Shown: positions 1-64,000 of the stretch, piece by piece
Layout of the letters: each line of letters begins with the position of its first letter
Numbering within the stretch: position 1 is the stretch's first letter
From: Candidatus Peregrinibacteria bacterium
GTDB taxonomy: Bacteria > Patescibacteriota > Gracilibacteria > Peribacterales > Peribacteraceae
DNA length: 64,000 bases
Assembly (NCBI GenBank): GCA_016186175.1
Contig: JACPMB010000009.1
Span: forward strand, 1-64,000
Direction of reading: 5' to 3'
Program-made: the position numbers and the translations under genes
Notes under the pieces: generated by a model
The model's input: the letters and a program-made list of their open reading frames with translations, nothing else
What the model was told of the DNA's origin: nothing
The model's database searches: none

Positions 1-150
1 TCTCGCGGAAGAAGAGGGCGGAGAAACTGGACTGCATGGGAAGAGGGGGAAATGGCTAAGGATTGCTAAAATCCTAGCATTCACATGCTCAAAATCCGCT
101 TGAATCAGAGCGGGATTATGGGGTGTTTTTCATCGGTTCCAACAAAAAAC

Positions 151-178
151 TTGCCGATAATCAGAAAACCGCTATAGT
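151..178 (+). promoter_or_regulatory. Putative sigma70-type promoter upstream of nusA (TTGCCG-N16-TATAGT)
   Basis: Hexamers read directly; located about 90 bp before the nusA start. Confidence 0.35.
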
Positions 179-265
179 CGGACTACTGGTGTTTCCTGAA
201 TTCACACTATTCCTTTGTTTGGAATGGTGGCCTTCGCCGTTTGCTTAGTTCTACCTCCGAGTCCA

Positions 266-1474
266 ATGAAAGCCTCTTTCCTCGCCGCGATCAATCAAAT
301 CTGTTCCGAAAAGAACGTCAAGCCCGACCAGGTGATCGAGGCCGTAAAGCAGGCCATCGCAACCGCGTATCGAAAAGATTACGGCAACAAGGAGCAGGAA
401 ATTCGCGTGGAGCTGGAGGAAGGACGCGAAATGCCGACCATTTTGCTCGTGAAAGAAGTGGTGGAAAGCGTGGAGAATGACAATTTCGAGATCAGTATCA
501 GGGATGCGCGCAAGATCAAGCCGGATGCGGAGATCGGCGACGAAATAGCGATTGACGTCACTCCCGTTGAGTACGGCCGCATCGCGACGCAAGCGGCCAA
601 ACAGGTGATTTTGCAAAAGCTTCAGGAGGCCGAAAAGCAGAGCCTGTACGAAATGTTCAAGGATCGCGAAGAGGAATTGCTAACGGCCAACGTCACTAAA
701 GTTGACCCAAACTGGGTGACTCTTGAGATTGAAGGAATGACAGTGAGCCTGCCGTGGCGCGAGCAGATTCCGGGTGAACACTATTATACCGGAAAGCGCA
801 TCCGCGTGTATCTGGACAAAGTGGAGCTTACCGGAAAGGGCCCCCAGCTGCGGATTTCGAGGACTCACCCAAGTCTGGTGAAAAAACTGCTGGAGCTCGA
901 AATTCCGGAAGTGCGCAACGGCGATGTGGAGATCATGGGCATCGCCCGCGACGCCGGATTCCGGAGCAAAGTGGCTGTAAAAAGCAACGACCCGCGCATT
1001 GACCCGATCGGCGCGTGCGTCGGGCAAAAGGGCGTACGCATCCAGGCAGTGATGGAGGAGATCAATGGCGAGCGCGTGGACATGATCGAATATTCGCCGG
1101 ATCCGATTAAATTGATTTCACTGGCTCTTCAGCCCGCCGCGATCTCCGCGGTTATAATTGTGAACGATCAGGAGCGTTTGGATGAACAGGGCCGCAAAGT
1201 GAAGAAACGAGCCGCTGTCTTCGTGGAAGAAGCCCAGCGCCCCATGGCGATCGGCAAGAAAGGCCAGAACATCCGCCTTGCCACGCAGCTTACCGGCTAC
1301 GAGCTGGACATGTACAACTATGCCGAACTGCCGGCCTTTAAGGCGAAACTCGCGGAGCTGAGGGGCGAGCCGCTCCCTTCTTCCGGCGCCGAAGCACCAC
1401 CCGCTGAGTCGGCAGGAGAACCCTCCCCCAATGCAGAAGGTACCGGCGTCGCCACGGAAACAACCGATAATTGA
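266..1474 (+). CDS. nusA: Transcription termination/antitermination factor NusA
   Basis: ORF from internal Met MKASFLAAINQICSEKNV; NusA N-terminal domain, S1 and two KH-like regions (GACVGQKGVRIQAVMEEINGERVDMIEYS; AIGKKGQNIRLATQLTGYELDM). Confidence 0.95.
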   Translation: MKASFLAAINQICSEKNVKPDQVIEAVKQAIATAYRKDYGNKEQEIRVELEEGREMPTILLVKEVVESVENDNFEISIRDARKIKPDAEIGDEIAIDVTPVEYGRIATQAAKQVILQKLQEAEKQSLYEMFKDREEELLTANVTKVDPNWVTLEIEGMTVSLPWREQIPGEHYYTGKRIRVYLDKVELTGKGPQLRISRTHPSLVKKLLELEIPEVRNGDVEIMGIARDAGFRSKVAVKSNDPRIDPIGACVGQKGVRIQAVMEEINGERVDMIEYSPDPIKLISLALQPAAISAVIIVNDQERLDEQGRKVKKRAAVFVEEAQRPMAIGKKGQNIRLATQLTGYELDMYNYAELPAFKAKLAELRGEPLPSSGAEAPPAESAGEPSPNAEGTGVATETTDN

Positions 1475-1504
1475 GGAGTTCCTACGAATTGAGTGAGCAG
1501 TGTT

Positions 1505-1807
1505 TCAGCCCAGAAATTTGTCCACTACGCCAAATCCTTTATGCGTAAGCCGTGCTTTTTCGATCATATCCCAATACTTTTGATAGGCGACGCCGGTCAG
1601 GATTTTGACAGTCCACTGCTCGCCGTTTTTTTCGCACAGCCCGCAGATAAATTTCGCATGCGATTGTAATAGCAGTTCGCCAAAGCTCACTCTGGTTTGC
1701 TCGGAAACCATTTTGACATTTCCTTCGATCGGCGGCATTAGTTCCAACGCATCAATACGTTTCAATTCCTCTGTAATTCTGTCATGACGCGAGGCTGATG
1801 TATTCAT
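1505..1807 (-). CDS. Hypothetical protein (100 aa)
   Basis: Complete ORF filling the gap between nusA and the exonuclease/helicase gene; no recognised family. Confidence 0.5.
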   Translation of the reverse strand: MNTSASRHDRITEELKRIDALELMPPIEGNVKMVSEQTRVSFGELLLQSHAKFICGLCEKNGEQWTVKILTGVAYQKYWDMIEKARLTHKGFGVVDKFLG

Positions 1808-1898
1808 AGATGGCGTGACAAAAAGAGCACTTATTAAAACTCAGCACATTAGATGTGTCAAGTATATAGCGAGCCGCAGTCTCTCTATCCTCTGCTTA

Positions 1899-4316
1899 AT
1901 GAAACTCCCCTCTCTGCCATTCGTCGTTCTGGATACGGAAACGACCGGCTTGGTTCCGAAAGTGCACAAAGTGATTGAATTCGCCAGCGTCGAAGTTCGG
2001 GACGGAGAAGTGCAGACTGAATACGATCAATTGTTTCATAACGCCGATGTGCCTCCCGTCGTGCAGACGCTAACGCGGATCAGGACGACGGACCTGACCG
2101 GCATGCCGGTTCTCCGGGAGCGTATGGAAGATATTCTTCGGCATATTCCAAAAGACGCGCTGATTGTAGGGCAAAACATTGCCTTTGATATTGGCATGTT
2201 GAAAGGCGAAGGAATTGATTTGAGCGATCGGCCGTTAATAGACACGGCCATGCTGGCGTCGCTCGTATTCCCGGAGCTGGAAAGCTACTCACTCGGATAC
2301 CTGAGCGCCGCACTGAAATTGAACCATGAGCCGCGGCATCGGGCTCTGGGAGACGCCAGGGCAACGCTGGAACTTCTTGGTAAATGCTGGGAGCGTCTGC
2401 TCGGACTTCCACAGAGCCTGCGCGATCTCGCCGATGCGATCATGGAGCGCGGCCCGAATGGCTACAAGATGTTTTTTAAGGCCATTCCTGCATCAAAATC
2501 AAAAAAAGAGCCGGCGTGGATGAAATGGCAGGAAGCGTCACCGGCTCCGTCTTTCGTAAGCGTCGCGGCTGCCGTGTTCAAAACTGGAGAAATCGGCGTT
2601 CCTGACATTGTTGACGAGCCTCTTTATCCGGAGCATTTGCAATGTTTGATTGAAGGGGCAATGGCAGATACATCCGCACGTCATTGGATTGCTGTAAAAA
2701 ATCTCAGACGGACGGCTTGGTGTTCCAAGGCGAATGTCCGCGTCATTAGACCTCCTAACTCGTTGGTTGACGTCAATGCCGTACTCAATTTTGCCAGGCA
2801 AAAGGAGTACACCGCCGACGAAGCGACGCTTGCGCTCAAACTGGCGTGGTACGAGCCTGGACGCCGCGATCAGTTCCCATTGCATGGAGGGGAAGAGTCG
2901 GTATGGAACGGGAAACTAAGCTGCACGGCGGAATCGAAGGAGTATCTGAATCAATTCAGCGATCTGCCGTCCGTCGTGCTTGTGGATCACAGGGAACTGC
3001 TGGAATTTTTGCAGCATCCGGATCACCCGGGCGCCAGGGCGATGAACGAATCCGCCAATTCGGCTGCGCGCGTGATTATTGACGACGCCTCCATGCTGGA
3101 GGACACGTCCACCAAGGCTTACGGCTGGTTCTGTTCGATGGACGACATGCGCGCCGCGGCGCAGGGAGACGTCATTCTTACGCGATTTGCGGATACGCTT
3201 CAATTATGGGTGGAGAAAGTCCGCCAATTTCAGGATATCCGATATCTTACGAGCGGCGACTTGGGATCGCCCGACTGCAAAGGGCTGTTGAATCTCCTGG
3301 AAGAAATCATGCAAAGGGAATGGCCGGCAAAACTTCTCCGGTATCTGGAAGATTTGCGCAACATACTGCAAACCGAAAATCTCGCGCACCGCATCGCGTG
3401 GATAGAACAAAAACCGAACGGAAGCCAGATTCTGCAATCGGTCCCTGAACGGATCGGCCGGCTGCTAAGCGATAATCTGTTCAAGCGTTTCTCCACGACC
3501 CTTCTTGTTCCGCAAGGATCGGCGAAGATGTTGCCGGAAATTCTTCCGCCGCATGATTCCGGATTGCAAATTGCGAATTACGGAAGCCTCCGCAATCCGC
3601 CATTCTGCCCCCCGTCCGACCGGATCGTTCTGGCGAGCGCTCAGGACGATATTCGCAATTTTATTCCCATTGCCTTTGAAGCCCATCCCGACCTTGAAGC
3701 GATTTTCATGTCCCCCATCTCCGGCAAAATTGTGATCATTCTTCCCGGCAAGAGCGCCATCGAAGATCTATACATAAAGTATTCGGAAGCGCTTGAGGCA
3801 AAAGGAACGGAAATGATCTGCCAGGGCATGAGCGGCGGCATGGGGCGGATGCAGGCCGAATTCCTCGCGTCCGGCGGGTCTGCCGTGTGGCTCGTGACAC
3901 CATGGATGTTTGAGGGGACGGATTTGCCGACAGGCACGGTGAACCGCCTGATCTTGAAGGCGCTGCCATTCGATCATCCAAATCATCCGGTTTTGAGCCG
4001 CCGCGCACAGCATTATCGCGATCCGTTCAACGAATATTCCCTTCCACGCCTGATGCACCGCCTATTCCGTCTGCTTCGGACATTTGCCCGAATCAGAACC
4101 ACCGATGTAGATGTGCGCATACTGGATGACCGCATCACAACAAAAGCATACGGGAAAACAGTGAAGGCGTATCTGGAACAATTTTCACCTCCCGGTGCGC
4201 CTTCCGTCGCGCCGGCGGCGCCTTCCGCGGAAGCAAAAGACGCAAAAGAGATGAATGGTGAAAAGAGAGAGCGCAAGAAAAATCCGCAGCCGAAAGATCA
4301 GATGGCGTTGTTTTGA
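1899..4316 (+). CDS. DnaQ-type 3'-5' exonuclease fused to a DinG-like helicase region
   Basis: N-term VVLDTETTGLVPKVHKVIEFASVEV...GQNIAFDIGML...HRALGDARATLELL (DEDDh exonuclease). C-term TPWMFEGTDLPTGTVNRLILKALPFDHPNHPV and RLLRTFARIRTTDVDVRILDDRI resemble DinG C-terminal motifs. Confidence 0.8.
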   Translation: MKLPSLPFVVLDTETTGLVPKVHKVIEFASVEVRDGEVQTEYDQLFHNADVPPVVQTLTRIRTTDLTGMPVLRERMEDILRHIPKDALIVGQNIAFDIGMLKGEGIDLSDRPLIDTAMLASLVFPELESYSLGYLSAALKLNHEPRHRALGDARATLELLGKCWERLLGLPQSLRDLADAIMERGPNGYKMFFKAIPASKSKKEPAWMKWQEASPAPSFVSVAAAVFKTGEIGVPDIVDEPLYPEHLQCLIEGAMADTSARHWIAVKNLRRTAWCSKANVRVIRPPNSLVDVNAVLNFARQKEYTADEATLALKLAWYEPGRRDQFPLHGGEESVWNGKLSCTAESKEYLNQFSDLPSVVLVDHRELLEFLQHPDHPGARAMNESANSAARVIIDDASMLEDTSTKAYGWFCSMDDMRAAAQGDVILTRFADTLQLWVEKVRQFQDIRYLTSGDLGSPDCKGLLNLLEEIMQREWPAKLLRYLEDLRNILQTENLAHRIAWIEQKPNGSQILQSVPERIGRLLSDNLFKRFSTTLLVPQGSAKMLPEILPPHDSGLQIANYGSLRNPPFCPPSDRIVLASAQDDIRNFIPIAFEAHPDLEAIFMSPISGKIVIILPGKSAIEDLYIKYSEALEAKGTEMICQGMSGGMGRMQAEFLASGGSAVWLVTPWMFEGTDLPTGTVNRLILKALPFDHPNHPVLSRRAQHYRDPFNEYSLPRLMHRLFRLLRTFARIRTTDVDVRILDDRITTKAYGKTVKAYLEQFSPPGAPSVAPAAPSAEAKDAKEMNGEKRERKKNPQPKDQMALF

Positions 4317-4340
4317 AAGGCAGCTCAGATGACCCGTGCG

Positions 4341-5738
4341 TCAGTCCGCTCCTTTTCTGGAAAGAACCGTAAATACCGTTCTCCAAAGTATCCAAACATC
4401 CAGCATCGGCGACCATTCCTCGATATACCGCAAATCAAGACGGACTTCTTCGTCAAAACTCAGATTCGACCGCCCGGAAATCTGGGCCAGTCCGGTCATA
4501 CCCGGCTTTACCGCGAAGACGCGCCGTTGTTCCAGGGAGTAACGTTCCACTTCCTCGGGAAGATGCGGACGCGGCCCAACCAGTGAGAGCTGGCCTGCGA
4601 AAACGTTGAGCAATTGCGGCAATTCGTCCAGCGAGAACCGGCGCAGGAATCTCCCGAAGCTGGTCACGCGTGGATCATCGCGGATTTTGAAGAGCGGGCC
4701 ATCCAGCCGGTGATTGAGCGTCAAGAGATTCTGCTTGTGCGTGTCCGCGCCGCGCACCATCGAGCGGAATTTTAGAATGGAGATGCGGCGCCTTCCATGC
4801 TCTCCAATGCGGGCTGAGACATAGAGGATTGGCCAGCCGCCGCCGAGAAGAACCATCAATGCAAGTAAGAGAAACAGCGGGGATAAAAGCAGAATAAGAA
4901 GCGCGCCAGCGACAATGTCGAATAACCGCTTAAGCACCCTGCCCCATCCATCGAGAGTGGTCGGCTGGAAGCGGATCATCGGCAGCGGTCCCAGTCGTTC
5001 GACGAGCAGCTGATGCGGGACGTCGGCCAGAACCGGCGGCAGGAACGCGTAACCCACGTGGCGGCTGCGACATTCGTTAATTAGAGCTAGCGTCATGTCG
5101 CTTTCCGGATCAGGGTCCGTCTGAAGCACAAGATCAATCTGTTGATTCTGATGGAATATTCGTTTGAGCGCGCCGAGATCCTGCAAATGGCCGAGATACG
5201 CGTATCGCTCGTCGTGTTTAAAAGTGAACAGCGCCGTCTCTGCGAGCCCCTGACGTCCGACGGATACGACTACTCTTTTCCCGACTCCGGATCGCAGGAA
5301 CGACCTTTGGATGATAGTGAGCGCCGCTCTGATTAGTATGGAGAACACGGCGATGAACCCGGTCCCGTAAAGCAGCAGTGCGCGTGAAAAGAAGAGCTGT
5401 TTTCGGACCAGGAAATACCACGCGATCACAAGCGCGACCCAGAGCGCGGTCGCAATCAGCACCCGTCCTGCTTCCAGGAACGCGCTTTCCGTGGATTCGA
5501 GCGTATAGAGGCCCATTAACGCCGCGATGACCAGAAATGTGCCGACTCCCGGCACTACAAAGTGAATCGCGTACCAAGCCATCGGCGGGAGAGTGCCCGA
5601 TGCGTCGGCAAGCCCCAGCCCCGGGATCAGTATGATATTCAGCGAGCGCAAACGGTACGCGAGCAGCAGCGCCGCGAGCGCCGCAAGGGCGTCTAAAGGC
5701 ACCCGCAGGACGCCGAAGATCGCCTCGGATTTCTTCAC
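4341..5738 (-). CDS. Polyprenyl glycosylphosphotransferase (undecaprenyl-phosphate sugar transferase)
   Basis: N-terminal TM helices; C-terminal KRLFDIVAGALLILLLSPLF...ILKFRSM...FGRFLRRFSLDELPQLLNVFAGQLSLVGPRPHLPEEVERY...KPGMTGLAQISGRS. Confidence 0.93.
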   Translation of the reverse strand: MKKSEAIFGVLRVPLDALAALAALLLAYRLRSLNIILIPGLGLADASGTLPPMAWYAIHFVVPGVGTFLVIAALMGLYTLESTESAFLEAGRVLIATALWVALVIAWYFLVRKQLFFSRALLLYGTGFIAVFSILIRAALTIIQRSFLRSGVGKRVVVSVGRQGLAETALFTFKHDERYAYLGHLQDLGALKRIFHQNQQIDLVLQTDPDPESDMTLALINECRSRHVGYAFLPPVLADVPHQLLVERLGPLPMIRFQPTTLDGWGRVLKRLFDIVAGALLILLLSPLFLLLALMVLLGGGWPILYVSARIGEHGRRRISILKFRSMVRGADTHKQNLLTLNHRLDGPLFKIRDDPRVTSFGRFLRRFSLDELPQLLNVFAGQLSLVGPRPHLPEEVERYSLEQRRVFAVKPGMTGLAQISGRSNLSFDEEVRLDLRYIEEWSPMLDVWILWRTVFTVLSRKGAD

Positions 5739-5815
5739 AGTAACAGTTTAGCGGATTCTTACGGAGCACACGGTTTGGGATTAGACATGGCGCCGTGCCT
5801 AGAACCATGAATGGC

Positions 5816-5847
5816 CGCGCCACGGCAATCGCGATTGCCGTGGCGCG
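5816..5847. repeat. Perfect 32-bp palindrome CGCGCCACGGCAATCGCGATTGCCGTGGCGCG
   Basis: Read directly; immediately downstream of tRNA-Thr in its transcription direction. Confidence 0.9.
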
Positions 5848-5857
5848 CAGTTTTACG

Positions 5858-5932
5858 TGGAGCCGCCGGAGAGAATTGAACTCTCTACCCACGCATTACA
5901 AGTGCGTTGCTCTGCCGATGAGCTACGGCGGC
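5858..5932 (-). tRNA. tRNA-Thr (anticodon TGT), CCA encoded
   Basis: Minus strand GCCGCCGTAGCTCATCGGCAGAGCAACGCACTTGTAATGCGTGGGTAGAGAGTTCAATTCTCTCCGGCGGCTCCA folds as a cloverleaf; anticodon loop CTTGTAA. Confidence 0.95.
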
Positions 5933-6012
5933 CCGCAACAGCAAGACTACAAGGGCGGCAAAATCACGACAATCTTGTTGTTTAAAACTTCAAAACGCGC
6001 GATATTGCAGCT

Positions 6013-6482
6013 TCCCGCTCTTTGGATGATCGCTTCGGCGCAGTCTTGCCCTGAGCGCAAGCGAAGGACAGGCGAGGCCTTAGAGGAACGTCCGGGCTTC
6101 ACCGGAACGCCATGTGGGTAACGCCCATCTTCATGTCGTATATCAAAAGGACATGAACGGACCAGTGCCACAGTGACGAATCTCGTTCGCATCTCCGTTC
6201 GACGGAGACCAAGATGAGAGTGAAACGCCCCGGGAACCGGGGTCATTCGCGCTTGCGCCATGCAACGCGAAGGAGGGTAAACTCATGGTGAAGCAAGGAG
6301 GATTTGGGTCGCGGGAATTTTGATGGTTCCGTCATCCCCGCCGCCCCTCCGCTAGAAATCGGCAGCAATGCCGATTCCAGAGAGATGATCATCGTTGTTA
6401 AGTGCCGATTTATCTGTAGCGAGCTCCGTCGAACCAAATCGGCAACTGACAATACAGAACCCGGCGTACAGAAGAGTGGAAA
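6013..6482 (+). ncRNA. rnpB: RNase P RNA (type A-like)
   Basis: Conserved GAGGAACGTCCGGGCTTC, GGTAAAC...GCAAGGAGGATTTGGG and ACAGAACCCGGCGTACAG motifs; terminal P1 pairing CCGCTCTT (6015-6022) with AAGAGTGG (6472-6479). Confidence 0.9.
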
Positions 6483-6489
6483 CGGATCT

Positions 6490-6509
6490 GGCGGCGCATG
6501 CCGCCTTTT
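6490..6509 (+). terminator. Rho-independent terminator after rnpB
   Basis: GGCGGC-GCAT-GCCGCC-TTTT. Confidence 0.8.
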
Positions 6510-6540
6510 CCGTATGCAAAAAGCGCAGCGATTAAGTGCG

Positions 6541-6993
6541 TCAACGTGTAACGCTTATATTTTCTGCTCTCTCGGCTCCCGGCGCGGCTACCGTGATGCT
6601 GCCGTTTGCGCCTTCTATTATCGTATAGCGCGTGCCGGTTCCTGTCGCCGCGACTTGCGGATCGCGCGGTATGTCGGTGAGATATATGCCGAAGAGCGCA
6701 TTCAGACTCACGCCGCTGAACGCCGTCTCGCAATCAGCGGGCGGGACGTCTGGCTGGCAAATAATTTTGGGCGCGTCTTTCGGAATTCCCGCAGGTAACT
6801 TGCCGCTGTTATCCAGCGCGTATGCGCCGACTGCGTTCGCAATCGAATTGACATCCGACCGGCGCTGCTCGTCCCTCGCTTCCGAGAGCGATTTCGCAGG
6901 ATTTATGGCGACGATGACGATGGACGCCAGAATGACGATGATTCCGATCACCAGAAGCAATTCGATTAAGGTGAAGCTGGATCGAGAAGGCAT
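6541..6993 (-). CDS. Type IV pilin-like prepilin
   Basis: MPSRSSFTLIELLLVIGIIVILASIVIVAINP class III prepilin signal with Glu+5. Confidence 0.92.
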   Translation of the reverse strand: MPSRSSFTLIELLLVIGIIVILASIVIVAINPAKSLSEARDEQRRSDVNSIANAVGAYALDNSGKLPAGIPKDAPKIICQPDVPPADCETAFSGVSLNALFGIYLTDIPRDPQVAATGTGTRYTIIEGANGSITVAAPGAERAENISVTR

Positions 6994-7100
6994 ACGAAAG
7001 AGAAATAATTCCGCAGCAGACTATACCAATGTCCGCGCAGCCCCGCATACTTTATTCTTTTTCGCTAGCCAAAGCCCAACATGGCATATACACTCATAGC

Positions 7101-8609
7101 GTGGGCAAACGCGCGCTTCTCTCCGTTTACGACAAGACCGGCATTGAAGAATTTGCGCGGATATTGACGGAGCTCGACTTTGAAATCATCAGCACCGGCG
7201 GAACGCTAAAGACACTGAAAAAAGCCGGAATTCCTGCGATTGCCGTCGAGGATGTGACCGGATTCTCCGAATGTTTCGGAGGCCGCGTGAAGACGATGCA
7301 CCCGGCTGTTTTCGGCGGCATTTTGTTCCGCCGCGGGAATCCAGACGACGAGGCAAGCGCGGATAAGCAGAAAATCGCGCCGATAGGCCTCGTGTGCGTG
7401 AACTTGTATCCATTTGCGGATAAGCAGGACATCGAAACGATAGATATAGGCGGCCCCGCGCTGCTCAGGAGCGCAGCGAAGAACTATGAAGATGTGATCG
7501 TCGTCTGCGATCCGGCAGATTACAAACGCGTGGCCGCGGAGCTAAAAATCGGCGCTCCGTCGCAGCGCCTTCGCAGAGAGCTCGCCGCCAAAGCGTTCCT
7601 CCGCACCGCGGCGTACGATACGATGATAACTGAATGGCTTTCGGACGGAAAGAACACGGGGGTCATGCTCACGGACGGGCAAACGCTGCGATATGGGGAA
7701 AACCCGCATCAGTGGGGAAAATATTTTTCCATCTTTGAACCCTCCCATCCCGCCAGAACGACCGTTCAGCCGGAGGAGAAAGGAGTCTGCTGGCAAAAAC
7801 TCCAGGGCAAGGAAGTCAGTTATCTCAACCTTCTGGACGCCGATGCGGCGTGGGCGGCGGCGAATGAATTTGAGGCGCCGACCGCCGTTTTCGTAAAACA
7901 CGCGAATCCGTCGGGCATCGCATCGCGCGAAAGCATAGAGGATGCGTTCCAGCTGGCTTATGACGCCGACCGCCTTTCCGCGTTCGGGGTGATCATCGCG
8001 CTTAACCGGGGATGCACCGCGGAGATCGCGCAGAAGATCATCGAGCAGAAAATATTCGTGGAGGTTATAATTGCGCCGTCATTTGAAAACGGCACGCTGG
8101 AAATACTGAGGCAGAAGCCGAATATTCGAGTCATAGTTGCGTATGGCGGATTGCTTCAAAATTATCGTTCCGCCCTCGGAGGCATGCTGGTTCAGAATAC
8201 GGATGATCGAATCGTCACGGAGCGGGATCTGACGGTCGTCACGGAAAAGAAGCCGTCCGCGGATCAGGTTCGCGATCTCCTCTTCGCATGGAAATGCGTT
8301 AAGCACTGCAAGAGCAACGCCATTGTTTTCGCGAAGGATCGCGTGACGGTGGGGATCGGCGCCGGTCAGACAAGCAGGGTGGACGCCGCCTGGATCGCGG
8401 CGAAGAGGGCCGGAAAGAAGGCGAATGGAGCGGTTATGGCGAGCGACGCCTTTTTCCCTTTCCCTGATTCGGTGGAGGAAGCTGCAAGCCGCGGGATTGC
8501 CGCCATTATCCAGCCCGGCGGCTCAGTACGTGATCAGGAAATCTTTGCGAAAGCCGGAGCGCTGGAGGTGGTGATGGTTACAACGGGAGTGCGGGCATTC
8601 CGACACTGA
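7101..8609 (+). CDS. purH: Bifunctional AICAR formyltransferase/IMP cyclohydrolase PurH (probable GTG start)
   Basis: GKRALLSVYDKTGIEEFA...GGRVKTMHPAVFGGILFRR...LRYGENPHQ...FVKHANPSGIA...SDAFFPFPDSVEEAASRGIAAIIQPGGSVRDQE. Confidence 0.95.
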   Translation: MGKRALLSVYDKTGIEEFARILTELDFEIISTGGTLKTLKKAGIPAIAVEDVTGFSECFGGRVKTMHPAVFGGILFRRGNPDDEASADKQKIAPIGLVCVNLYPFADKQDIETIDIGGPALLRSAAKNYEDVIVVCDPADYKRVAAELKIGAPSQRLRRELAAKAFLRTAAYDTMITEWLSDGKNTGVMLTDGQTLRYGENPHQWGKYFSIFEPSHPARTTVQPEEKGVCWQKLQGKEVSYLNLLDADAAWAAANEFEAPTAVFVKHANPSGIASRESIEDAFQLAYDADRLSAFGVIIALNRGCTAEIAQKIIEQKIFVEVIIAPSFENGTLEILRQKPNIRVIVAYGGLLQNYRSALGGMLVQNTDDRIVTERDLTVVTEKKPSADQVRDLLFAWKCVKHCKSNAIVFAKDRVTVGIGAGQTSRVDAAWIAAKRAGKKANGAVMASDAFFPFPDSVEEAASRGIAAIIQPGGSVRDQEIFAKAGALEVVMVTTGVRAFRH

Positions 8610-8704
8610 ACAATTTACCCGCTCGCTGCACGCAATCATTTGGCGCGCTGCCGTCCGCGCCGACATACGGTGCAATCGAAGGTGTTGATTTGATTGAGGC
8701 GGCC

Positions 8705-9343
8705 TTACTCCAGACTTCTTCTGCCCGCGAGCGCTTCCCGGAGAGTGCCCTGGTCCGCGAATTCTATATCTGCCCCCATAGGCAGTCCGTGCGCCAGACG
8801 TGTGATTTTTGGAACAAGCTTCTGAAGCTTGAGCCTCAGATAGCTGGCTGTCGCTTCGCCCTCGACGTCGGGATTCATCGCAAGAATGATTTCCGCAATT
8901 TCTCCTGATCCGGCGCGATCAATTAACTCTTTCAATTTCAGCTGCTCCGGGCCCATCCCGTCTATGGGGGAAAGGACGCCGTGAAGAACATGATACAGGC
9001 CGGTATAAGACGTTTTCTCGAAGGCGACGACGTCCAGCGGACTTTCCACCACTAAAACGGTGCGGCGATCGCGGGAAGAATCTCTGCATAATTCGCAATT
9101 TTCCTCAGTCGTCACCATCTGGCATGTCGCACAATGCAGGAGTTCATTTTTGAGTTTTTGCAGAGCCGCGCCGAGCGCCTCGGGCGACGCCCTGGCGCTT
9201 CGCAACAGATGAAATGTCAGACGCTCCGCGGATTTCGGACCGATCCCGGGAAGTTTGCTGAATTCTTCGATTGTCCTCTGAATTTGCAAAGGAAGAAGCG
9301 GCACGGCCTTACAATACACCTTTGTATTGCCCATTATTTTCAT
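8705..9343 (-). CDS. recR: Recombination protein RecR
   Basis: LPGIGPKSAERLTFHLL; CATCQMV...CELC zinc finger; Toprim VVESPLDVVAFEKT. Confidence 0.96.
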   Translation of the reverse strand: MKIMGNTKVYCKAVPLLPLQIQRTIEEFSKLPGIGPKSAERLTFHLLRSARASPEALGAALQKLKNELLHCATCQMVTTEENCELCRDSSRDRRTVLVVESPLDVVAFEKTSYTGLYHVLHGVLSPIDGMGPEQLKLKELIDRAGSGEIAEIILAMNPDVEGEATASYLRLKLQKLVPKITRLAHGLPMGADIEFADQGTLREALAGRRSLE

Positions 9344-9357
9344 TTTTCAGAAGGTTC

Positions 9358-9798
9358 CTATATTTCCCTCTTTTCCCTCAACCTCCTGGCGATCTCCCGA
9401 GTCTTTATAGTTTCCCGCTTATCAGCCTTCTTTCTTCCGCGTCCGAGCCCGACGATTATTTTAATGAATTTTCCTGCGCGGACCTCGAGCGGAATTATTG
9501 ACATTCCCTTTTGTTCCGATCCCCGGCGCAATTTGGCCAGCTCGTTCTTTTTTAAGAGCAACAGACGATCGCGGTGTTCCTCATGCCCTACGCCTGGCCC
9601 GCTGAACGCATACTTGCTGATCCCCGCGCCTTTTAAGACCGGCCTGCCGTCATGGAATGAAACGTATGATCCGGAAAGGTTGACGTGTCCGCGGCGGCAT
9701 GACTTCGCCTCAGAACCCGTTAGGACGATGCCTGCCTCGACTGTTTCGATAACTTCGTAGTCATACCGCGCCCTGCGGTTTTGCGCGACCATCTTCAT
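9358..9798 (-). CDS. smpB: SsrA-binding protein SmpB
   Basis: MVAQNRRARYDYEVIETVEAGIVLTGSEAKSCRRGHVNLSGSYV...LLLLKKNELAKL. Confidence 0.95.
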   Translation of the reverse strand: MKMVAQNRRARYDYEVIETVEAGIVLTGSEAKSCRRGHVNLSGSYVSFHDGRPVLKGAGISKYAFSGPGVGHEEHRDRLLLLKKNELAKLRRGSEQKGMSIIPLEVRAGKFIKIIVGLGRGRKKADKRETIKTREIARRLREKREI

Positions 9799-9866
9799 GC
9801 ATGCATTGTAGAGACAAACGCGCCGGTGAATATTCATAGGGGTTCTGTGAAAGACCGGAATTGCAT

Positions 9867-9894
9867 TTGACAAATTTCGATAATAAAGTATACT
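9867..9894 (+). promoter_or_regulatory. Consensus sigma70 promoter TTGACA-N16-TATACT
   Basis: Hexamers at 9867-9872 and 9889-9894; points into the structured intergenic region. Confidence 0.75.
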
Positions 9895-9900
9895 TTCTAA

Positions 9901-10068
9901 TGTCAGACGCGTGTGATCTCCCGCTCCAGTCTGATCTGAGCGTAAAGAAACTATTACAAAGCCATCCCTCTTTCAGATCAGACTGGTGCGGGGCGATCCC
10001 TGCACTTGCAGAGGCGCTCCTGACGATATCCAGGGGCTTCACCTTAGTAGGGCGCGGCCCCTGTTTTT
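9901..10068 (+). ncRNA. Candidate structured small RNA
   Basis: Consensus promoter upstream; imperfect long stem 9915-9939/9973-9998 including perfect 14-bp CCAGTCTGATCTGA/TCAGATCAGACTGG; ends in CAGGGGC...GCCCCTG-TTTTT. Confidence 0.6.
10031..10068 (+). terminator. Rho-independent terminator of the sRNA candidate
   Basis: CAGGGGC (10031-10037) pairs with GCCCCTG (10057-10063), followed by TTTTT. Confidence 0.6.
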
Positions 10069-10604
10069 GATTGAATTTTTTTCCGTTTTGCCTTTCTGCT
10101 GCCTATTACCGCGCCCAGCGTCGTGAACGCGACTAAATCCAGCCCGAATCCGGATCGCGGTAATTGCTCCCCGTGTGTGGAAACATTTGAGGCAACATGC
10201 TGTGCATCTTCTTTTGTCGGAACACTCAGGTCGGCTGCCCGGGAGTCTGCATAAGAATCCTCTTCCGGCAGATGCACATTTTCCTGCGCCGGCTCATTTA
10301 TCGCCGTTTCTGAAGGTACAGCATAATCGGGCGATCCGGAGCTGAACTGTGTTTCCCGTGCTAGCGCGGCGGCCGCGGGAGCGACATATGACGACGTCCG
10401 CGCCACGAAGCGCGGATCAATATATCTGATTGATGAGGAGCTGTTTCTGTCATAGTCGCCGCCGGTGAGCGTTTTTGTCGGCCACACGGCCGCTTGCAGT
10501 CTGCTCGATGTGAACGCATACCCCTGGTAGAGCACCAACGCCATCGCAGCGCCCATAAGGGCGCCGAGAAGTTGTTTTCGGATGGTGAGTTTGTTTTCAG
10601 CCAT
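10044..10604 (-). CDS. Hypothetical surface protein with N-terminal TM and C-terminal LPRSG-hydrophobic-basic tail
   Basis: LLGALMGAAMALVLYQGYAF at N-term; LPRSGFGLDLVAFTTLGAVIGSRKAKRKK near C-term. Confidence 0.65.
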   Translation of the reverse strand: MAENKLTIRKQLLGALMGAAMALVLYQGYAFTSSRLQAAVWPTKTLTGGDYDRNSSSSIRYIDPRFVARTSSYVAPAAAALARETQFSSGSPDYAVPSETAINEPAQENVHLPEEDSYADSRAADLSVPTKEDAQHVASNVSTHGEQLPRSGFGLDLVAFTTLGAVIGSRKAKRKKIQSKTGAAPY

Positions 10605-10613
10605 TTCACGACA

Positions 10614-11009
10614 TTATAGCTCAAAATCGGAGATTTTTCCATAGCTGCTCTTAAACGCCCATGGCTCGAATGCAGGCAACCTTTCTATGTGACAGGAAAA
10701 ATCAGCTTCAGACACTCCGGGGGGCATTTTTTGATCATATCCGAGCAGCACAAGATCAGGACGCATTGATCGTACCGGCATAAAAAAATCTCCGGAATCG
10801 CCGAAAATTACATTCGCAGACGGAAAAAGTTTTTTTATCGCTTCCGCCCGCTCGCTTGCGGGCTGTGACGGCGGACGGCCTTTTATGCGTTTCACGTTTT
10901 CATCCAAGGCAACGACGACCGTGACGTCGCCTCTTTTCGCCGCTTCCGCAAGAACAAACGCATGGCCTGGATGAAAACGGTCGAATGTACCAAATAAGAG
11001 GACGCGCAT
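10614..11009 (-). CDS. Cytidylyltransferase-like nucleotidyltransferase
   Basis: MRVLLFGTFDRFHPGHAFVLAEAAKRGDVTVVVALDENV (HxGH fold). Confidence 0.85.
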   Translation of the reverse strand: MRVLLFGTFDRFHPGHAFVLAEAAKRGDVTVVVALDENVKRIKGRPPSQPASERAEAIKKLFPSANVIFGDSGDFFMPVRSMRPDLVLLGYDQKMPPGVSEADFSCHIERLPAFEPWAFKSSYGKISDFEL

Positions 11010-13066
11010 TATCGTGTGGCTAAATCAACGACGTATACTCTCTTTTCGTCAAGGACATACATCCGGCTTTCATCCGGATCCACATAAATATCCTGCAATA
11101 TCCCTATCTGCTCTCCTTCCAAAACGTATTGCCTGAGATACGACGACTCGCCTGCAGCGCTGCTGTCAGTGGCAACGATTACACGCCCTTTTCCCTGTGT
11201 CGGATCCAGGAAGTAAAAGTTGCCTCCGGGCACTTTGAAGATTTTTGTTGCGCCCTTCAGCACCGGGTATGCTCCGCCGGAAGTGTTCGCCGTGGATGCC
11301 GGCGCCCCTCCGGGAGCGTGAACGATGACGAACGGCTGCACTTCGCCGCGCAGAAGTTTTAGGATCACGCCTCCTTCTTTGAGCACATACACGCTCGCGT
11401 CAATCGCCATATCAACCGCCCCGGCGAGATCGCCGTTCACGTTGTACTGGACGGGAGCGGAGTAGCGATTGGAGAGCCGCTCATATTTGAATATCTGGTT
11501 CTTGTCCGGAACCAGCACATAGAGATATCGCAGATACGATTCGACGTCTTTGCCGGTCGTCCAGCCGGTAGGATCCTCCGTTTTCATTGGAATTACCTGA
11601 TTCGCCGAAAGCTCAACGACGCTGTTGCCGGTTGTCATGAACACCTGTGATTTATACCGTGCAAAATTGGCTCCCTGCAGTATAAGATCGTCTTCCGTCA
11701 GCTGTTTTGGCTCGTCAAGACGATTGAGCAGCACGCGATACCCGCTCTCACGATCGTAAACGAGAAATTCGCCGTCGCCGAGCCCGATCAAGCCGTGCGC
11801 GACAACGCTAGTATTTTTGGAGCTCAGATTCACCAACACCCTGGCCGGCATTCTGATTATATTGTTGATCTCTTCTTTTTTGCCGCGTATCTGATCAATG
11901 AGACTCATGGCTTCGTTCCGGAACTGGCCGGACGCGTTGCTTATCACCTGTTTCGCCTGTTCTTCCGCTCCTTCCAGCACGCGGTTGGCGCCGTCAATGT
12001 CGCCAGCCAGACGGCGGTTGTCCGCCGTTCTGAGTTCATCGGTGATTTGCGTCACGAGCTCGCTGAGTTCCGCGCGGGTTTTGCTTCTTTGACTGCTCGT
12101 CATAAGGCTCACTACGAGCCAGATGACCAGAAACGCTCCAATGGCGCCCGCGAGAAGAAACAGATGCGCGCGGCGCTTGCGTTTTGGATCCTTAAGATCA
12201 CGAATAAATTCTCTCCCCTTTTCCTGAAGAGATTGGAGACTGCCGTAGCTTATGAATTTTTCCGCCCAGCGATTCCCCAAAAACGCGCCGGCCGCATGGC
12301 CGGCTGAACGCGCCAGAGACAGCAGAGTATCCACGATGGCTCCTGCCGCGCCCGCCATACCGCGTTGCGAACGCCGTGCCGTCCCCGCGCGCCGGGGCTG
12401 TAGCGCCGATTTTGCGCGGGATTCCGCCGGAGGAATCGTTTGCCCGGCGCCGCGGCCAGGAAAATGCACAGTTGCAATTGCCGCCGTTTCTTTCTCGCTT
12501 TCCAGAGCGGCGATAACCTCATCCAGCAAGCGGTCGCCCTGGTGCACGTGCTGCGATAACTGCGCCGGAGTGAGTACTCTTAAAAGTCTCTGTGTTGATA
12601 AAACGACCGCGTCTCCGGCTTCCAGAATTCCGCTGCTGATGTGCACGAACGCCGCAACCGGCCTTCCTTTGGTGTATTCGGTGATTTGGCTGGCCGTCCC
12701 GCCGCGGATTAGATACGCTTCCGCTCTCCCGGCAGCCGACACGTGAATCTGGCCTTTACGATCTGCAACGGCGATAATTGCGTGTATGTCATCCAGCGTC
12801 CCGGAAATCAAAAATCCTTTCAGCAACCCGTTCAATTCTTTTAGCGTGCCATCAAGCCTGTTCCACATTTCGCCCTCCGTTCCAAGCAGAGAGTTCTTCA
12901 CGATGGTCGTGCACTCGTCCTTGATCGTCTTTCCATTCTGCGCATGGGCTTCTCCATGCAAAAGCAGGCACGCCTGTTCCCCGCCGGCGGAAGAGAACGC
13001 AACAGAGGCCAGCGACGTGCCGGCCGCAGGTGCCCTCGTCTCGCCTGTACGGACGACGATATCCAT
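11009..13066 (-). CDS. Membrane protein with PP2C-like N-terminal region and beta-propeller-like C-terminal region
   Basis: DDIHAIIAVADRKGQIHVSAAGRAEAYLIRGG...ILEAGDAVVLSTQRLLRVLTPAQL; TM LFLLAGAIGAFLVIWLVVSLM; repeated YVLVPDKNQIFKY/MYVLDEKRVYVVDL strands. Confidence 0.6.
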   Translation of the reverse strand: MDIVVRTGETRAPAAGTSLASVAFSSAGGEQACLLLHGEAHAQNGKTIKDECTTIVKNSLLGTEGEMWNRLDGTLKELNGLLKGFLISGTLDDIHAIIAVADRKGQIHVSAAGRAEAYLIRGGTASQITEYTKGRPVAAFVHISSGILEAGDAVVLSTQRLLRVLTPAQLSQHVHQGDRLLDEVIAALESEKETAAIATVHFPGRGAGQTIPPAESRAKSALQPRRAGTARRSQRGMAGAAGAIVDTLLSLARSAGHAAGAFLGNRWAEKFISYGSLQSLQEKGREFIRDLKDPKRKRRAHLFLLAGAIGAFLVIWLVVSLMTSSQRSKTRAELSELVTQITDELRTADNRRLAGDIDGANRVLEGAEEQAKQVISNASGQFRNEAMSLIDQIRGKKEEINNIIRMPARVLVNLSSKNTSVVAHGLIGLGDGEFLVYDRESGYRVLLNRLDEPKQLTEDDLILQGANFARYKSQVFMTTGNSVVELSANQVIPMKTEDPTGWTTGKDVESYLRYLYVLVPDKNQIFKYERLSNRYSAPVQYNVNGDLAGAVDMAIDASVYVLKEGGVILKLLRGEVQPFVIVHAPGGAPASTANTSGGAYPVLKGATKIFKVPGGNFYFLDPTQGKGRVIVATDSSAAGESSYLRQYVLEGEQIGILQDIYVDPDESRMYVLDEKRVYVVDLATR

Positions 13067-13258
13067 CGAGAAGGAAGGCTACCCCCGGCAACATGCCGGG
13101 GCAAGATGAGACTGCTTACGAAGCGTATCAGCATCGTTTCTGCAAAATATCAAACTAAAAAAACATTGGATATAAGCCAAAAAACATGCTTTGCGACATC
13201 AATGCTATTGTTTTTTCATAGTTCCGGGAGTACAGTGACGGCGGATTAATTTTATTCA

Positions 13259-15130
13259 TTGACTCACCCGGACATGTTAGAAGTTAACGGAGGAGGCATC
13301 CAGCCCCAGGCGCCTTCGCAGAATCAGGGGGGGCAATCGTTAGGCAAGCCAAGATTCGCAGGGCCGCCAGGCGGGCGACGCAGGCGCCGCCGCAGAGGAC
13401 GTCGCGCAGTAGTTACAACCCGTCCGCAACAAACAATACAGCCCTTAGCCACCATGAACGCCGGAAAAGGCCTTCGTCTCTACCCGCTGGGAGGTTTTGA
13501 GCAGGTCGGGCGCAACTGTTTTGTCATAGACGTGGACGGTGACCTGTACATCATAGATTTGGGGCTTCAGTTTCCGGACGAAGACATGCTGGGAATAGAT
13601 TATTTGATACCGGATTTGTCGGCTTTGCGCGGCAGAGAGAGTCGCATCAAGGCGATTCTCTTCACTCACGGGCACCTGGATCATATCGGCGCGGTTCAGC
13701 ATCTGCTTCCGCAGTTGCACTTTCCTCCGTGTTACGGCACCAGGCTGACGATGGCGTTCGTCAAAAAGCGCCTGGACGAGGAGGGACTGACCGGCAAAGC
13801 GCGCCTCCATAGCGTCAATTTCCGCGAAAAGGTCCGTCTGGGGAAAATCGAAGCTGAATTTCTGCGAGTCACGCATTCGATCCCGGATTCCGCCGCTGTC
13901 GCTGTTCACACGCCGTACGGCAGAATAGTCCATACCGGAGACTTCAAATTCGACATGACTCCGACGAACGAACCCCCGGCGGATTTCGCGCGGCTTGCGG
14001 AACTGGGCGACGAAGGGGTGCTGGCGATCATCGCTGATTCCACCAACGCCACCAGACCGGGCCACAGCAAAAGCGAGAGGGAAATTTCGGAAACGCTCTT
14101 CGGCCTGATCCGGGACGCCAAAGGCCGCGTGATAATCTCAACGTTCAGTTCGCTGCTCAACCGGATTGCTCAGGTCGTTGACCATGCCAAGACGTTCAAC
14201 CGCAAAGTATTCATTTCCGGCAGGAGCATGGAAACTAACATAGAGATCGCCGAGAATCTGGGATACCTAAAAACGCCGCGCGGCCTGATACGGAAAGTGA
14301 ATCCGGCGATGGATAGGCTCCCGGACAACGAAATTTTGATCATCACCACGGGCAGCCAGGGAGAGGAAATGGCCGGCCTGGCTCGAATCGGCCTCGGCAC
14401 GCACAGGCACATCGCCGTTAAAAAAGGCGACACTGTGATACTGAGCAGCAATCCGATTTTGGGCAATGAGCGCGCCGTAGCGAAGGTCATCAATAATTTG
14501 GATTTGCAGGGGGCAATCGTTAAAACCAACGCCGAGCTAGCATTGCACACGACGGGGCACGGATACCAGCAGGACCTGCTTTTGATGCACCGCCTGGTGC
14601 GCGCAAGGCACGTGATCCCGGAACACGGCGAGCCGCACATGCGCGTGGCGCACGCGGGGCTTGCAAAGAGCCTCGGTTACCCGGACAACCAGACACACTT
14701 GATGATCAACGGCGACATATTGGAATTCGACGACAAAGGCGACGCCCGCCGCAGCAAGACCAAACTTCCTTTCCGAGACGTCATCATAGACGGCCGCGGA
14801 TCGGCTGGCGAAGGCGAGCGCACGCTCCTTGACCGGAAGCTGATGAGCAACGCCGGCGCCATCATCGTCGTGTTTAAGGCGTACGCGGAAAGCAAGCGGC
14901 TCGTTGGCAATCCGGAGGTGATCAGCCGCGGGCTCCTCTACGGTTCCGAGCAGGCGCAGATCACCAAAGAGATCGTGGACGCCGCAAGACGCGCCTACGA
15001 CGAAGAGCTCAACAGAGGGGAGAAGGACAGAAAGGCCCTTAAGAGAGCGGTGACCGGCGCTCTCTTCCGCTATTTCGACCGCAAGCTCGATAGAGAACCG
15101 ATGGTCATACCGTTTGTGGTGGAGGTGTGA
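13259..15130 (+). CDS. rnj: Ribonuclease J
   Basis: MBL motif LFTHGHLDHIGAVQ, SIPDSAAVAVHTPYGRIVHTGDFKFD, DSTNA, beta-CASP FISGRSMETNIEIAENLGY, HTTGHG; Arg-rich N-term GGRRRRRRRGRRAV. Confidence 0.96.
   Translation: MTHPDMLEVNGGGIQPQAPSQNQGGQSLGKPRFAGPPGGRRRRRRRGRRAVVTTRPQQTIQPLATMNAGKGLRLYPLGGFEQVGRNCFVIDVDGDLYIIDLGLQFPDEDMLGIDYLIPDLSALRGRESRIKAILFTHGHLDHIGAVQHLLPQLHFPPCYGTRLTMAFVKKRLDEEGLTGKARLHSVNFREKVRLGKIEAEFLRVTHSIPDSAAVAVHTPYGRIVHTGDFKFDMTPTNEPPADFARLAELGDEGVLAIIADSTNATRPGHSKSEREISETLFGLIRDAKGRVIISTFSSLLNRIAQVVDHAKTFNRKVFISGRSMETNIEIAENLGYLKTPRGLIRKVNPAMDRLPDNEILIITTGSQGEEMAGLARIGLGTHRHIAVKKGDTVILSSNPILGNERAVAKVINNLDLQGAIVKTNAELALHTTGHGYQQDLLLMHRLVRARHVIPEHGEPHMRVAHAGLAKSLGYPDNQTHLMINGDILEFDDKGDARRSKTKLPFRDVIIDGRGSAGEGERTLLDRKLMSNAGAIIVVFKAYAESKRLVGNPEVISRGLLYGSEQAQITKEIVDAARRAYDEELNRGEKDRKALKRAVTGALFRYFDRKLDREPMVIPFVVEV
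14930..15020 (+). repeat. Source copy of rnj 3'-region duplication
   Basis: Aligns at fixed offset 1100 with 16030-16120; about 6 mismatches in 91 nt. Confidence 0.9.
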
Positions 15131-15170
15131 ATAAACCGCGACATGTCCCGTGAAGGTGTAAGCTGGGTAC

Positions 15171-15359
15171 ATGCATACATGGGATTACGATCGACGCACG
15201 CTCACCGATGATGAAGTCGGCCAGCGTTGGAAACTGGAGCGCATGATTCTCTACGGTCTCGGCGGCGAGAAAATCGATGCCGACCTTTTGCGAAAGCATT
15301 TGCCGTACTTGAACATCCCCGAAGACCGACGTTGTTTCCTCACACTGATACTCCGATGA
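15171..15359 (+). CDS. Small partner (putative antitoxin) of AbiEii-type nucleotidyltransferase module
   Basis: 62 aa ORF (WKLERMILYGLGGEKIDADLLRKHL) overlapping the toxin start by ATGA. Confidence 0.7.
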   Translation: MHTWDYDRRTLTDDEVGQRWKLERMILYGLGGEKIDADLLRKHLPYLNIPEDRRCFLTLILR

Positions 15360-16021
15360 CGACCGCAGATATTCTTACCGCGTCGCAAAAGGAAGTCTTG
15401 CGGATGATCGCGGGGGAAAAGGATTTGTCGCAAACATTCACGCTCAGCGGCGGCACGGCGCTCGCCGCATTCCATTTGTTCCATCGAATCTCCGACGATC
15501 TCGATTTCTTTTCGACGGATCCTGTGGACGATCTCCGGGTACGCAGGTTCGCGGAAAGCGCGCGACAAAGCCTCGGCGCCGATTCTATGGAAGCCAATCG
15601 CCTCTATGACCGTCATCTCTTCGTTCTACATATGAAAAACAGTGGCCCCATTAAAATCGAATTCACTCACTATCCCTATCCCGCATTGGAGCAGCCGGCC
15701 ATCCGGAACGGAGTGCGTGTCGAAAGCCTGCGCGACATCGCGACAGACAAGCTCGCGGCGCTCCTCGACCGGTTTGAGCCGAAAGACTACTACGACATCC
15801 ACGCGCTCCTGGACGGGAGGCATACCTCGCTTGCGACGATGCGCACCGATCTTCAGACGAAGTTTCATATCACCGCCGATGCCGTTCAACTCGGAGCAGC
15901 GCTGGCTCGGGCCCAGAGACTCCCCATTCTTCCCCATTTGCGAACGCCCGTACGCAAAGAAGACATTCAGGATTTCTTTGCGCGGCTGGCGGAGGATTTA
16001 AAGCCGGAGGTGATGCGATAA
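15356..16021 (+). CDS. AbiEii/AbiGii-type nucleotidyltransferase toxin
   Basis: FTLSGGTALAAFHLFHRISDDLDFFS...IRNGVRVESLRDIATDKLAALLDRFEPKDYYDIHALL. Confidence 0.9.
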   Translation: MTTADILTASQKEVLRMIAGEKDLSQTFTLSGGTALAAFHLFHRISDDLDFFSTDPVDDLRVRRFAESARQSLGADSMEANRLYDRHLFVLHMKNSGPIKIEFTHYPYPALEQPAIRNGVRVESLRDIATDKLAALLDRFEPKDYYDIHALLDGRHTSLATMRTDLQTKFHITADAVQLGAALARAQRLPILPHLRTPVRKEDIQDFFARLAEDLKPEVMR

Positions 16022-16029
16022 TTTTCTGA

Positions 16030-16130
16030 GGGCTCCTCTACGGCTCCGAGCGGGCGCAGATCACCAAAGAGATCGTGGACGCCGCAAGGCGCGCCTACAA
16101 CGAAGAGCTCAACGGGGGGGAGGAGGTATG
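16030..16130 (+). pseudogene. Partial, internally deleted copy of the rnj 3' end
   Basis: Encodes GLLYGSERAQITKEIVDAARRAYNEELNGGEEV*, matching rnj GLLYGSEQAQITKEIVDAARRAYDEELNRGE...EV*. Confidence 0.9.
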
Positions 16131-16140
16131 AACCGACTTG

Positions 16141-16177
16141 TCCCGCGAAGCTCGCCGCAGGCGAGCGAAGTGGGATG
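16141..16177. repeat. REP-like imperfect inverted repeat TCCCGCGAAGCTCGCCGCAGGCGAGCGAAGTGGGA
   Basis: GCTCGCC/GGCGAGC core with outer TCCC/GGGA pairing. Confidence 0.6.
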
Positions 16178-16220
16178 GTAATTCCGGTCATGGTTGAAAC
16201 GTGCCCGCCAGTTGAGCTAC

Positions 16221-19200
16221 CTACTGCCGAAAATGACCACGAATTTCACCAATAAGTAGAGCAATGTTATTCTCAGTTATCGTGCTGAAGTTATGATACG
16301 CCGCTCCAACGCCGAATGATGTTTCTTGCACTGCCCTGATGAGGGATTGCTGTCGGCGTAGCGTGTCTCCGTTCAGAGTATACATTGTAGTTAACTCCGT
16401 TATGGCTTGTGTGCGCAGTGTTGGATCAGGAATATTCACATTGGCCAGCGCTCTTTCCACAATGCTCAGCGGAGACAAAGTAAGTGTCCTGTCTAAAATT
16501 GTTTGCAGCATTGCAGACACCTCCGGACCACCTTCTGCGGATTCCTCCTGCACCGGCGATGCTTCTATAGCCTTCGCAAGTTCCTGCGCATGCTTCTGTT
16601 CCGCTGGTGTCAGTTGGAACATTGTTCCTCTTTCTGCAGATGTATCAACATTCAGGATCCGCTGCGCCCATTCCGACGTTCTGGAAGGAGTTTGATCATT
16701 TGTGAGTGTTCCTGTGCGGAAAGCAATCGTGCCGTTTGCCCGCAATGTTATGACAAACATGCGCCGTCCGCCGGGTGTCAGCACTGCTCCGGCGTATGTT
16801 GTGCCTTCTTGTGTCTGATTGATGAATGCCATTTGATCAACGGAATATGCCGCAGCGTAGAGACGTTCTGCTGATGTCATGCGGCGTGCCATTGTTTCAT
16901 TGCGTTCATTGCGTACAACTTCTTGTTGCAATCGGATCACATTCAAGTGACTCTGGATGGTTTCTCGTTCTTCATTTCTCCGTGCGTTACTGAGATGGCC
17001 GAGGGCATTACTTTCATATGCACCGACAACGAAGTGTTCGGAGCCAATGGCTCGCACTGCCGCTCGTTGCACGTATGTCGTTGGCTGCATGTCCGCATCG
17101 CAGTAGACGAATGTCGCCACGATCGTTTCGTATTGGACACCGCCCAGCGCGTAGTTCCCCCTCCGGAGCTGCAACAATTGCGGATTTCTGCCGTCCATCG
17201 TGTCCGAGTCGAGAGGTATTGCAAGCTCTTGAATAGTATCAAGCATCGTTTGAGCCCGTTCCCTATCAATATCCGGACCGTATTGATTCTGTGCTTGTTT
17301 TTCGAACGATGACCAGTCTTCGTACGTGAGGACAATCGGCGCATCTGTCTCGTTCCCGTAGAACATCGTTCGCAACGCAGGATTTAGTATTCCTCCATGA
17401 ATTTGTTTTTGAATAGATTCTGCCGTAAGCGCAGTCCGTGTCAGAGTCTTTGCGGGGTCCTCGAAATTTTCTGCTGCTTGATCACTCAACAGTCTGCGCT
17501 CGAGAGCGGCAAGATCATCAACGATGCTAATGCGCTGGCGAAGAATACCACTATTAATATTGTTACGACCGCGTGGCACACCTTCTGCCACATGCTTCCA
17601 ACGAGGATGATTTGGATCGGTACGGTCCTGCACATACCAACGTCCGCCTAAGAAAGCGATTCGAACACTTGTATTGCCAAATCGATCGTCTTCTCCGAGC
17701 ACATATTGGGCAGTTCCATCTCTCCTTGTGACGACGGCGCCTCGAACGAGGAGCATGCTGTGCCCGCCCGCCTCCACTTCTCTGGCATGAGGATGTGGCG
17801 CGGGTTGATTGGCTTCGAAATGAGCAAGCTTCGTCCCTGGCCCAGATTGCACTTCCGATATTACCAGTCGAATCCCCGCTGCTGTATTACGGTATTCTTG
17901 ATCGAATCGAATATTCAATTCCGCCACTTCGCCCACTGTTCTTCCGTTGACGTAGTGCTGATTACCGAGCAAATCCCGTTGTGTGCGCAGTTGCTGTAAT
18001 TCAGTTTCATGCGTCGCATCATTTTGCTTTTCAAGTAACTGGATGCGGTTGTTGATGCGGGAATACGACGTGCGCATTGCATCACAAAGTATGGCACGCG
18101 CTCTCCCGCGAATCATTCGTGGAAATCGCTCTTGTATGCCGCCTTCGTTCCTTGTGAGATGAAGCTCATGATCAAAATCGGATACGATGAAAAACATTTC
18201 TCTCTCCGTCCACTGGAAGAACGACCGATTGCCGGCATCGAACCACTGCGGTGTAATGCTGAGAATTTCTCTGCTCAATTCGGCGAAGAGAATTTTGCAC
18301 TTCGCTACATGCGCTTCTGGAGAGTTGTCCTCGAATTTTGTGGATCCCAGTATGCCTCTAGAAGCGTGTGCCAGGGTTCTTGCTTGTTCATATGCGGTTG
18401 CGGAGTCAATCCCAAGCAGATCACTTGGAAGAACAAAAGTGAGCAGTTGATACGGTATGTCGTTGAGGAATTGTCGTACATTAGAATTTCTGCTTATCTC
18501 TAAGACAGTTCTTGCATTATCAACAATCGGAAACACAATAAATGATGCGACTCCCAAGCGACTTGTTCGCAACAAAAATGCGGCTACGGCAGCAAGAATA
18601 TTGAGGCCAGTTGCGCCTGCTTCGGCAATTGCTTGTGTTAGCTGTGCGTCACTCATATTGCGGATCACCGAAAGATTCACCTGGTATCCGCTGGTATGCG
18701 TGTAAAGATCACGATTGTTTGAATCACGTGTGAAGCCGTTCGCTCCAATAAAGACTCGATCGAGCATTTCATTGAGTCGCCGGCGATGATCCATGACATT
18801 GGCGATCTCGAAAAGTTGCTGACGGAGATGATATCCCTCAAGCCCAACATATGCAGTTGCAAGCAGGCCCCCGGCGACGGCTCCTCTGGTGACTCCCGAA
18901 GGCAGACGGTTTACACCTGGTGCAGGCCTTAGACCTCCTGTCGCCATTCTCCGCAAGAGCGCCAAATCCACATTGCCAGCCAATCCCGTCCGCGCAACCA
19001 TATGAATTTGTTCCGCAGAGAATCCGGCCTGTTCCAGCAGGCGCCATTTTTCAACCACCGACGACAAACTATGCGCACGGAGAAGCGCTGCACCGCGTGA
19101 CATCCGCTGACCATTGATCATCACATTTGTATTTAAAAATTCAGCAGTCAGCATTTGCCTGGCGAGATTAAGCCGTGCGCCAGTATCCAGCTGTTGGAGG

Positions 19201-21998
19201 CGTGCGACCTCAGCTGTTGCGCTTGTCTGGGCGGTTTGTTCTGCAGCCGTCAATGCACGTTGTCGCGCAAGAGTCTGCAAGCGTGTCACCTCAGCCTGCG
19301 CTGCCTGCAATGCTTTAGCGTGGTTTCCAAGCTCTGTGATGGCGGGCATGTTCGCCTGCTGAAACTCTGACACGCGACGGAGTACAATGGTTCGTTGCCT
19401 TGCTGAGAGACCTCGAGATGGCCCGCGGGGAGTGGTGGGTGAAGCGGGAGCAGTTGTAGGAGTGTTGGATGTGCTGGGGGTTGCATTCGGAGCCGCAGCG
19501 GGGCCATTCGGAACTACGGGAAGGGATCCTCCAGGCAGATTTGATCCTGCAGATGGCGTTTGCCCGCCCATAAGCCATCGTCCACTATTCCAAAGTGCCT
19601 GCCATGGACGTGCCTGCAGGAGAAATCCGCGACCGAGCGTACGAAAAGGAAGGGAAGCAATGCTCCCAAGACTCGGTCTAATTGGTGAACTCCGTCGTAT
19701 GATCGACATGAGGGCCATGTCGATTGCTCCAAATGTTCCAATAAGCCCAAGAGCTGCCAGTATTTGTGGCGACGCGCTTACTTCTCGACTGAGGTTCCAG
19801 GCTCGCCAATTTATGCTGAAGAAATGCAACGCCTTTGTAACGCGCTGATCAAGCTCTTCCTGGATTTTGATCACCTGCTCATATTTCTCGTTGAGTCTAC
19901 CGGCAATTTCGATGCAAGTTTTTCGATATTTCTCGCGATCTTCGACAGTCCTTGCATTACTAAACTGAAGTGAAGCGTCACGCAAATTATTTATTTCCTT
20001 CAGAATTTCCTGCTGTAACTGTTTGATTCTACCCTCAAAATCTTTGCGAATTTTTTGCAATTCATTACTTGAACTGCGCAGTTCCTCCGCTGCGTTGCGC
20101 AACAGTCTTGCATCTTCAGCCCGGCCTTTGTCCGCTTCGCTCTTGAGCAGTGCATCCGCCCAGCCAAAACCCAGAGGTACTTCACCTAATCCTGGGATAG
20201 GTACCGAAAAACTGCCGCCACCCACAAGTAATGTCATCGCATTTCTCGCATAATGCGGCGCATTGCGCCAAACTAAGTCCAGCGAAGCTGCCAAAGAGTC
20301 TATGTTCTGCGCGATACCATCGAGGAACGACAGCGATTCCCGGATATTCATCACTTCATTGAGAAGTGTGCCAACGTAGAGTTTCGTCACTCCTTCCTGT
20401 CGGAAAAAAAGATTGTCGAATCCCATTTCTGCGAACGGCAGATCCCTATACAGCTTTCTTTCCTCGGGAGAGAGGGCACTGAGTTTCTTTTGCGATTCTC
20501 CTTCAGGAAATAGTGCGCCCTGTGTGGCATAAAGGATCAGAAGACGTCGATGCAGCCTGAATGTGTTTCGCATGTATTCACGCAAACGGACGGCGACGGC
20601 AGTGTCGTCGCGGATGAGTTGTTCCAGATTCGTGTAATTCACTTCACCATTCGCCGCACCTTTTGCCAACTGCTGGCCGAGACTGTTGCCGCGGCGAAAT
20701 GTAGCTTGGAAGTACATTGCGTGCGGAACGTGCGGGTACACGGTGATGCCTGGAGCGCCCGTACGTGAAATGCGCGTTGCTGTTGTCTGCATGAAGATAT
20801 CGCGAATACCTCTTTCCATTGCTTGTATTTGCGTTCGCAAATTCTCCAGAGAGGCATTGGGTTGGAACGGAGGATATGTGATCTGTTGCCCGTCAGGTCC
20901 GGTGATTATAAAAGGTGCAGCGAGTTCTTTTATTGCGCGCTCACGCAGTGCTCTGAAATTTCTATCCAAAACATTGCGCATCTCAATGTCAGCTTTGATT
21001 GCTTTTGCGAGAGTGGCATTCGCCGGATTCTTGTTTAGAATTTCCTGCTTTCTTGCGATATTCGCATTGTAGAATTCCACGGAACTTCCGAAGTAGTGAA
21101 GTTGCTGCAACAGTTGAAAACGCGGAGTTATTCGCTCAAGGAAGCGAAGAATGTGCATTGTGCGTTGTTCGAGTTCAGCACTTCGAAATTCCTGAGGTAT
21201 GGCATCGCGCGCGTAATCTTCAGCAACAGACAGGGTATTGTTTATCAGTGCCTGCAGGAGCGCGTACTGCGCCATATACATTTCGATGCGCCTGAGAAAT
21301 TGAAGCTCCTCTGCCTGCTCAGCATTCAATTGTGGCATATTCTGCAATATGGCCATCCGGTCCAAAAATCCTGTGTTCACTTGATAAACTGTAGTCAACT
21401 GCATTTCAGCAGGGTTCTCCACTGCTCCCGGATGGCGCATGATCTCGGTAATTTGTTTCACAATTTTTGCGCTTTGTTCTGCCGATCTCTTTGTTCCTGG
21501 TTGCCAGTTATCATTGAGAAGAATCGCATCGTCACGAGTGATGCGCGTCATTTTGCGAATGCGATCCGCAATATTACCGAAGTCCGATAGTTCAATATGT
21601 CGAAAGGATGTGGCAATCTCCTTGTCAAGTTGCTCCATTGCTGTGCGAATATCATCGTGTTCAGTCCGTGCATTCAGGATAGAACGATTGGCTTCTGCAA
21701 GAGCTTTTGAGTTTGTCGCGCCACTTTTTCTGAGGCTCTCTATTTGCGCATTTACTTCTTTAATACGTTGCTCGATTGCAGCTGCACGCTTTTCCAATTC
21801 ATTCAGCCGGACTCCGAGCTCCTTCCCCGCTTTTTCAGTAAATGCATTGTTTTCGGCGCCGTTTAGAATACGTTCCCTGACTTGGTGCAGGTGAGCCATT
21901 AGGATATCACGATCGGCACTCAGGCGCTTTACATCTTCACTTTGTCCGTCGATGGCCTTTTTGACACTCTCAGGTGTCTCGGAAGGGCTCTGAACCAT
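16221..21998 (-). CDS. Giant 1925-aa protein of unknown function (coiled-coil plus TM segments)
   Basis: Single uninterrupted 5.8-kb ORF; heptad-rich N-term (SVKKAIDGQSEDVKRLSADRDILMAHLHQVRER...), TM-like LAALGLIGTFGAIDMALMSII and LNILAAVAAFLLRTSRLGVASFIVFPIV, Pro/Ala/Thr-rich linker. Confidence 0.9.
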   Translation of the reverse strand: MVQSPSETPESVKKAIDGQSEDVKRLSADRDILMAHLHQVRERILNGAENNAFTEKAGKELGVRLNELEKRAAAIEQRIKEVNAQIESLRKSGATNSKALAEANRSILNARTEHDDIRTAMEQLDKEIATSFRHIELSDFGNIADRIRKMTRITRDDAILLNDNWQPGTKRSAEQSAKIVKQITEIMRHPGAVENPAEMQLTTVYQVNTGFLDRMAILQNMPQLNAEQAEELQFLRRIEMYMAQYALLQALINNTLSVAEDYARDAIPQEFRSAELEQRTMHILRFLERITPRFQLLQQLHYFGSSVEFYNANIARKQEILNKNPANATLAKAIKADIEMRNVLDRNFRALRERAIKELAAPFIITGPDGQQITYPPFQPNASLENLRTQIQAMERGIRDIFMQTTATRISRTGAPGITVYPHVPHAMYFQATFRRGNSLGQQLAKGAANGEVNYTNLEQLIRDDTAVAVRLREYMRNTFRLHRRLLILYATQGALFPEGESQKKLSALSPEERKLYRDLPFAEMGFDNLFFRQEGVTKLYVGTLLNEVMNIRESLSFLDGIAQNIDSLAASLDLVWRNAPHYARNAMTLLVGGGSFSVPIPGLGEVPLGFGWADALLKSEADKGRAEDARLLRNAAEELRSSSNELQKIRKDFEGRIKQLQQEILKEINNLRDASLQFSNARTVEDREKYRKTCIEIAGRLNEKYEQVIKIQEELDQRVTKALHFFSINWRAWNLSREVSASPQILAALGLIGTFGAIDMALMSIIRRSSPIRPSLGSIASLPFRTLGRGFLLQARPWQALWNSGRWLMGGQTPSAGSNLPGGSLPVVPNGPAAAPNATPSTSNTPTTAPASPTTPRGPSRGLSARQRTIVLRRVSEFQQANMPAITELGNHAKALQAAQAEVTRLQTLARQRALTAAEQTAQTSATAEVARLQQLDTGARLNLARQMLTAEFLNTNVMINGQRMSRGAALLRAHSLSSVVEKWRLLEQAGFSAEQIHMVARTGLAGNVDLALLRRMATGGLRPAPGVNRLPSGVTRGAVAGGLLATAYVGLEGYHLRQQLFEIANVMDHRRRLNEMLDRVFIGANGFTRDSNNRDLYTHTSGYQVNLSVIRNMSDAQLTQAIAEAGATGLNILAAVAAFLLRTSRLGVASFIVFPIVDNARTVLEISRNSNVRQFLNDIPYQLLTFVLPSDLLGIDSATAYEQARTLAHASRGILGSTKFEDNSPEAHVAKCKILFAELSREILSITPQWFDAGNRSFFQWTEREMFFIVSDFDHELHLTRNEGGIQERFPRMIRGRARAILCDAMRTSYSRINNRIQLLEKQNDATHETELQQLRTQRDLLGNQHYVNGRTVGEVAELNIRFDQEYRNTAAGIRLVISEVQSGPGTKLAHFEANQPAPHPHAREVEAGGHSMLLVRGAVVTRRDGTAQYVLGEDDRFGNTSVRIAFLGGRWYVQDRTDPNHPRWKHVAEGVPRGRNNINSGILRQRISIVDDLAALERRLLSDQAAENFEDPAKTLTRTALTAESIQKQIHGGILNPALRTMFYGNETDAPIVLTYEDWSSFEKQAQNQYGPDIDRERAQTMLDTIQELAIPLDSDTMDGRNPQLLQLRRGNYALGGVQYETIVATFVYCDADMQPTTYVQRAAVRAIGSEHFVVGAYESNALGHLSNARRNEERETIQSHLNVIRLQQEVVRNERNETMARRMTSAERLYAAAYSVDQMAFINQTQEGTTYAGAVLTPGGRRMFVITLRANGTIAFRTGTLTNDQTPSRTSEWAQRILNVDTSAERGTMFQLTPAEQKHAQELAKAIEASPVQEESAEGGPEVSAMLQTILDRTLTLSPLSIVERALANVNIPDPTLRTQAITELTTMYTLNGDTLRRQQSLIRAVQETSFGVGAAYHNFSTITENNIALLIGEIRGHFRQ

Positions 21999-22025
21999 GT
22001 TTATGTTTGTTAAAAAGTGTTGTTT

Positions 22026-22475
22026 CTATTTTGACCACCCTTGCGGGTTTGTCCTGGGGGGAGCTGCGTTTGTATTTGGCGGCATGGTAGGTGCAGGAAG
22101 AATTTCATTAATACGTCCGCTGCGGTCCACGCTTCCTCCGCCAGAGCCAGTGACTGTTGTATCTCTCGTATACCCATCTATCGTTGTTCCTACACCACCG
22201 ATACCTCCTGCACCGCGCGATCCCTCACGAATGCTATTAGTCTCGACAGCCTGTTTCTTGCTGAAATCCTCAAGGAATTTTTTGAGATAATCCCAGCCAT
22301 ACCATGCTCCGAGAGCCAACCCGCCAATAATCAATGGCCACTTCACGATCCTCCACGCCTGCTTGAGTATTCCAGGTTCGTTCTTATTCTGCTCCCGCAC
22401 GCTCTCCAATCGTGCCTGCTGTACACTTCTTTCCGGGGGAACGTCACGGCCTTCGGCGGGTGCAAGCGCTGACAT
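22026..22475 (-). CDS. Hypothetical single-TM protein (149 aa)
   Basis: TM WPLIIGGLALGAWYGWDYL; upstream of, and co-oriented with, the giant ORF. Confidence 0.75.
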   Translation of the reverse strand: MSALAPAEGRDVPPERSVQQARLESVREQNKNEPGILKQAWRIVKWPLIIGGLALGAWYGWDYLKKFLEDFSKKQAVETNSIREGSRGAGGIGGVGTTIDGYTRDTTVTGSGGGSVDRSGRINEILPAPTMPPNTNAAPPRTNPQGWSK

Positions 22476-22498
22476 ATCAGAGATGGGGGATATAAGAG

Positions 22499-22936
22499 TC
22501 AGGAAGGGATAAATGCATTGAGAAGCATGGATCGTGCATCACAGAGCGCGCCAATGCCCTCGACATCCTGAGAAGATTTTGCATTCTTTAACATTGTTTC
22601 AATCATCATACTCAATGCCTGCGGACCTATGAGGAAGAAGAGTGTGGGCAGATCTTCCTCAGGAAGATCCGGGAGCTTCGCCTTTTTGATCATCTCCATT
22701 GCTTCTTCTTCAGACGAAGTCTGATCCAGTTCCGATTGCAATTTCTGCAATGTCGAACTCTTAAACTTGGCCAGCTTGCGGCGACCGGCAAGGTCCTTCT
22801 CGTTATCTTTGAACTCCCTCTCTTCCCGCACCACTGTCACACCATTCGTCGCCTCCTTTGGAAGGTTCACAAAGAGCTTCTGTTCCTCGGCTGTCAGATA
22901 GAGCGGATGTGCCATAGGAGATTTGGCTTTCGCCAT
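22499..22936 (-). CDS. Hypothetical protein, first gene of the giant-protein operon
   Basis: Start at MAKAKSPMAHPLYLTAEEQKLFVNLP; co-oriented, 24 bp from the next gene. Confidence 0.7.
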   Translation of the reverse strand: MAKAKSPMAHPLYLTAEEQKLFVNLPKEATNGVTVVREEREFKDNEKDLAGRRKLAKFKSSTLQKLQSELDQTSSEEEAMEMIKKAKLPDLPEEDLPTLFFLIGPQALSMMIETMLKNAKSSQDVEGIGALCDARSMLLNAFIPS

Positions 22937-23035
22937 ACGCGAAGAATTGTACCGATCTCTTTGCAAAAAGAAATCATGTAATTGTATCAGAAAACGGCTT
23001 TCCGGACAATAGAAATGCTAGCTGGCTCCGTTACA

Positions 23036-23350
23036 TCACTCTCGAAGCTCTTCACGCGCGTATTTTCCCGCCGCATCGCGAAAATACCCCTTCACTTCGC
23101 CCCAATCAATGGGGTGCAGGAGAACGAGAGGAATATCATCCGCATCTGCATCATCAAAATATTCCAGGCTTTATAAGGGCGTGAAGGATGGTATTTCGCG
23201 TGTCACCGTATTTGCGCTGATACCACGAAAACAAATCCGCTATTTGCCAGCCTTTATCCCGCAAAAGCGCGAACATGTCGATGAAATCTCTTCGCGTGCC
23301 GCGCGCCGTCCTCTGCGTGACGTGCTCGTCAACACGTTCTTACATGATGT
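23036..23350 (-). pseudogene. Decayed AbiEii-type nucleotidyltransferase C-terminus (frameshifted, truncated)
   Basis: Minus strand reads RVDEHVTQRTARGTRRDFIDMFALLRDKGWQIADLFSWYQRKYGDTRNTILHALIKPGIF then, after a 1-nt shift at TTTT, DDADADDIPLVLLHPIDWGEVKGYFRDAAGKYAREELRE*. Confidence 0.75.
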
Positions 23351-23443
23351 ACTGGCTTGTATATTATACCGAAACCAAAGTAATTCGTTGACGACTACAC
23401 CCCTCCTGTATTACACTGTACTTACAGCTTCACTCTTCAATCC

Positions 23444-23674
23444 ATGCGTTCCATCCTCACCCTCTCTCTGCCACCAAGCAGAATCGCTGCATTGAAGAAG
23501 AAGGCAAAAAAGCGTGGGGTCACCGTGAGCTACTACGTGCGCATGGTGCTTGAGCACGAAAGTGAGATTATCAGTGAGAAAGAGCTGCTCGCGAGGTGCA
23601 AACGGGCGGAGAAGAATTACCGCGAGGGAAATGTGTGTACGGGAAGTCTTCTACAGTTCATGAAAAAATCATGA
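23444..23674 (+). CDS. Ribbon-helix-helix-like antitoxin
   Basis: MRSILTLSLPPSRIAALKKKAKKRGVTVSYYVRMVLEHE; ATGA overlap with toxin. Confidence 0.8.
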   Translation: MRSILTLSLPPSRIAALKKKAKKRGVTVSYYVRMVLEHESEIISEKELLARCKRAEKNYREGNVCTGSLLQFMKKS

Positions 23675-23937
23675 GTACGAGGAGGGTTTCCTTCGACGAA
23701 GAATTTATTCGGGCTTTTCAGAAACTGCCACCATCACTCCAACGACGAGCAGAAAAAGTGCGCCTGCTCTTCGCTGAGAATCCATTTCACCCCTCATTGA
23801 AGTTGCACAAACTCTCGGGGAAACTGGAAGGATATTGGAGTATTTGGATCAATCGCCAATATCGGATTATTCTGAGTATGCAGGGTGGTGGTGACGCAAT
23901 ATTCATCTCTATTGGCACACATGCCGTTTACAATTGA
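23671..23937 (+). CDS. RelE/YafQ-family toxin
   Basis: FDEEFIRAFQKLPPSLQRRAEKVRLLFAENPFHPSLKLHKLSGKLEGYWSIWINRQYRIILSM. Confidence 0.88.
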   Translation: MSTRRVSFDEEFIRAFQKLPPSLQRRAEKVRLLFAENPFHPSLKLHKLSGKLEGYWSIWINRQYRIILSMQGGGDAIFISIGTHAVYN

Positions 23938-25313
23938 ATCAAACGCACTATCTTCCCTTTCACATTCCAGCCCTCATACGGAGTCCAGCCGCACTTTGAA
24001 TGAAGTTCTTTGGCTTTGATCGTCCATTCTTTTTTGGGATCCACGAGGATTAGATTTGCCGGCGCGCCTTCAATGATTTCTTTCTTTCCAAGGCCGAAGA
24101 TGCGATTGGGATTGGAGAAGCAGAGGCGAACGACATCGGAGCGATGCAGCTTCCCCTCATTAGCGGCGGTGAGCAGCAAAGGCAGCATCGTCTCGACTCC
24201 AGGAACTCCAGACGGCGCTTTAAGCGGATCGCCGCAGTTTTTTTCCTTGAGCGTATGCGGCGCGTGATCGGTGGCGATGCAGTCAATGGTTCCGTCGTGG
24301 ACCCCACCCCAAAGCGCCTCTTGATGATCGCGTGTCCTAAGCGGCGGATTCATTTTGCCGAGCGCGCCGAGCGTCTTGTAATTCTCGACAGTAAGAAACA
24401 GATGATGCGGGGCGACCTCGCATGTGACGGCGATGCCGTCCGCCTTTGCCTTCCTGACAAGATTCAAACCGCCTTTTGTGGAAAGGTGGGCAATGTGCAG
24501 ACGCGCGCCGTGCCTCTTTGCAAGAGTAAGAGCGTCTTGAATCGCTTTCTCTTCCGATTCCGGCGGCCGCATTCGAGAGTGATCTTCCGTTTTTCTGGAA
24601 TCTGACATCTGATTCCTGAGGCCCTGATTCATCTCCGCATCTTCACAATGACACACCGTCACGATCCAGAGCTCGCCGCAGAGTTTGAACGCTTCTTCGA
24701 GCACGCCCGCGTCTGCCCCCTGATCCCCTGTCGAATGATCGAAATACAGCTTGAGTCCGCAACATCGCGCCTTTAGTTGCATGAGTTCTTCAGATGACCC
24801 TGTCCAGAGCTCGCGAAGAGCACAGAGATGGGCAGATTCTGTGGCGCCGAAGAAAAACCGCATATCCACCGGAATGAATTCCGGTTCGCCCTCGTGAGCA
24901 GCCGGCGAATTAGTTCGGCAGAGCTCGCCACAGGCAATTCGCCGGCTAACCTCTGCCCGCCTGGTCTTATCCGCCAGCGCCGCAATTGTGACAGTTGGCG
25001 GAACGGTGTTCGGCATCTCGCAGACGGTAGTTACGCCTCCGGCGAGCGCGGCGGCCGCGCCGGTCGCCATTGTCTCTTTATGTTCCAATCCGGGTTCGCG
25101 GAAATGGACGTGGCAGTCAATGAGCCCTGGGAAGACGATTTTTCCTGAAATATCACATTCTTCGCTAAATTTCACGCCCATTTGCGAAATGAGCCCGGGC
25201 TCATATGGCCTTTTGAGGATTTTTTGAATGTGTCCGTCTTTGATTATCACGTCGGCATTCAATTCCCCTTCCGGACTCATGATCGTGCCGCCACGAAGGA
25301 AGATGGGTGTCAT
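23928..25313 (-). CDS. pyrC: Dihydroorotase
   Basis: FPGLIDCHVHFREPGLEHKETMATGAAAALAGGVTTVCEMPNT...HIAHLSTKGGL...CEVAPHHLFLT...CIATDHAPHT. Confidence 0.95.
   Translation of the reverse strand: MTPIFLRGGTIMSPEGELNADVIIKDGHIQKILKRPYEPGLISQMGVKFSEECDISGKIVFPGLIDCHVHFREPGLEHKETMATGAAAALAGGVTTVCEMPNTVPPTVTIAALADKTRRAEVSRRIACGELCRTNSPAAHEGEPEFIPVDMRFFFGATESAHLCALRELWTGSSEELMQLKARCCGLKLYFDHSTGDQGADAGVLEEAFKLCGELWIVTVCHCEDAEMNQGLRNQMSDSRKTEDHSRMRPPESEEKAIQDALTLAKRHGARLHIAHLSTKGGLNLVRKAKADGIAVTCEVAPHHLFLTVENYKTLGALGKMNPPLRTRDHQEALWGGVHDGTIDCIATDHAPHTLKEKNCGDPLKAPSGVPGVETMLPLLLTAANEGKLHRSDVVRLCFSNPNRIFGLGKKEIIEGAPANLILVDPKKEWTIKAKELHSKCGWTPYEGWNVKGKIVRLIQL
24900..24947. repeat. Inverted repeat inside pyrC (AGCCGGCGAATT ... 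AATTCGCCGGCT)
   Basis: Perfect 12-bp arms 24900-24911 and 24936-24947. Confidence 0.85.
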
Positions 25314-25332
25314 TGGATGGCGGTCGGACGGT

Positions 25333-26250
25333 TCATTGCCCCGATAACAACAAATCCAGCAGCGCCATGCGCACCGGCACGCCGTTCTTCGCCTGCCGAA
25401 AGTAGGCGGCGTTCGGCAGCGCGTCAACATCGGCGGATATTTCGCCCACGCGCGGCAGTGGATGCATCACGACGACCTTCCTGCTTTTCAGATGTTTCGC
25501 AGTGAGCGTGTAAACGCCATTCAGCCGCTCATATTCGGAATGGTCCGCGAAGCGTTCCCGTTGTATGCGCGTCATGTATAGCACATCGCAACCGAGGCCG
25601 GCCTCAAGATCGCCTGTTTCGTCATAAGCGATTCCTTTTTCTTTAAAGAAACCGGTTACTTTCTCCGGCATGGTGAGCTCTTTCGGCGAAATCAAAGTGA
25701 AACTGGCGTTTTTGTACAGGCCGAGAAGAAAACTGAGGGAATGTACCGTGCGGCCGTATCTTAAATCTCCTGCCATGGCTATGCGGATCCCGTCCAGCTT
25801 TCCACATTCCTTTTGAATTGTGTAAAGGTCAAGAAGCGCCTGCGTGGGATGCTGCCCGGGACCGTCTCCGGCATTTACAAACGGAACGGGGCTGATGGCC
25901 GCCGCGCGGTCGGCGCTGCCCGCCTCCGGGTGGCGCATGGCGATTATGTCGGAGTACCCGGAAACCATCATGATCGTGTCTTCGATCGTTTCCCCTTTGT
26001 ACATCGAGCTGAATTGGATTCCTTCGGCGGAGATCACTGAGCCTCCCAGTCGTAACATCGCGCTCTCGAAGCTGAGCCGCGTGCGTGTGGAAGGCTCGTA
26101 GAAAAGCGCTGCGAGAATTTTCCCTTTCAGGCGGTCGTCGCCTCCAGCCGCCAGGACATTCTCCATTTCCGCGGCCCTCGCTAAAACAGCATCCGTATCC
26201 CCCCGCGAGAGCTGCTTGGTGGATGTAAGATGACGGAACGATACTCCCAT
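25333..26250 (-). CDS. pyrB: Aspartate carbamoyltransferase catalytic subunit
   Basis: ALFYEPSTRTRLSFESAMLRLGGSVI...VNAGDGPGQHPTQALLDLYTI...MHPLPRVGEISADVD. Confidence 0.96.
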   Translation of the reverse strand: MGVSFRHLTSTKQLSRGDTDAVLARAAEMENVLAAGGDDRLKGKILAALFYEPSTRTRLSFESAMLRLGGSVISAEGIQFSSMYKGETIEDTIMMVSGYSDIIAMRHPEAGSADRAAAISPVPFVNAGDGPGQHPTQALLDLYTIQKECGKLDGIRIAMAGDLRYGRTVHSLSFLLGLYKNASFTLISPKELTMPEKVTGFFKEKGIAYDETGDLEAGLGCDVLYMTRIQRERFADHSEYERLNGVYTLTAKHLKSRKVVVMHPLPRVGEISADVDALPNAAYFRQAKNGVPVRMALLDLLLSGQ

Positions 26251-26385
26251 GTGGCAGACCGTATTGTATCGTAAGCTGCGCCGGTGTCGAGAACCTCGGC
26301 AGGCTGATTCGACGGTTTGGCAATTCGCATCCGAATCATCGAATTGATGGGTTATCGGACGATCCGATCCTCTACAATCGGCGCT

Positions 26386-27840
26386 ATGCCATCGCAGAAA
26401 ATTGCGGCCTCGACTTTGTGGCAATTCGCCAGCCAGATCACAATGGCCGCGCTCTCGATAGTGACCGTAAAGCTGGTCGCGATCGGGTTGAGCATCGAGC
26501 TTGCCGGCAATTACAACACCGTCTACGGCTATTTGCAGATTTTCGGCATCCTCGCGGATTTCGGATTGTACGCGGTGTCCGTGCGCGAGGTCGCGCGGGC
26601 CGGGGACAGGCGGGCGGTGCTCGGTAATTTGATGACGTTGCGTGCGATGATTCTCGCGATCTCATTGGGGTCGGCGCTGATGATCGCATGGATGATCCCC
26701 GCCTGGCGAGGAACGCCGCTGCCCGCCGGGATCACGGTCGCGGCGTTCGTTCCCGCGTTCACTCTGCTCGCCGGAATATTGCGCACGATTTTTCAGGTTG
26801 AGTACCGCCTGCACTTCGTTTTTGTCGCCGAGGTGACGCAAAGGGTCGTCACGGTTTCGCTCACGGCGCTCGCCGTGTGGATGGGGATTCGTGACTCCGC
26901 TGACGTCCGCTCTCTCTATCTCCTGCTTGGATTCGGCGGCGCCGGCGCACTCGTTCTTTTGCTGCTTTCAATCGCGTTCAGCAGGAAAATCCTGAAAGTG
27001 CGTCCGAGATGGGACCCAGCGACCATACGGCGGCTTTTGCGGCTGTCCGCTCCATACGGCGCCGCGTTCCTCTGCACGGCGCTCTACCGGCAATTTGATG
27101 TGACCCTGATCGGGCTTCTTCGTCCCATGGATTACGAAATGCAAAACGCATATTACGGCTTCACACAGCGGATTATGGACATGGCCTACCTGCTACCGAC
27201 GTTTCTGCTGAATTCGACATTGCCTATCTTGAGCGAGAAGGATGCGCGGAGCGACGACACGCGCGAATTGCTGGGGAAAATACTTTTGGCGATCCTTCTT
27301 GTCGGATCCGTTTCTTTTTTGTTTGCCATGTTCTGGCCGCGGCCGCTGATGCAGATGCTGACGACGGACCAATATCTGTCCACATCTTTGTCGCCGGGCG
27401 CGGACACCGCCCTGCGCCTCCTGTCGGTTTCGATGTTCATGAACGGATTTTTGACGTTCAGTTTCTATGTCCTGCTTGCCAAAAACCTGTGGCGGCCGCT
27501 GGTGTCCGTTCTTGCTTTCGGCGTCGTCTTTTCTCTCGCCGGCAATGTTCTATTGATCCCGCGCTTTGGATTCGTCGGCGCATCCGTCACCTCGATAATC
27601 GTGCACACGGCGCTCGCTGTTCTTTTGCTCCCTCCGGCGCTTCGCGCCATGCCCGCGCGGTTTACGAAATCTTTTGCGGCTCGATGGATCGTTTTTTCCG
27701 TGTTGCTGCTTGTATTCGTGCTCGCCGCGAGAACTGTTCTCGCAACTCCGGTTATCACCGCCGGCATGTTAATCGTGTCCTCGGCCTGGATCGTGGCTTG
27801 CGCGTGGGCGACCGGGATTTACAAAATCCTGAGAATTTGA
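26386..27840 (+). CDS. Polysaccharide flippase (MOP/Wzx-like)
   Basis: About 12 hydrophobic segments; MPSQKIAASTLWQFASQITMAALSIVTVKLVAIGLS... Confidence 0.85.
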   Translation: MPSQKIAASTLWQFASQITMAALSIVTVKLVAIGLSIELAGNYNTVYGYLQIFGILADFGLYAVSVREVARAGDRRAVLGNLMTLRAMILAISLGSALMIAWMIPAWRGTPLPAGITVAAFVPAFTLLAGILRTIFQVEYRLHFVFVAEVTQRVVTVSLTALAVWMGIRDSADVRSLYLLLGFGGAGALVLLLLSIAFSRKILKVRPRWDPATIRRLLRLSAPYGAAFLCTALYRQFDVTLIGLLRPMDYEMQNAYYGFTQRIMDMAYLLPTFLLNSTLPILSEKDARSDDTRELLGKILLAILLVGSVSFLFAMFWPRPLMQMLTTDQYLSTSLSPGADTALRLLSVSMFMNGFLTFSFYVLLAKNLWRPLVSVLAFGVVFSLAGNVLLIPRFGFVGASVTSIIVHTALAVLLLPPALRAMPARFTKSFAARWIVFSVLLLVFVLAARTVLATPVITAGMLIVSSAWIVACAWATGIYKILRI

Positions 27841-27857
27841 TAGAATTCCCTACGTTT

Positions 27858-28829
27858 ATGAACAGACATTTTTTTCGTGCCATTCTGATCCTGAGCATGC
27901 TGGTTGCTCCCGCTGGAGCTCTGGCCGGAGCCCCGTCCAACGTCACCGGGCTTTCCGCGCGTTTTGAAGACGGGCAAGTGACGGTCAGATGGGACGGGGC
28001 TGAGAATGCCAAAACCTACCGTGTTTACTACGGACAGAAATCCATTCTGGACAACGACGGCGAATACGACGATTTTGCGGCTGTGGATGGCGATAGCACG
28101 GAGCTGGTGATTTCCGATCTGCCGCCATACCCGCAGATTTTTCTCGCGGTGCTGGCTGTGAACGCCGACGACGAGGAAAGCCGGTCGTTTGTAGAGGAAC
28201 TGCAGCTGGATATGACGGGAGGCGAGGCGGACGGACAGAAAACAGAGCGCGAGGCGCCGGCGCCGTCGCGGAAAGAGCGCGAGGCGAACACTGTGGGCCT
28301 GTTGAGCGCAGTCGCGCAATCGCCGGAGACCGTGCAACTGACGTTCTCCATGAACGTGCAAGTTCAGGAAGACAGGGCGGCGGAGGCCTTCACGGCTCTT
28401 GATAACGCCGGAAACCCACTGCGCCTGTCGCGCATCGTGATAGAGGGAAATATCGTCACACTCGTCACGGAAACACAGTCTCCGGGACGTAAATACGCCG
28501 TTCGTGCGAACGATCCTGTAACCGGCGAGGCCGCAGACGGCCGGCAGTCCCCGGTTGACCAGACAAGGAATATAACCGGCTTCACGGGGTACGAAAACAA
28601 CGATGAGGAAGTTCCCCCCGCAAAAACAGACACGGCGCCGGACGCCACCAGCGGAATCGCGGACGAGGGGGGCCCCGCTGCCGTTGCGTCGGTCGTTCCG
28701 CCGCCGCGCGGAACAAGCGCTTCACGCTCCGGTCTTTATAATTCCGGAGTGCCGGTGCTCGGAGTCATACTTGCAAGCGGAGCAATCGCCGGATGGAGGA
28801 GAGTGCGAAGGCGAATTGCGTCCAAATAA
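27858..28829 (+). CDS. Secreted FN3-domain protein with C-terminal membrane anchor
   Basis: Signal peptide MNRHFFRAILILSMLVAPAGALAG; PSNVTGLSARFEDGQVTVRWDGAENAKTYRVYYG; C-term SGVPVLGVILASGAIAGWRRVRRRIASK. Confidence 0.8.
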   Translation: MNRHFFRAILILSMLVAPAGALAGAPSNVTGLSARFEDGQVTVRWDGAENAKTYRVYYGQKSILDNDGEYDDFAAVDGDSTELVISDLPPYPQIFLAVLAVNADDEESRSFVEELQLDMTGGEADGQKTEREAPAPSRKEREANTVGLLSAVAQSPETVQLTFSMNVQVQEDRAAEAFTALDNAGNPLRLSRIVIEGNIVTLVTETQSPGRKYAVRANDPVTGEAADGRQSPVDQTRNITGFTGYENNDEEVPPAKTDTAPDATSGIADEGGPAAVASVVPPPRGTSASRSGLYNSGVPVLGVILASGAIAGWRRVRRRIASK

Positions 28830-28984
28830 CTACGACACTCTTTTGATGCGTACCGGAACCGCGAATGTTCCACGGCCACATGGAACCGATTTTCGCTTTT
28901 GGCGCAGCCGAAATTCCCTCTTTCGCAAAAAGAAATTATTGGGAGAATCCCGACGGACCACGGCGCCGGAATATTCTTAAAATC

Positions 28985-29818
28985 ATGAGAATAAATTATC
29001 TTGCGCTTTGCATAATCGCGCTTTCCGCCGGAGCCTTTCTTGCCTCGCGCGAACTTGCGTTGATGCCGGACGAACGCCTGCATGTGTATTTTTTCGACGT
29101 CGGACAGGGGGACGGAGCATTGATCGTGACGCCGTCCGGAAAGCAAATCGTCATTGACGGGGGGCCGGCCGGGGGCGCGATGCTGCGGGAACTCGCGGAG
29201 CGCATGCCGTTTTTCGACCGGACAATTGACATGCTGATTCTAAGCCACCCGCAACTTGATCATATTTTCGCTTTTCCCGAAATCCTGCGCCGCTATCGCG
29301 TCGGACGAATACTCATGACTGGAATCCGGAATGATTTGCCGCGTTATGATGAATTTTTGCGTCTTATAAAAGAACAGCGCATTCCTATTTGGATCGCCGA
29401 TCCGAAAAAAGACATTGACCTCGGCGACGGCATAGCGATTGATGTCGTATGGCCGGAGCCGGCTCTTTTCGGGAAAAAGATGAAGGATGTCAACAATTCC
29501 TCGATCATGCTGCGCGTGATCAATGGGACCGGCGCAGCTGTTCTCTTTTCCGGTGACGCTGAAGAAAAAGAGGAGCTGGCCGCGCTGGCCTCCGGCGCCG
29601 ATCTCAGCGCGGCCGTCCTAAAAGCCGGGCATCATGGGAGCAAAACATCCTCCGGGACCGGATTCCTCATTGCCGCGCATCCGTCGCTCGCTGTAATCTC
29701 CGCCGGCAAAAACAACCAATTCGGCCACCCGCACGCGGCAGTGCTTAATAGGATGAAGGCATTGGGGATTCCAATACGCGTTACAGGATCGGAGGGAACG
29801 ATCGAAGTGGCGCGCTGA
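28985..29818 (+). CDS. ComEC-type MBL-fold hydrolase (stand-alone, single N-terminal TM)
   Basis: HVYFFDVGQGDGALIVTPSGKQIVIDGGP...LILSHPQLDHIF...VLFSGDAEEKEE...VLKAGHHGSKTSS. Confidence 0.9.
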   Translation: MRINYLALCIIALSAGAFLASRELALMPDERLHVYFFDVGQGDGALIVTPSGKQIVIDGGPAGGAMLRELAERMPFFDRTIDMLILSHPQLDHIFAFPEILRRYRVGRILMTGIRNDLPRYDEFLRLIKEQRIPIWIADPKKDIDLGDGIAIDVVWPEPALFGKKMKDVNNSSIMLRVINGTGAAVLFSGDAEEKEELAALASGADLSAAVLKAGHHGSKTSSGTGFLIAAHPSLAVISAGKNNQFGHPHAAVLNRMKALGIPIRVTGSEGTIEVAR

Positions 29819-29885
29819 GCGCCGGAAGCACTCGGCACATTTCGCGTCTGGCCTAAGGAAAGCCGCAAGCCTACAATGCCTGCTC

Positions 29886-31187
29886 GTGAAAACCATTCTT
29901 CTTCTCGCCGGCCGCTCGCGCCGTTTCTGGCCCCTTGCTGAAAAATCCCTTTTCCCCATCTGCGGCAGCACGCTCGCGGAACACCAAGTGGATACTCTGC
30001 GCAAGGGGGGCTGTGCGGACATCACTCTTGTCGCCGGCGCGCACAACAAGAAGGAATTAAAAAAATTATTCCCGGACCTTCCTGTCATGGAACAGAAAAA
30101 TCTGGACATGGGGATGCAGGGAGCATGCATGAGCGCCCTTCCGAAAATAAAGAACGGGCCGGTCATGATCGTATCGGGAAACGACGTGATTGAGCCTGAC
30201 GCCTTCCACATGCTTCGAAAGGAGGCATCTGGATCGAAAATCGGCGGCGCGATACTCGCGCGTCGCGTGAAGGACTACTTCCCCGGCGGATACCTTGCAG
30301 TAAAAAACGGCAGAATCGCGACGATCGTCGAAAAGCCCGGCCCGAAAAATCCATTCACGCGACGCGCGAATCCGCTTGTGAACATCGTGGCTCATATCCA
30401 CAATGATCCGGCTGCCCTGCTCTCGGCGCTGGAGAAAGTGAAAAATCATCGCGACGACGGGTATGAGATGGCCCTCCAGACGCTTTTTCGGGAACGCAAA
30501 TACCGCGCAGTTCCGTACGACGGCTTTTGGCAGCCGGTTAAGTTTCCGTGGCAGCTTGTGCCGTTGCTTGGGCATTTCCTATCCGGAATTGGCAAATCCG
30601 TTATCCATCGCACTGCAAAAATTCATCCGTCGGCGGTGATCGAGGGCAACGTAATGATCGGCGCAGGGACGCGCGTGCTGCCGCATGCGACAATCATCGG
30701 CCCGTGTTTAGTCGGCGAACGATGCACCATCGGGAACAACGCGCTCGTGCGCTCTTCCAGCATCGGCGACGATTGTGTTATAGGTTATAACACCGAGATC
30801 AAAGGGACTGCGCTCGCAGGGTCTGTTTGGACGCATATGACGTACCTCGGAGATTCGATTATCGGGAAAAATGTTTCTTTCGGTGGCGGATGCATCACAG
30901 GGAACCTGCGTCTGGACGAGCAGGAAATCGCATCGAGCTCAGAGCGCACTGGCCTGATGAAATTTGGCATTATTGTAGGGAATGATTGCCGGTTCGGCAT
31001 ACAGGTGGGGACAAATCCCGGGGTTAAGGTGGGTTGCGGGAGTTTTATCGCAACCGGCGCGATGCTTGGCGAGGATATTCCTGACGGAAGTTTTGTTGAT
31101 GTTAAGGAAGGGACGCTTCGAATACGGTCTAATTCTGCCGACGTGCCGTCAACGGAGACGAGGTGCAGGAGTTGGCAGAATTTGTAA
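29886..31187 (+). CDS. Sugar nucleotidyltransferase with left-handed beta-helix acyltransferase-like domain (GTG start)
   Basis: LLLAGRSRRFWPLAEKSLFPICGSTLAEHQVDTL; hexapeptide repeats HPSAVIEGNVMIGAGTRVLPHATIIGPCLVGERCTIGNNALV. Confidence 0.88.
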   Translation: MKTILLLAGRSRRFWPLAEKSLFPICGSTLAEHQVDTLRKGGCADITLVAGAHNKKELKKLFPDLPVMEQKNLDMGMQGACMSALPKIKNGPVMIVSGNDVIEPDAFHMLRKEASGSKIGGAILARRVKDYFPGGYLAVKNGRIATIVEKPGPKNPFTRRANPLVNIVAHIHNDPAALLSALEKVKNHRDDGYEMALQTLFRERKYRAVPYDGFWQPVKFPWQLVPLLGHFLSGIGKSVIHRTAKIHPSAVIEGNVMIGAGTRVLPHATIIGPCLVGERCTIGNNALVRSSSIGDDCVIGYNTEIKGTALAGSVWTHMTYLGDSIIGKNVSFGGGCITGNLRLDEQEIASSSERTGLMKFGIIVGNDCRFGIQVGTNPGVKVGCGSFIATGAMLGEDIPDGSFVDVKEGTLRIRSNSADVPSTETRCRSWQNL

Positions 31188-31204
31188 TCCAAACGCGCAT
31201 CGTC

Positions 31205-31346
31205 TGTGGATAATGCCATTTTGCTATTGCCTGCGGTTTGCCTGAGTAATCCACACCCAATAATGATTTTTGGCTGACATATGTGTAAATTTGTAATTTT
31301 GTTGGATTGGCTGGTCCCCTATATTCTTATCCACAAGTTTTCCACA
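31205..31346. other. Candidate replication origin: DnaA-box cluster upstream of dnaN
   Basis: TGTGGATAA 31205-31213 and TTATCCACA 31327-31335 (perfect); TAATCCACA 31247-31255 and TTTTCCACA 31338-31346 (one mismatch); AT-rich flank to dnaN. Confidence 0.55.
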
Positions 31347-31516
31347 TCATCCGCACACAATAAATTGTGTTCGTTCTGCTCTCTTTATAAGCTAATCAAT
31401 ACTTAAGTGGTTTATATTTGTGAATCCCCGCGCTCTTCATCTAAAAAGTGGATACTAAGAAAGGGTGTATGATGATGATGAATTTAGTATTAAGATTAGA
31501 TACTCCTAATGTAAAA

Positions 31517-32698
31517 ATGAAGTTTTCGTGTTCAACATCAAGCCTCCTGCAATCATTGCAGCTTGCCAGCCGCGCGATAGGAGGTCAGCAGGCTCTTCCG
31601 ATTTTAGGCAATATATTAATAGAAGCCCATGGAAGAAGGTGTACTGTAAGCGCCACTGATCTTGAATTAAGCATTATAACGAGTTTCGATTCTAAAATTG
31701 AAAACGAAGGATCAGTGACGGTCCCGGCAAAAGCGATTTTAAACTTCGCGCAATACAACAACGATCCTGAGGTGTTATTGGAAACAAGCGAGGGAACGAT
31801 ACTTAAATGCACATCACAACACGCAAAAACATCAATCGCAGGCGAAGCTGCGAGCGAATATCCGACAATATCATCTGTGGAAAAACAAACATCTTTCTCT
31901 CTGCCGGTTCCACCACTCCTACGCGCGCTTCATTTGGTCACGTTTTCGTCCGCGCGCGCCGGTTTGCGGCCGGTGTTGTCGGGCGCGTATGTGAGGAGTG
32001 AAAAAAATCTAGTGGTGTTTGTTGCGACGGACAGCTACAGACTCTCCGAATATAAAATACCAGTTTCCATAGGCGGAGCGGAGATATCCTGCATTGTCCC
32101 AACAAAGATTCTTGAGGAATTGAAAGTTATGCTGTCCGGGAAAAAGCAGGATAAAGAGAAAAAGGGAACACGCTCCGGGCCGGATAAGGAGGATAAAACC
32201 CGGAAGACAGAAGGCCCGGACGAGGAGGTCCAGGTGATTCTTAGCAGGCAGCAAATAGAGATTCATCACGGCTCAACTCGCCTACTCTCGCGTCTGATAG
32301 ACGGGAAATTCCCGGATTACGAACAAATTCTTCCAAAAGAAACCACTACAACCGTCAGATTTTCGTCTGGAGAACTGACTATGGCCGCAAAACGCATGCA
32401 TTACTTTGCAAAAGAGGTGAATAACAATCTCGCGTTTTATTGTGCCAAAGGGCAAGTGCGGATAGTCACGCCGCAGACGCCGGCGGGGCGCGATGAGGCG
32501 TTCATAGCAGCAGAGATGCAGGGCAAGGACAATAAGATTGCGCTGAGCAGCGGCTATCTGCTGGATTTTCTGGGTCATATTGACGAAGATGAAGTTGACA
32601 TGCAGATTACCGACAGCTCCCGCCCCGCCCTTTTCACCCTGCCGAAAGAGAAAAATTATCTGCACTTGATCATGCCGCTTAGAATGCTTGAGGAGTAA
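31517..32698 (+). CDS. dnaN: DNA polymerase III beta subunit (sliding clamp)
   Basis: MKFSCSTSSLLQSLQLASRAIGGQQALPILGNILIEA...LRPVLSGAYV...VATDSYRLSEYKIP...IDGKFPDYEQILPKE...LIMPLRML. Confidence 0.95.
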   Translation: MKFSCSTSSLLQSLQLASRAIGGQQALPILGNILIEAHGRRCTVSATDLELSIITSFDSKIENEGSVTVPAKAILNFAQYNNDPEVLLETSEGTILKCTSQHAKTSIAGEAASEYPTISSVEKQTSFSLPVPPLLRALHLVTFSSARAGLRPVLSGAYVRSEKNLVVFVATDSYRLSEYKIPVSIGGAEISCIVPTKILEELKVMLSGKKQDKEKKGTRSGPDKEDKTRKTEGPDEEVQVILSRQQIEIHHGSTRLLSRLIDGKFPDYEQILPKETTTTVRFSSGELTMAAKRMHYFAKEVNNNLAFYCAKGQVRIVTPQTPAGRDEAFIAAEMQGKDNKIALSSGYLLDFLGHIDEDEVDMQITDSSRPALFTLPKEKNYLHLIMPLRMLEE

Positions 32699-32720
32699 TT
32701 TGCATCTCAAAGGAAAATTC

Positions 32721-35700
32721 ATGCTTCCCTCCCTCCTTCTTGGGAAGGATACCCACCGGGATCTTGCAGACCTTCTGAAAAAAGAAGGAGATTTGACGAT
32801 ATCCGGCGCGTCCAACGAAACGGCGAAAATACTGCTCGTGAGTCATCTTCTCGGTTTTCATCCGCAAAAAACCCTGTTCGTGACTGGCTCTGAAGAATCG
32901 GCGGAAAGCCTGCAGCACTGGCTGCGGTTTTTCGGGCAGCGCGCGCATATCCTCCATCCCATTGAGGATGCCGCCGGCGCGGTACGGCCGGAACGCCTTC
33001 AGGCGTTTCTTATTGCGATGCGGCCCGGGAACGCTGAAGTGTTTATATTATCGCGCGAGGCGTGGGAAATGGAATTTCCTTCCATTGACGAACTTGAAGA
33101 AGGAAAAATCACATTATCAGTCGGAAAAGATGTTAACTTCACGGAATTATTCGAGTCGCTTATAGAGCGCGGTTATGGCCACGGCAGCGATCTCTATCTG
33201 CATCCAGGGGAATACCGCCGAATCGGCGACGTTCTCGATCTGTTCCCCATACAGTCGGAACATCCGTACAGGATCAGGTTCGATTTTGAGAAAGTGCAGA
33301 AGATCATGTCGGTTGACAGAGACGATCTTTCAAAAACATCGGACGCGGGAAGCAACATGGCGGCGTATCCGGCGTTATTCCAAAAAAAGATGGCCATTCG
33401 CAGCCAGTTCCCTACGGATGCGCTCCTGATTTTGGACGATCAGGAAGACATTGTCACCCCCAGAATGATTCCAACTCTCTCGTTTACCGCGTTCCCGGAG
33501 CACGCTGAGCATCATGCACATCTTCGTTACCTGTCCGTCCTTAAGTTCTACACGCTCGCCGATTTTTTGAACGATATTCGCGACAAGCTGGCGCAGGAGT
33601 GGACTCTGCTGGTGGTTACCAAGCGCATGAAAGAGCTGGAGGAAATTCTGACGGAGGAACGCGTGCCGCATGACGACGGAGTTACCGGGCACAGAGGGGC
33701 AATCGCCCTAATTCCTGCGTCGGATGAGGATATCCTCCCCCACTCGCTCCAGAACCCGGACCTGCGCTGCGCCCTGCTCACAGACCGCGAGATTTTCTCT
33801 CTTCGCAAAGCTGGAAAACAGCGCAGCATGGCTAAACTAGCGCTCGACTTCGTCACATCGCTGCAGCAAGGAGACTACGTGGTGCACATGGAACACGGGA
33901 TCGGACATTTTGAGGGGATGACGCAGAAGGCGATTGACGACGTGTCGCGCGAATATCTGGAACTCACCTATGCAGAGGGCGATAAGCTGTTCGTGCCGGT
34001 GGATCAGGCGGACAAATTGAGCAAATTCGTGCACGAAGAAGGCGATGAACCGGTGCTAACCCGTCTTGGAACGACCGAATGGAAACGAGTTAACGAAAAA
34101 CTCCGGTCGGAAACGAGGGAAATCGCAAAGGAACTTTTGAATCTGTATGCGAAGCGCGCGAGAGCCAAAGGTCACACGTTCCCCGACGATGGCGGCCGCC
34201 AGCGAAAATTTGAAGAGCAATTCCCGTACACCGAAACGCCCGGACAGCTAAAGGCGATCGAGGACATCAAGCGCGACATGGAAAGCGAGCACCCAATGGA
34301 CCGTCTGGTGTGCGGAGACGTCGGATTTGGGAAAACGGAAGTCGCGATGCGGGCCGCGTTCAAGGCGGCCGAAGCGGGAAGGCAGGTCGCTGTAATCGCT
34401 CCGATCACGATTCTTGCCGACCAGCATTACCGCAATTTCATCGAAAGAATGAACCCGTTCAAGATCAGGATTGAAATGATGAGCCGGTTCAGGTCCGTAT
34501 CCGAGCAGCGGAAAACCCTCGAAGGACTGCGAAAGGGGGATGTGCAAATCGTAATTGGAACTCACCGGCTGCTCCAGGACGACATCCGGTTCCACAATCT
34601 CGGCCTGGTCATAATTGACGAAGAGCAGCGGTTTGGCGTCAAGCAGAAGGAGAAATTCAAGGAAATGCGCGCGTCGGTGGATATTCTCACGCTCACCGCG
34701 ACTCCGATCCCGCGGACTCTAAATCTCGGCCTCCACAAGCTTCGCGACATCACCACCATCACCACTCCCCCGCCCGGGCGCCTGCCGATCATCACCGAAG
34801 TCCGGAAATACTCCGACGAATTGACGCGCCAGGCGGTCCTCGCCGAGATCGGGAGAAAAGGGCAATGCTTCGTTCTGCACAACCGCGTGGAGACGATTGA
34901 CGCTTTTGCGCAGAAACTTCAAGCTCTGATTCCAGAGGCGACATTCGTAGTCGGCCACGGGCAATTGAAACCGGAAACTCTCGAAGAAAGGATCATCGCC
35001 TTCAAAGACGGCAAGTACGACGTACTCGTAAGCTCGACGATCATCGAGAACGGCATTGACCTCCCGCGGGCGAACACTTTGATCGTGAATGAGGCGGAGC
35101 GATTCGGGCTCAGCCAGCTGTACCAGCTGCGAGGGCGGGTGGGCCGGAGCAGGGTGCAGGCGTACGCGTATTTTCTGTATCACAGTCAAAAATTGAAAGA
35201 CGACGCTAAAAAGCGCTTGCGCGCGATTGTCGAGGCATGCGAGCTGGGCAGCGGCTTCCAGGTCGCCATGCGCGACCTGGAAATACGCGGCGCCGGCGAA
35301 ATTCTCGGAGCCAGCCAGTCCGGCACCATGCAGACGGTGGGCGTCAGCCATTATCTCCGGCTTCTGAAAAACGCGGTCGAGGAACTGCGCAACGGAGCGA
35401 AAGACAGAGAAGAAGAAGACGCGGCGGCTGAGATTCAACTGCCGGTCGAGGCGCTTATCCCATCCTTCTACATCACGGACAACGAGGAGAAAATCAGCGT
35501 CTATCAGAAACTCGCCGGAAGCGAGGACGAGGCGATTCTTAAAGAATTCGAAGCAGATCTGCGCGAGGAATTCGGAGAGCTTCCGGCGCAGGTGGTTTCG
35601 CTCTTCCAAATCCTGCGGCTTAAGATGGCATGCCGGCGCGCCGGAGTGATCCGCGTGAAGGCCGAAGACCCTTCGTCGGGCCCGGGGCATGGCCGGCATG

Positions 35701-35912
35701 ATTCGGAGATCGTTCTTGCTCTGAGCCCTCGGGTCACCGCCAAAGAGATCATGCAACTCCTGCATGTGAATCCTAAGTGGAAGATCAGCGGGGCGTCGCT
35801 GAGGATCCCGCAATCCGCATTGGGGCGAAAGGAGGATGGAAAAGATTGGTTGTACGAACTCACGGAGGAAGTGAAGTTGTTACAGAGGAGGAAAGCAGGG
35901 AAAAAGGCGTAA
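32721..35912 (+). CDS. mfd: Transcription-repair coupling factor Mfd
   Basis: GDYVVHMEHGIGHFEGMTQ...MDRLVCGDVGFGKTEVAMRAAF...IIDEEQRFGVKQKE...TATPIPRTLNLGL...GRVGRSRVQAYAYFLY. Confidence 0.97.
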   Translation: MLPSLLLGKDTHRDLADLLKKEGDLTISGASNETAKILLVSHLLGFHPQKTLFVTGSEESAESLQHWLRFFGQRAHILHPIEDAAGAVRPERLQAFLIAMRPGNAEVFILSREAWEMEFPSIDELEEGKITLSVGKDVNFTELFESLIERGYGHGSDLYLHPGEYRRIGDVLDLFPIQSEHPYRIRFDFEKVQKIMSVDRDDLSKTSDAGSNMAAYPALFQKKMAIRSQFPTDALLILDDQEDIVTPRMIPTLSFTAFPEHAEHHAHLRYLSVLKFYTLADFLNDIRDKLAQEWTLLVVTKRMKELEEILTEERVPHDDGVTGHRGAIALIPASDEDILPHSLQNPDLRCALLTDREIFSLRKAGKQRSMAKLALDFVTSLQQGDYVVHMEHGIGHFEGMTQKAIDDVSREYLELTYAEGDKLFVPVDQADKLSKFVHEEGDEPVLTRLGTTEWKRVNEKLRSETREIAKELLNLYAKRARAKGHTFPDDGGRQRKFEEQFPYTETPGQLKAIEDIKRDMESEHPMDRLVCGDVGFGKTEVAMRAAFKAAEAGRQVAVIAPITILADQHYRNFIERMNPFKIRIEMMSRFRSVSEQRKTLEGLRKGDVQIVIGTHRLLQDDIRFHNLGLVIIDEEQRFGVKQKEKFKEMRASVDILTLTATPIPRTLNLGLHKLRDITTITTPPPGRLPIITEVRKYSDELTRQAVLAEIGRKGQCFVLHNRVETIDAFAQKLQALIPEATFVVGHGQLKPETLEERIIAFKDGKYDVLVSSTIIENGIDLPRANTLIVNEAERFGLSQLYQLRGRVGRSRVQAYAYFLYHSQKLKDDAKKRLRAIVEACELGSGFQVAMRDLEIRGAGEILGASQSGTMQTVGVSHYLRLLKNAVEELRNGAKDREEEDAAAEIQLPVEALIPSFYITDNEEKISVYQKLAGSEDEAILKEFEADLREEFGELPAQVVSLFQILRLKMACRRAGVIRVKAEDPSSGPGHGRHDSEIVLALSPRVTAKEIMQLLHVNPKWKISGASLRIPQSALGRKEDGKDWLYELTEEVKLLQRRKAGKKA

Positions 35913-36037
35913 AACAGCTCCTCGCGCTTGCGAAAGGAAATCGAGAAAGCAGAGCCGAAACGCGAGGCTATCACGGAATGGCGCGTGTGGGACGCCGGTC
36001 TTGCAAGTGCGCAGCCGCCTGCTAGCATCCCCCCCTT

Positions 36038-37000
36038 ATGGATTACATTGATCTTCGACGCCCTGGGAGGAAATACCCGGAACGCGTGATTGCCGGAACC
36101 GAGAGCAGCGATTATGTGGATCTCCTGCTGCGGAAATACAACTTCTACGGCGGGCTGGCGACGCATGCGCCTTCGTCTCTGCTGGGGGTGATAGGGCCGA
36201 ATGTCCGGCTTCCATCGGAATTCCTCAACAGGCCGGGGGCAGCGCCGTTTATTGTCGAAACAAATCCCGCCCGCGCTATGTCCGAAGTTGGCGCCGGCGT
36301 CCGCGCGATCATCGCCGATCCGAACGACATCCCAAAAAGCCTGCAACCAGACGGGTCGTTCGATGTTGTTGCGCAGCTTGGGCAGCTTCCAGCCGCTCAG
36401 CAGGAATCTCCGATGCGGCGGCAGATGACGTCGCTCTGCGATTTTATGAGCGAGAGGCGCATCGGGGCATGCGTGCTGCGCAACGCCCTCCACGGCATTC
36501 AGGAAGAACAGAGAGTCCTGTTCCTCTATCTCCTGGCGGGACATCTGGCCCCCGGAGGATCGCTCGCAATCGTGAATGCGGAGTACGATCCTGCCCTGGA
36601 GGACAACAAAGGATCAGTAGAGGGGCCTTACCGCGACGCGCTGACCGTGGCCGATTGCCTGCGCGGCGGGGCGTCGGCAACGCGCAAGGAAATGGAGGCG
36701 CTGTTCACAGTGATCGGGCCACGATGGACGGCGAAAGAGCTTACGGCATTGTTCCGGAATTCCATGTTCATCAGTTTGGATTATATGCGGAAGGAAATCG
36801 AAGGAGGGCGTCCGGTCAAGGCAATTGAGGCCGGTTACGACACTGTGTGCAATATGCGACGGTGCGATTACGTTGCCGCTGGCAACTACGTCCTGCCGCG
36901 GTTTGGATCGCTTGTCGTTCCGAGGCTGTACCGTCACAACATCGCTGCGGAACGCAGGCTTCAGAAAGAGGAGAAGCGCAGAAAGAAGGCCCGGCGATAG
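36038..37000 (+). CDS. Hypothetical protein with methyltransferase-like Rossmann features
   Basis: Complete ORF; FDVVAQLGQLP...LAGHLAPGGSLAIVNAEYD resembles SAM-MTase C-terminal strands; no firm family. Confidence 0.6.
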   Translation: MDYIDLRRPGRKYPERVIAGTESSDYVDLLLRKYNFYGGLATHAPSSLLGVIGPNVRLPSEFLNRPGAAPFIVETNPARAMSEVGAGVRAIIADPNDIPKSLQPDGSFDVVAQLGQLPAAQQESPMRRQMTSLCDFMSERRIGACVLRNALHGIQEEQRVLFLYLLAGHLAPGGSLAIVNAEYDPALEDNKGSVEGPYRDALTVADCLRGGASATRKEMEALFTVIGPRWTAKELTALFRNSMFISLDYMRKEIEGGRPVKAIEAGYDTVCNMRRCDYVAAGNYVLPRFGSLVVPRLYRHNIAAERRLQKEEKRRKKARR

Positions 37001-37088
37001 CCAGTGAGTCATACAACCTGCGCAATTCAGCGCCGCTTGTGACTATTTTCCCGCAGTGCTATACTGTACCGATTTACCCATTCTTCCC

Positions 37089-38504
37089 ATGGAATTACGC
37101 CTTCTCTACTTCGCTTCCCCGGAAATGCCGGGGGCACCGGAAGCAACCCCGGCCGCCTCTCCCAATGACGAGACATTAAACAAAGAATATGTTGCCGACA
37201 TGAACACGAAGAAACAAATTGCAGACGAGCGACGCAAGCGAGAGGAGGACGAGAAGCGCAAACAAGGAGATCCGGATTTGATTTTGCATCGCGACATCGT
37301 CTCGGAAGAGATAACCAAAAAAACAACGGTTTCTGGCCAAGCCGGTAACCCTAGTATCGAAACACCTGCGAATAGACAAAAATCTATCAATGACGACCTG
37401 GCCCAACTCCCTCTCGCTACCGACAGCAATCGCAAATCAATTGTGGACCGAATTTTTGCATCGGGGCCAGAAGCCATCCGGCCACTGCTCAATGCGATCA
37501 CCCAGGCTGGTAACCGATCTCATGTCAAACTCTATCGCGACCTACTCCTCCAACTTGACGCTAACACTGAAGCTACCGTTCAATTCGTTGAACGGACGCT
37601 CATGCAACGTCAGCCGCTCACGAGCGCTGATGTCGAAGAACTGCCATATGCACTCTACCGACTTGGGCAGTTCGTCACTGGGTATAGATGGGGAGCCAAT
37701 GCATTGGTTCCCAATCGCGTATCACCAGCAGAGGAGCGTTTCCTTCGATCTCGCGCTGTTGAACTGCTTCGCCCCCTGATGCATCTTCGCGCTGCGGCAA
37801 GGGCTCTTGATCTCAACGCTAAAACGCCTGCCGGAGTCGAAGCAGTTGCCGATCTTTTCGGAGAAACCATTTGGGGGCTTTCGTCACTCGCCAGTGTAGT
37901 TGGAGACGAGTTCCTACCCGGGCCCGAACAGCGAGAGGCTGCGATGCATGGCCTGCTCAATGGCTTGCGCCGGAATCACCAACGTTTATTTGAGTCGACC
38001 TCCACGGGCGAGGTTCGCAAGGGCTCCAAATACATCATCGATAACCTAAGGAGAACCCTTGCTTTCGCATCACCAGAAATTCGTACACAGGCCACGCAAG
38101 CACTGCGAATCATGCTCACCCTTCCCGATACGGCCTTCCAAGAGGACGCAAAGCAGCTGGCGCAGGAGCGGCGCACGATAGAAGCCCTCAGGAAGGAAGG
38201 AGGAGCGTTAGTCTTTCTTCGCCTTTCAGGCGCCACTGCTTCGGAGGCCATGCAGCTATGCCTGGGTCTTCTGCGAGATGGAACCGGCGGACAGCCCTTG
38301 AGGCCTCGAGATATCGTCGTCGTCATCGAGTCTGTTGGCGTCACGACGTTAGGCTTCTTCTCCCCGACCAACGAGGCACTCCGCAAGCAATGGATTACGA
38401 TCTTGCGAGGATTAGTAAACAATACAAATCCTGACATTTCCGGAGCCGCAGCGAGAAATCTGGAGACAATTGAACAGCTCTCGAAGATCATCACGGCGCG
38501 ATAA
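37089..38504 (+). CDS. Hypothetical alpha-helical (HEAT-like) protein
   Basis: Complete ORF from MELRLLYFASPEMPGAPEA; helical repeats such as ASPEIRTQATQALRIMLTLPD and NNTNPDISGAAARNLETIEQL. Confidence 0.65.
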   Translation: MELRLLYFASPEMPGAPEATPAASPNDETLNKEYVADMNTKKQIADERRKREEDEKRKQGDPDLILHRDIVSEEITKKTTVSGQAGNPSIETPANRQKSINDDLAQLPLATDSNRKSIVDRIFASGPEAIRPLLNAITQAGNRSHVKLYRDLLLQLDANTEATVQFVERTLMQRQPLTSADVEELPYALYRLGQFVTGYRWGANALVPNRVSPAEERFLRSRAVELLRPLMHLRAAARALDLNAKTPAGVEAVADLFGETIWGLSSLASVVGDEFLPGPEQREAAMHGLLNGLRRNHQRLFESTSTGEVRKGSKYIIDNLRRTLAFASPEIRTQATQALRIMLTLPDTAFQEDAKQLAQERRTIEALRKEGGALVFLRLSGATASEAMQLCLGLLRDGTGGQPLRPRDIVVVIESVGVTTLGFFSPTNEALRKQWITILRGLVNNTNPDISGAAARNLETIEQLSKIITAR

Positions 38505-38818
38505 TCCCCTCATTCAAAATACTTCTTGTGTTCTGCGGAGGGACTCTTCACTGCCCACAGCTTTTCTCACGCCCGTCGGATATTTGCCGATTTTCCGGCC
38601 CGCTGCTGAAGCTACTGGATGGCAAACGGAATGGAACCCTTCGCCTTACCTTTTGAGTCCCATTCTCCAATTCCTCTCTGAAGTCATGTTTCGCTACAAT
38701 ATTCGCAGCTACGACATTCGCATCTCTGTTCTTTCCGCCATTCTCACACGCAAAACCAACTCACTTGTGGTCTAGTCCCTGCGAGTCTGTGAGTTGAATA
38801 AAAGGGAATAACGTGATA

Positions 38819-38835
38819 TCATAAGAATCTTATGA
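38819..38835. promoter_or_regulatory. Operator-like perfect inverted repeat TCATAAG-AAT-CTTATGA over the hicB start
   Basis: Overlaps -10 TATCAT of TTGAAT-N17-TATCAT and the start codon. Confidence 0.6.
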
Positions 38836-39077
38836 CTCCTTTGCCGACCGTCGCCATCGAGCTCATTCCCGATCAGGAATTGGGAGGATTCACCGCTCAT
38901 ATTCCAGATATTCCCGCATATGGAGAAGGCGAAACTGAAGAAGAGGCGATTGCAGATCTGAAAACAGGACTGCAACTCTTTGTTGAAGCGAATGGCCTTG
39001 AGGCCGCTTTGCATCGAATAAATGCCCCGTCGCACATCCGTCAGGTGAATTTGGGCGATCTTGTAGCGCATGGGTAG
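38832..39077 (+). CDS. hicB: HicB-family antitoxin
   Basis: IELIPDQELGGFTAHIPDIPAYGEGETEEEAIADLKTGLQLFVE. Confidence 0.9.
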   Translation: MTPLPTVAIELIPDQELGGFTAHIPDIPAYGEGETEEEAIADLKTGLQLFVEANGLEAALHRINAPSHIRQVNLGDLVAHG

Positions 39078-39297
39078 GATGCCGCGAGTTACCGGCAAAG
39101 AGATGATCCGCTTTCTCGTGAGGCGGAATTTTTCTCTTTATCGTGTGAAAGGAAGCCATCATCTTATGAGGAACGGGGAAGCGCAGACGGTAATTCCAAT
39201 CCACGGAAATCAGGATCTCAAAACGGGCACATTAAGAGGGATTCTGCGCGACATTAATATGGAGCCCGAGGAATTCGAGAGGCTATGGCATCACTGA
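39070..39297 (+). CDS. hicA: HicA-family toxin
   Basis: PRVTGKEMIRFLVRRNFSLYRVKGSHHLMRNGEAQTVIPIHGNQDLKTGTLRGILRDINM. Confidence 0.92.
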   Translation: MGRMPRVTGKEMIRFLVRRNFSLYRVKGSHHLMRNGEAQTVIPIHGNQDLKTGTLRGILRDINMEPEEFERLWHH

Positions 39298-39420
39298 TGG
39301 ATCGCGGTCAATATGGATAATAACCAATATGCAGGAAGAAATTGATAATCCGGCCATTGGAAGGATGCGGGTATTCCAAATGCAGCGGTTCTCTGCTAGA
39401 ATTGTAAGAAATCCTCACTT

Positions 39421-39771
39421 ATGCCGCTTGTTCCTCCCGCCCCTCCTGTGCCGCCAAAAATCCCCACCGGTCGCGAGCTTTACGACGCGATCATGGGGCA
39501 TATCGAGCCGGAACTTACGACCGACGCCGCGAAAACTCTTGACGATAAATACAAAAATGAAACACCGGAGCAGCGCGTCGTGCGCACGAAGCGCTACGAT
39601 CTTGCCTTTGAACGATATGAGGAGGCGTACCGCGAATACATTGCCACGCTCGACGCGCAGGTGACGCGATACCGCCGCGCTGCGTTCGCGCACACAGAAT
39701 CGCGCGATCGCGACGCCGAAAAAGGCGTTTTGGGACGGATTGGGACTTTTTTCCAGCAGGCAGCCGCATGA
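39421..39771 (+). CDS. Small helical protein, 'PTG/IEP' family copy 1
   Basis: PTGRELYDAIMGHIEPELTTDAAKTLDDKYKNETPEQRVVRTKRYDLAFERYEEAYREYIATL; paralogous to 40519 and 50882 ORFs. Confidence 0.8.
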   Translation: MPLVPPAPPVPPKIPTGRELYDAIMGHIEPELTTDAAKTLDDKYKNETPEQRVVRTKRYDLAFERYEEAYREYIATLDAQVTRYRRAAFAHTESRDRDAEKGVLGRIGTFFQQAAA

Positions 39772-40346
39772 ACATCGAAGCGCTAAATCAAGATGTCAAA
39801 GCGGACGGCCCGACGCCCGAGAAACGGCAGGACCTTGACGAATCCGCGAAAAATCCGGACGGAAAGCATCGGGACAACGTTGATGATAAAAAAGAAAAAA
39901 AGAACGACGAAAATAAAGAGCAGAAAGATCAGGAGAAAAAATCCATGGACGAAAAAATTCTGGACTGTCAAAAACGGGCCGACCTGCGGGTCTCGGCGTA
40001 CAAAAAACAACTGGACGATATTGATGCACGCAACAAGAAGCTTGATGAGCAGGCGAAATCGGCAAGCGAACGGACGGATTTCATCGCTAACATAACGGAA
40101 AGCGCACTTGTGCCGGGTAAAATTTACAGCGAAGAGACTCCCGTAAAGCCGCACGCATCTGCAATGCGGCAGGAGCAATTCGTCGCAACCGCCGCCGAAA
40201 TGCCAGCAGACCAGGATACCGCGAAAGAGAAAGGCGTCCGCCCGCCTGACTGGCGGGAAAAACAGGAGAAGCAGGCGGCCGCCAAGGAACAACCAGCAAC
40301 CGCCGTTGCCGGCCAGGAAGAAGGCGCAAAACAGGCGGCTGCGTAA
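39768..40346 (+). CDS. Charged coiled-coil protein, translationally coupled to family copy 1
   Basis: ATGA overlap; KKEKKNDENKEQKDQEKKSMDEKILDCQKRADLRVSAYKKQLDDIDARNKKLDEQ. Confidence 0.7.
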   Translation: MNIEALNQDVKADGPTPEKRQDLDESAKNPDGKHRDNVDDKKEKKNDENKEQKDQEKKSMDEKILDCQKRADLRVSAYKKQLDDIDARNKKLDEQAKSASERTDFIANITESALVPGKIYSEETPVKPHASAMRQEQFVATAAEMPADQDTAKEKGVRPPDWREKQEKQAAAKEQPATAVAGQEEGAKQAAA

Positions 40347-40468
40347 TCCAGTCTTCGCCAAGTCTTCGACCAGCAAGTCAGGCTACGCTCTGCGGAGCTT
40401 CGGTCGGCAGGCAAAGGGGAAAGTTATTTTGCGCGACATGATTTTGGAAGTTTTGCAACCGTACTCCA

Positions 40469-40497
40469 TTGCCGGTTTGGCCGGATTTTGCTAGAAT
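40469..40497 (+). promoter_or_regulatory. Putative promoter TTGCCG-N17-TAGAAT upstream of family copy 2
   Basis: Hexamers read directly; TGCTAGAAT extended -10 also present upstream of copy 1 (39397-39402). Confidence 0.5.
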
Positions 40498-40518
40498 GTC
40501 AGGATTTACAAAATACAC

Positions 40519-40857
40519 ATGCCTACGCAAACATCCGCCGGTTCGCAGCAGCTCCCGACAGGGGAAGTCATATACAACGCGATCATGAGCCAGATCGAGC
40601 CCGATCTGGCGACGAATTCGGAGATCAGGACCGACGCCAGGGAGAAGGGCGAATCCGCCGCGAAGTTCAAGGCGCGCATGGAAAGATACCGCAAGGCGTT
40701 CTCGCTTTACGAGAAGTGCTTCGACGCTTACGTGGAGCACCTGCGCGGCGAATCGAAAAATACGCGGTCCGCGGCCCGCATAGCGACCGAGCAGAGACTG
40801 CATGACGAGGAAACCGCGGAGGCCGACAAACTCCTTTCGGAAATGACCAGAGCTTAA
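40519..40857 (+). CDS. Small helical protein, 'PTG/IEP' family copy 2
   Basis: PTGEVIYNAIMSQIEPDLATNSEIRTDAREKGESAAKFKARMERYRKAFSLYEKCFDAYVEHL. Confidence 0.8.
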   Translation: MPTQTSAGSQQLPTGEVIYNAIMSQIEPDLATNSEIRTDAREKGESAAKFKARMERYRKAFSLYEKCFDAYVEHLRGESKNTRSAARIATEQRLHDEETAEADKLLSEMTRA

Positions 40858-40872
40858 TTTCCACCTTTTTAT

Positions 40873-43800
40873 ATGAACACGCGCACTCTTTATCCGCAAA
40901 AACAGTTTTCCATCCGCGAGCGCCGGTTGTGCTTTCAACTCGACGGCCCGGAATCGGCGGAGCCCGCGCAACAGGAAGCGAAAGAGAAGAGCGAGAAGGG
41001 CAACAAAGAGACGATCAGCAAATTCGTCGGCGTCGCCGACAAGCATATCGGCGATTTCTTCGGCCCCGGCGTGGGCAACACGGTAGGACTCGCCGCAGAG
41101 AAATTCACGCAGGAGTACATGAAAAAGGCCGGGGAAGCCAAAATTGCCAATCAAGATCAGGGGCAGGCGAAGATAAAAGGGAGCGCCGAGCCGGAGGTAA
41201 AGGCCAAAGGAGCGGGCAGTGATCAGTATCGGCCGTCTATCGGGCAGGCGAAAGCCGGTGCGGAAGCAGCGAACAATTTATCTTCTGTCAAAAGCCACGG
41301 CGAAAAAATACAAACGGAGATATCCGCGGATATTAAAGAAGCACAAAAAACCATCGAACAGACAATACAGAAGATGCGGAACAGCCGCGATGCGGCAGAT
41401 CAGATCGCCTCCATGGTGCAAATAATAGAAGCTCTGGTCACCGCTGCCTCCGGAATTATGCGACGCATATTCCCTTACGGCGTTTCCGCTCCGAATCCTG
41501 CCGTTACCGCCCCCAATGCCCCGCCGACAGCGCTAAACGCTCCGCCGAATGCGTTGCCATCCGCGCCAAACGCCCCGGGATCCGCACCAGATACGCTCGA
41601 CAGAGACATGCGCACCCCGCTTGATCTTGTCCAAAACCCTCGGGCGTCCGCGGATCGCCTGGAGAAAACTTTCGATGCAAGCGGCAAAGAGCGGACCGCC
41701 GAACGTCAGAAAGCGCAAAACGAATTCGACACGGCCATGCTCGCACTTGATGGATGGACGGCAGACCCAAACAAATCCGAAAGCCAGAACCAATCCGCGC
41801 ATGACAAACTGGTGGCCCGTGTCCAGGAGGCGCTGAAAGTATTGCGTCAGGTGAATGTACAGAATGCCTCCCCGCGACTGAAGGCACTGTATCAGCAGAG
41901 GGCAGAACTTATGGCACAAATGCGGAAAATGGAAGCAAGCGGCGACACGGCCGGAGCCGATGCCGCGTTGAAACACATTGCAGATCTTGCACCGGAGATT
42001 ATCAAACTTGAGCAGGCCACAAAGATCAATACGGCTCCGGCAAATGAGGCCGTTACCAAGCGGATCAAAGAGCTGCGCGCCGAACAACAGCGCAGAGGTG
42101 ATCTTGTGACACGGAATATCTCCCGCCCGCCCGCTTTGCTCGCGGCTCTCGAAGGCGATCGTATTGATCTAACGTACGCGTATATAAGAGATTTGCAGTC
42201 TCTCCCGGGTATTCCGCTCATGGCGAAACTAATCAACAGCCTGCCCGCGACAATGCGCACAAACCCAGACGGCAGCACGATCAGCATCACCACGGACGGC
42301 GGCGTGCTGAGGATGCACAACGCGCCGCCGATGTTCTTTACGCAGGAAGTCACACAGTCGGTCGGCCAACTATTGAGGCAATTGGCTGAGAGCACGGGGA
42401 AAGGCGTTACAATGACCCCCAAAGAGCGCATGGAGAAGCTGGACATGGAAATCAGGACGCTGCGCCAGAATATGCAAAAAGCCGCCGAAGCCTTCAACAA
42501 GTCCGCGGGACAGCCGAATGACGCCAGAATCAAGCTCGGACGAGCGGCGGAATCAGCGGCGCGGGCGCTGTACGATCTCGCAGAAGACATCGCCGGCGAC
42601 CTGAACCTGCCAGTGACGTTCCGTGACGGTGCATACAATGCGCGGGAGGAGGCGGCGAAGTTCTTAAAGACGATACGCGAGCAAATTGCGACGTTGGAAA
42701 AGATAGGGAAAGCCAACCCTCCTTCTCCTGAACCCGTCGGTGAAACCCCGTCAAAGCGCCTCGACGCCTTCAACAAGGAGCGCGCTGAACGCGCGAAGGC
42801 AACCACGGCCGCCGTAAACGCTTTCAACGCAAACCGAAACAACGACACCTACGCCGCCGTTCGCAAAGCAATCTTCGCCGAGCGGCAATCAATCTCCACG
42901 CCAAATCTCAATACGGTTCTGGCAGGAAATCCCGACGCCCCGACTCGCGACAGGATACGCAAGGAGGTGAACCAGCAGAACGACAACCTGGACGCGACCG
43001 AAAAGATGGTCGAGGCCGCTTGGAAGACGACGCCCGAGGGGCAGAAGAAGTCCGTGGAAGACGCCAGACGGCGCCTCGACGCCTTCAACAAGGAGCGCGC
43101 TGAACGCGCGAAGGCAACCACGGCCGCCGTAAACGCTTTCAACGCAAACCGAAACAACGACACCTACGCCACATTCTTCACTATAGAAAGCGCAAACCCA
43201 AAGGCCTCGAAGGACCGGGCGGAAAAGAATCTTGCAGATCTCCAAAAGAATCTCGCCCCTCTGGGGCAGGCAGGGCAGGATATCTGGAAGAGCATCCAGG
43301 ACGCCATTAACAACGGGAACGCCGTTCCTGTCTCCCCGACAGAGCCGATTGCAAAAAAGAACGACGCGGCCAAGAAAAAATTAGATGATGACGTCGCGAA
43401 GAAGACATTGGATGATGCGGCCAAGAAAAAGCTGGACGACGCGGCCAAGAAAAAATTAGATGATGACGTCGCGAAAAAGGCATTGGACGACGCGGCCAAG
43501 AAAAAGCTGGACGACGCGGCCAGGGGGAAGGAGAAAGAGGCGGCCGGCAAAAAGATCGAAAACGAGCGAGCGAAGCGCGAGGCTAGCATCAATACGTTCC
43601 TTGATGCCGTCACAAAAAACGCCGATAGCAGCGATAATGCCAGGGAGGCTCTCGCAAAAGAAACCAAGGGGATCGCGGGCCCGGGCCTGATCGCCGTCAA
43701 TGTCGCCACCTACCGCGTCGCTCTCGACAGATACATCAATGCTCTCAGGGCGGAGCAGGCAACCATCAACAGCAACAGGAATCTTTGGGAGAACGAGAAT

Positions 43801-44601
43801 CACAACGACGCCCACAGACGCACGGAACGGCGCCTCGGTGCGGTCATTTCCGAACTTGATCGCACCGCCGGGCTTGAAAAGACAATCAAACAAACCGAGG
43901 ACAAAATAGCCGCGGAGAAGAAAAACGCCGCGGAATCAACTGCAGTAGAGCTCCATAGGAAGAATCTCGATGCCTTTAATAATGAACGGATGAACGCCGC
44001 GAGGATCACGGAAAATGCGGTTGATGCATATTCCAACGCACCCGATGTCAATACTTATGAAGCAGCCATTAAGGCGATTGCAGACGAAAGAGATATAATT
44101 TCAGAAAAGAGAGTCAAGGAAGTTTTGGCCGGAGAGAGAAATAAGGATGTTGCGGGATCAATCATCAATCAAACATCCACTCATCGGCTGTTTCTCAATA
44201 ATATAGCCGATCGCATTCAAAAGACGTGGAAAACGTTACAGGAGGGCCAAAAGAAAGCGGAATATGTGAAGAAACAAGCAGAGGAACCGGTTAAGAAAGC
44301 GGAGGCCCCGACTAAGGCAAAAACAGAAAGTGAAATCGCCGGTCTTGATGCCGAGATTAACTTATTGGAAGCCAGAGAGAAGGAACGCTGGGACGCATAT
44401 GTAAGGAGCACGGCTGAACAGGTCGTATGTCTAGGTGTAACATCGCTTAACAATCCTAAACAGGCAGCAGAACAGTCTAAAAAGCGTATAGAAGCGCAAA
44501 ATCAGACCGCCGCTATCGGCAGACAACTCGATGAAGTGCGAAAGCAGCTTTCCGACCGACGCGCTATTCGCGATAAATTGAAAAAGACACTCGGTCAGTA
44601 A
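40873..44601 (+). CDS. Large 1242-aa repeat/coiled-coil protein of unknown function
   Basis: Uninterrupted ORF; N-term FSIRERRLCFQLDGPE; Pro/Ala/Asn linker; about 105-aa repeats; Lys/Asp-rich AKKKLDD repeats. Confidence 0.88.
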   Translation: MNTRTLYPQKQFSIRERRLCFQLDGPESAEPAQQEAKEKSEKGNKETISKFVGVADKHIGDFFGPGVGNTVGLAAEKFTQEYMKKAGEAKIANQDQGQAKIKGSAEPEVKAKGAGSDQYRPSIGQAKAGAEAANNLSSVKSHGEKIQTEISADIKEAQKTIEQTIQKMRNSRDAADQIASMVQIIEALVTAASGIMRRIFPYGVSAPNPAVTAPNAPPTALNAPPNALPSAPNAPGSAPDTLDRDMRTPLDLVQNPRASADRLEKTFDASGKERTAERQKAQNEFDTAMLALDGWTADPNKSESQNQSAHDKLVARVQEALKVLRQVNVQNASPRLKALYQQRAELMAQMRKMEASGDTAGADAALKHIADLAPEIIKLEQATKINTAPANEAVTKRIKELRAEQQRRGDLVTRNISRPPALLAALEGDRIDLTYAYIRDLQSLPGIPLMAKLINSLPATMRTNPDGSTISITTDGGVLRMHNAPPMFFTQEVTQSVGQLLRQLAESTGKGVTMTPKERMEKLDMEIRTLRQNMQKAAEAFNKSAGQPNDARIKLGRAAESAARALYDLAEDIAGDLNLPVTFRDGAYNAREEAAKFLKTIREQIATLEKIGKANPPSPEPVGETPSKRLDAFNKERAERAKATTAAVNAFNANRNNDTYAAVRKAIFAERQSISTPNLNTVLAGNPDAPTRDRIRKEVNQQNDNLDATEKMVEAAWKTTPEGQKKSVEDARRRLDAFNKERAERAKATTAAVNAFNANRNNDTYATFFTIESANPKASKDRAEKNLADLQKNLAPLGQAGQDIWKSIQDAINNGNAVPVSPTEPIAKKNDAAKKKLDDDVAKKTLDDAAKKKLDDAAKKKLDDDVAKKALDDAAKKKLDDAARGKEKEAAGKKIENERAKREASINTFLDAVTKNADSSDNAREALAKETKGIAGPGLIAVNVATYRVALDRYINALRAEQATINSNRNLWENENHNDAHRRTERRLGAVISELDRTAGLEKTIKQTEDKIAAEKKNAAESTAVELHRKNLDAFNNERMNAARITENAVDAYSNAPDVNTYEAAIKAIADERDIISEKRVKEVLAGERNKDVAGSIINQTSTHRLFLNNIADRIQKTWKTLQEGQKKAEYVKKQAEEPVKKAEAPTKAKTESEIAGLDAEINLLEAREKERWDAYVRSTAEQVVCLGVTSLNNPKQAAEQSKKRIEAQNQTAAIGRQLDEVRKQLSDRRAIRDKLKKTLGQ
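42756..42855 (+). repeat. Exact 100-bp direct repeat, copy 1
   Basis: Identical to 43071-43170; offset 315 bp (105 codons). Confidence 0.97.
43071..43170 (+). repeat. Exact 100-bp direct repeat, copy 2
   Basis: Identical to 42756-42855. Confidence 0.97.
43366..43515 (+). repeat. Two tandem 75-bp in-frame units encoding AKKKLDDDVAKK(T/A)LDDAAKKKLDDA
   Basis: Units 43366-43440 and 43441-43515 nearly identical. Confidence 0.92.
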
Positions 44602-44632
44602 CATCGCTCTGTACTTTTCCCCTTTTCATACC

Positions 44633-44806
44633 ATGCCTCCAGCCACTCCAGCTTCCGAAAAGCAACTTCGCACCCGATACTTGAATTTGGTGGATACGGC
44701 GAATGCCGCCGCCGCCAAGGGAGATACGGCTGCGCGCATCACCGCGGAACGCGAAATCGCCAGTGTCGGAGCCGAAATTGACGCTATTCGCAGCAAGCGC
44801 CGATAG
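44633..44806 (+). CDS. Small helical protein (57 aa), not in the ORF track
   Basis: MPPATPASEKQLRTRYLNLVDTANAAAAKGDTAARITAEREIASVGAEIDAIRSKRR*; sits between co-oriented genes. Confidence 0.55.
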   Translation: MPPATPASEKQLRTRYLNLVDTANAAAAKGDTAARITAEREIASVGAEIDAIRSKRR

Positions 44807-44836
44807 ATCTATAAATATTTTTCTTTTCACACCAAC

Positions 44837-45445
44837 ATGACCTTCTTCGCTCTCCAAGACGCACTCTTCTCCGACGTCGCCGGTTACAGCCTTTCCGCAT
44901 CGGGCAAAGCGGTCATAGGACGCGAGGCGGACCCGGCGCTCACTTACGGCGAGTGCACGCCGGAGGCGGTGGAGCACATACTCTCCGTCGCAGAGGCCAA
45001 GCCTGGCGAAACGTTCTACGATCTCGGCTCCGGCACGGGAAAAATGGTCGTGTTCGCGGCGTTTTTCATGCCGCTCAAAAAGTCCGTGGGCGTGGAGCTG
45101 ATTCCGGAATTGCACGAGGCGGCGCAGATGGTCGGGCGAAGATACATCGAGGAAATTCAGCCGAAACTGGAAGGCGACAAACGCAACACCAGATTGGAAT
45201 ACCGCCTCGGCGACATTTTCGAAGCGGACATACACGACGGCGACGTGATCGTCTCGCACTGCTGCACGTGCTTCGACGATGCGTTGATGCAAAAACTAAG
45301 CGACAAGCTGGAAACGTGCAAGCCAGGCGCGCGCATCGTGACGATTACGCGCGGCCTCTCCTCCCCCGAGTTTGAACTCCTCAGCGTTACGCCGTGCCAA
45401 ATGGGCTGGGGACAAGCGACGGCGAACGCGTATATCAGGTTATGA
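44837..45445 (+). CDS. DOT1-like SAM-dependent methyltransferase, copy 1
   Basis: LTYGECTPEAVEHILSVAEAKPGETFYDLGSGTGKMVVFAAFFMPLKKSVGVELIPELHEAA...VIVSHCCTCFDDALMQKLSDKLETCKPGARIVTITRGL. Confidence 0.85.
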   Translation: MTFFALQDALFSDVAGYSLSASGKAVIGREADPALTYGECTPEAVEHILSVAEAKPGETFYDLGSGTGKMVVFAAFFMPLKKSVGVELIPELHEAAQMVGRRYIEEIQPKLEGDKRNTRLEYRLGDIFEADIHDGDVIVSHCCTCFDDALMQKLSDKLETCKPGARIVTITRGLSSPEFELLSVTPCQMGWGQATANAYIRL

Positions 45446-45511
45446 ATCAAAACGGGCGCGAAATGCCGCACCCTGCGCTCCCATTTATTCTCAATCCTTA
45501 CCCGCCCATGT

Positions 45512-46114
45512 ATGACCGCCACCGAACTCCATGATCTCCTCTTCGGCTCCGTGCAGGGATATTCCCTTTCGGCGTCCGGCCGCGCGAAGGTCGGCCGCGA
45601 GGCGGATCCGATCCTGACCTACGGCGAAATCACGCCGGAATCGGTGCAGTACATGATGGAAATAGCCAACCCGCAAACCGGCGAGATTTTTTACGATCTA
45701 GGCTCCGGTACCGGAAAAGCGGTCATCCTTGCGGCCTTCGTTGCGCCGTTCAGGCGTGCGACCGGCGTCGAGCTGATCGAAGACCTTTTCCAGTCCGCAT
45801 CCGAAAGCGCGGCGCGGTATCACAGCGAAGTGAAGCCGCTGCACCCCGAAAAGATGGAGCAGGAAGTGAATTTTGTGCACGGAAGCATGTTCGACCACGA
45901 CACCTCTGACGGCGACGTCTTCTTTACGCATTGCACGTGCTTCGACGACCCGATGATGGATCAAATCAGCAAAAAATTGGAAGCATGCAAGCCCGGCACG
46001 CGCGTGATCACCGTCACAAAAGGGCTCACCTCGCCGGAGTTTGATCTTGTCCACTCGGCGCCGTACAGGCTCGGGTGGGGAGAGGCGACGCTGTGCTTCT
46101 ATCGGAGAAAATGA
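45512..46114 (+). CDS. DOT1-like SAM-dependent methyltransferase, copy 2
   Basis: LTYGEITPESVQYMMEIANPQTGEIFYDLGSGTGKAVILAAFVAPFRRATGVELIEDLFQSA...VFFTHCTCFDDPMMDQISKKLEACKPGTRVITVTKGL. Confidence 0.85.
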   Translation: MTATELHDLLFGSVQGYSLSASGRAKVGREADPILTYGEITPESVQYMMEIANPQTGEIFYDLGSGTGKAVILAAFVAPFRRATGVELIEDLFQSASESAARYHSEVKPLHPEKMEQEVNFVHGSMFDHDTSDGDVFFTHCTCFDDPMMDQISKKLEACKPGTRVITVTKGLTSPEFDLVHSAPYRLGWGEATLCFYRRK

Positions 46115-48432
46115 TCTTTCTTCGTAATCTGTCCTTTTCGGCAAGTCGCTTCTCTTTCCCAAAGGAACGGAGACTTTGTCACGCAGTCGAAAGCAGAAGC
46201 GAAGCTAATACAAACGGCGAAGTGAAAAATTCGCCCGAATTTTGCGTGAAAGCCAGCATGAGCGAATGTATCAACAAAGCTGACAAATTTGCGGTATCCG
46301 CCCGTGCCGTCACCAATTTTATGGAGAACTGCGCAAAGTTTGTCGGCGAATTTCTGCAGAAGCTCAATAAGGCTATGCCCGACGGCATTAAAGCGCACGG
46401 GAATATCCCATTAATCCCCGTGCACACAGAAGGCGGCGCAAAAACGCAGATTGCCGATACACCGCCTTCAATACAGAATTCCACGAATGTCGAACCTGTC
46501 GCCTCCCTGAATATAATCGAGAAACAGGAATCAGAAAAACTTGTCCTATACAACATGATCGAAAATCCAGCGGTGACAAAGGCTAGGATGGCTAAGCTTC
46601 AATCTGCCGAAATTGCGTCGAATGTCACGCCTGCAAATTCTGCGGACGCCGAACCGGCGCAGAGAATCAATCTACTATCTGCCAGTGATCGTGCAAATGA
46701 TCGCGTGAACGAGCCGCGCGTTTCACGCGAAGTCGTCGCAGAGCGCGTCCGGCGCGGTGAGATGTTTTTGGATAGCTCGAATTTCACCAGGTCGGCCGAA
46801 GGAGTGTGGTCCGCTCCGGATACTCCATGGAAGTTCAGGGCCGATAACAACGGGCGGTGGCTCGCGCAACGGTCGAATACGGATCCGTGGATATATGTGG
46901 ATTCCTCTGCCAGCACAAGCGCGGGCGATCAGCGCATTGCCACACTCCTGCAATTCATGCGGCAGAGCAGCTCTATTACACCCGAACATGTTCAGGATGT
47001 GCTGCGTGCCAACAAAAGACAGGAGATGAAGCGCGAGGGCAGTCTCTGGCTGCTGCAAAACGGATGCACCCCGTATACGGGCGCCGGCGGAGGATTCGAG
47101 TACAGCACCGGCTTCTCGTTCAACTTGAATCCACAATTCCAATTCGTTGATGGAAAGTGGGCCGTGCGCTGGAGAACCAGAGATAATTGGAGCGATCCTT
47201 CAACTGTACGGGCTCCATCGGGACGAGGCGAGACGGCAATCAACGCCATTCTTGGGCACCTTTCCGTTCTCAATACGCGTATCAACGAGGCTGGAACGCT
47301 CCATGCCGGGCCATCGGACGCCACGGCGGCGGGCCCAGCCGCCGTCGTTAATCTGGTGCCGGCGGCGCCTGCCGAGTTACAACGGCAGGCAGAACCGCAA
47401 AATCCGGAGCAACGAGCGGAACGTGAAAGGCAAAAGGAGATGGCGGCAAATTCCATCGGTATTTTCCAGAACAATACGGCGATAGCCGCTCAGCAATACG
47501 CCAAGGACGGGAGCCCCGGAAATCTGGTGAACATCATCCAGGCGGCGCAAGAAGAACTGACGGCATTGCGACGGAATATGATCCTGATGCAGGATGAGCC
47601 GGAAATAAGTAAAAACATGGCCGAGCGCATCGGCCAAATTCAAACAATGCTAACGGAAGGAAAGCTTGTGGAGCATGTTACAGTACTTGCCAAGCGTGCG
47701 GACGATGCGCTGGCCCGCGCCCGCGCAAGAGTGAACGAAGTCATCGGCAGGGAACAGCAGACCATCATTAACGAAAACGTCGTACGGAAATCCGGCGGAT
47801 GGTTCGGCGGGGTTCATCGCGCCATTACCAACTCCAATCCATACGAGATACAAATCACCAATGCCAACATGACGATCTCGCGCATGAGACTGGTCATGGA
47901 ACAAATTGACAAAGCCATAGCACAACCCGATGCACTCACGAAAATCCGCGCCGCAGAAACCGCCTTCAGTTTCATACGCAACGCGAACCGGAGTAATGCG
48001 CAATTCAATCAGGAAATGTACAAACTGGAGCAGGAAGCGATAACCGTCTCGCGCGATATAGCGATCTCCGTTTCCACCACGATTGCGACTCTCGGCACGA
48101 GCGCCGCGTTTTCACTGGCCGCCCGCGGAGCAACCGCCGCCGCAGGCGCGGCGTCCAATACAGGAGTCACCACGATTCTCAGCATATTGCGGCAGGGAGG
48201 GGTCAAGCTGGCACAGCGCGGCGGACAAGCAGCCCTGAAGGCGCTGCCGTCGGCCGTCGGAGTAACAACCGATGAAATGAGAACAAAAACACAAGGAGGA
48301 ACCATTGATTCCGGTGATGTCTTAACGGCGGCAATGAGCGTTGCAGACCAGGTTGGCCAGAAGGCGTTATCCAGCCCCTTTGGCAAAGCCAGTGGCGTAG
48401 TACGGCGGCTGGCGAAAAAATTACTTGGCTGA
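46111..48432 (+). CDS. Large (about 773 aa) protein of unknown function
   Basis: ATGA overlap with methyltransferase copy 2; N-term FSFPKERRLCHAVESRSEA; two GRW-type motifs; hydrophobic C-term segment AISVSTTIATLGTSAAFSLAARGATAAAGAA. Confidence 0.82.
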   Translation: MIFLRNLSFSASRFSFPKERRLCHAVESRSEANTNGEVKNSPEFCVKASMSECINKADKFAVSARAVTNFMENCAKFVGEFLQKLNKAMPDGIKAHGNIPLIPVHTEGGAKTQIADTPPSIQNSTNVEPVASLNIIEKQESEKLVLYNMIENPAVTKARMAKLQSAEIASNVTPANSADAEPAQRINLLSASDRANDRVNEPRVSREVVAERVRRGEMFLDSSNFTRSAEGVWSAPDTPWKFRADNNGRWLAQRSNTDPWIYVDSSASTSAGDQRIATLLQFMRQSSSITPEHVQDVLRANKRQEMKREGSLWLLQNGCTPYTGAGGGFEYSTGFSFNLNPQFQFVDGKWAVRWRTRDNWSDPSTVRAPSGRGETAINAILGHLSVLNTRINEAGTLHAGPSDATAAGPAAVVNLVPAAPAELQRQAEPQNPEQRAERERQKEMAANSIGIFQNNTAIAAQQYAKDGSPGNLVNIIQAAQEELTALRRNMILMQDEPEISKNMAERIGQIQTMLTEGKLVEHVTVLAKRADDALARARARVNEVIGREQQTIINENVVRKSGGWFGGVHRAITNSNPYEIQITNANMTISRMRLVMEQIDKAIAQPDALTKIRAAETAFSFIRNANRSNAQFNQEMYKLEQEAITVSRDIAISVSTTIATLGTSAAFSLAARGATAAAGAASNTGVTTILSILRQGGVKLAQRGGQAALKALPSAVGVTTDEMRTKTQGGTIDSGDVLTAAMSVADQVGQKALSSPFGKASGVVRRLAKKLLG

Positions 48433-48486
48433 AATCTTCAGTCACCGATCGGCGCCCTTCGGCTCGCTTCGTTCGCTCAGGGTCAT

Positions 48487-48560
48487 TCGATCTGGTCCAC
48501 TCGGCGCCGTACAGGCTCGGGTGGGGAGAGGCGACGCTGTGCTTCTATCGGAGGAAGTAG
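48487..48560 (+). pseudogene. Duplicated 3' end of DOT1-like methyltransferase copy 2
   Basis: Aligns with 46041-46114 at offset 2446 including the stop position (TGA vs TAG); few mismatches in 74 nt. Confidence 0.92.
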
Positions 48561-48586
48561 CGCTATTCAGCTATAATCATAATCGC

Positions 48587-48673
48587 GCTGGGGTGGCGGA
48601 ATCGGCAGACGCGCCGGCCTTAGAAGCCGGTGGGAGCAATCCCTTGGAGGTTCGAGTCCTCTCCCCAGCACCA
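48587..48673 (+). tRNA. tRNA-Leu (anticodon TAG), CCA encoded
   Basis: GCTGGGGTGGCGGAATCGGCAGACGCGCCGGCCTTAGAAGCCGGTGGGAGCAATCCCTTGGAGGTTCGAGTCCTCTCCCCAGCACCA; long variable arm; TATAAT at 48572-48577. Confidence 0.96.
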
Positions 48674-48711
48674 GTCAATTTTTTTCTTTGAGTGTATTCA
48701 CGGCGAACCCA

Positions 48712-48760
48712 TTGACCGCCTGAGTTGACCACTGTACAATAAGTACTCGTTTACGTACTT
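48712..48760 (+). promoter_or_regulatory. Promoter and operator-like repeats of the YefM/YoeB module
   Basis: TTGACC-N17-TACAAT; TGTACA at 48733-48738; inverted repeat AAGTAC-N8-GTACTT 48741-48760. Confidence 0.65.
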
Positions 48761-48765
48761 AACCA

Positions 48766-49011
48766 ATGACTACTACTTCGTATACCGATTTCCGTGCGCA
48801 TCTCGCGCAATTCTTCGATAAAGCGGAGCACGACTGCGAAGAGATCGTCGTGAGCCGCGGCAAGAACAGAAAAGTGGTCATTCTTTCTCTGGATGTTTAC
48901 CTCTCATTGCAGGAAACAGCGTACCTTCTTTCATCAAAGAAGAACCGGAAGCATCTGGAGAAATCGTTGAACCAGGCCAGGAACGGCAAGACGACCCCCG
49001 CTCCATTCTAA
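48766..49011 (+). CDS. yefM: YefM/Phd-family antitoxin
   Basis: SYTDFRAHLAQFFDKAEHDCEEIVVSRGKNRKVVILSLDVYLSLQETAYLL. Confidence 0.9.
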   Translation: MTTTSYTDFRAHLAQFFDKAEHDCEEIVVSRGKNRKVVILSLDVYLSLQETAYLLSSKKNRKHLEKSLNQARNGKTTPAPF

Positions 49012-49015
49012 GAGT

Positions 49016-49273
49016 ATGCCGCGAATCCGTTTTACCGAAGAAGCAAATAAAGATTTCCGCTATTGGAAGCGTCATGATTCCACGAAGACCAGGCGCATCG
49101 AAAAACTGTGCAAAGACGCCACACTCCATCCATTTGAAGGAATCGGCAAACCCGAGCCGTTAAAGTTTGATCTCCATGGGTGTTGGTCCCGTCGCATTGA
49201 TCGCATAAATCGTCTTGTATACCAGGTCACGAAAAAAGAGATCGTCATCATTTCCTGCAGGTATCATTATTGA
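49016..49273 (+). CDS. yoeB: YoeB-family toxin
   Basis: FTEEANKDFRYWKRHDSTKTRRIEKLCKDATLHPFEGIGKPEPLKFDLHGCWSRRIDRINRLVYQV...IVIISCRYHY. Confidence 0.95.
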   Translation: MPRIRFTEEANKDFRYWKRHDSTKTRRIEKLCKDATLHPFEGIGKPEPLKFDLHGCWSRRIDRINRLVYQVTKKEIVIISCRYHY

Positions 49274-49277
49274 ATTA

Positions 49278-50861
49278 TCATCTCCGGTAGATTCCCAAAA
49301 TCTCCACTCCATCCACGGTGATCGCATGCGCCTTCTTCTCTTCCGCGAACACGTGCGCGTATCCGCTCCCACGGAAGTTGTCGAGGATATAGTTGGCTTC
49401 GCCGGGTTCGACGAAATAAAGCCGGTTCCAGTCCTTTAGCGGCAGAGTATCTGCGGCGGCCTTGCCGGTGCGAGCCGCTACAAAGACGTTGATGTGCTCC
49501 CGGGCGTCATTCTTAAGCACCCACTCCAATCCGGCGCGGTAGCTCAGTCCCCAGTAATCAAGCTCGAATTTTCCCTCAGCAAGCCGCGCCGGAATGCTAA
49601 AATAAGCGTATTCGAACGGATGATTGCGCAACATCCAAATTCCGGTTGAGCCCATCTGGAAACCCAGAAGCCCATATATGACCAATCTGGCTGCAAGCGT
49701 TCCTCGGAATTTTCCCAATATCAAAATGAGCCGCTGAACTCCTTCCAGCGCCATTAAAAGGAACGCGGGATAGATAAAGAGCATGTGCCGCCACTCGTCG
49801 AAAATTCCGATCGGGAAAATCAACAGCGCGGCAATGGGGAGCGAAAACCAGAAAAGCGCGAGGGCCGACGCGGGTTTTTCGCGCAACAGCCGAAGAGGAT
49901 GCATAACCAGGCGGATCCAGAGCGTCGAAAAGCCGATGACAAAGAATAACGAATATACGACAGGAGTCGTGATTCCGATCCAGACCGGAAGATAGTGCCA
50001 TGGCACGCCCGCGGCGGACACCTGTTCGCCGAAGTAAAAGCCGCCGCCAAGACGCGATGCGTTGTTAAACAGCGCGCCGATCAATCCACGGATCGGGTCA
50101 TGCCATAAAAACGGCCAAACGAGAATCAGGATCAAGGCCAGGACAAGCAGGTACGCGGCGCCAGACGCGACTTTTTTCGCGGTGGAAATCCGACCGGCGC
50201 ACAAAAACACCATGGCCAGCGCCGGCATCATCAATCCGAACGGCCGCATGCTGATTAAAACGGCGGCCGACACCGCGTGAACGCACAGTCGGGGTATCGT
50301 CCTCTTTTCCAGCAGTCGCAGCAGCGTCCACGCGCTCATGGTGAAAAAGAGCATCGCCGGGACATCCTTCGGATTATAAAAACCGTGCGCAAAAAGGCGC
50401 GGACTCAGCATGAACATCACGCTTCCAAGCAGCGGCGCCTTCCAGCCGCCGAAACTCAATATCGCAATGCGGTAGAACAAGACAACAGTCAAAAAGAACA
50501 TCAGAAACGTGAAAAAATGCCTCATGAACCAGATGTCCGCTCCATCGGTCAGGCCGAGCGCAAGTTCAATCCCGCGCATCATTACCTGCGCGACGGGATT
50601 GAAAAAAGCCCAATCCTGCCCGGCCGGCGCCGGCCCGCCAAGGAAAAGATACGCAAACGAGTCATTGCCGAATTTGCGCATCGCAGGTTCGTCGGCGGAA
50701 ACGCCATAATCGCGGAACGCGGCGACGCCGATCACAAGGAATATTGCAAAAAAGCAAAGAGTCAGAACGGGCCGCAGCCGTTGTTGGCAAAGCCGGCAGA
50801 AGTTTCTTATCTCCATAACCGGCTGGTGATGCTGGCCGCAGCACATTCTCAAGAAGGTCAT
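49278..50861 (-). CDS. Membrane glycosyltransferase (GT39/PMT-like, dolichyl-phosphate-mannose mannosyltransferase type)
   Basis: Polytopic; GVSADEPAMRKFGND...PLLGSVMFMLSPRLFAHGFYNPKDVPAMLFFTMSAWTLL. Confidence 0.75.
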   Translation of the reverse strand: MTFLRMCCGQHHQPVMEIRNFCRLCQQRLRPVLTLCFFAIFLVIGVAAFRDYGVSADEPAMRKFGNDSFAYLFLGGPAPAGQDWAFFNPVAQVMMRGIELALGLTDGADIWFMRHFFTFLMFFLTVVLFYRIAILSFGGWKAPLLGSVMFMLSPRLFAHGFYNPKDVPAMLFFTMSAWTLLRLLEKRTIPRLCVHAVSAAVLISMRPFGLMMPALAMVFLCAGRISTAKKVASGAAYLLVLALILILVWPFLWHDPIRGLIGALFNNASRLGGGFYFGEQVSAAGVPWHYLPVWIGITTPVVYSLFFVIGFSTLWIRLVMHPLRLLREKPASALALFWFSLPIAALLIFPIGIFDEWRHMLFIYPAFLLMALEGVQRLILILGKFRGTLAARLVIYGLLGFQMGSTGIWMLRNHPFEYAYFSIPARLAEGKFELDYWGLSYRAGLEWVLKNDAREHINVFVAARTGKAAADTLPLKDWNRLYFVEPGEANYILDNFRGSGYAHVFAEEKKAHAITVDGVEILGIYRR

Positions 50862-50896
50862 TATCCGCTATAATACAAGGATTGCAGATTGCGCAG

Positions 50897-51244
50897 ATGT
50901 TCGATCCGGCTTCAATCGCAGGCCAAAACAGTACCCTCATTCCGACCGGTGATAAACTGTACGACATGCTCATGCGGAGCATCGAGCCGGATCTCATGAC
51001 CGGCCAGATTCCGCTGCTTGACGCAAAGTACAAAAACGAAACGCCGGGGGAAGCCGCAGTGCGAGCGGAGCGGTACAAGAAAGCATTCGCCGAGTACGAC
51101 CTGCAACTCTCGGCGTATCTCGCAAAACTTCATGCCAAAGCGCGCGAATACCAGTCAACAGCGCGAAATTCCATCGAAAAAGATGAGCGCACAAAGGAGA
51201 GGCGGGCGCTCTCCGACATTGAGAGTGCGATTGGAGCGGCATAA
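50897..51244 (+). CDS. Small helical protein, 'PTG/IEP' family copy 3
   Basis: PTGDKLYDMLMRSIEPDLMTGQIPLLDAKYKNETPGEAAVRAERYKKAFAEYDLQLSAYLAKL; TATAAT at 50869-50874. Confidence 0.8.
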   Translation: MFDPASIAGQNSTLIPTGDKLYDMLMRSIEPDLMTGQIPLLDAKYKNETPGEAAVRAERYKKAFAEYDLQLSAYLAKLHAKAREYQSTARNSIEKDERTKERRALSDIESAIGAA

Positions 51245-51272
51245 GCAGGCAAAAGAGACCAACTGGAATGTA

Positions 51273-52118
51273 TCAAATGCCGAGAGCGCGGCGTTCCTTC
51301 GCGATCGCGGATTTTTTCATCAACAAATCGGCGCCTATCTCGGCTTTGTGCTTGCGCGTACCCGCTTCGGCGTCGCGCTTTCTGTTCATTATGTCGCTAT
51401 TCAGTTGAGCGAGCCGCCGCTGTTTTTCCGCCAGAAGATCGGCGCGCTTCTTCTGCATGGTTTTTGTCAATTCATCCAAACGCGACTTGCCTTCCGGCCC
51501 CATGGCAAGAAGTCGCGTATTGTTCCGCGATTCCTCGTCATACAACTTACTTTCCAGATCGCGAAATTCCCTTGCGATCCTGTCGCGCTCGCGCAGGCCG
51601 GCGCTTTCAATTTCGTTCTTGGCGCGCAGTTCTTCCGAATCGGTTTTAAGCTTCGCCTGATATGCGTCGCGTTCGATGCGCAGCATTTCCGCCTTCAATT
51701 CCTGGTCTTTTTCGTAAAGCTTGCGCTCCTTTAGGGCCTTGGCTGCCGCGGCAGCGCGGAATGACAAGAAAAATTTTCGTTGTTTGTCCTCATTCTCCCT
51801 TTTATTTTTCCGCTGCTCCTCCAGCGCACGGGCGACGTCCGCCCTGCGCTGCTTATCACGCGCGATCTCTTCCTTATTCAATTTCTCTTTTGTCAGCCAC
51901 AGCTGATCATGCCGCTTCTTTTTTTTCGTCGCGATCTCCTCTTTGATGATGGCTTCCTTGCCGCGTTCTATCAACAGATGCTGGCCTTCTTTGCGTCCGG
52001 CTGCGGCGGCCTGTTCCGCTCTTTGCAATTCCCCGGCTTTTTTCAAACTCTGTTCGTGGAATTTCCTAAAATCTTCCTTCCTCTTTCGTTCCGCGTCGGC
52101 TGCGTGAGAGTCATCCAT
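51273..52118 (-). CDS. Charged coiled-coil protein of unknown function
   Basis: MDDSHAADAERKRKEDFRKFHEQSLKKAGELQRAEQAA...; nearly continuous predicted helix. Confidence 0.75.
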   Translation of the reverse strand: MDDSHAADAERKRKEDFRKFHEQSLKKAGELQRAEQAAAAGRKEGQHLLIERGKEAIIKEEIATKKKKRHDQLWLTKEKLNKEEIARDKQRRADVARALEEQRKNKRENEDKQRKFFLSFRAAAAAKALKERKLYEKDQELKAEMLRIERDAYQAKLKTDSEELRAKNEIESAGLRERDRIAREFRDLESKLYDEESRNNTRLLAMGPEGKSRLDELTKTMQKKRADLLAEKQRRLAQLNSDIMNRKRDAEAGTRKHKAEIGADLLMKKSAIAKERRALGI

Positions 52119-52140
52119 ATTATGAATCGCGAATCTACGG

Positions 52141-53901
52141 TTATTCTTCAACGATACTGATTCCGAGTTCCCGCAACTGCTTCTCCGGCACGGACGACGG
52201 GGCCCCGAGCATCAAATCCCTGGCTTTCTGATCTTTGGGGAAAGCGATCACCTCGCGTATGTTCGGCTCGCCGCAAAAAATCATCGCCAGACGATCGAAA
52301 CCCCATGCGATCCCGCCGTGCGGAGGCGCACCGTAGCGGAACGCGCGCAGCATGTGTCCAAAACGCCGCTCGGCTTCCGCGTCGTCTATGCGCAGGATTT
52401 CGAAAATTTTCTTCTGCAGGTCGTGCTCATGAATCCGCAGCGAGCCTCCAGCTATCTCGAAGCCGTTGAGGGCGACGTCGTACGCCTCGGCTTTCGCTTT
52501 AAGCGGGTCGCGGTCGACCATCTCCATACTTGCAACATTCGGGCGCGTGAACGGATGATGAACCGCCGAAATCTCCCCCGTGTCCTTGTCCTTCTCGAAC
52601 ATCGGAAAATCGGTGATCCAGCAATATGCGAATACGTCCGACGGGGCCAGGCTGCGCCTTCGCGCAATCTCCGTCCTGACGGCGCCGAGGCTGACGCATG
52701 CGGTATAAAACTCATCTGCGGCAAAAAACAGCAAATCCCCGTCCTCCGTGCCAGCCGCGTTTGCCATCTTCGCCGTCGCGTCCCCTCCGAGTTTTTCCAC
52801 AGGGACGCCATCGAATTTCCTTCCATTCTTCTTTATCCAGGCGAGCCCCTTGGCTCCGTGGATTTTCGCATGCCCGGTCAGATCATCAATCTCCTTGCGA
52901 GAGAGCGCGGCTCCGCCCGGGACTCTCAAGCATTTTACAACGCCGCCGGCCTCCGCGGCCTTCGCAAAAACGCCGAATCCGCATCCGCGCGCCATGTCTG
53001 TCATATCCGTGAAAGTCAATCCGTAACGGAGGTCCGGCTTGTCTGATCCGTATGCGTTCATCGCTTCGTCGTATGTCATGCGCGGGAAAGGCACCGAATG
53101 AATCTTAATGTCCCGCCGCAGCCCTACGGTTAAAGCAATTAGCGCCTCTTCGGTCAATTTCATGACGTCTTCCGCATGAACAAACGACATTTCGATGTCA
53201 ACCTGGGTGAATTCCGGCTGGCGGTCCCCGCGCTGATCTTCGTCGCGGAAACATCGCGCAATCTGCATATAACGGTCGAGTCCTGCTATCATGCAAAGCT
53301 GCTTAAGCTGTTGCGGGGACTGCGGCAGCACGTAAAACCGGCCACCATGCAGCCGAGACGGAACCAGATATTCGCGCGCGCCTTCCGGAGTGCCTTTTAT
53401 CAGGATCGGCGTCTCAACCTCGATGAAATCGCGATCATAGAAGAATTTTCGCACAGCCTGCAGAAGACGATGACGGAGCATCACGTTCCGCTTCATTCGC
53501 TCGCGCCGGATGTCGAGGTACCGGAATTCCAGGCGCAGCTCCTCGTTTATGCCGATGTCCTGATCAATTTCAAAAGGAGGCGTTTTTGATTCGCTTAAAA
53601 CGACGAGGCTCGCCACCTCCACTTCTATTTCGCCGGTTGGATTCTCCGCGCGTTCTGCTCCTTCCAGCCTCCTTCGCACCTTGCCCTCGATTTTCAAAAC
53701 CCATTCCGGCCGCGCGGCTTCCGCCGCCAAAAAGGCGTCGCCGCCCGGCGCGACGACTATTTGCGTAGTTCCGTACCGGTCGCGCAGATCAATGAAGATC
53801 AGTCCGCCGTGATCGCGCCGCCGGTTCACCCATCCGCAGAGAACCGCGCCTGTTCCGATGTGGGAGGCGCGCAATTCGCCGCAGGTATGAGTACGAAGCA
53901 T
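52141..53901 (-). CDS. aspS: Aspartyl-tRNA synthetase
   Basis: MLRTHTCGELRASHIGTGAVLCGWVNRRRDHGGLIFIDLRDRYGTTQIV...RCFRDEDQRGDRQPEFTQVDIEMSF...GIAWGFDRLAMIF. Confidence 0.97.
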   Translation of the reverse strand: MLRTHTCGELRASHIGTGAVLCGWVNRRRDHGGLIFIDLRDRYGTTQIVVAPGGDAFLAAEAARPEWVLKIEGKVRRRLEGAERAENPTGEIEVEVASLVVLSESKTPPFEIDQDIGINEELRLEFRYLDIRRERMKRNVMLRHRLLQAVRKFFYDRDFIEVETPILIKGTPEGAREYLVPSRLHGGRFYVLPQSPQQLKQLCMIAGLDRYMQIARCFRDEDQRGDRQPEFTQVDIEMSFVHAEDVMKLTEEALIALTVGLRRDIKIHSVPFPRMTYDEAMNAYGSDKPDLRYGLTFTDMTDMARGCGFGVFAKAAEAGGVVKCLRVPGGAALSRKEIDDLTGHAKIHGAKGLAWIKKNGRKFDGVPVEKLGGDATAKMANAAGTEDGDLLFFAADEFYTACVSLGAVRTEIARRRSLAPSDVFAYCWITDFPMFEKDKDTGEISAVHHPFTRPNVASMEMVDRDPLKAKAEAYDVALNGFEIAGGSLRIHEHDLQKKIFEILRIDDAEAERRFGHMLRAFRYGAPPHGGIAWGFDRLAMIFCGEPNIREVIAFPKDQKARDLMLGAPSSVPEKQLRELGISIVEE

Positions 53902-53916
53902 GCGTTGAGTATATAG

Positions 53917-54363
53917 TCATTTGAACAGCCTCCCCAATTCTTCCTTGAACTCCTCGACGTCTTTGAATTCCCGATGAACAGACGCGAACCGGATGTATGC
54001 GACCTGGTCGAGTTTTTTCAGTTCCCGCATCACGTCCGTCCCGATTGTGGAGCTGCTAACCTCCTTTTTATTCGCCGCCCATTTCTCCTCGAGCTTGGTG
54101 AGGAGACGATCAATATTCTCCTGCGTTACCGGTCTCTTTGTGCACGAAAGCCAAATTCCGCGCTCTAATTTGCCACGCGAGTACGGCTCGCTGGTGCCAT
54201 CGCGCTTTACCACGATCAGCGAACTCAATTCCTGTCTTTCAAATGTTGTGAAACGATGCTGGCATTTGGGACATTCCCGACGACGGCGAACGGCACGGCC
54301 CTCTTCCGAGAGGCGGGAGTCAATGACGGAAGTGTCTCCGAATCTGCAACGCGGACAAAACAT
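53917..54363 (-). CDS. nrdR: Transcriptional repressor NrdR
   Basis: MFCPRCRFGDTSVIDSRLSEEGRAVRRRRECPKCQHRFTTFERQE; ATP-cone. Confidence 0.96.
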   Translation of the reverse strand: MFCPRCRFGDTSVIDSRLSEEGRAVRRRRECPKCQHRFTTFERQELSSLIVVKRDGTSEPYSRGKLERGIWLSCTKRPVTQENIDRLLTKLEEKWAANKKEVSSSTIGTDVMRELKKLDQVAYIRFASVHREFKDVEEFKEELGRLFK

Positions 54364-54407
54364 GCGCAGAGCGTAGCGGAAAACCGCGCTTTTGCCAGAT
54401 CAAAAAA

Positions 54408-54629
54408 TCACCGAGATTTCCTCAAATCCTTCATCAGTCTGTAAAGCTCAGCAGCCTGCAGATTTGGAGGCAAGGAGGCGGCGGGCCGGTTATCTGTCTG
54501 TTCGGCGGGCTTCTCCTTATCACTTGCGCCAGCAATCCGTTGCACAGCTTCGATTGTAACAGGTCCTGGCTCATTACATTCCGGTTTGGACATAAAAATT
54601 GGGGTAAGGCGCGCGGCTTGTACAAACAT
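54408..54629 (-). CDS. Hypothetical small protein
   Basis: Complete ORF in an otherwise empty gap; no family recognised. Confidence 0.35.
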   Translation of the reverse strand: MFVQAARLTPIFMSKPECNEPGPVTIEAVQRIAGASDKEKPAEQTDNRPAASLPPNLQAAELYRLMKDLRKSR

Positions 54630-54729
54630 AACTTAAAAAGGTCAAGGCCTGTCGCCGCAAATGCCATCGCTAGTGCGCGATTTGCGCGTCATTAAAAGGA
54701 AAAATTATCGCAGATCTCAAATTCTACGG

Positions 54730-55350
54730 TCAAATCAGCCGTTCTTGCGGATTCACGGCGCCGCGGCGGAAAAAACCGCCAATCGGCTGTGTTAGATCAA
54801 CGACTGTCGAGGGCGGATTAATCTGAATGGCGCCGGAATCCAGAATTAAATCCGGTTTACACGCCTGATGCCCGAACTGTTCCAAAATATCGGACGGACT
54901 GTACGTGTTCGGCCGGCCGTGGAGATTGGCGGAGGTGGTGCTTAAGGGACTTGCGAACTCCATGACCAGCTGTTGAGCAAGGGGGTGGGAGGAGAGGCGG
55001 ATACCCAATGTCGGGCTCGGAGGCCGGCTCGGAGATGGCAGAAGAGCGGAAGTTTTTCTCATCGGGAGAACGATTGTAAGGGGCCCCGGCAGATACTTTT
55101 CCGCGAGCTTATCTGCCTCCACATTCCACTCAGCATATTTCTTAGCCTCCTTTATGGAGGAAAATAGTGCGCTAACCGGCTGGTCCGGCGGCCGCTGTTT
55201 GATTTTAAAGAGCTTCGTCACCGCGCCCGGATTCCGCAGGTCGCATGCAAGCCCGTAGCAGGTTTCGGTTGCGTGAGCGACGACGCCGCCAGCGCGCAAA
55301 ACGCTCAAAGCATTGTTAACGCCTTTCCTGTTTGGGAGGAGAATCTTCAT
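54730..55350 (-). CDS. Threonylcarbamoyl-AMP synthase (YrdC/Sua5 family)
   Basis: LRAGGVVAHATETCYGLACDLRNPGAVTKLFKIKQRPPDQPVSALFSS...LGIRLSSHPLAQQLV...PLSTTSANLHG. Confidence 0.94.
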   Translation of the reverse strand: MKILLPNRKGVNNALSVLRAGGVVAHATETCYGLACDLRNPGAVTKLFKIKQRPPDQPVSALFSSIKEAKKYAEWNVEADKLAEKYLPGPLTIVLPMRKTSALLPSPSRPPSPTLGIRLSSHPLAQQLVMEFASPLSTTSANLHGRPNTYSPSDILEQFGHQACKPDLILDSGAIQINPPSTVVDLTQPIGGFFRRGAVNPQERLI

Positions 55351-55386
55351 CGCAAGTGATCATACACATCCGTCGCGGCCCGAAGA

Positions 55387-55956
55387 TCAGGGAGGATCCA
55401 TCGGCGCGGTTTTTCTCATGCTTATTCGCGCCATCTCCCGCAGAGACATTATCTCGTCATATCGCTTTGAGATATGCGGAACAAAGTGCAGCGTCATGCG
55501 CGTATCTTGCGCCTCGAGTATCAGACTGCCAAAACCGAGCAGATTCTGAACAGGCCCGCGCTGGCGCTTGTCTATTTCCTGAAGCACCCAAAGGTCCACA
55601 CATTCGTGCTCGTCCGTCGTCAGTATGGTTTTTTTGATGCGGTGAACGCGACGGTCGGTTATGACGACGATGTACAGGAAATAGCGATAGAAACGTATGA
55701 GAAACTCAAACTGGATCGTCAGCAGGAACAACAGAAGGAACATGAGCATGAGATGGCGCGGGGTATTCTGTTCAATGCCGACAACGAGAAAAGTCAGGAT
55801 GCCGATTATGACAATTATCAACGTCAGCAGGCACATCTTTACAAACGGCCAAAGCATCCGAATCCAATGCTGCCGGAACGAGGACTGGAATGCTTCCCGC
55901 GGGTCTTTGCCTGGGAAGTCAGTGCATGCCGCCGGATCATGACGATGCGCTACCAT
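55387..55956 (-). CDS. Membrane protein with bacterial PH-like domain
   Basis: Two TM helices, then YFLYIVVITDRRVHRIKKTILTTDEHECVDLWVLQEIDKRQRGPVQNLLGFGSLIL. Confidence 0.75.
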   Translation of the reverse strand: MVAHRHDPAACTDFPGKDPREAFQSSFRQHWIRMLWPFVKMCLLTLIIVIIGILTFLVVGIEQNTPRHLMLMFLLLFLLTIQFEFLIRFYRYFLYIVVITDRRVHRIKKTILTTDEHECVDLWVLQEIDKRQRGPVQNLLGFGSLILEAQDTRMTLHFVPHISKRYDEIMSLREMARISMRKTAPMDPP

Positions 55957-56174
55957 AAAAAAAGAAACGGCAAAACAATTATGAAAATCATGAAAATCGC
56001 ATGAAGAACCACGCACACGCGTATGCGGGTCACGGTGAACACCCTCCGCCCGGTGGTGGAGGAAAGATGCAGATGCAATCCCTCGGCCCGGCGGAGAAAA
56101 CATCGCCACAGCGCCCATTCCATGGCGATGATGCCGATGACTATCGCCGCCGGAATGATCCAGATTGGCGCCAT
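55950..56174 (-). CDS. Small two-TM membrane protein
   Basis: MAPIWIIPAAIVIGIIAMEWALW...VVLHAIFMIFIIVLPFLFLW; overlaps the start of the PH-like gene. Confidence 0.5.
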   Translation of the reverse strand: MAPIWIIPAAIVIGIIAMEWALWRCFLRRAEGLHLHLSSTTGRRVFTVTRIRVCVVLHAIFMIFIIVLPFLFLW

Positions 56175-56180
56175 GGCCGC

Positions 56181-59100
56181 CTATTTTACCATTATCTTGT
56201 GCTTACTCATCACTTCCTCGATCTTTTTTTCCAGAATCGTTGACATCGTGATCGTCATAGGCACCGGCACCAGTTGCCCGCCGATTTTAAGCTGCACGCG
56301 TTCCTTGCCAGGGAAGGTTTCAAACATCCGTTTAAGATCAAGCAAAAGTTGCCGGGGCGCCCGATCCGGCAGCTGAATCGTATGTATTGAAATTCGCGAC
56401 GACAATGAAGCCGCTGATGCTGATTCGTCGCGGGTCGCTGGCTTATCACCACTTTCATCCGCCGTCGCCGACGCGTTTGGCTCTTTGGCCGTTCCTATTT
56501 CAATTTCATCCGTCTTCATGCCCTCCACAATCCATTTCCCCAGCGGCCCGAGAAAATCTTCGGTTTCGCCGTTATCGGCCGCGATTTTCACGGTTTCTCC
56601 GGCGATCACGTTCCCCTCTTCGTCAATCAATTCTATTTGTTCCGCTTCCCTTTCCGTGGCTCCGCGATGCAGGCCGGATTTTGCTTCTTCTTCGTCAAAG
56701 AACCCCTCTTTTTTGGCATTCTGGACCATGGTGGACAGCGAAGCGCGCTTGACCGCTTCGGCGCGGATTTGCAATTGTCCGCCGCGCAAATCCAGCGTCC
56801 CGCCGATGACCAGAACGGTATCCGCCTGACCGAGAACGGAGGCGGCGTCCGCGAAGACGCGCGGGAAGAGCGTAACTTCGATGCGGCCGGTTGGATCTTC
56901 GATCGTCAGAATCGCCATGGCTTCCCCCTTCTTGGTCGTGAGCTTCTTAACACTCTCTTCGATTCCGGCGACGGTGATGCGTTTGCCTGCGTCCTTCGCC
57001 GTAAAATTGGCGATAAGCTGCGCTTTCTTCCCTATGTATTTCCTCAACCCGGCAAGCGGGTGACTGCTGACGTACATGCCCAGAGCCTCCTTTTCCCACT
57101 TGAGCTTCTCGTGAGGCGAAGCCGGCGTCGTTTTGGGAAGCTCCATGCGCGCGTCGGCAATGCCGCCCATGTTTGCCCCGAACAAATCGCCCTGCGCGGC
57201 CCCCGCTTCCCCCGCCGCCTTCGAGAATGCAACGATTTTCTCGTAATTCTCGATTATTGCGCGCCGCTCGCCGAGAGAGTCGAAAGCGCCGGATTTGCTT
57301 AGAGCTTCGATCATTTTCTTGTTGAGCGTCTTCGCAGGCATGCAACGCGCAAAATTCTCGAGAGACGAGAACGGCCCCGCGCCGTCACGCGCGACTATGA
57401 TCTGCCGCACAGTGCTGTCGCCGATTCCTTTGATGGCCGACAATCCGAAGCGAATGGAACCGGGATTGCGAGCCGCGTGCTTTGAGCCGCGAGCTCCCGG
57501 GAAAGGAATCGCGGTGAAATGACGGAGAGACTCATTGATGTCCGGCGGCAGCACGCGTATGCCCATCGAACGACATTCCTCGATTTCAATCATCACGCGC
57601 TCAGTCACGTCCGCGTCGGAAGAGAGAAGAGCGGCCATGAATTCGGTCGGGTAATGAGCTTTGAGCCATGCGGTCTGGTATGCGATAAGGGCGTATCCGG
57701 CTGCATGAGATTTGTTAAATCCGTATCCCGCGAACGGCTCCACGACGTCGTCGAAAATCCGCTCGGCCAACTGCCTGCCGTACCCTTTTTTCTTCGCGCC
57801 ACCGATAAACTTTTCACGCTGCGCCGCCAGCTCTTTACGTATTTTTTTGCCTATAGCGCGCCGCAAAAGATCCGCTTCTCCCAGCGTGAATCCGGCGAAC
57901 ACCTGGGCTATCAAAAGTATCTGCTCCTGGTAAACACCGATGCCGTAAGTGGGTTCCAGTATTTGACGAAGATCGTCGTGCAGATACTCGACGTTCTCCT
58001 GGCCGTGTTTCCTTTTGATAAAACTCGACATCCATTCCATCGGGCCCGGCCGATACAGCGAGATCATCGCAGTGATGTCGTCGAACTGAGTCGGCTTCAA
58101 CTGCTTGAGATAACGGCGCATGCCGGCAGATTCCAACTGGAACACGCCGGTGGTGTCGCCGCGCTGGAGCAATTTGTAGGTTTCCGCGTCGGCGATCGGA
58201 AGGGACGAGATATCAATTTTTTCCCCATGCAGACGCTCTATGATTTCCAGCGCCGTCTGGATCACGGTGAGGTTGGTCAATCCAAGAAAATCCATTTTCA
58301 AAAGCCCCAGAGCGGCCAGAGGTTTTGCGGAATACTGGGTGATTATCGTTTTCTCGTCTTTGGGCGCGCGCTGAACGGCGGTGTATTCCACGACTGGCTT
58401 GTCCGAAATTACTACGCCGCACGCATGCACGGAAATATGGCGCGCCTTCCCTTCCAGTTTAAGAGCGGTGTCTATGATCTTGCGGTACGTCTCGTTGTTT
58501 TCATAGACAGATCTGAGCTCATCGGCTCCAAGCGCGTCCGCCAGTTTCGTGCCAGGGCGTTCCGGGATCAGCTTTGCCAGCGTGTTCATCTCCAAAAAAG
58601 TCATGCCGTACGCGCGTCCAACATCTTTTACGGCTGCGCGCGCGGCGAGCGTGCCGAAAGTGCAAATTTGAACGACGCGATCCCGCCCGTATTTCTGCCG
58701 CACGTACTCCAACACCTCGTCTCGGCGATTGTCCGCAAAATCGAGATCAATGTCCGGAAGCTCCAGGCGCTCCGGATTCAAAAAGCGTTCGAACAGCAAT
58801 CCGTGCTGCAGCGGCTCTATGCCGGTTATGCCCATGCAGTAACTCACAAGCGATCCCGCCGCGGAGCCGCGCCCCGGCCCGACGGTAATGCCGCGCCTTC
58901 TGGCTTCGTTAACAAAATCGGCGACTATCAGAAAATATCCGGCGAAACCGACCTGTCCGATTACGGACAGCTCGTATCGAAGTCGCTCCTCCTGCTCCCG
59001 CATCGCGTGAGGATAGCGCACGCGAAAACCCTCTTCGCACATGCGCGTGAGCTCTTTTGCCTCGGTGCTTCCGTCAGGAACCGGAAAACGCGGGATTTCA

Positions 59101-59996
59101 TACTTGCCGAACGTAAAATCAACCGAGCATCTGTCGGCGATTTTGCGAGTTGCCTCCAAGGCCTCCGGAACGTGAGAAAAGACTTTTTCAAGCTCATCGA
59201 ACGGCCGCATGGAAAAATCGCTGTCGCGCATCGAAAACCGGCCCGAGTCGTTGACCTGCGCGTTTTTCTGGATGCAAAGGAGCACATCGTGTGCCTCGGA
59301 ATCCTCCGGACGGCAGTAATGACTGTTGCATGTAACGACCGTCGGCGCGCCGAGAATTTTTCCGTGCTTGATCAACTGCTGATTTACTTCGCTCTGTCCG
59401 GAAACGCCCGGCAGGTCCATCAATTCAAAGTAAACGTTCCTGTCGCCGAAATATGATCTGTATTCTTCGGTCAACGACGCGATTCGTTCCCCGTCTTCCG
59501 CAAGCGCCGCCTGCGGAATGGCGCCGCCGATGGGGCCGCTCAGCGCGATCAATCCTTTTCCGAATTCCTTAAGAAGCTCCTTGTCCACGCGCGGTTTGTA
59601 ATACATGCCGTCGAGTGCGGCGGCGGAAGCAAGGCAAAGCAGATTCTGGTAGCCCTCACGCGTCTCGGCCAGGAGCGTAAGCGGGAAGCGCTTCGTATCC
59701 ACGCCGCTTTCCTTGTCGTGCCGTGTCCGGGCTGCAACGTATGCCTCAATGCCAAGAATCGGCTTCACGTTCTTCTTTTTGGATTCCTGATAAAATTCAA
59801 TGAGCCCGTATGTATAACCCTTGTCGCACAGCCCCGCGGCCGTCTGACCAAGCTCCGCCGCCCGCTCCACGATTTCCGCCGGGCTTGGCAGGGCTTCGAG
59901 AAGCGAGTAGGTCGAGTGGCAGTGCAGATGGACGAAATCAGACGATTTCACCGCGGCATGATAGCACCGAAAGCCAGGCGATTTTTCCCAAGACAT
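56181..59996 (-). CDS. dnaE: DNA polymerase III alpha subunit
   Basis: FVHLHCHSTYSLLEALPSPAEIVERAAELG...GPGRGSAAGSLVSYCMGIT...PDIDLDFADNRRDEVLEYVRQKYG...SLYRPGPMEWMSSFIKRKHG. Confidence 0.97.
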   Translation of the reverse strand: MSWEKSPGFRCYHAAVKSSDFVHLHCHSTYSLLEALPSPAEIVERAAELGQTAAGLCDKGYTYGLIEFYQESKKKNVKPILGIEAYVAARTRHDKESGVDTKRFPLTLLAETREGYQNLLCLASAAALDGMYYKPRVDKELLKEFGKGLIALSGPIGGAIPQAALAEDGERIASLTEEYRSYFGDRNVYFELMDLPGVSGQSEVNQQLIKHGKILGAPTVVTCNSHYCRPEDSEAHDVLLCIQKNAQVNDSGRFSMRDSDFSMRPFDELEKVFSHVPEALEATRKIADRCSVDFTFGKYEIPRFPVPDGSTEAKELTRMCEEGFRVRYPHAMREQEERLRYELSVIGQVGFAGYFLIVADFVNEARRRGITVGPGRGSAAGSLVSYCMGITGIEPLQHGLLFERFLNPERLELPDIDLDFADNRRDEVLEYVRQKYGRDRVVQICTFGTLAARAAVKDVGRAYGMTFLEMNTLAKLIPERPGTKLADALGADELRSVYENNETYRKIIDTALKLEGKARHISVHACGVVISDKPVVEYTAVQRAPKDEKTIITQYSAKPLAALGLLKMDFLGLTNLTVIQTALEIIERLHGEKIDISSLPIADAETYKLLQRGDTTGVFQLESAGMRRYLKQLKPTQFDDITAMISLYRPGPMEWMSSFIKRKHGQENVEYLHDDLRQILEPTYGIGVYQEQILLIAQVFAGFTLGEADLLRRAIGKKIRKELAAQREKFIGGAKKKGYGRQLAERIFDDVVEPFAGYGFNKSHAAGYALIAYQTAWLKAHYPTEFMAALLSSDADVTERVMIEIEECRSMGIRVLPPDINESLRHFTAIPFPGARGSKHAARNPGSIRFGLSAIKGIGDSTVRQIIVARDGAGPFSSLENFARCMPAKTLNKKMIEALSKSGAFDSLGERRAIIENYEKIVAFSKAAGEAGAAQGDLFGANMGGIADARMELPKTTPASPHEKLKWEKEALGMYVSSHPLAGLRKYIGKKAQLIANFTAKDAGKRITVAGIEESVKKLTTKKGEAMAILTIEDPTGRIEVTLFPRVFADAASVLGQADTVLVIGGTLDLRGGQLQIRAEAVKRASLSTMVQNAKKEGFFDEEEAKSGLHRGATEREAEQIELIDEEGNVIAGETVKIAADNGETEDFLGPLGKWIVEGMKTDEIEIGTAKEPNASATADESGDKPATRDESASAASLSSRISIHTIQLPDRAPRQLLLDLKRMFETFPGKERVQLKIGGQLVPVPMTITMSTILEKKIEEVMSKHKIMVK

Positions 59997-60115
59997 CCGT
60001 GTTTTTTCCTCAATTTACGGCCACAAAACGCCAATACTGCATCCGGCGCAGTTTGCGTTCAAAGAAAAAAATTGACATCCGGAAACTATAAACTACCATC
60101 CTCAGCCATTCGTCC

Positions 60116-60613
60116 ATGTTTATGAGAAATTCAGAAACAGCAAAGGCGGGAAACGGTACAGTTATCTCCGGAAAACCAACAAGAGCAACCAGGCTCAACA
60201 AGTGCCTGCAAGATCTTAACAAACTTGCCGGGCGTCCTGATCCCGCTCAAAACACTGGTTTGAATGGTACCAATGACACTGACGATATAGTGAACGCTTC
60301 AATGATGTATGTAAGTCATGTCGAAGAAGGGTTATCGAAGGTGCAGCTCGCCACTCAAGAACAAATTATGCATGCTCAATACATGGCGCGCATCGGGTAT
60401 CACGGTGTGTGCGAGTACTGCAACACGGAAATCCCAATCGAGCGCATTGAGGCGCTGCCGTATGCGACAAATTGCATTGAATGCGCCGCGCTCAATGAGG
60501 CAGAAAACGGCGACGATGTCTCAAGCCCGCGAGGACAACACCATGAGGGATGGAGCCATTGCCGGAATCAGGAAGATGAACCATCCGGATCTTTGGACAG
60601 GGTGCGAAGATAA
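60116..60613 (+). CDS. DksA/TraR-type C4 zinc-finger protein
   Basis: VCEYCNTEIPIERIEALPYATNCIECAALNE. Confidence 0.85.
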   Translation: MFMRNSETAKAGNGTVISGKPTRATRLNKCLQDLNKLAGRPDPAQNTGLNGTNDTDDIVNASMMYVSHVEEGLSKVQLATQEQIMHAQYMARIGYHGVCEYCNTEIPIERIEALPYATNCIECAALNEAENGDDVSSPRGQHHEGWSHCRNQEDEPSGSLDRVRR

Positions 60614-60634
60614 AGAAAATAATCGTACTCATTT

Positions 60635-62089
60635 TCACTGGTTTTCCCCGGACAATTCTGCCTCTTCCATGCACTTCTTCCACTGAGGATCGTCGCCGGT
60701 CGCCTTGGCGTATTCGCCGTTCCCGTATGGGAAGCAAGAATCGCTGAAGACGAGCTTCAGCACCGTATCGAGCCGCGCGTTGCACGGTCTGTCCAGACAG
60801 GAACGCCTGAGGAAATAGGCGAAATCGCGCACAAAGCCCCGCAATCCACCGTCGAGCGAATTTCCCAGCTTGACGAGCGCGCGGACGCCTTCATGAAGTT
60901 TTTTAAGCGCATTGCCGACGGCAGGGCCGGAATCGGCGCCGGCGGCGAACGTCGCGCTTTCGAGAGCCGCGCGCTTGCTTGTGAATTCCCGGATGATCCG
61001 CCGCTGATCGTTTAGGAGCGCGTTAATCGCAAACATATCCTCGCCGTCCTGCAGATCGTCGGGCGCGCGGCGCTCTTCATCCGCCTTGATTCGAAACTCG
61101 CGGAAGGCGAGCGCGAGCGAGGCGTCGTCAGGATCAATCGCAAACGGGCCCCGAATGGAATGTAGAACAACGCCAGGTTCGACGAAATCCACGCATCCCG
61201 CCTGGTTTTTGTGTACGCGCGACGAGCCGCCGGCCGGAGCAGCAGCGAATTCATCATCTTTCGGTCTGCCGCCGGTTGCCAGATCATCAACGCCTGCCAG
61301 GAAGCGGCCGAAATTTTCCTCCGCCGCATTCCGGCTCTCTATTACCTGTTCGACCAGAGTTTGAGCGCGGAGTTCGGACTCGACGGCCTCACGGAATGCG
61401 CCGGTGTCCTGCGACAATTGCCCCATAATCCACCGCAGCGTTCCGGCATCGCACCCATAGCCCTTTGCGCCGGCCGGCGCGTAATCGCTGTTATAGAAAC
61501 AAAGTTTTTCGTCCGACGAAACGTCAATGTCGTCCTCTATGAACAATGGGATTGCCCATGTCTCGTCCTCGCGCACTTCCGGATCCACCCCGCCATGTTC
61601 CAGCGAATCAAGCTCGCCGGACAAAAATTCATAAACCTGTTCGAGCGGCAGAACGACAGATGCGTCGTTCGCGTCCGTCTCCATGTCAATTTTCTCCCGA
61701 ACCTCGTTCATTTTCCGTTCTATGAGCCACTTGTCGTAGCGGAAACATGCTGTTTCCCGTAGAAGGTTTTCACGCTGTTGGACTATCTTACGTCTGGTGT
61801 CCACTGGCTCGAACTCCGCAGACAGCGCGTCGCCGGTCCATTCCCAAACAGAGTCATCGTCGAATGTTGCCAGAAAATCCGGGTCCTCCGCCTCGGCGAT
61901 ATCCATGTCCGCGCGTCTCAGGACGAGATCCACGGCGGGGGAAAGCGCCTGTGGCGCGTACGCGGCGGCGTGGGCGGCGGGCGATGGCAAGACAAGCTGG
62001 AGCAAAATCCCGAATGTCAGGATCGGGGCGGCCGCCGATAGGAATCTGCGGCTGCCGACATTGGCCTGCGGCGTAGAAATAATCTTCAT
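60635..62089 (-). CDS. Secreted hypothetical protein
   Basis: Signal peptide MKIISTPQANVGSRRFLSAAAPILTFGILLQLVLPSPAAHAA; ATGA overlap with the preceding gene. Confidence 0.75.
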   Translation of the reverse strand: MKIISTPQANVGSRRFLSAAAPILTFGILLQLVLPSPAAHAAAYAPQALSPAVDLVLRRADMDIAEAEDPDFLATFDDDSVWEWTGDALSAEFEPVDTRRKIVQQRENLLRETACFRYDKWLIERKMNEVREKIDMETDANDASVVLPLEQVYEFLSGELDSLEHGGVDPEVREDETWAIPLFIEDDIDVSSDEKLCFYNSDYAPAGAKGYGCDAGTLRWIMGQLSQDTGAFREAVESELRAQTLVEQVIESRNAAEENFGRFLAGVDDLATGGRPKDDEFAAAPAGGSSRVHKNQAGCVDFVEPGVVLHSIRGPFAIDPDDASLALAFREFRIKADEERRAPDDLQDGEDMFAINALLNDQRRIIREFTSKRAALESATFAAGADSGPAVGNALKKLHEGVRALVKLGNSLDGGLRGFVRDFAYFLRRSCLDRPCNARLDTVLKLVFSDSCFPYGNGEYAKATGDDPQWKKCMEEAELSGENQ

Positions 62090-63732
62090 AAGGAAGAATC
62101 GCCGTCCGGAACGAATTCCCAACTCCATTCACTGTTGTTCGCATCAGGCGCGGGCTCCGATTCCATAGGTTCGGAGTCTCCATGCGGTTCAGAGTATTCG
62201 GCGGGGCCCGATTCGGCGCCGGCGCCGCACATCGCAGTATCCAGGAGCCCGGTGCCGCCGGCGTCATTCATAGGGCAAAGTACGGACGGGAATTCAACTT
62301 TGGTAAATTGCGAAAGAAGAGAAGCGGCCGCCGCAGTGAACTCCGCGAGCCTTGCTGTTTTCTTCTCCAGAAAATCCCCGTACAGGCGCGTTCCGATGCG
62401 GATTCCGATTGCTTCGCCGAGCTGCTGCAACGCTAGTTTGGGTTCCAGGAATTCTCTGGCCTGTCCAACCAGGTCTTCGCCGAATTTCATCGGCTCGGTA
62501 AGAGGGAGAGTCATTCGCCGAGCCGGATCGAAAGCGCAGAGGGGACTCCCGAGCGGCAGCCCGGGGCATATAGCCTCTTCCAATTTCCGCAGCAGAAACG
62601 CCGGACGATACGGCGGCGGAGACCATCCCTGCTCTCCGGACATCGTGGGGATGATTTTTCCCAACTGACGGTCTTCACGCATGCAGACGTCGAACGGGAA
62701 CGCCGCGTCGCCGGTGGTCAGAGGCGTCCTGCCAGGTATGACCCGGTGATCTTCGAACGATTGCTTCCAGCACCGGTTTATGAAACACGTCGTGTTGCCG
62801 ATGGTGTTGCGGAAGGATGTTTTTCTGGCGGGAGTGCACACGTCATCGTCGTCGGCCTCTCCGTCCTGCCATGAAGTTCCCTCGCAGGCGTCGCCTCCCT
62901 CCTCTGTTTCGCGAGTGGCGTCGCCGCCGGGACATCCAGAAAGCTGTATTTCGTCGTGCAAAGCTGCAACATGTTCCGCGCAGTCGTCTTCTTTTCCGGG
63001 CGATTGCGGTGAACACAGCAGTCCGGCCCGCATGAGCGGGTGGATGCACAACGGCCGCGCCTCTTCCTTTGGAGGCGGCGGATACATTCCGCCAGGAACC
63101 GGCTCACAGGAAGTTTCCTCATTCCCATCATTTTCATCAACCTCGCCTTCTTCATCGGTTTCACCCTTGCTGCACAGCGTCAACGGCGCGGGTTCGATAG
63201 GATGCGACCATTGCAGCCCGGCGTCGCCGCTTATAGAACCGTTCTGCAATCGCTCGATGTACGCCCATGCGAGCACGTTCTTCGGAAGAATATTCTGCAG
63301 AGATTTCGGCAGCAATGCGATAACTGCCTCTCCTTTGACCGGAGCGTGCGATTTATCGGAGATCAGCGCGCCAGCCAGCGATTCCAGGGCGTCCTCAACA
63401 TCCGGGAAACGATGTTGGATAAGCTCGCGCTCGCTCCCTTGCGCAGGAGCGATGAACTCTTTGGATGGCGGAGGAAAATCCGTGAGCCTGCCGCGCATCC
63501 ATCGTGCTCCGGCGAAACGGTAGCGGCCTACGGCGGCGGATATTTCATCATCCCCATCCAGCGCTGCAAGCGCATCGCCGAGAGCGCGGAACGCGCTTTC
63601 AATCCCCGGATTTTCCTGAATATTCTCCATGCTGACACGTGACATTCCCGGTTCCGACAGCGAGCCATCGTCTTTTGTCTGCACGGCGATGTCCGCCCGC
63701 CACATGCGGGCGACGCCGTGGACTCGCGACAT
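62086..63732 (-). CDS. Large Cys-rich hypothetical protein; possibly the 3' part of a longer gene extending past the window edge
   Basis: Long ORF; upstream sequence stays open in a neighbouring frame to position 64000. Confidence 0.6.
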   Translation of the reverse strand: MSRVHGVARMWRADIAVQTKDDGSLSEPGMSRVSMENIQENPGIESAFRALGDALAALDGDDEISAAVGRYRFAGARWMRGRLTDFPPPSKEFIAPAQGSERELIQHRFPDVEDALESLAGALISDKSHAPVKGEAVIALLPKSLQNILPKNVLAWAYIERLQNGSISGDAGLQWSHPIEPAPLTLCSKGETDEEGEVDENDGNEETSCEPVPGGMYPPPPKEEARPLCIHPLMRAGLLCSPQSPGKEDDCAEHVAALHDEIQLSGCPGGDATRETEEGGDACEGTSWQDGEADDDDVCTPARKTSFRNTIGNTTCFINRCWKQSFEDHRVIPGRTPLTTGDAAFPFDVCMREDRQLGKIIPTMSGEQGWSPPPYRPAFLLRKLEEAICPGLPLGSPLCAFDPARRMTLPLTEPMKFGEDLVGQAREFLEPKLALQQLGEAIGIRIGTRLYGDFLEKKTARLAEFTAAAASLLSQFTKVEFPSVLCPMNDAGGTGLLDTAMCGAGAESGPAEYSEPHGDSEPMESEPAPDANNSEWSWEFVPDGDSSL

Positions 63733-64000
63733 GAACGGCAGGGAGAAGCCGGCTCTTCAAAGCCCGAGGCGATTATCTGAAGATCGCGCCCGAGGGTCCG
63801 CGTCCTTTCCTCCCGCGCAACCATCTGCCGCGCCGCGATCCGTGCGCCCTCGCACTCGCTGGCGATGTCCAGATTGTCGCGCTCGCAAATCCCGAAGCCT
63901 CCGTCAAGGAGATCGTCCATCTCGTCCGTGTTGCCGGGGTTCGGATTCTTGACGTAAGGGAGCCATTTTTCAATCGGTTCCAGAATCGCCGGTTCCGGAG

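What the first reader, a model, noticed from the sequence alone, without database searches (positions are those of the whole stretch)
38819..49273. Accessory island with DOT1-like methyltransferases, giant repeat proteins and a small paralog family
Between HicBA and YefM/YoeB lie co-oriented genes: PTG/IEP small proteins, coiled-coil proteins, a 1242-aa repeat protein, a 57-aa helical ORF, two tandem DOT1-like methyltransferases and a ~773-aa protein, ending at tRNA-Leu. Some starts overlap upstream stops by ATGA, suggesting coupling. I cannot match this combination to any described system. One hypothesis is that the methyltransferases modify Lys-rich segments (AKKKLDD) of the neighbouring giant protein.
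Basis: partly seen in the sequence, partly recalled or inferred. Interest (0 to 1): 0.75.

Follow-up and report, generated by a model that had tools for sequence, protein, structure and literature searches.

The report
Leader-tagged giant proteins with small partner

Summary
The genes are there as described, in a Candidatus Peribacteraceae genome. They are not a foreign island: they fill a variable interval between mfd and aspS with a conserved tRNA-Leu. Its core is a two-gene module. (2) A partner gene immediately downstream, usually coupled. Bodies of 91 partners fall into 58 unrelated BLAST clusters, yet 71/91 share an N-terminal leader, E-x-R-L-[L/I/C]-[F/H], against 24/657 other local genes. 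The 1242-aa and 773-aa proteins both carry it. Partners lack transmembrane segments and are cysteine-poor; S and partner are missing together from two near-complete genomes. Best reading (inferred): a lineage-specific sorting/export leader with S as cognate chaperone or adaptor. It resembles, but failed membership in, the planctomycete/LEPR-XLL export signals. AlphaFold gave S a confident fold but showed no confident leader docking.

The parts
32688..35912 (+). mfd (transcription-repair coupling factor homolog), conserved left anchor of the variable interval
   Evidence: tblastn synteny in same-genus and other-genus loci, 63-85% identity
37089..38504 (+). probable further leader protein (MELRLLYF..., start codon uncertain), inserted with 36038-37000 between mfd and S1 in this genome
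   Evidence: motif scan of window N-termini; no domain above cut-off; absent from same-genus loci
38832..39297 (+). HicBA toxin-antitoxin pair, separate insertion
   Evidence: Pfam HicA 4.2e-15; absent at this place in relatives
39421..39771 (+). S1, small helical PTG/IEP protein
   Evidence: family profile A1; 67 of 74 family genomes
39768..40346 (+). S1 partner, 192-aa Lys-rich coiled-coil protein, start overlaps S1 stop (ATGA); leader not recognisable here, though the partner at the same place in G002 and G033 has one
40519..40857 (+). S2, small helical PTG/IEP protein
40873..44601 (+). 1242-aa partner of S2: leader, then coiled-coil/repeat body (three ~35-105-aa repeats at aa 630, 735, 1032; KKKLDD x4 at aa 834-876)
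   Evidence: homolog only in G001
40918..40935 (+). leader motif ERRLCF (aa 16-21 of the 1242-aa protein)
   Evidence: shared N-terminal motif
44633..44806 (+). 57-aa ORF, probably spurious or remnant
   Evidence: no counterpart between partner and MT1 in G001-G003
44837..45445 (+). MT1, DOT1-like methyltransferase
   Evidence: PF08123 E=1.3e-17; best solved relative 9ne1 E=2e-21
45512..46114 (+). MT2, DOT1-like methyltransferase
   Evidence: PF08123 E=2.8e-18; 9ne1 E=7e-21
46040..46110 (+). 71-bp direct repeat, copy 1 (3' end of MT2)
   Evidence: blastn 95.8% identity
46111..48432 (+). 773-aa leader protein (ATGA overlap with MT2), gained in this genome only; C-terminal domain aa ~527-740 shared with leader proteins elsewhere
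46165..46182 (+). leader motif ERRLCH (aa 19-24 of the 773-aa protein)
48486..48556 (+). 71-bp direct repeat, copy 2 (orphan MT2 3' end after the 773-aa gene)
48587..48673 (+). tRNA-Leu(TAG), conserved in this interval even where the module is absent
48766..49273 (+). YefM/YoeB toxin-antitoxin pair, separate insertion
   Evidence: absent in the L033 and L036 intervals
50882..51244 (+). S3, third S gene, without a partner in this genome
   Evidence: in G003 the homolog is followed by 365-aa and 536-aa genes, the second with a leader
52141..53901 (-). aspS, conserved right anchor

Best explanation
The region is a local version of a hypervariable mfd-aspS locus built from S/leader modules. SHOWN: S is a family-specific ~115-aa helical protein. 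The gene directly after it encodes a large, fast-changing, soluble, cysteine-poor protein that carries a short N-terminal leader (aromatic-rich, then E-x-R-L-[L/I/C]-[F/H] at about residue 12-20). The leader is the only thing these proteins share, and module genes are gained and lost together. INFERRED: the leader is a sorting signal that directs these proteins, by a route other than Sec, to one destination (most likely the cell surface or outside the cell). S is the cognate small partner (chaperone/adaptor) that binds the leader region during co-translation or keeps the coiled-coil cargo export-competent. The bodies diversify because they face outward. The DOT1-like methyltransferases are a later addition in three genera that probably methylate lysines of module proteins in general (cargo or S), not the 1242-aa repeats specifically.
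For: S in 67/74 genomes and 35/40 genera, 1-5 copies, none in ~364 other phylum genomes. 86 of 91 partners start within -20..+25 bp of the S stop, 28 by exact ATGA. Leader in 71/91 partners against 24/657 other genes and 11/1297 internal windows; about 7 of the 20 misses are visible variants (ERRPVF, EHRSVF, ERREIF). Bodies form 58 clusters, 42 of which have the leader. Codons at the motif are as varied as background, so selection is on protein. A multiple alignment of 66 partners recovers only 'RxxExRL'. One predicted TM segment in 92 partners, Cys 0.2% against 1.6% in all ORFs of G030. Empty-site control: G008 and G011 (100% and 96% complete, S-less) have mfd-tRNA-aspS with nothing of the module between. 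A planctomycete export signal of similar form exists in the same lineage (14,634-aa protein, PF07595), followed 9 bp later by an ERRLLF leader protein. MT linkage 7/7.
Against: Export has not been shown. No secretion machinery is linked to the module. AlphaFold on two natural in-frame S-leader pairs gave a confident S but a low-confidence leader (mean pLDDT roughly 50-73) and no demonstrated docking. S is not 1:1 with leaders genome-wide: G030 has one S but several leader-type proteins. The leader fails PF07595 and LEPR-XLL. MT linkage comes from one orthologous locus, so the seven cases are not independent.
Confidence: 0.47

Rival explanations
1. Intracellular assembly: the leader is a docking tag that recruits coiled-coil proteins to an internal structure (cytoskeleton, membrane-attached scaffold or compartment), with S as scaffold or adaptor; nothing is exported.
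For: No signal peptides or TM; bodies are coiled-coil/SMC-like and one has a DnaJ domain; S is predicted as a 65-residue helix with a helical head, suited to a coiled coil.
Against: Very rapid body turnover (58 clusters in 91) is unusual for an internal scaffold; cysteine depletion; similarity in form to an export signal.
Confidence: 0.27
2. Inter-organism conflict effectors: leader proteins are polymorphic effectors delivered to a host or competitor, S is chaperone or immunity, and the methyltransferases modify target proteins.
For: Hypervariable modular bodies; a C-terminal domain with a glycine-rich hydrophobic stretch is shared between otherwise different leader proteins; DOT1-like proteins of Legionella are discussed as host-directed (PMC10117894).
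Against: No toxin or enzymatic domain in 66 partners; S is not paired with every leader protein; MTs carry no leader.
Confidence: 0.12
3. One reading: the two methyltransferases modify the AKKKLDD repeats of the 1242-aa protein.
For: Same operon in this genome and in G001.
Against: MT pair kept without the protein in G002 and G003; repeats absent in the G001 homolog; MTs of G017, G022, G049 sit beside unrelated partners.
Confidence: 0.05
4. Ordinary accessory island at a tRNA (mobile or defence element).
For: Toxin-antitoxin pairs and a 71-bp repeat show insertions at the locus; MTs match PADLOC mad2 weakly.
Against: Anchors and S module are conserved in synteny across genera; no integrase seen among the ORFs of the interval; tRNA conserved without the module; only the generic methyltransferase part of mad2 is matched.
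Confidence: 0.05

Closest known systems
Planctomycete-type N-terminal export signal (Pfam PF07595 Planc_extracel; consensus RRLxxExLExRxLLA, PMC8567305) and LEPR-XLL domain (NF012209)
   Same: Short N-terminal E-x-R-hydrophobic motif on very large, otherwise unrelated proteins, instead of a Sec signal; true PF07595/LEPR-XLL-type proteins occur in the same family (G030), one in tandem with an ERRLLF leader protein
   Different: Core is E-x-R-L-[LIC]-F rather than L-E-x-R-x-L-L-A; R/K, not L, before E; no match to either model; comes with a dedicated small partner gene S, not reported for the planctomycete signal as far as I could find
Secretion chaperone-effector gene pairs (for example type III chaperones, type VII/LXG helper proteins)
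   Same: Small helical protein encoded just upstream of, and coupled to, a large variable substrate with a conserved N-terminal region
   Different: No sequence or fold match of S to any solved structure; no known secretion system linked; resemblance in gene layout only
DOT1-like protein lysine methyltransferases (yeast/human/kinetoplastid DOT1, PDB 9ne1; archaeal aKMT, PDB 5jwj/5fa8, NF041081; Legionella DOT1-like)
   Same: PF08123 catalytic domain, SAM motif YDLGSGTGK, GVEL; best PDB hit is annotated DOT1
   Different: 200-aa stand-alone domain; DOT1's NNFAF signature (recalled from knowledge) is replaced by an H-x-T-C-F stretch; restricted to 3 genera and tied to the S/leader locus; substrate unknown

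Membership tests
Planc_extracel PF07595 / LEPR-XLL NF012209 | match to the family HMM at the N-terminus | tested here: not met
   six ERRL leaders gave no hit at E<=10, while two giants of G030 run as positive controls hit PF07595 (1.2e-4, just below its cut-off) or LEPR-8K (0.0012, above cut-off)
Planc_extracel PF07595 / LEPR-XLL NF012209 | protein is exported to the cell surface | not testable with these tools
   needs fractionation or imaging
Type III/VII secretion chaperone-effector pair | chaperone related in sequence or fold to known chaperones | tested here: not met
   profile search of PDB sequences and Foldseek PDB without significant match
Type III/VII secretion chaperone-effector pair | direct binding of small protein to substrate N-terminus | tested here: inconclusive
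   AlphaFold of two natural in-frame S-leader pairs: S confident, leader not
DOT1-like lysine methyltransferase | PF08123 domain above gathering score | tested here: met
   64.4 and 66.6 bits against 23
DOT1-like lysine methyltransferase | lysine methylation activity on a protein | not testable with these tools
   requires assay
tRNA-associated genomic island | integrase and tRNA as attachment site, locus empty in relatives as a block | tested here: not met
   no integrase in the interval; tRNA-Leu and S module conserved in order across genera
Known anti-phage defence system | PADLOC model set complete | tested here: not met
   only the methyltransferase stretch of mad2 is matched

The most novel reading that the evidence does not exclude
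Peribacteraceae possess a previously undescribed, lineage-specific protein sorting or export pathway, defined by an E-x-R-L-[L/I/C]-[F/H] N-terminal leader and a small cognate helical protein, which carries a hypervariable set of large proteins to the cell surface or host-contact zone; some genera add DOT1-type methylation of this cargo.
Probability: 0.42. Interest if true: 0.85.

Novelty: categorically new. Interest (0 to 1): 0.7.

Why it matters
How ultra-small, probably symbiotic CPR bacteria get proteins to their surface and partners is an open question. A shared leader on 71 of 91 partner genes whose bodies fall into 58 unrelated clusters, with a dedicated partner gene present in ~90% of a family's genomes and nowhere else sampled, gives a concrete, sequence-recognisable handle: it predicts which of the many 'hypothetical' giant proteins share a destination and offers a two-component module to test in a laboratory strain. 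It also removes a misleading lead (methyltransferase acting on one repeat protein) and replaces it with a testable one (methylation of module cargo or S in three genera).

Tried and rejected
1) MT-1242-aa co-occurrence: fails in G002 and G003. 2) KKKLDD as conserved substrate: absent in the only homolog. 3) tRNA island: tRNA-Leu conserved in all intervals checked, including empty ones. 4) Known domains in 66 partner proteins: only coiled-coil/SMC-like hits, one DnaJ, two DUF4116, stray tape-measure matches. 5) S fold in PDB: no match by profile or Foldseek. 6) AlphaFold docking of leader on S through natural in-frame read-through of the S2 and L086 stop codons: leader poorly predicted, inconclusive; an alignment including leader-only rows was misaligned and not used. 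7) Leader as a DNA/RNA element: codons at E, R, L are as degenerate as background. 8) First alignment too diverse for a genome-contig scan; redone with a subset. 10) Orthology of the window's 1925-aa gene with G030's 1865-aa leader protein: only a 288-aa weak match and no leader. 11) Literature searches found no description of the leader or the S family in the library held.
Full report
Setting. The window lies on contig C38 of a 904-kb, 82%-complete genome. Related contigs found with the small-protein family are titled Candidatus Peribacteraceae, Peribacteria or Peregrinibacteria, that is, ultra-small CPR/Patescibacteria. Handles used below: G000 is this genome; G001-G003 are the other members of its genus; the rest of its family (f1) is 74 genomes in 40 genera.

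Observation. The two methyltransferases are clear PF08123 (DOT1) members at 64-67 bits, 51% identical to each other. Their best solved relative is annotated DOT1 (9ne1, E about 1e-21), followed by archaeal protein-lysine methyltransferases. The coordinates are right, but three interpretive elements change. The 57-aa ORF has no counterpart at that place in the sister genomes. The tRNA-Leu is a fixed feature of the interval, found in all ten genomes tested, including two without any of these genes. HicBA and YefM/YoeB are absent at the corresponding places in the same-genus contigs.

The locus. Synteny places the block between mfd (32688-35912) and aspS (52141-53901). The same interval in G001-G003, in G022/G049 (another genus) and, with broken ends, in G017 holds: small PTG/IEP protein (S) - variable partner - one or two DOT1-like methyltransferases - tRNA-Leu - aspS. 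G033, G006 and G005 have S - partner there, without methyltransferase. In the S-less, near-complete genomes G008 and G011, mfd, tRNA-Leu and aspS lie close together with no module gene between mfd and aspS. This is therefore a lineage-old variable locus, not an imported island.

S family. A profile of 28 S proteins finds S in 67/74 genomes and 35/40 genera of the family, 1-5 copies each. Among 380 genomes sampled across the phylum, only the 16 from this family have it. There is no Pfam, NCBIfam or PDB match. AlphaFold predicts a short N-terminal helix, a second short helix and a 65-residue helix with pLDDT above 90 over the conserved part; Foldseek against PDB finds nothing.

Partner genes and the leader. 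The gene immediately downstream of S was read at 91 distinct S genes. 86 start within -20..+25 bases of the S stop, 28 by exact ATGA overlap. Complete partners are 119-2027 aa, median 602. After removing the first 40 residues, BLAST groups them into 58 unrelated clusters. Yet 71 of 91 carry E-x-R-[LIMVF]-[LIVCMRFAW] in the first 40 residues, mostly at residue 12-20, with consensus [RKAG]-E-[RHAQ]-R-L-[LIC]-[FH] preceded by an F/S/H/R-rich stretch and followed by a P/G/A/E-rich one. Controls: 24/657 other genes of the same loci, several of them additional leader proteins beside S, and 11/1297 internal windows of the partners; Fisher p about 1e-59, which ignores relatedness. On a per-cluster basis 42 of 58 clusters have it. 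About seven of the twenty misses are near variants by eye. Codons at the conserved positions are as varied as background, so the constraint is on protein. A blind alignment of 66 partners recovers only this stretch. In the window, the 1242-aa protein (ERRLCF, residues 16-21) and the 773-aa protein (ERRLCH, residues 19-24) have it, and probably the protein at 37089-38504 (MELRLLYF). Partners have essentially no TM segments (1 in 92), few known domains and strikingly little cysteine (0.2% against 1.6% over all ORFs of G030, an approximate comparison because the ORF set is mechanical). In the single-contig genome G030 (1.2 of 1.25 Mb read), about seven proteins look like leader proteins, only one of them next to the single S. 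Three score above nearly all control stretches; the rest overlap the control tail.

What it works like. In planctomycetes the motif RRLxxExLExRxLLA (PF07595) at the N-terminus of giant proteins is thought to be an export signal, and carriers were found in the SDS-soluble fraction or are the longest proteins of the genome (PMC8567305). G030 encodes a 14,634-aa protein with a PF07595-type N-terminus and another with LEPR-XLL, whereas six ERRL leaders give no hit to either model. The 14,634-aa gene is followed after 9 bp by a leader protein reading TEAERRLLF. The leader is therefore like, but not a member of, that signal class, and it adds a dedicated partner gene. I infer a sorting or export leader with S as chaperone or adaptor. 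This is not shown: two AlphaFold models of natural in-frame S-leader read-throughs left the leader at low confidence.

Methyltransferases. In the family they occur in 7/74 genomes (three genera); in the phylum sample only the two same-genus genomes included have them. In six of seven they lie directly downstream of an S/leader-type partner; in G017 the partner runs off the contig. Because this is one orthologous locus, the linkage is suggestive rather than independent evidence. The pair persists in G002 and G003, which have no 1242-aa protein. The G001 homolog (33% identity) has no KKK. G022-type partners belong to a cluster whose other members lack methyltransferases. A specific role on the 1242-aa repeats is thus unlikely; cargo or S in general, or an unrelated substrate, remain open.

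Local evolution. The 773-aa gene is bracketed by a 71-bp, 95.8%-identical direct repeat of the MT2 3' end (46040-46110 and 48486-48556) and is absent from the other three genomes of the genus, so it was probably gained by repeat-associated recombination. Its C-terminal domain (residues about 527-740) recurs in leader proteins of G028 and G038, in a probable leader protein of G037, and next to the module of G104, showing mosaic reuse.

Limits. Metagenome bins may be incomplete; ORFs and starts are mechanical; the leader regex was derived from the same set in which it is counted, although the contrast with controls is large; no expression or localisation data exist; the paper library held lacks most subscription journals.

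Noticed in passing
window 50882-51244: S3, a third S gene, has no partner downstream in this genome, whereas its homolog in G003 (L033:4947-5297) is followed by two co-oriented genes, the second with a leader.
   Followed up: partly
window 46040-46110 and 48486-48556: 71-bp direct repeat of the MT2 3' end brackets the 773-aa gene, marking a recent gain.
   Followed up: yes
G030:C1:206341-250245 (L171-L173): A 14,634-aa protein with a planctomycete-type PF07595 N-terminus sits 9 bp upstream of a 320-aa ERRLLF leader protein with one TM segment.
   Followed up: partly
L173:15553-17232: 559-aa leader-type protein whose C-terminal part has a His-Gly ... Ala-Cys-Tyr-Gly-Gly-Gly pattern that by eye recalls a cysteine peptidase; no Pfam hit.
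   Followed up: no
window 16221-21998 (-): 1925-aa coiled-coil protein with a 288-aa weak match to G030's 1865-aa leader protein but no leader of its own.
   Followed up: partly
window 36038-37000: 320-aa protein of unknown family, inserted between mfd and S1 in this genome only.
   Followed up: no
window 44837-46114: Both methyltransferases match the methyltransferase part of the PADLOC mad2 model (E about 1e-10), probably only shared catalytic domain.
   Followed up: no
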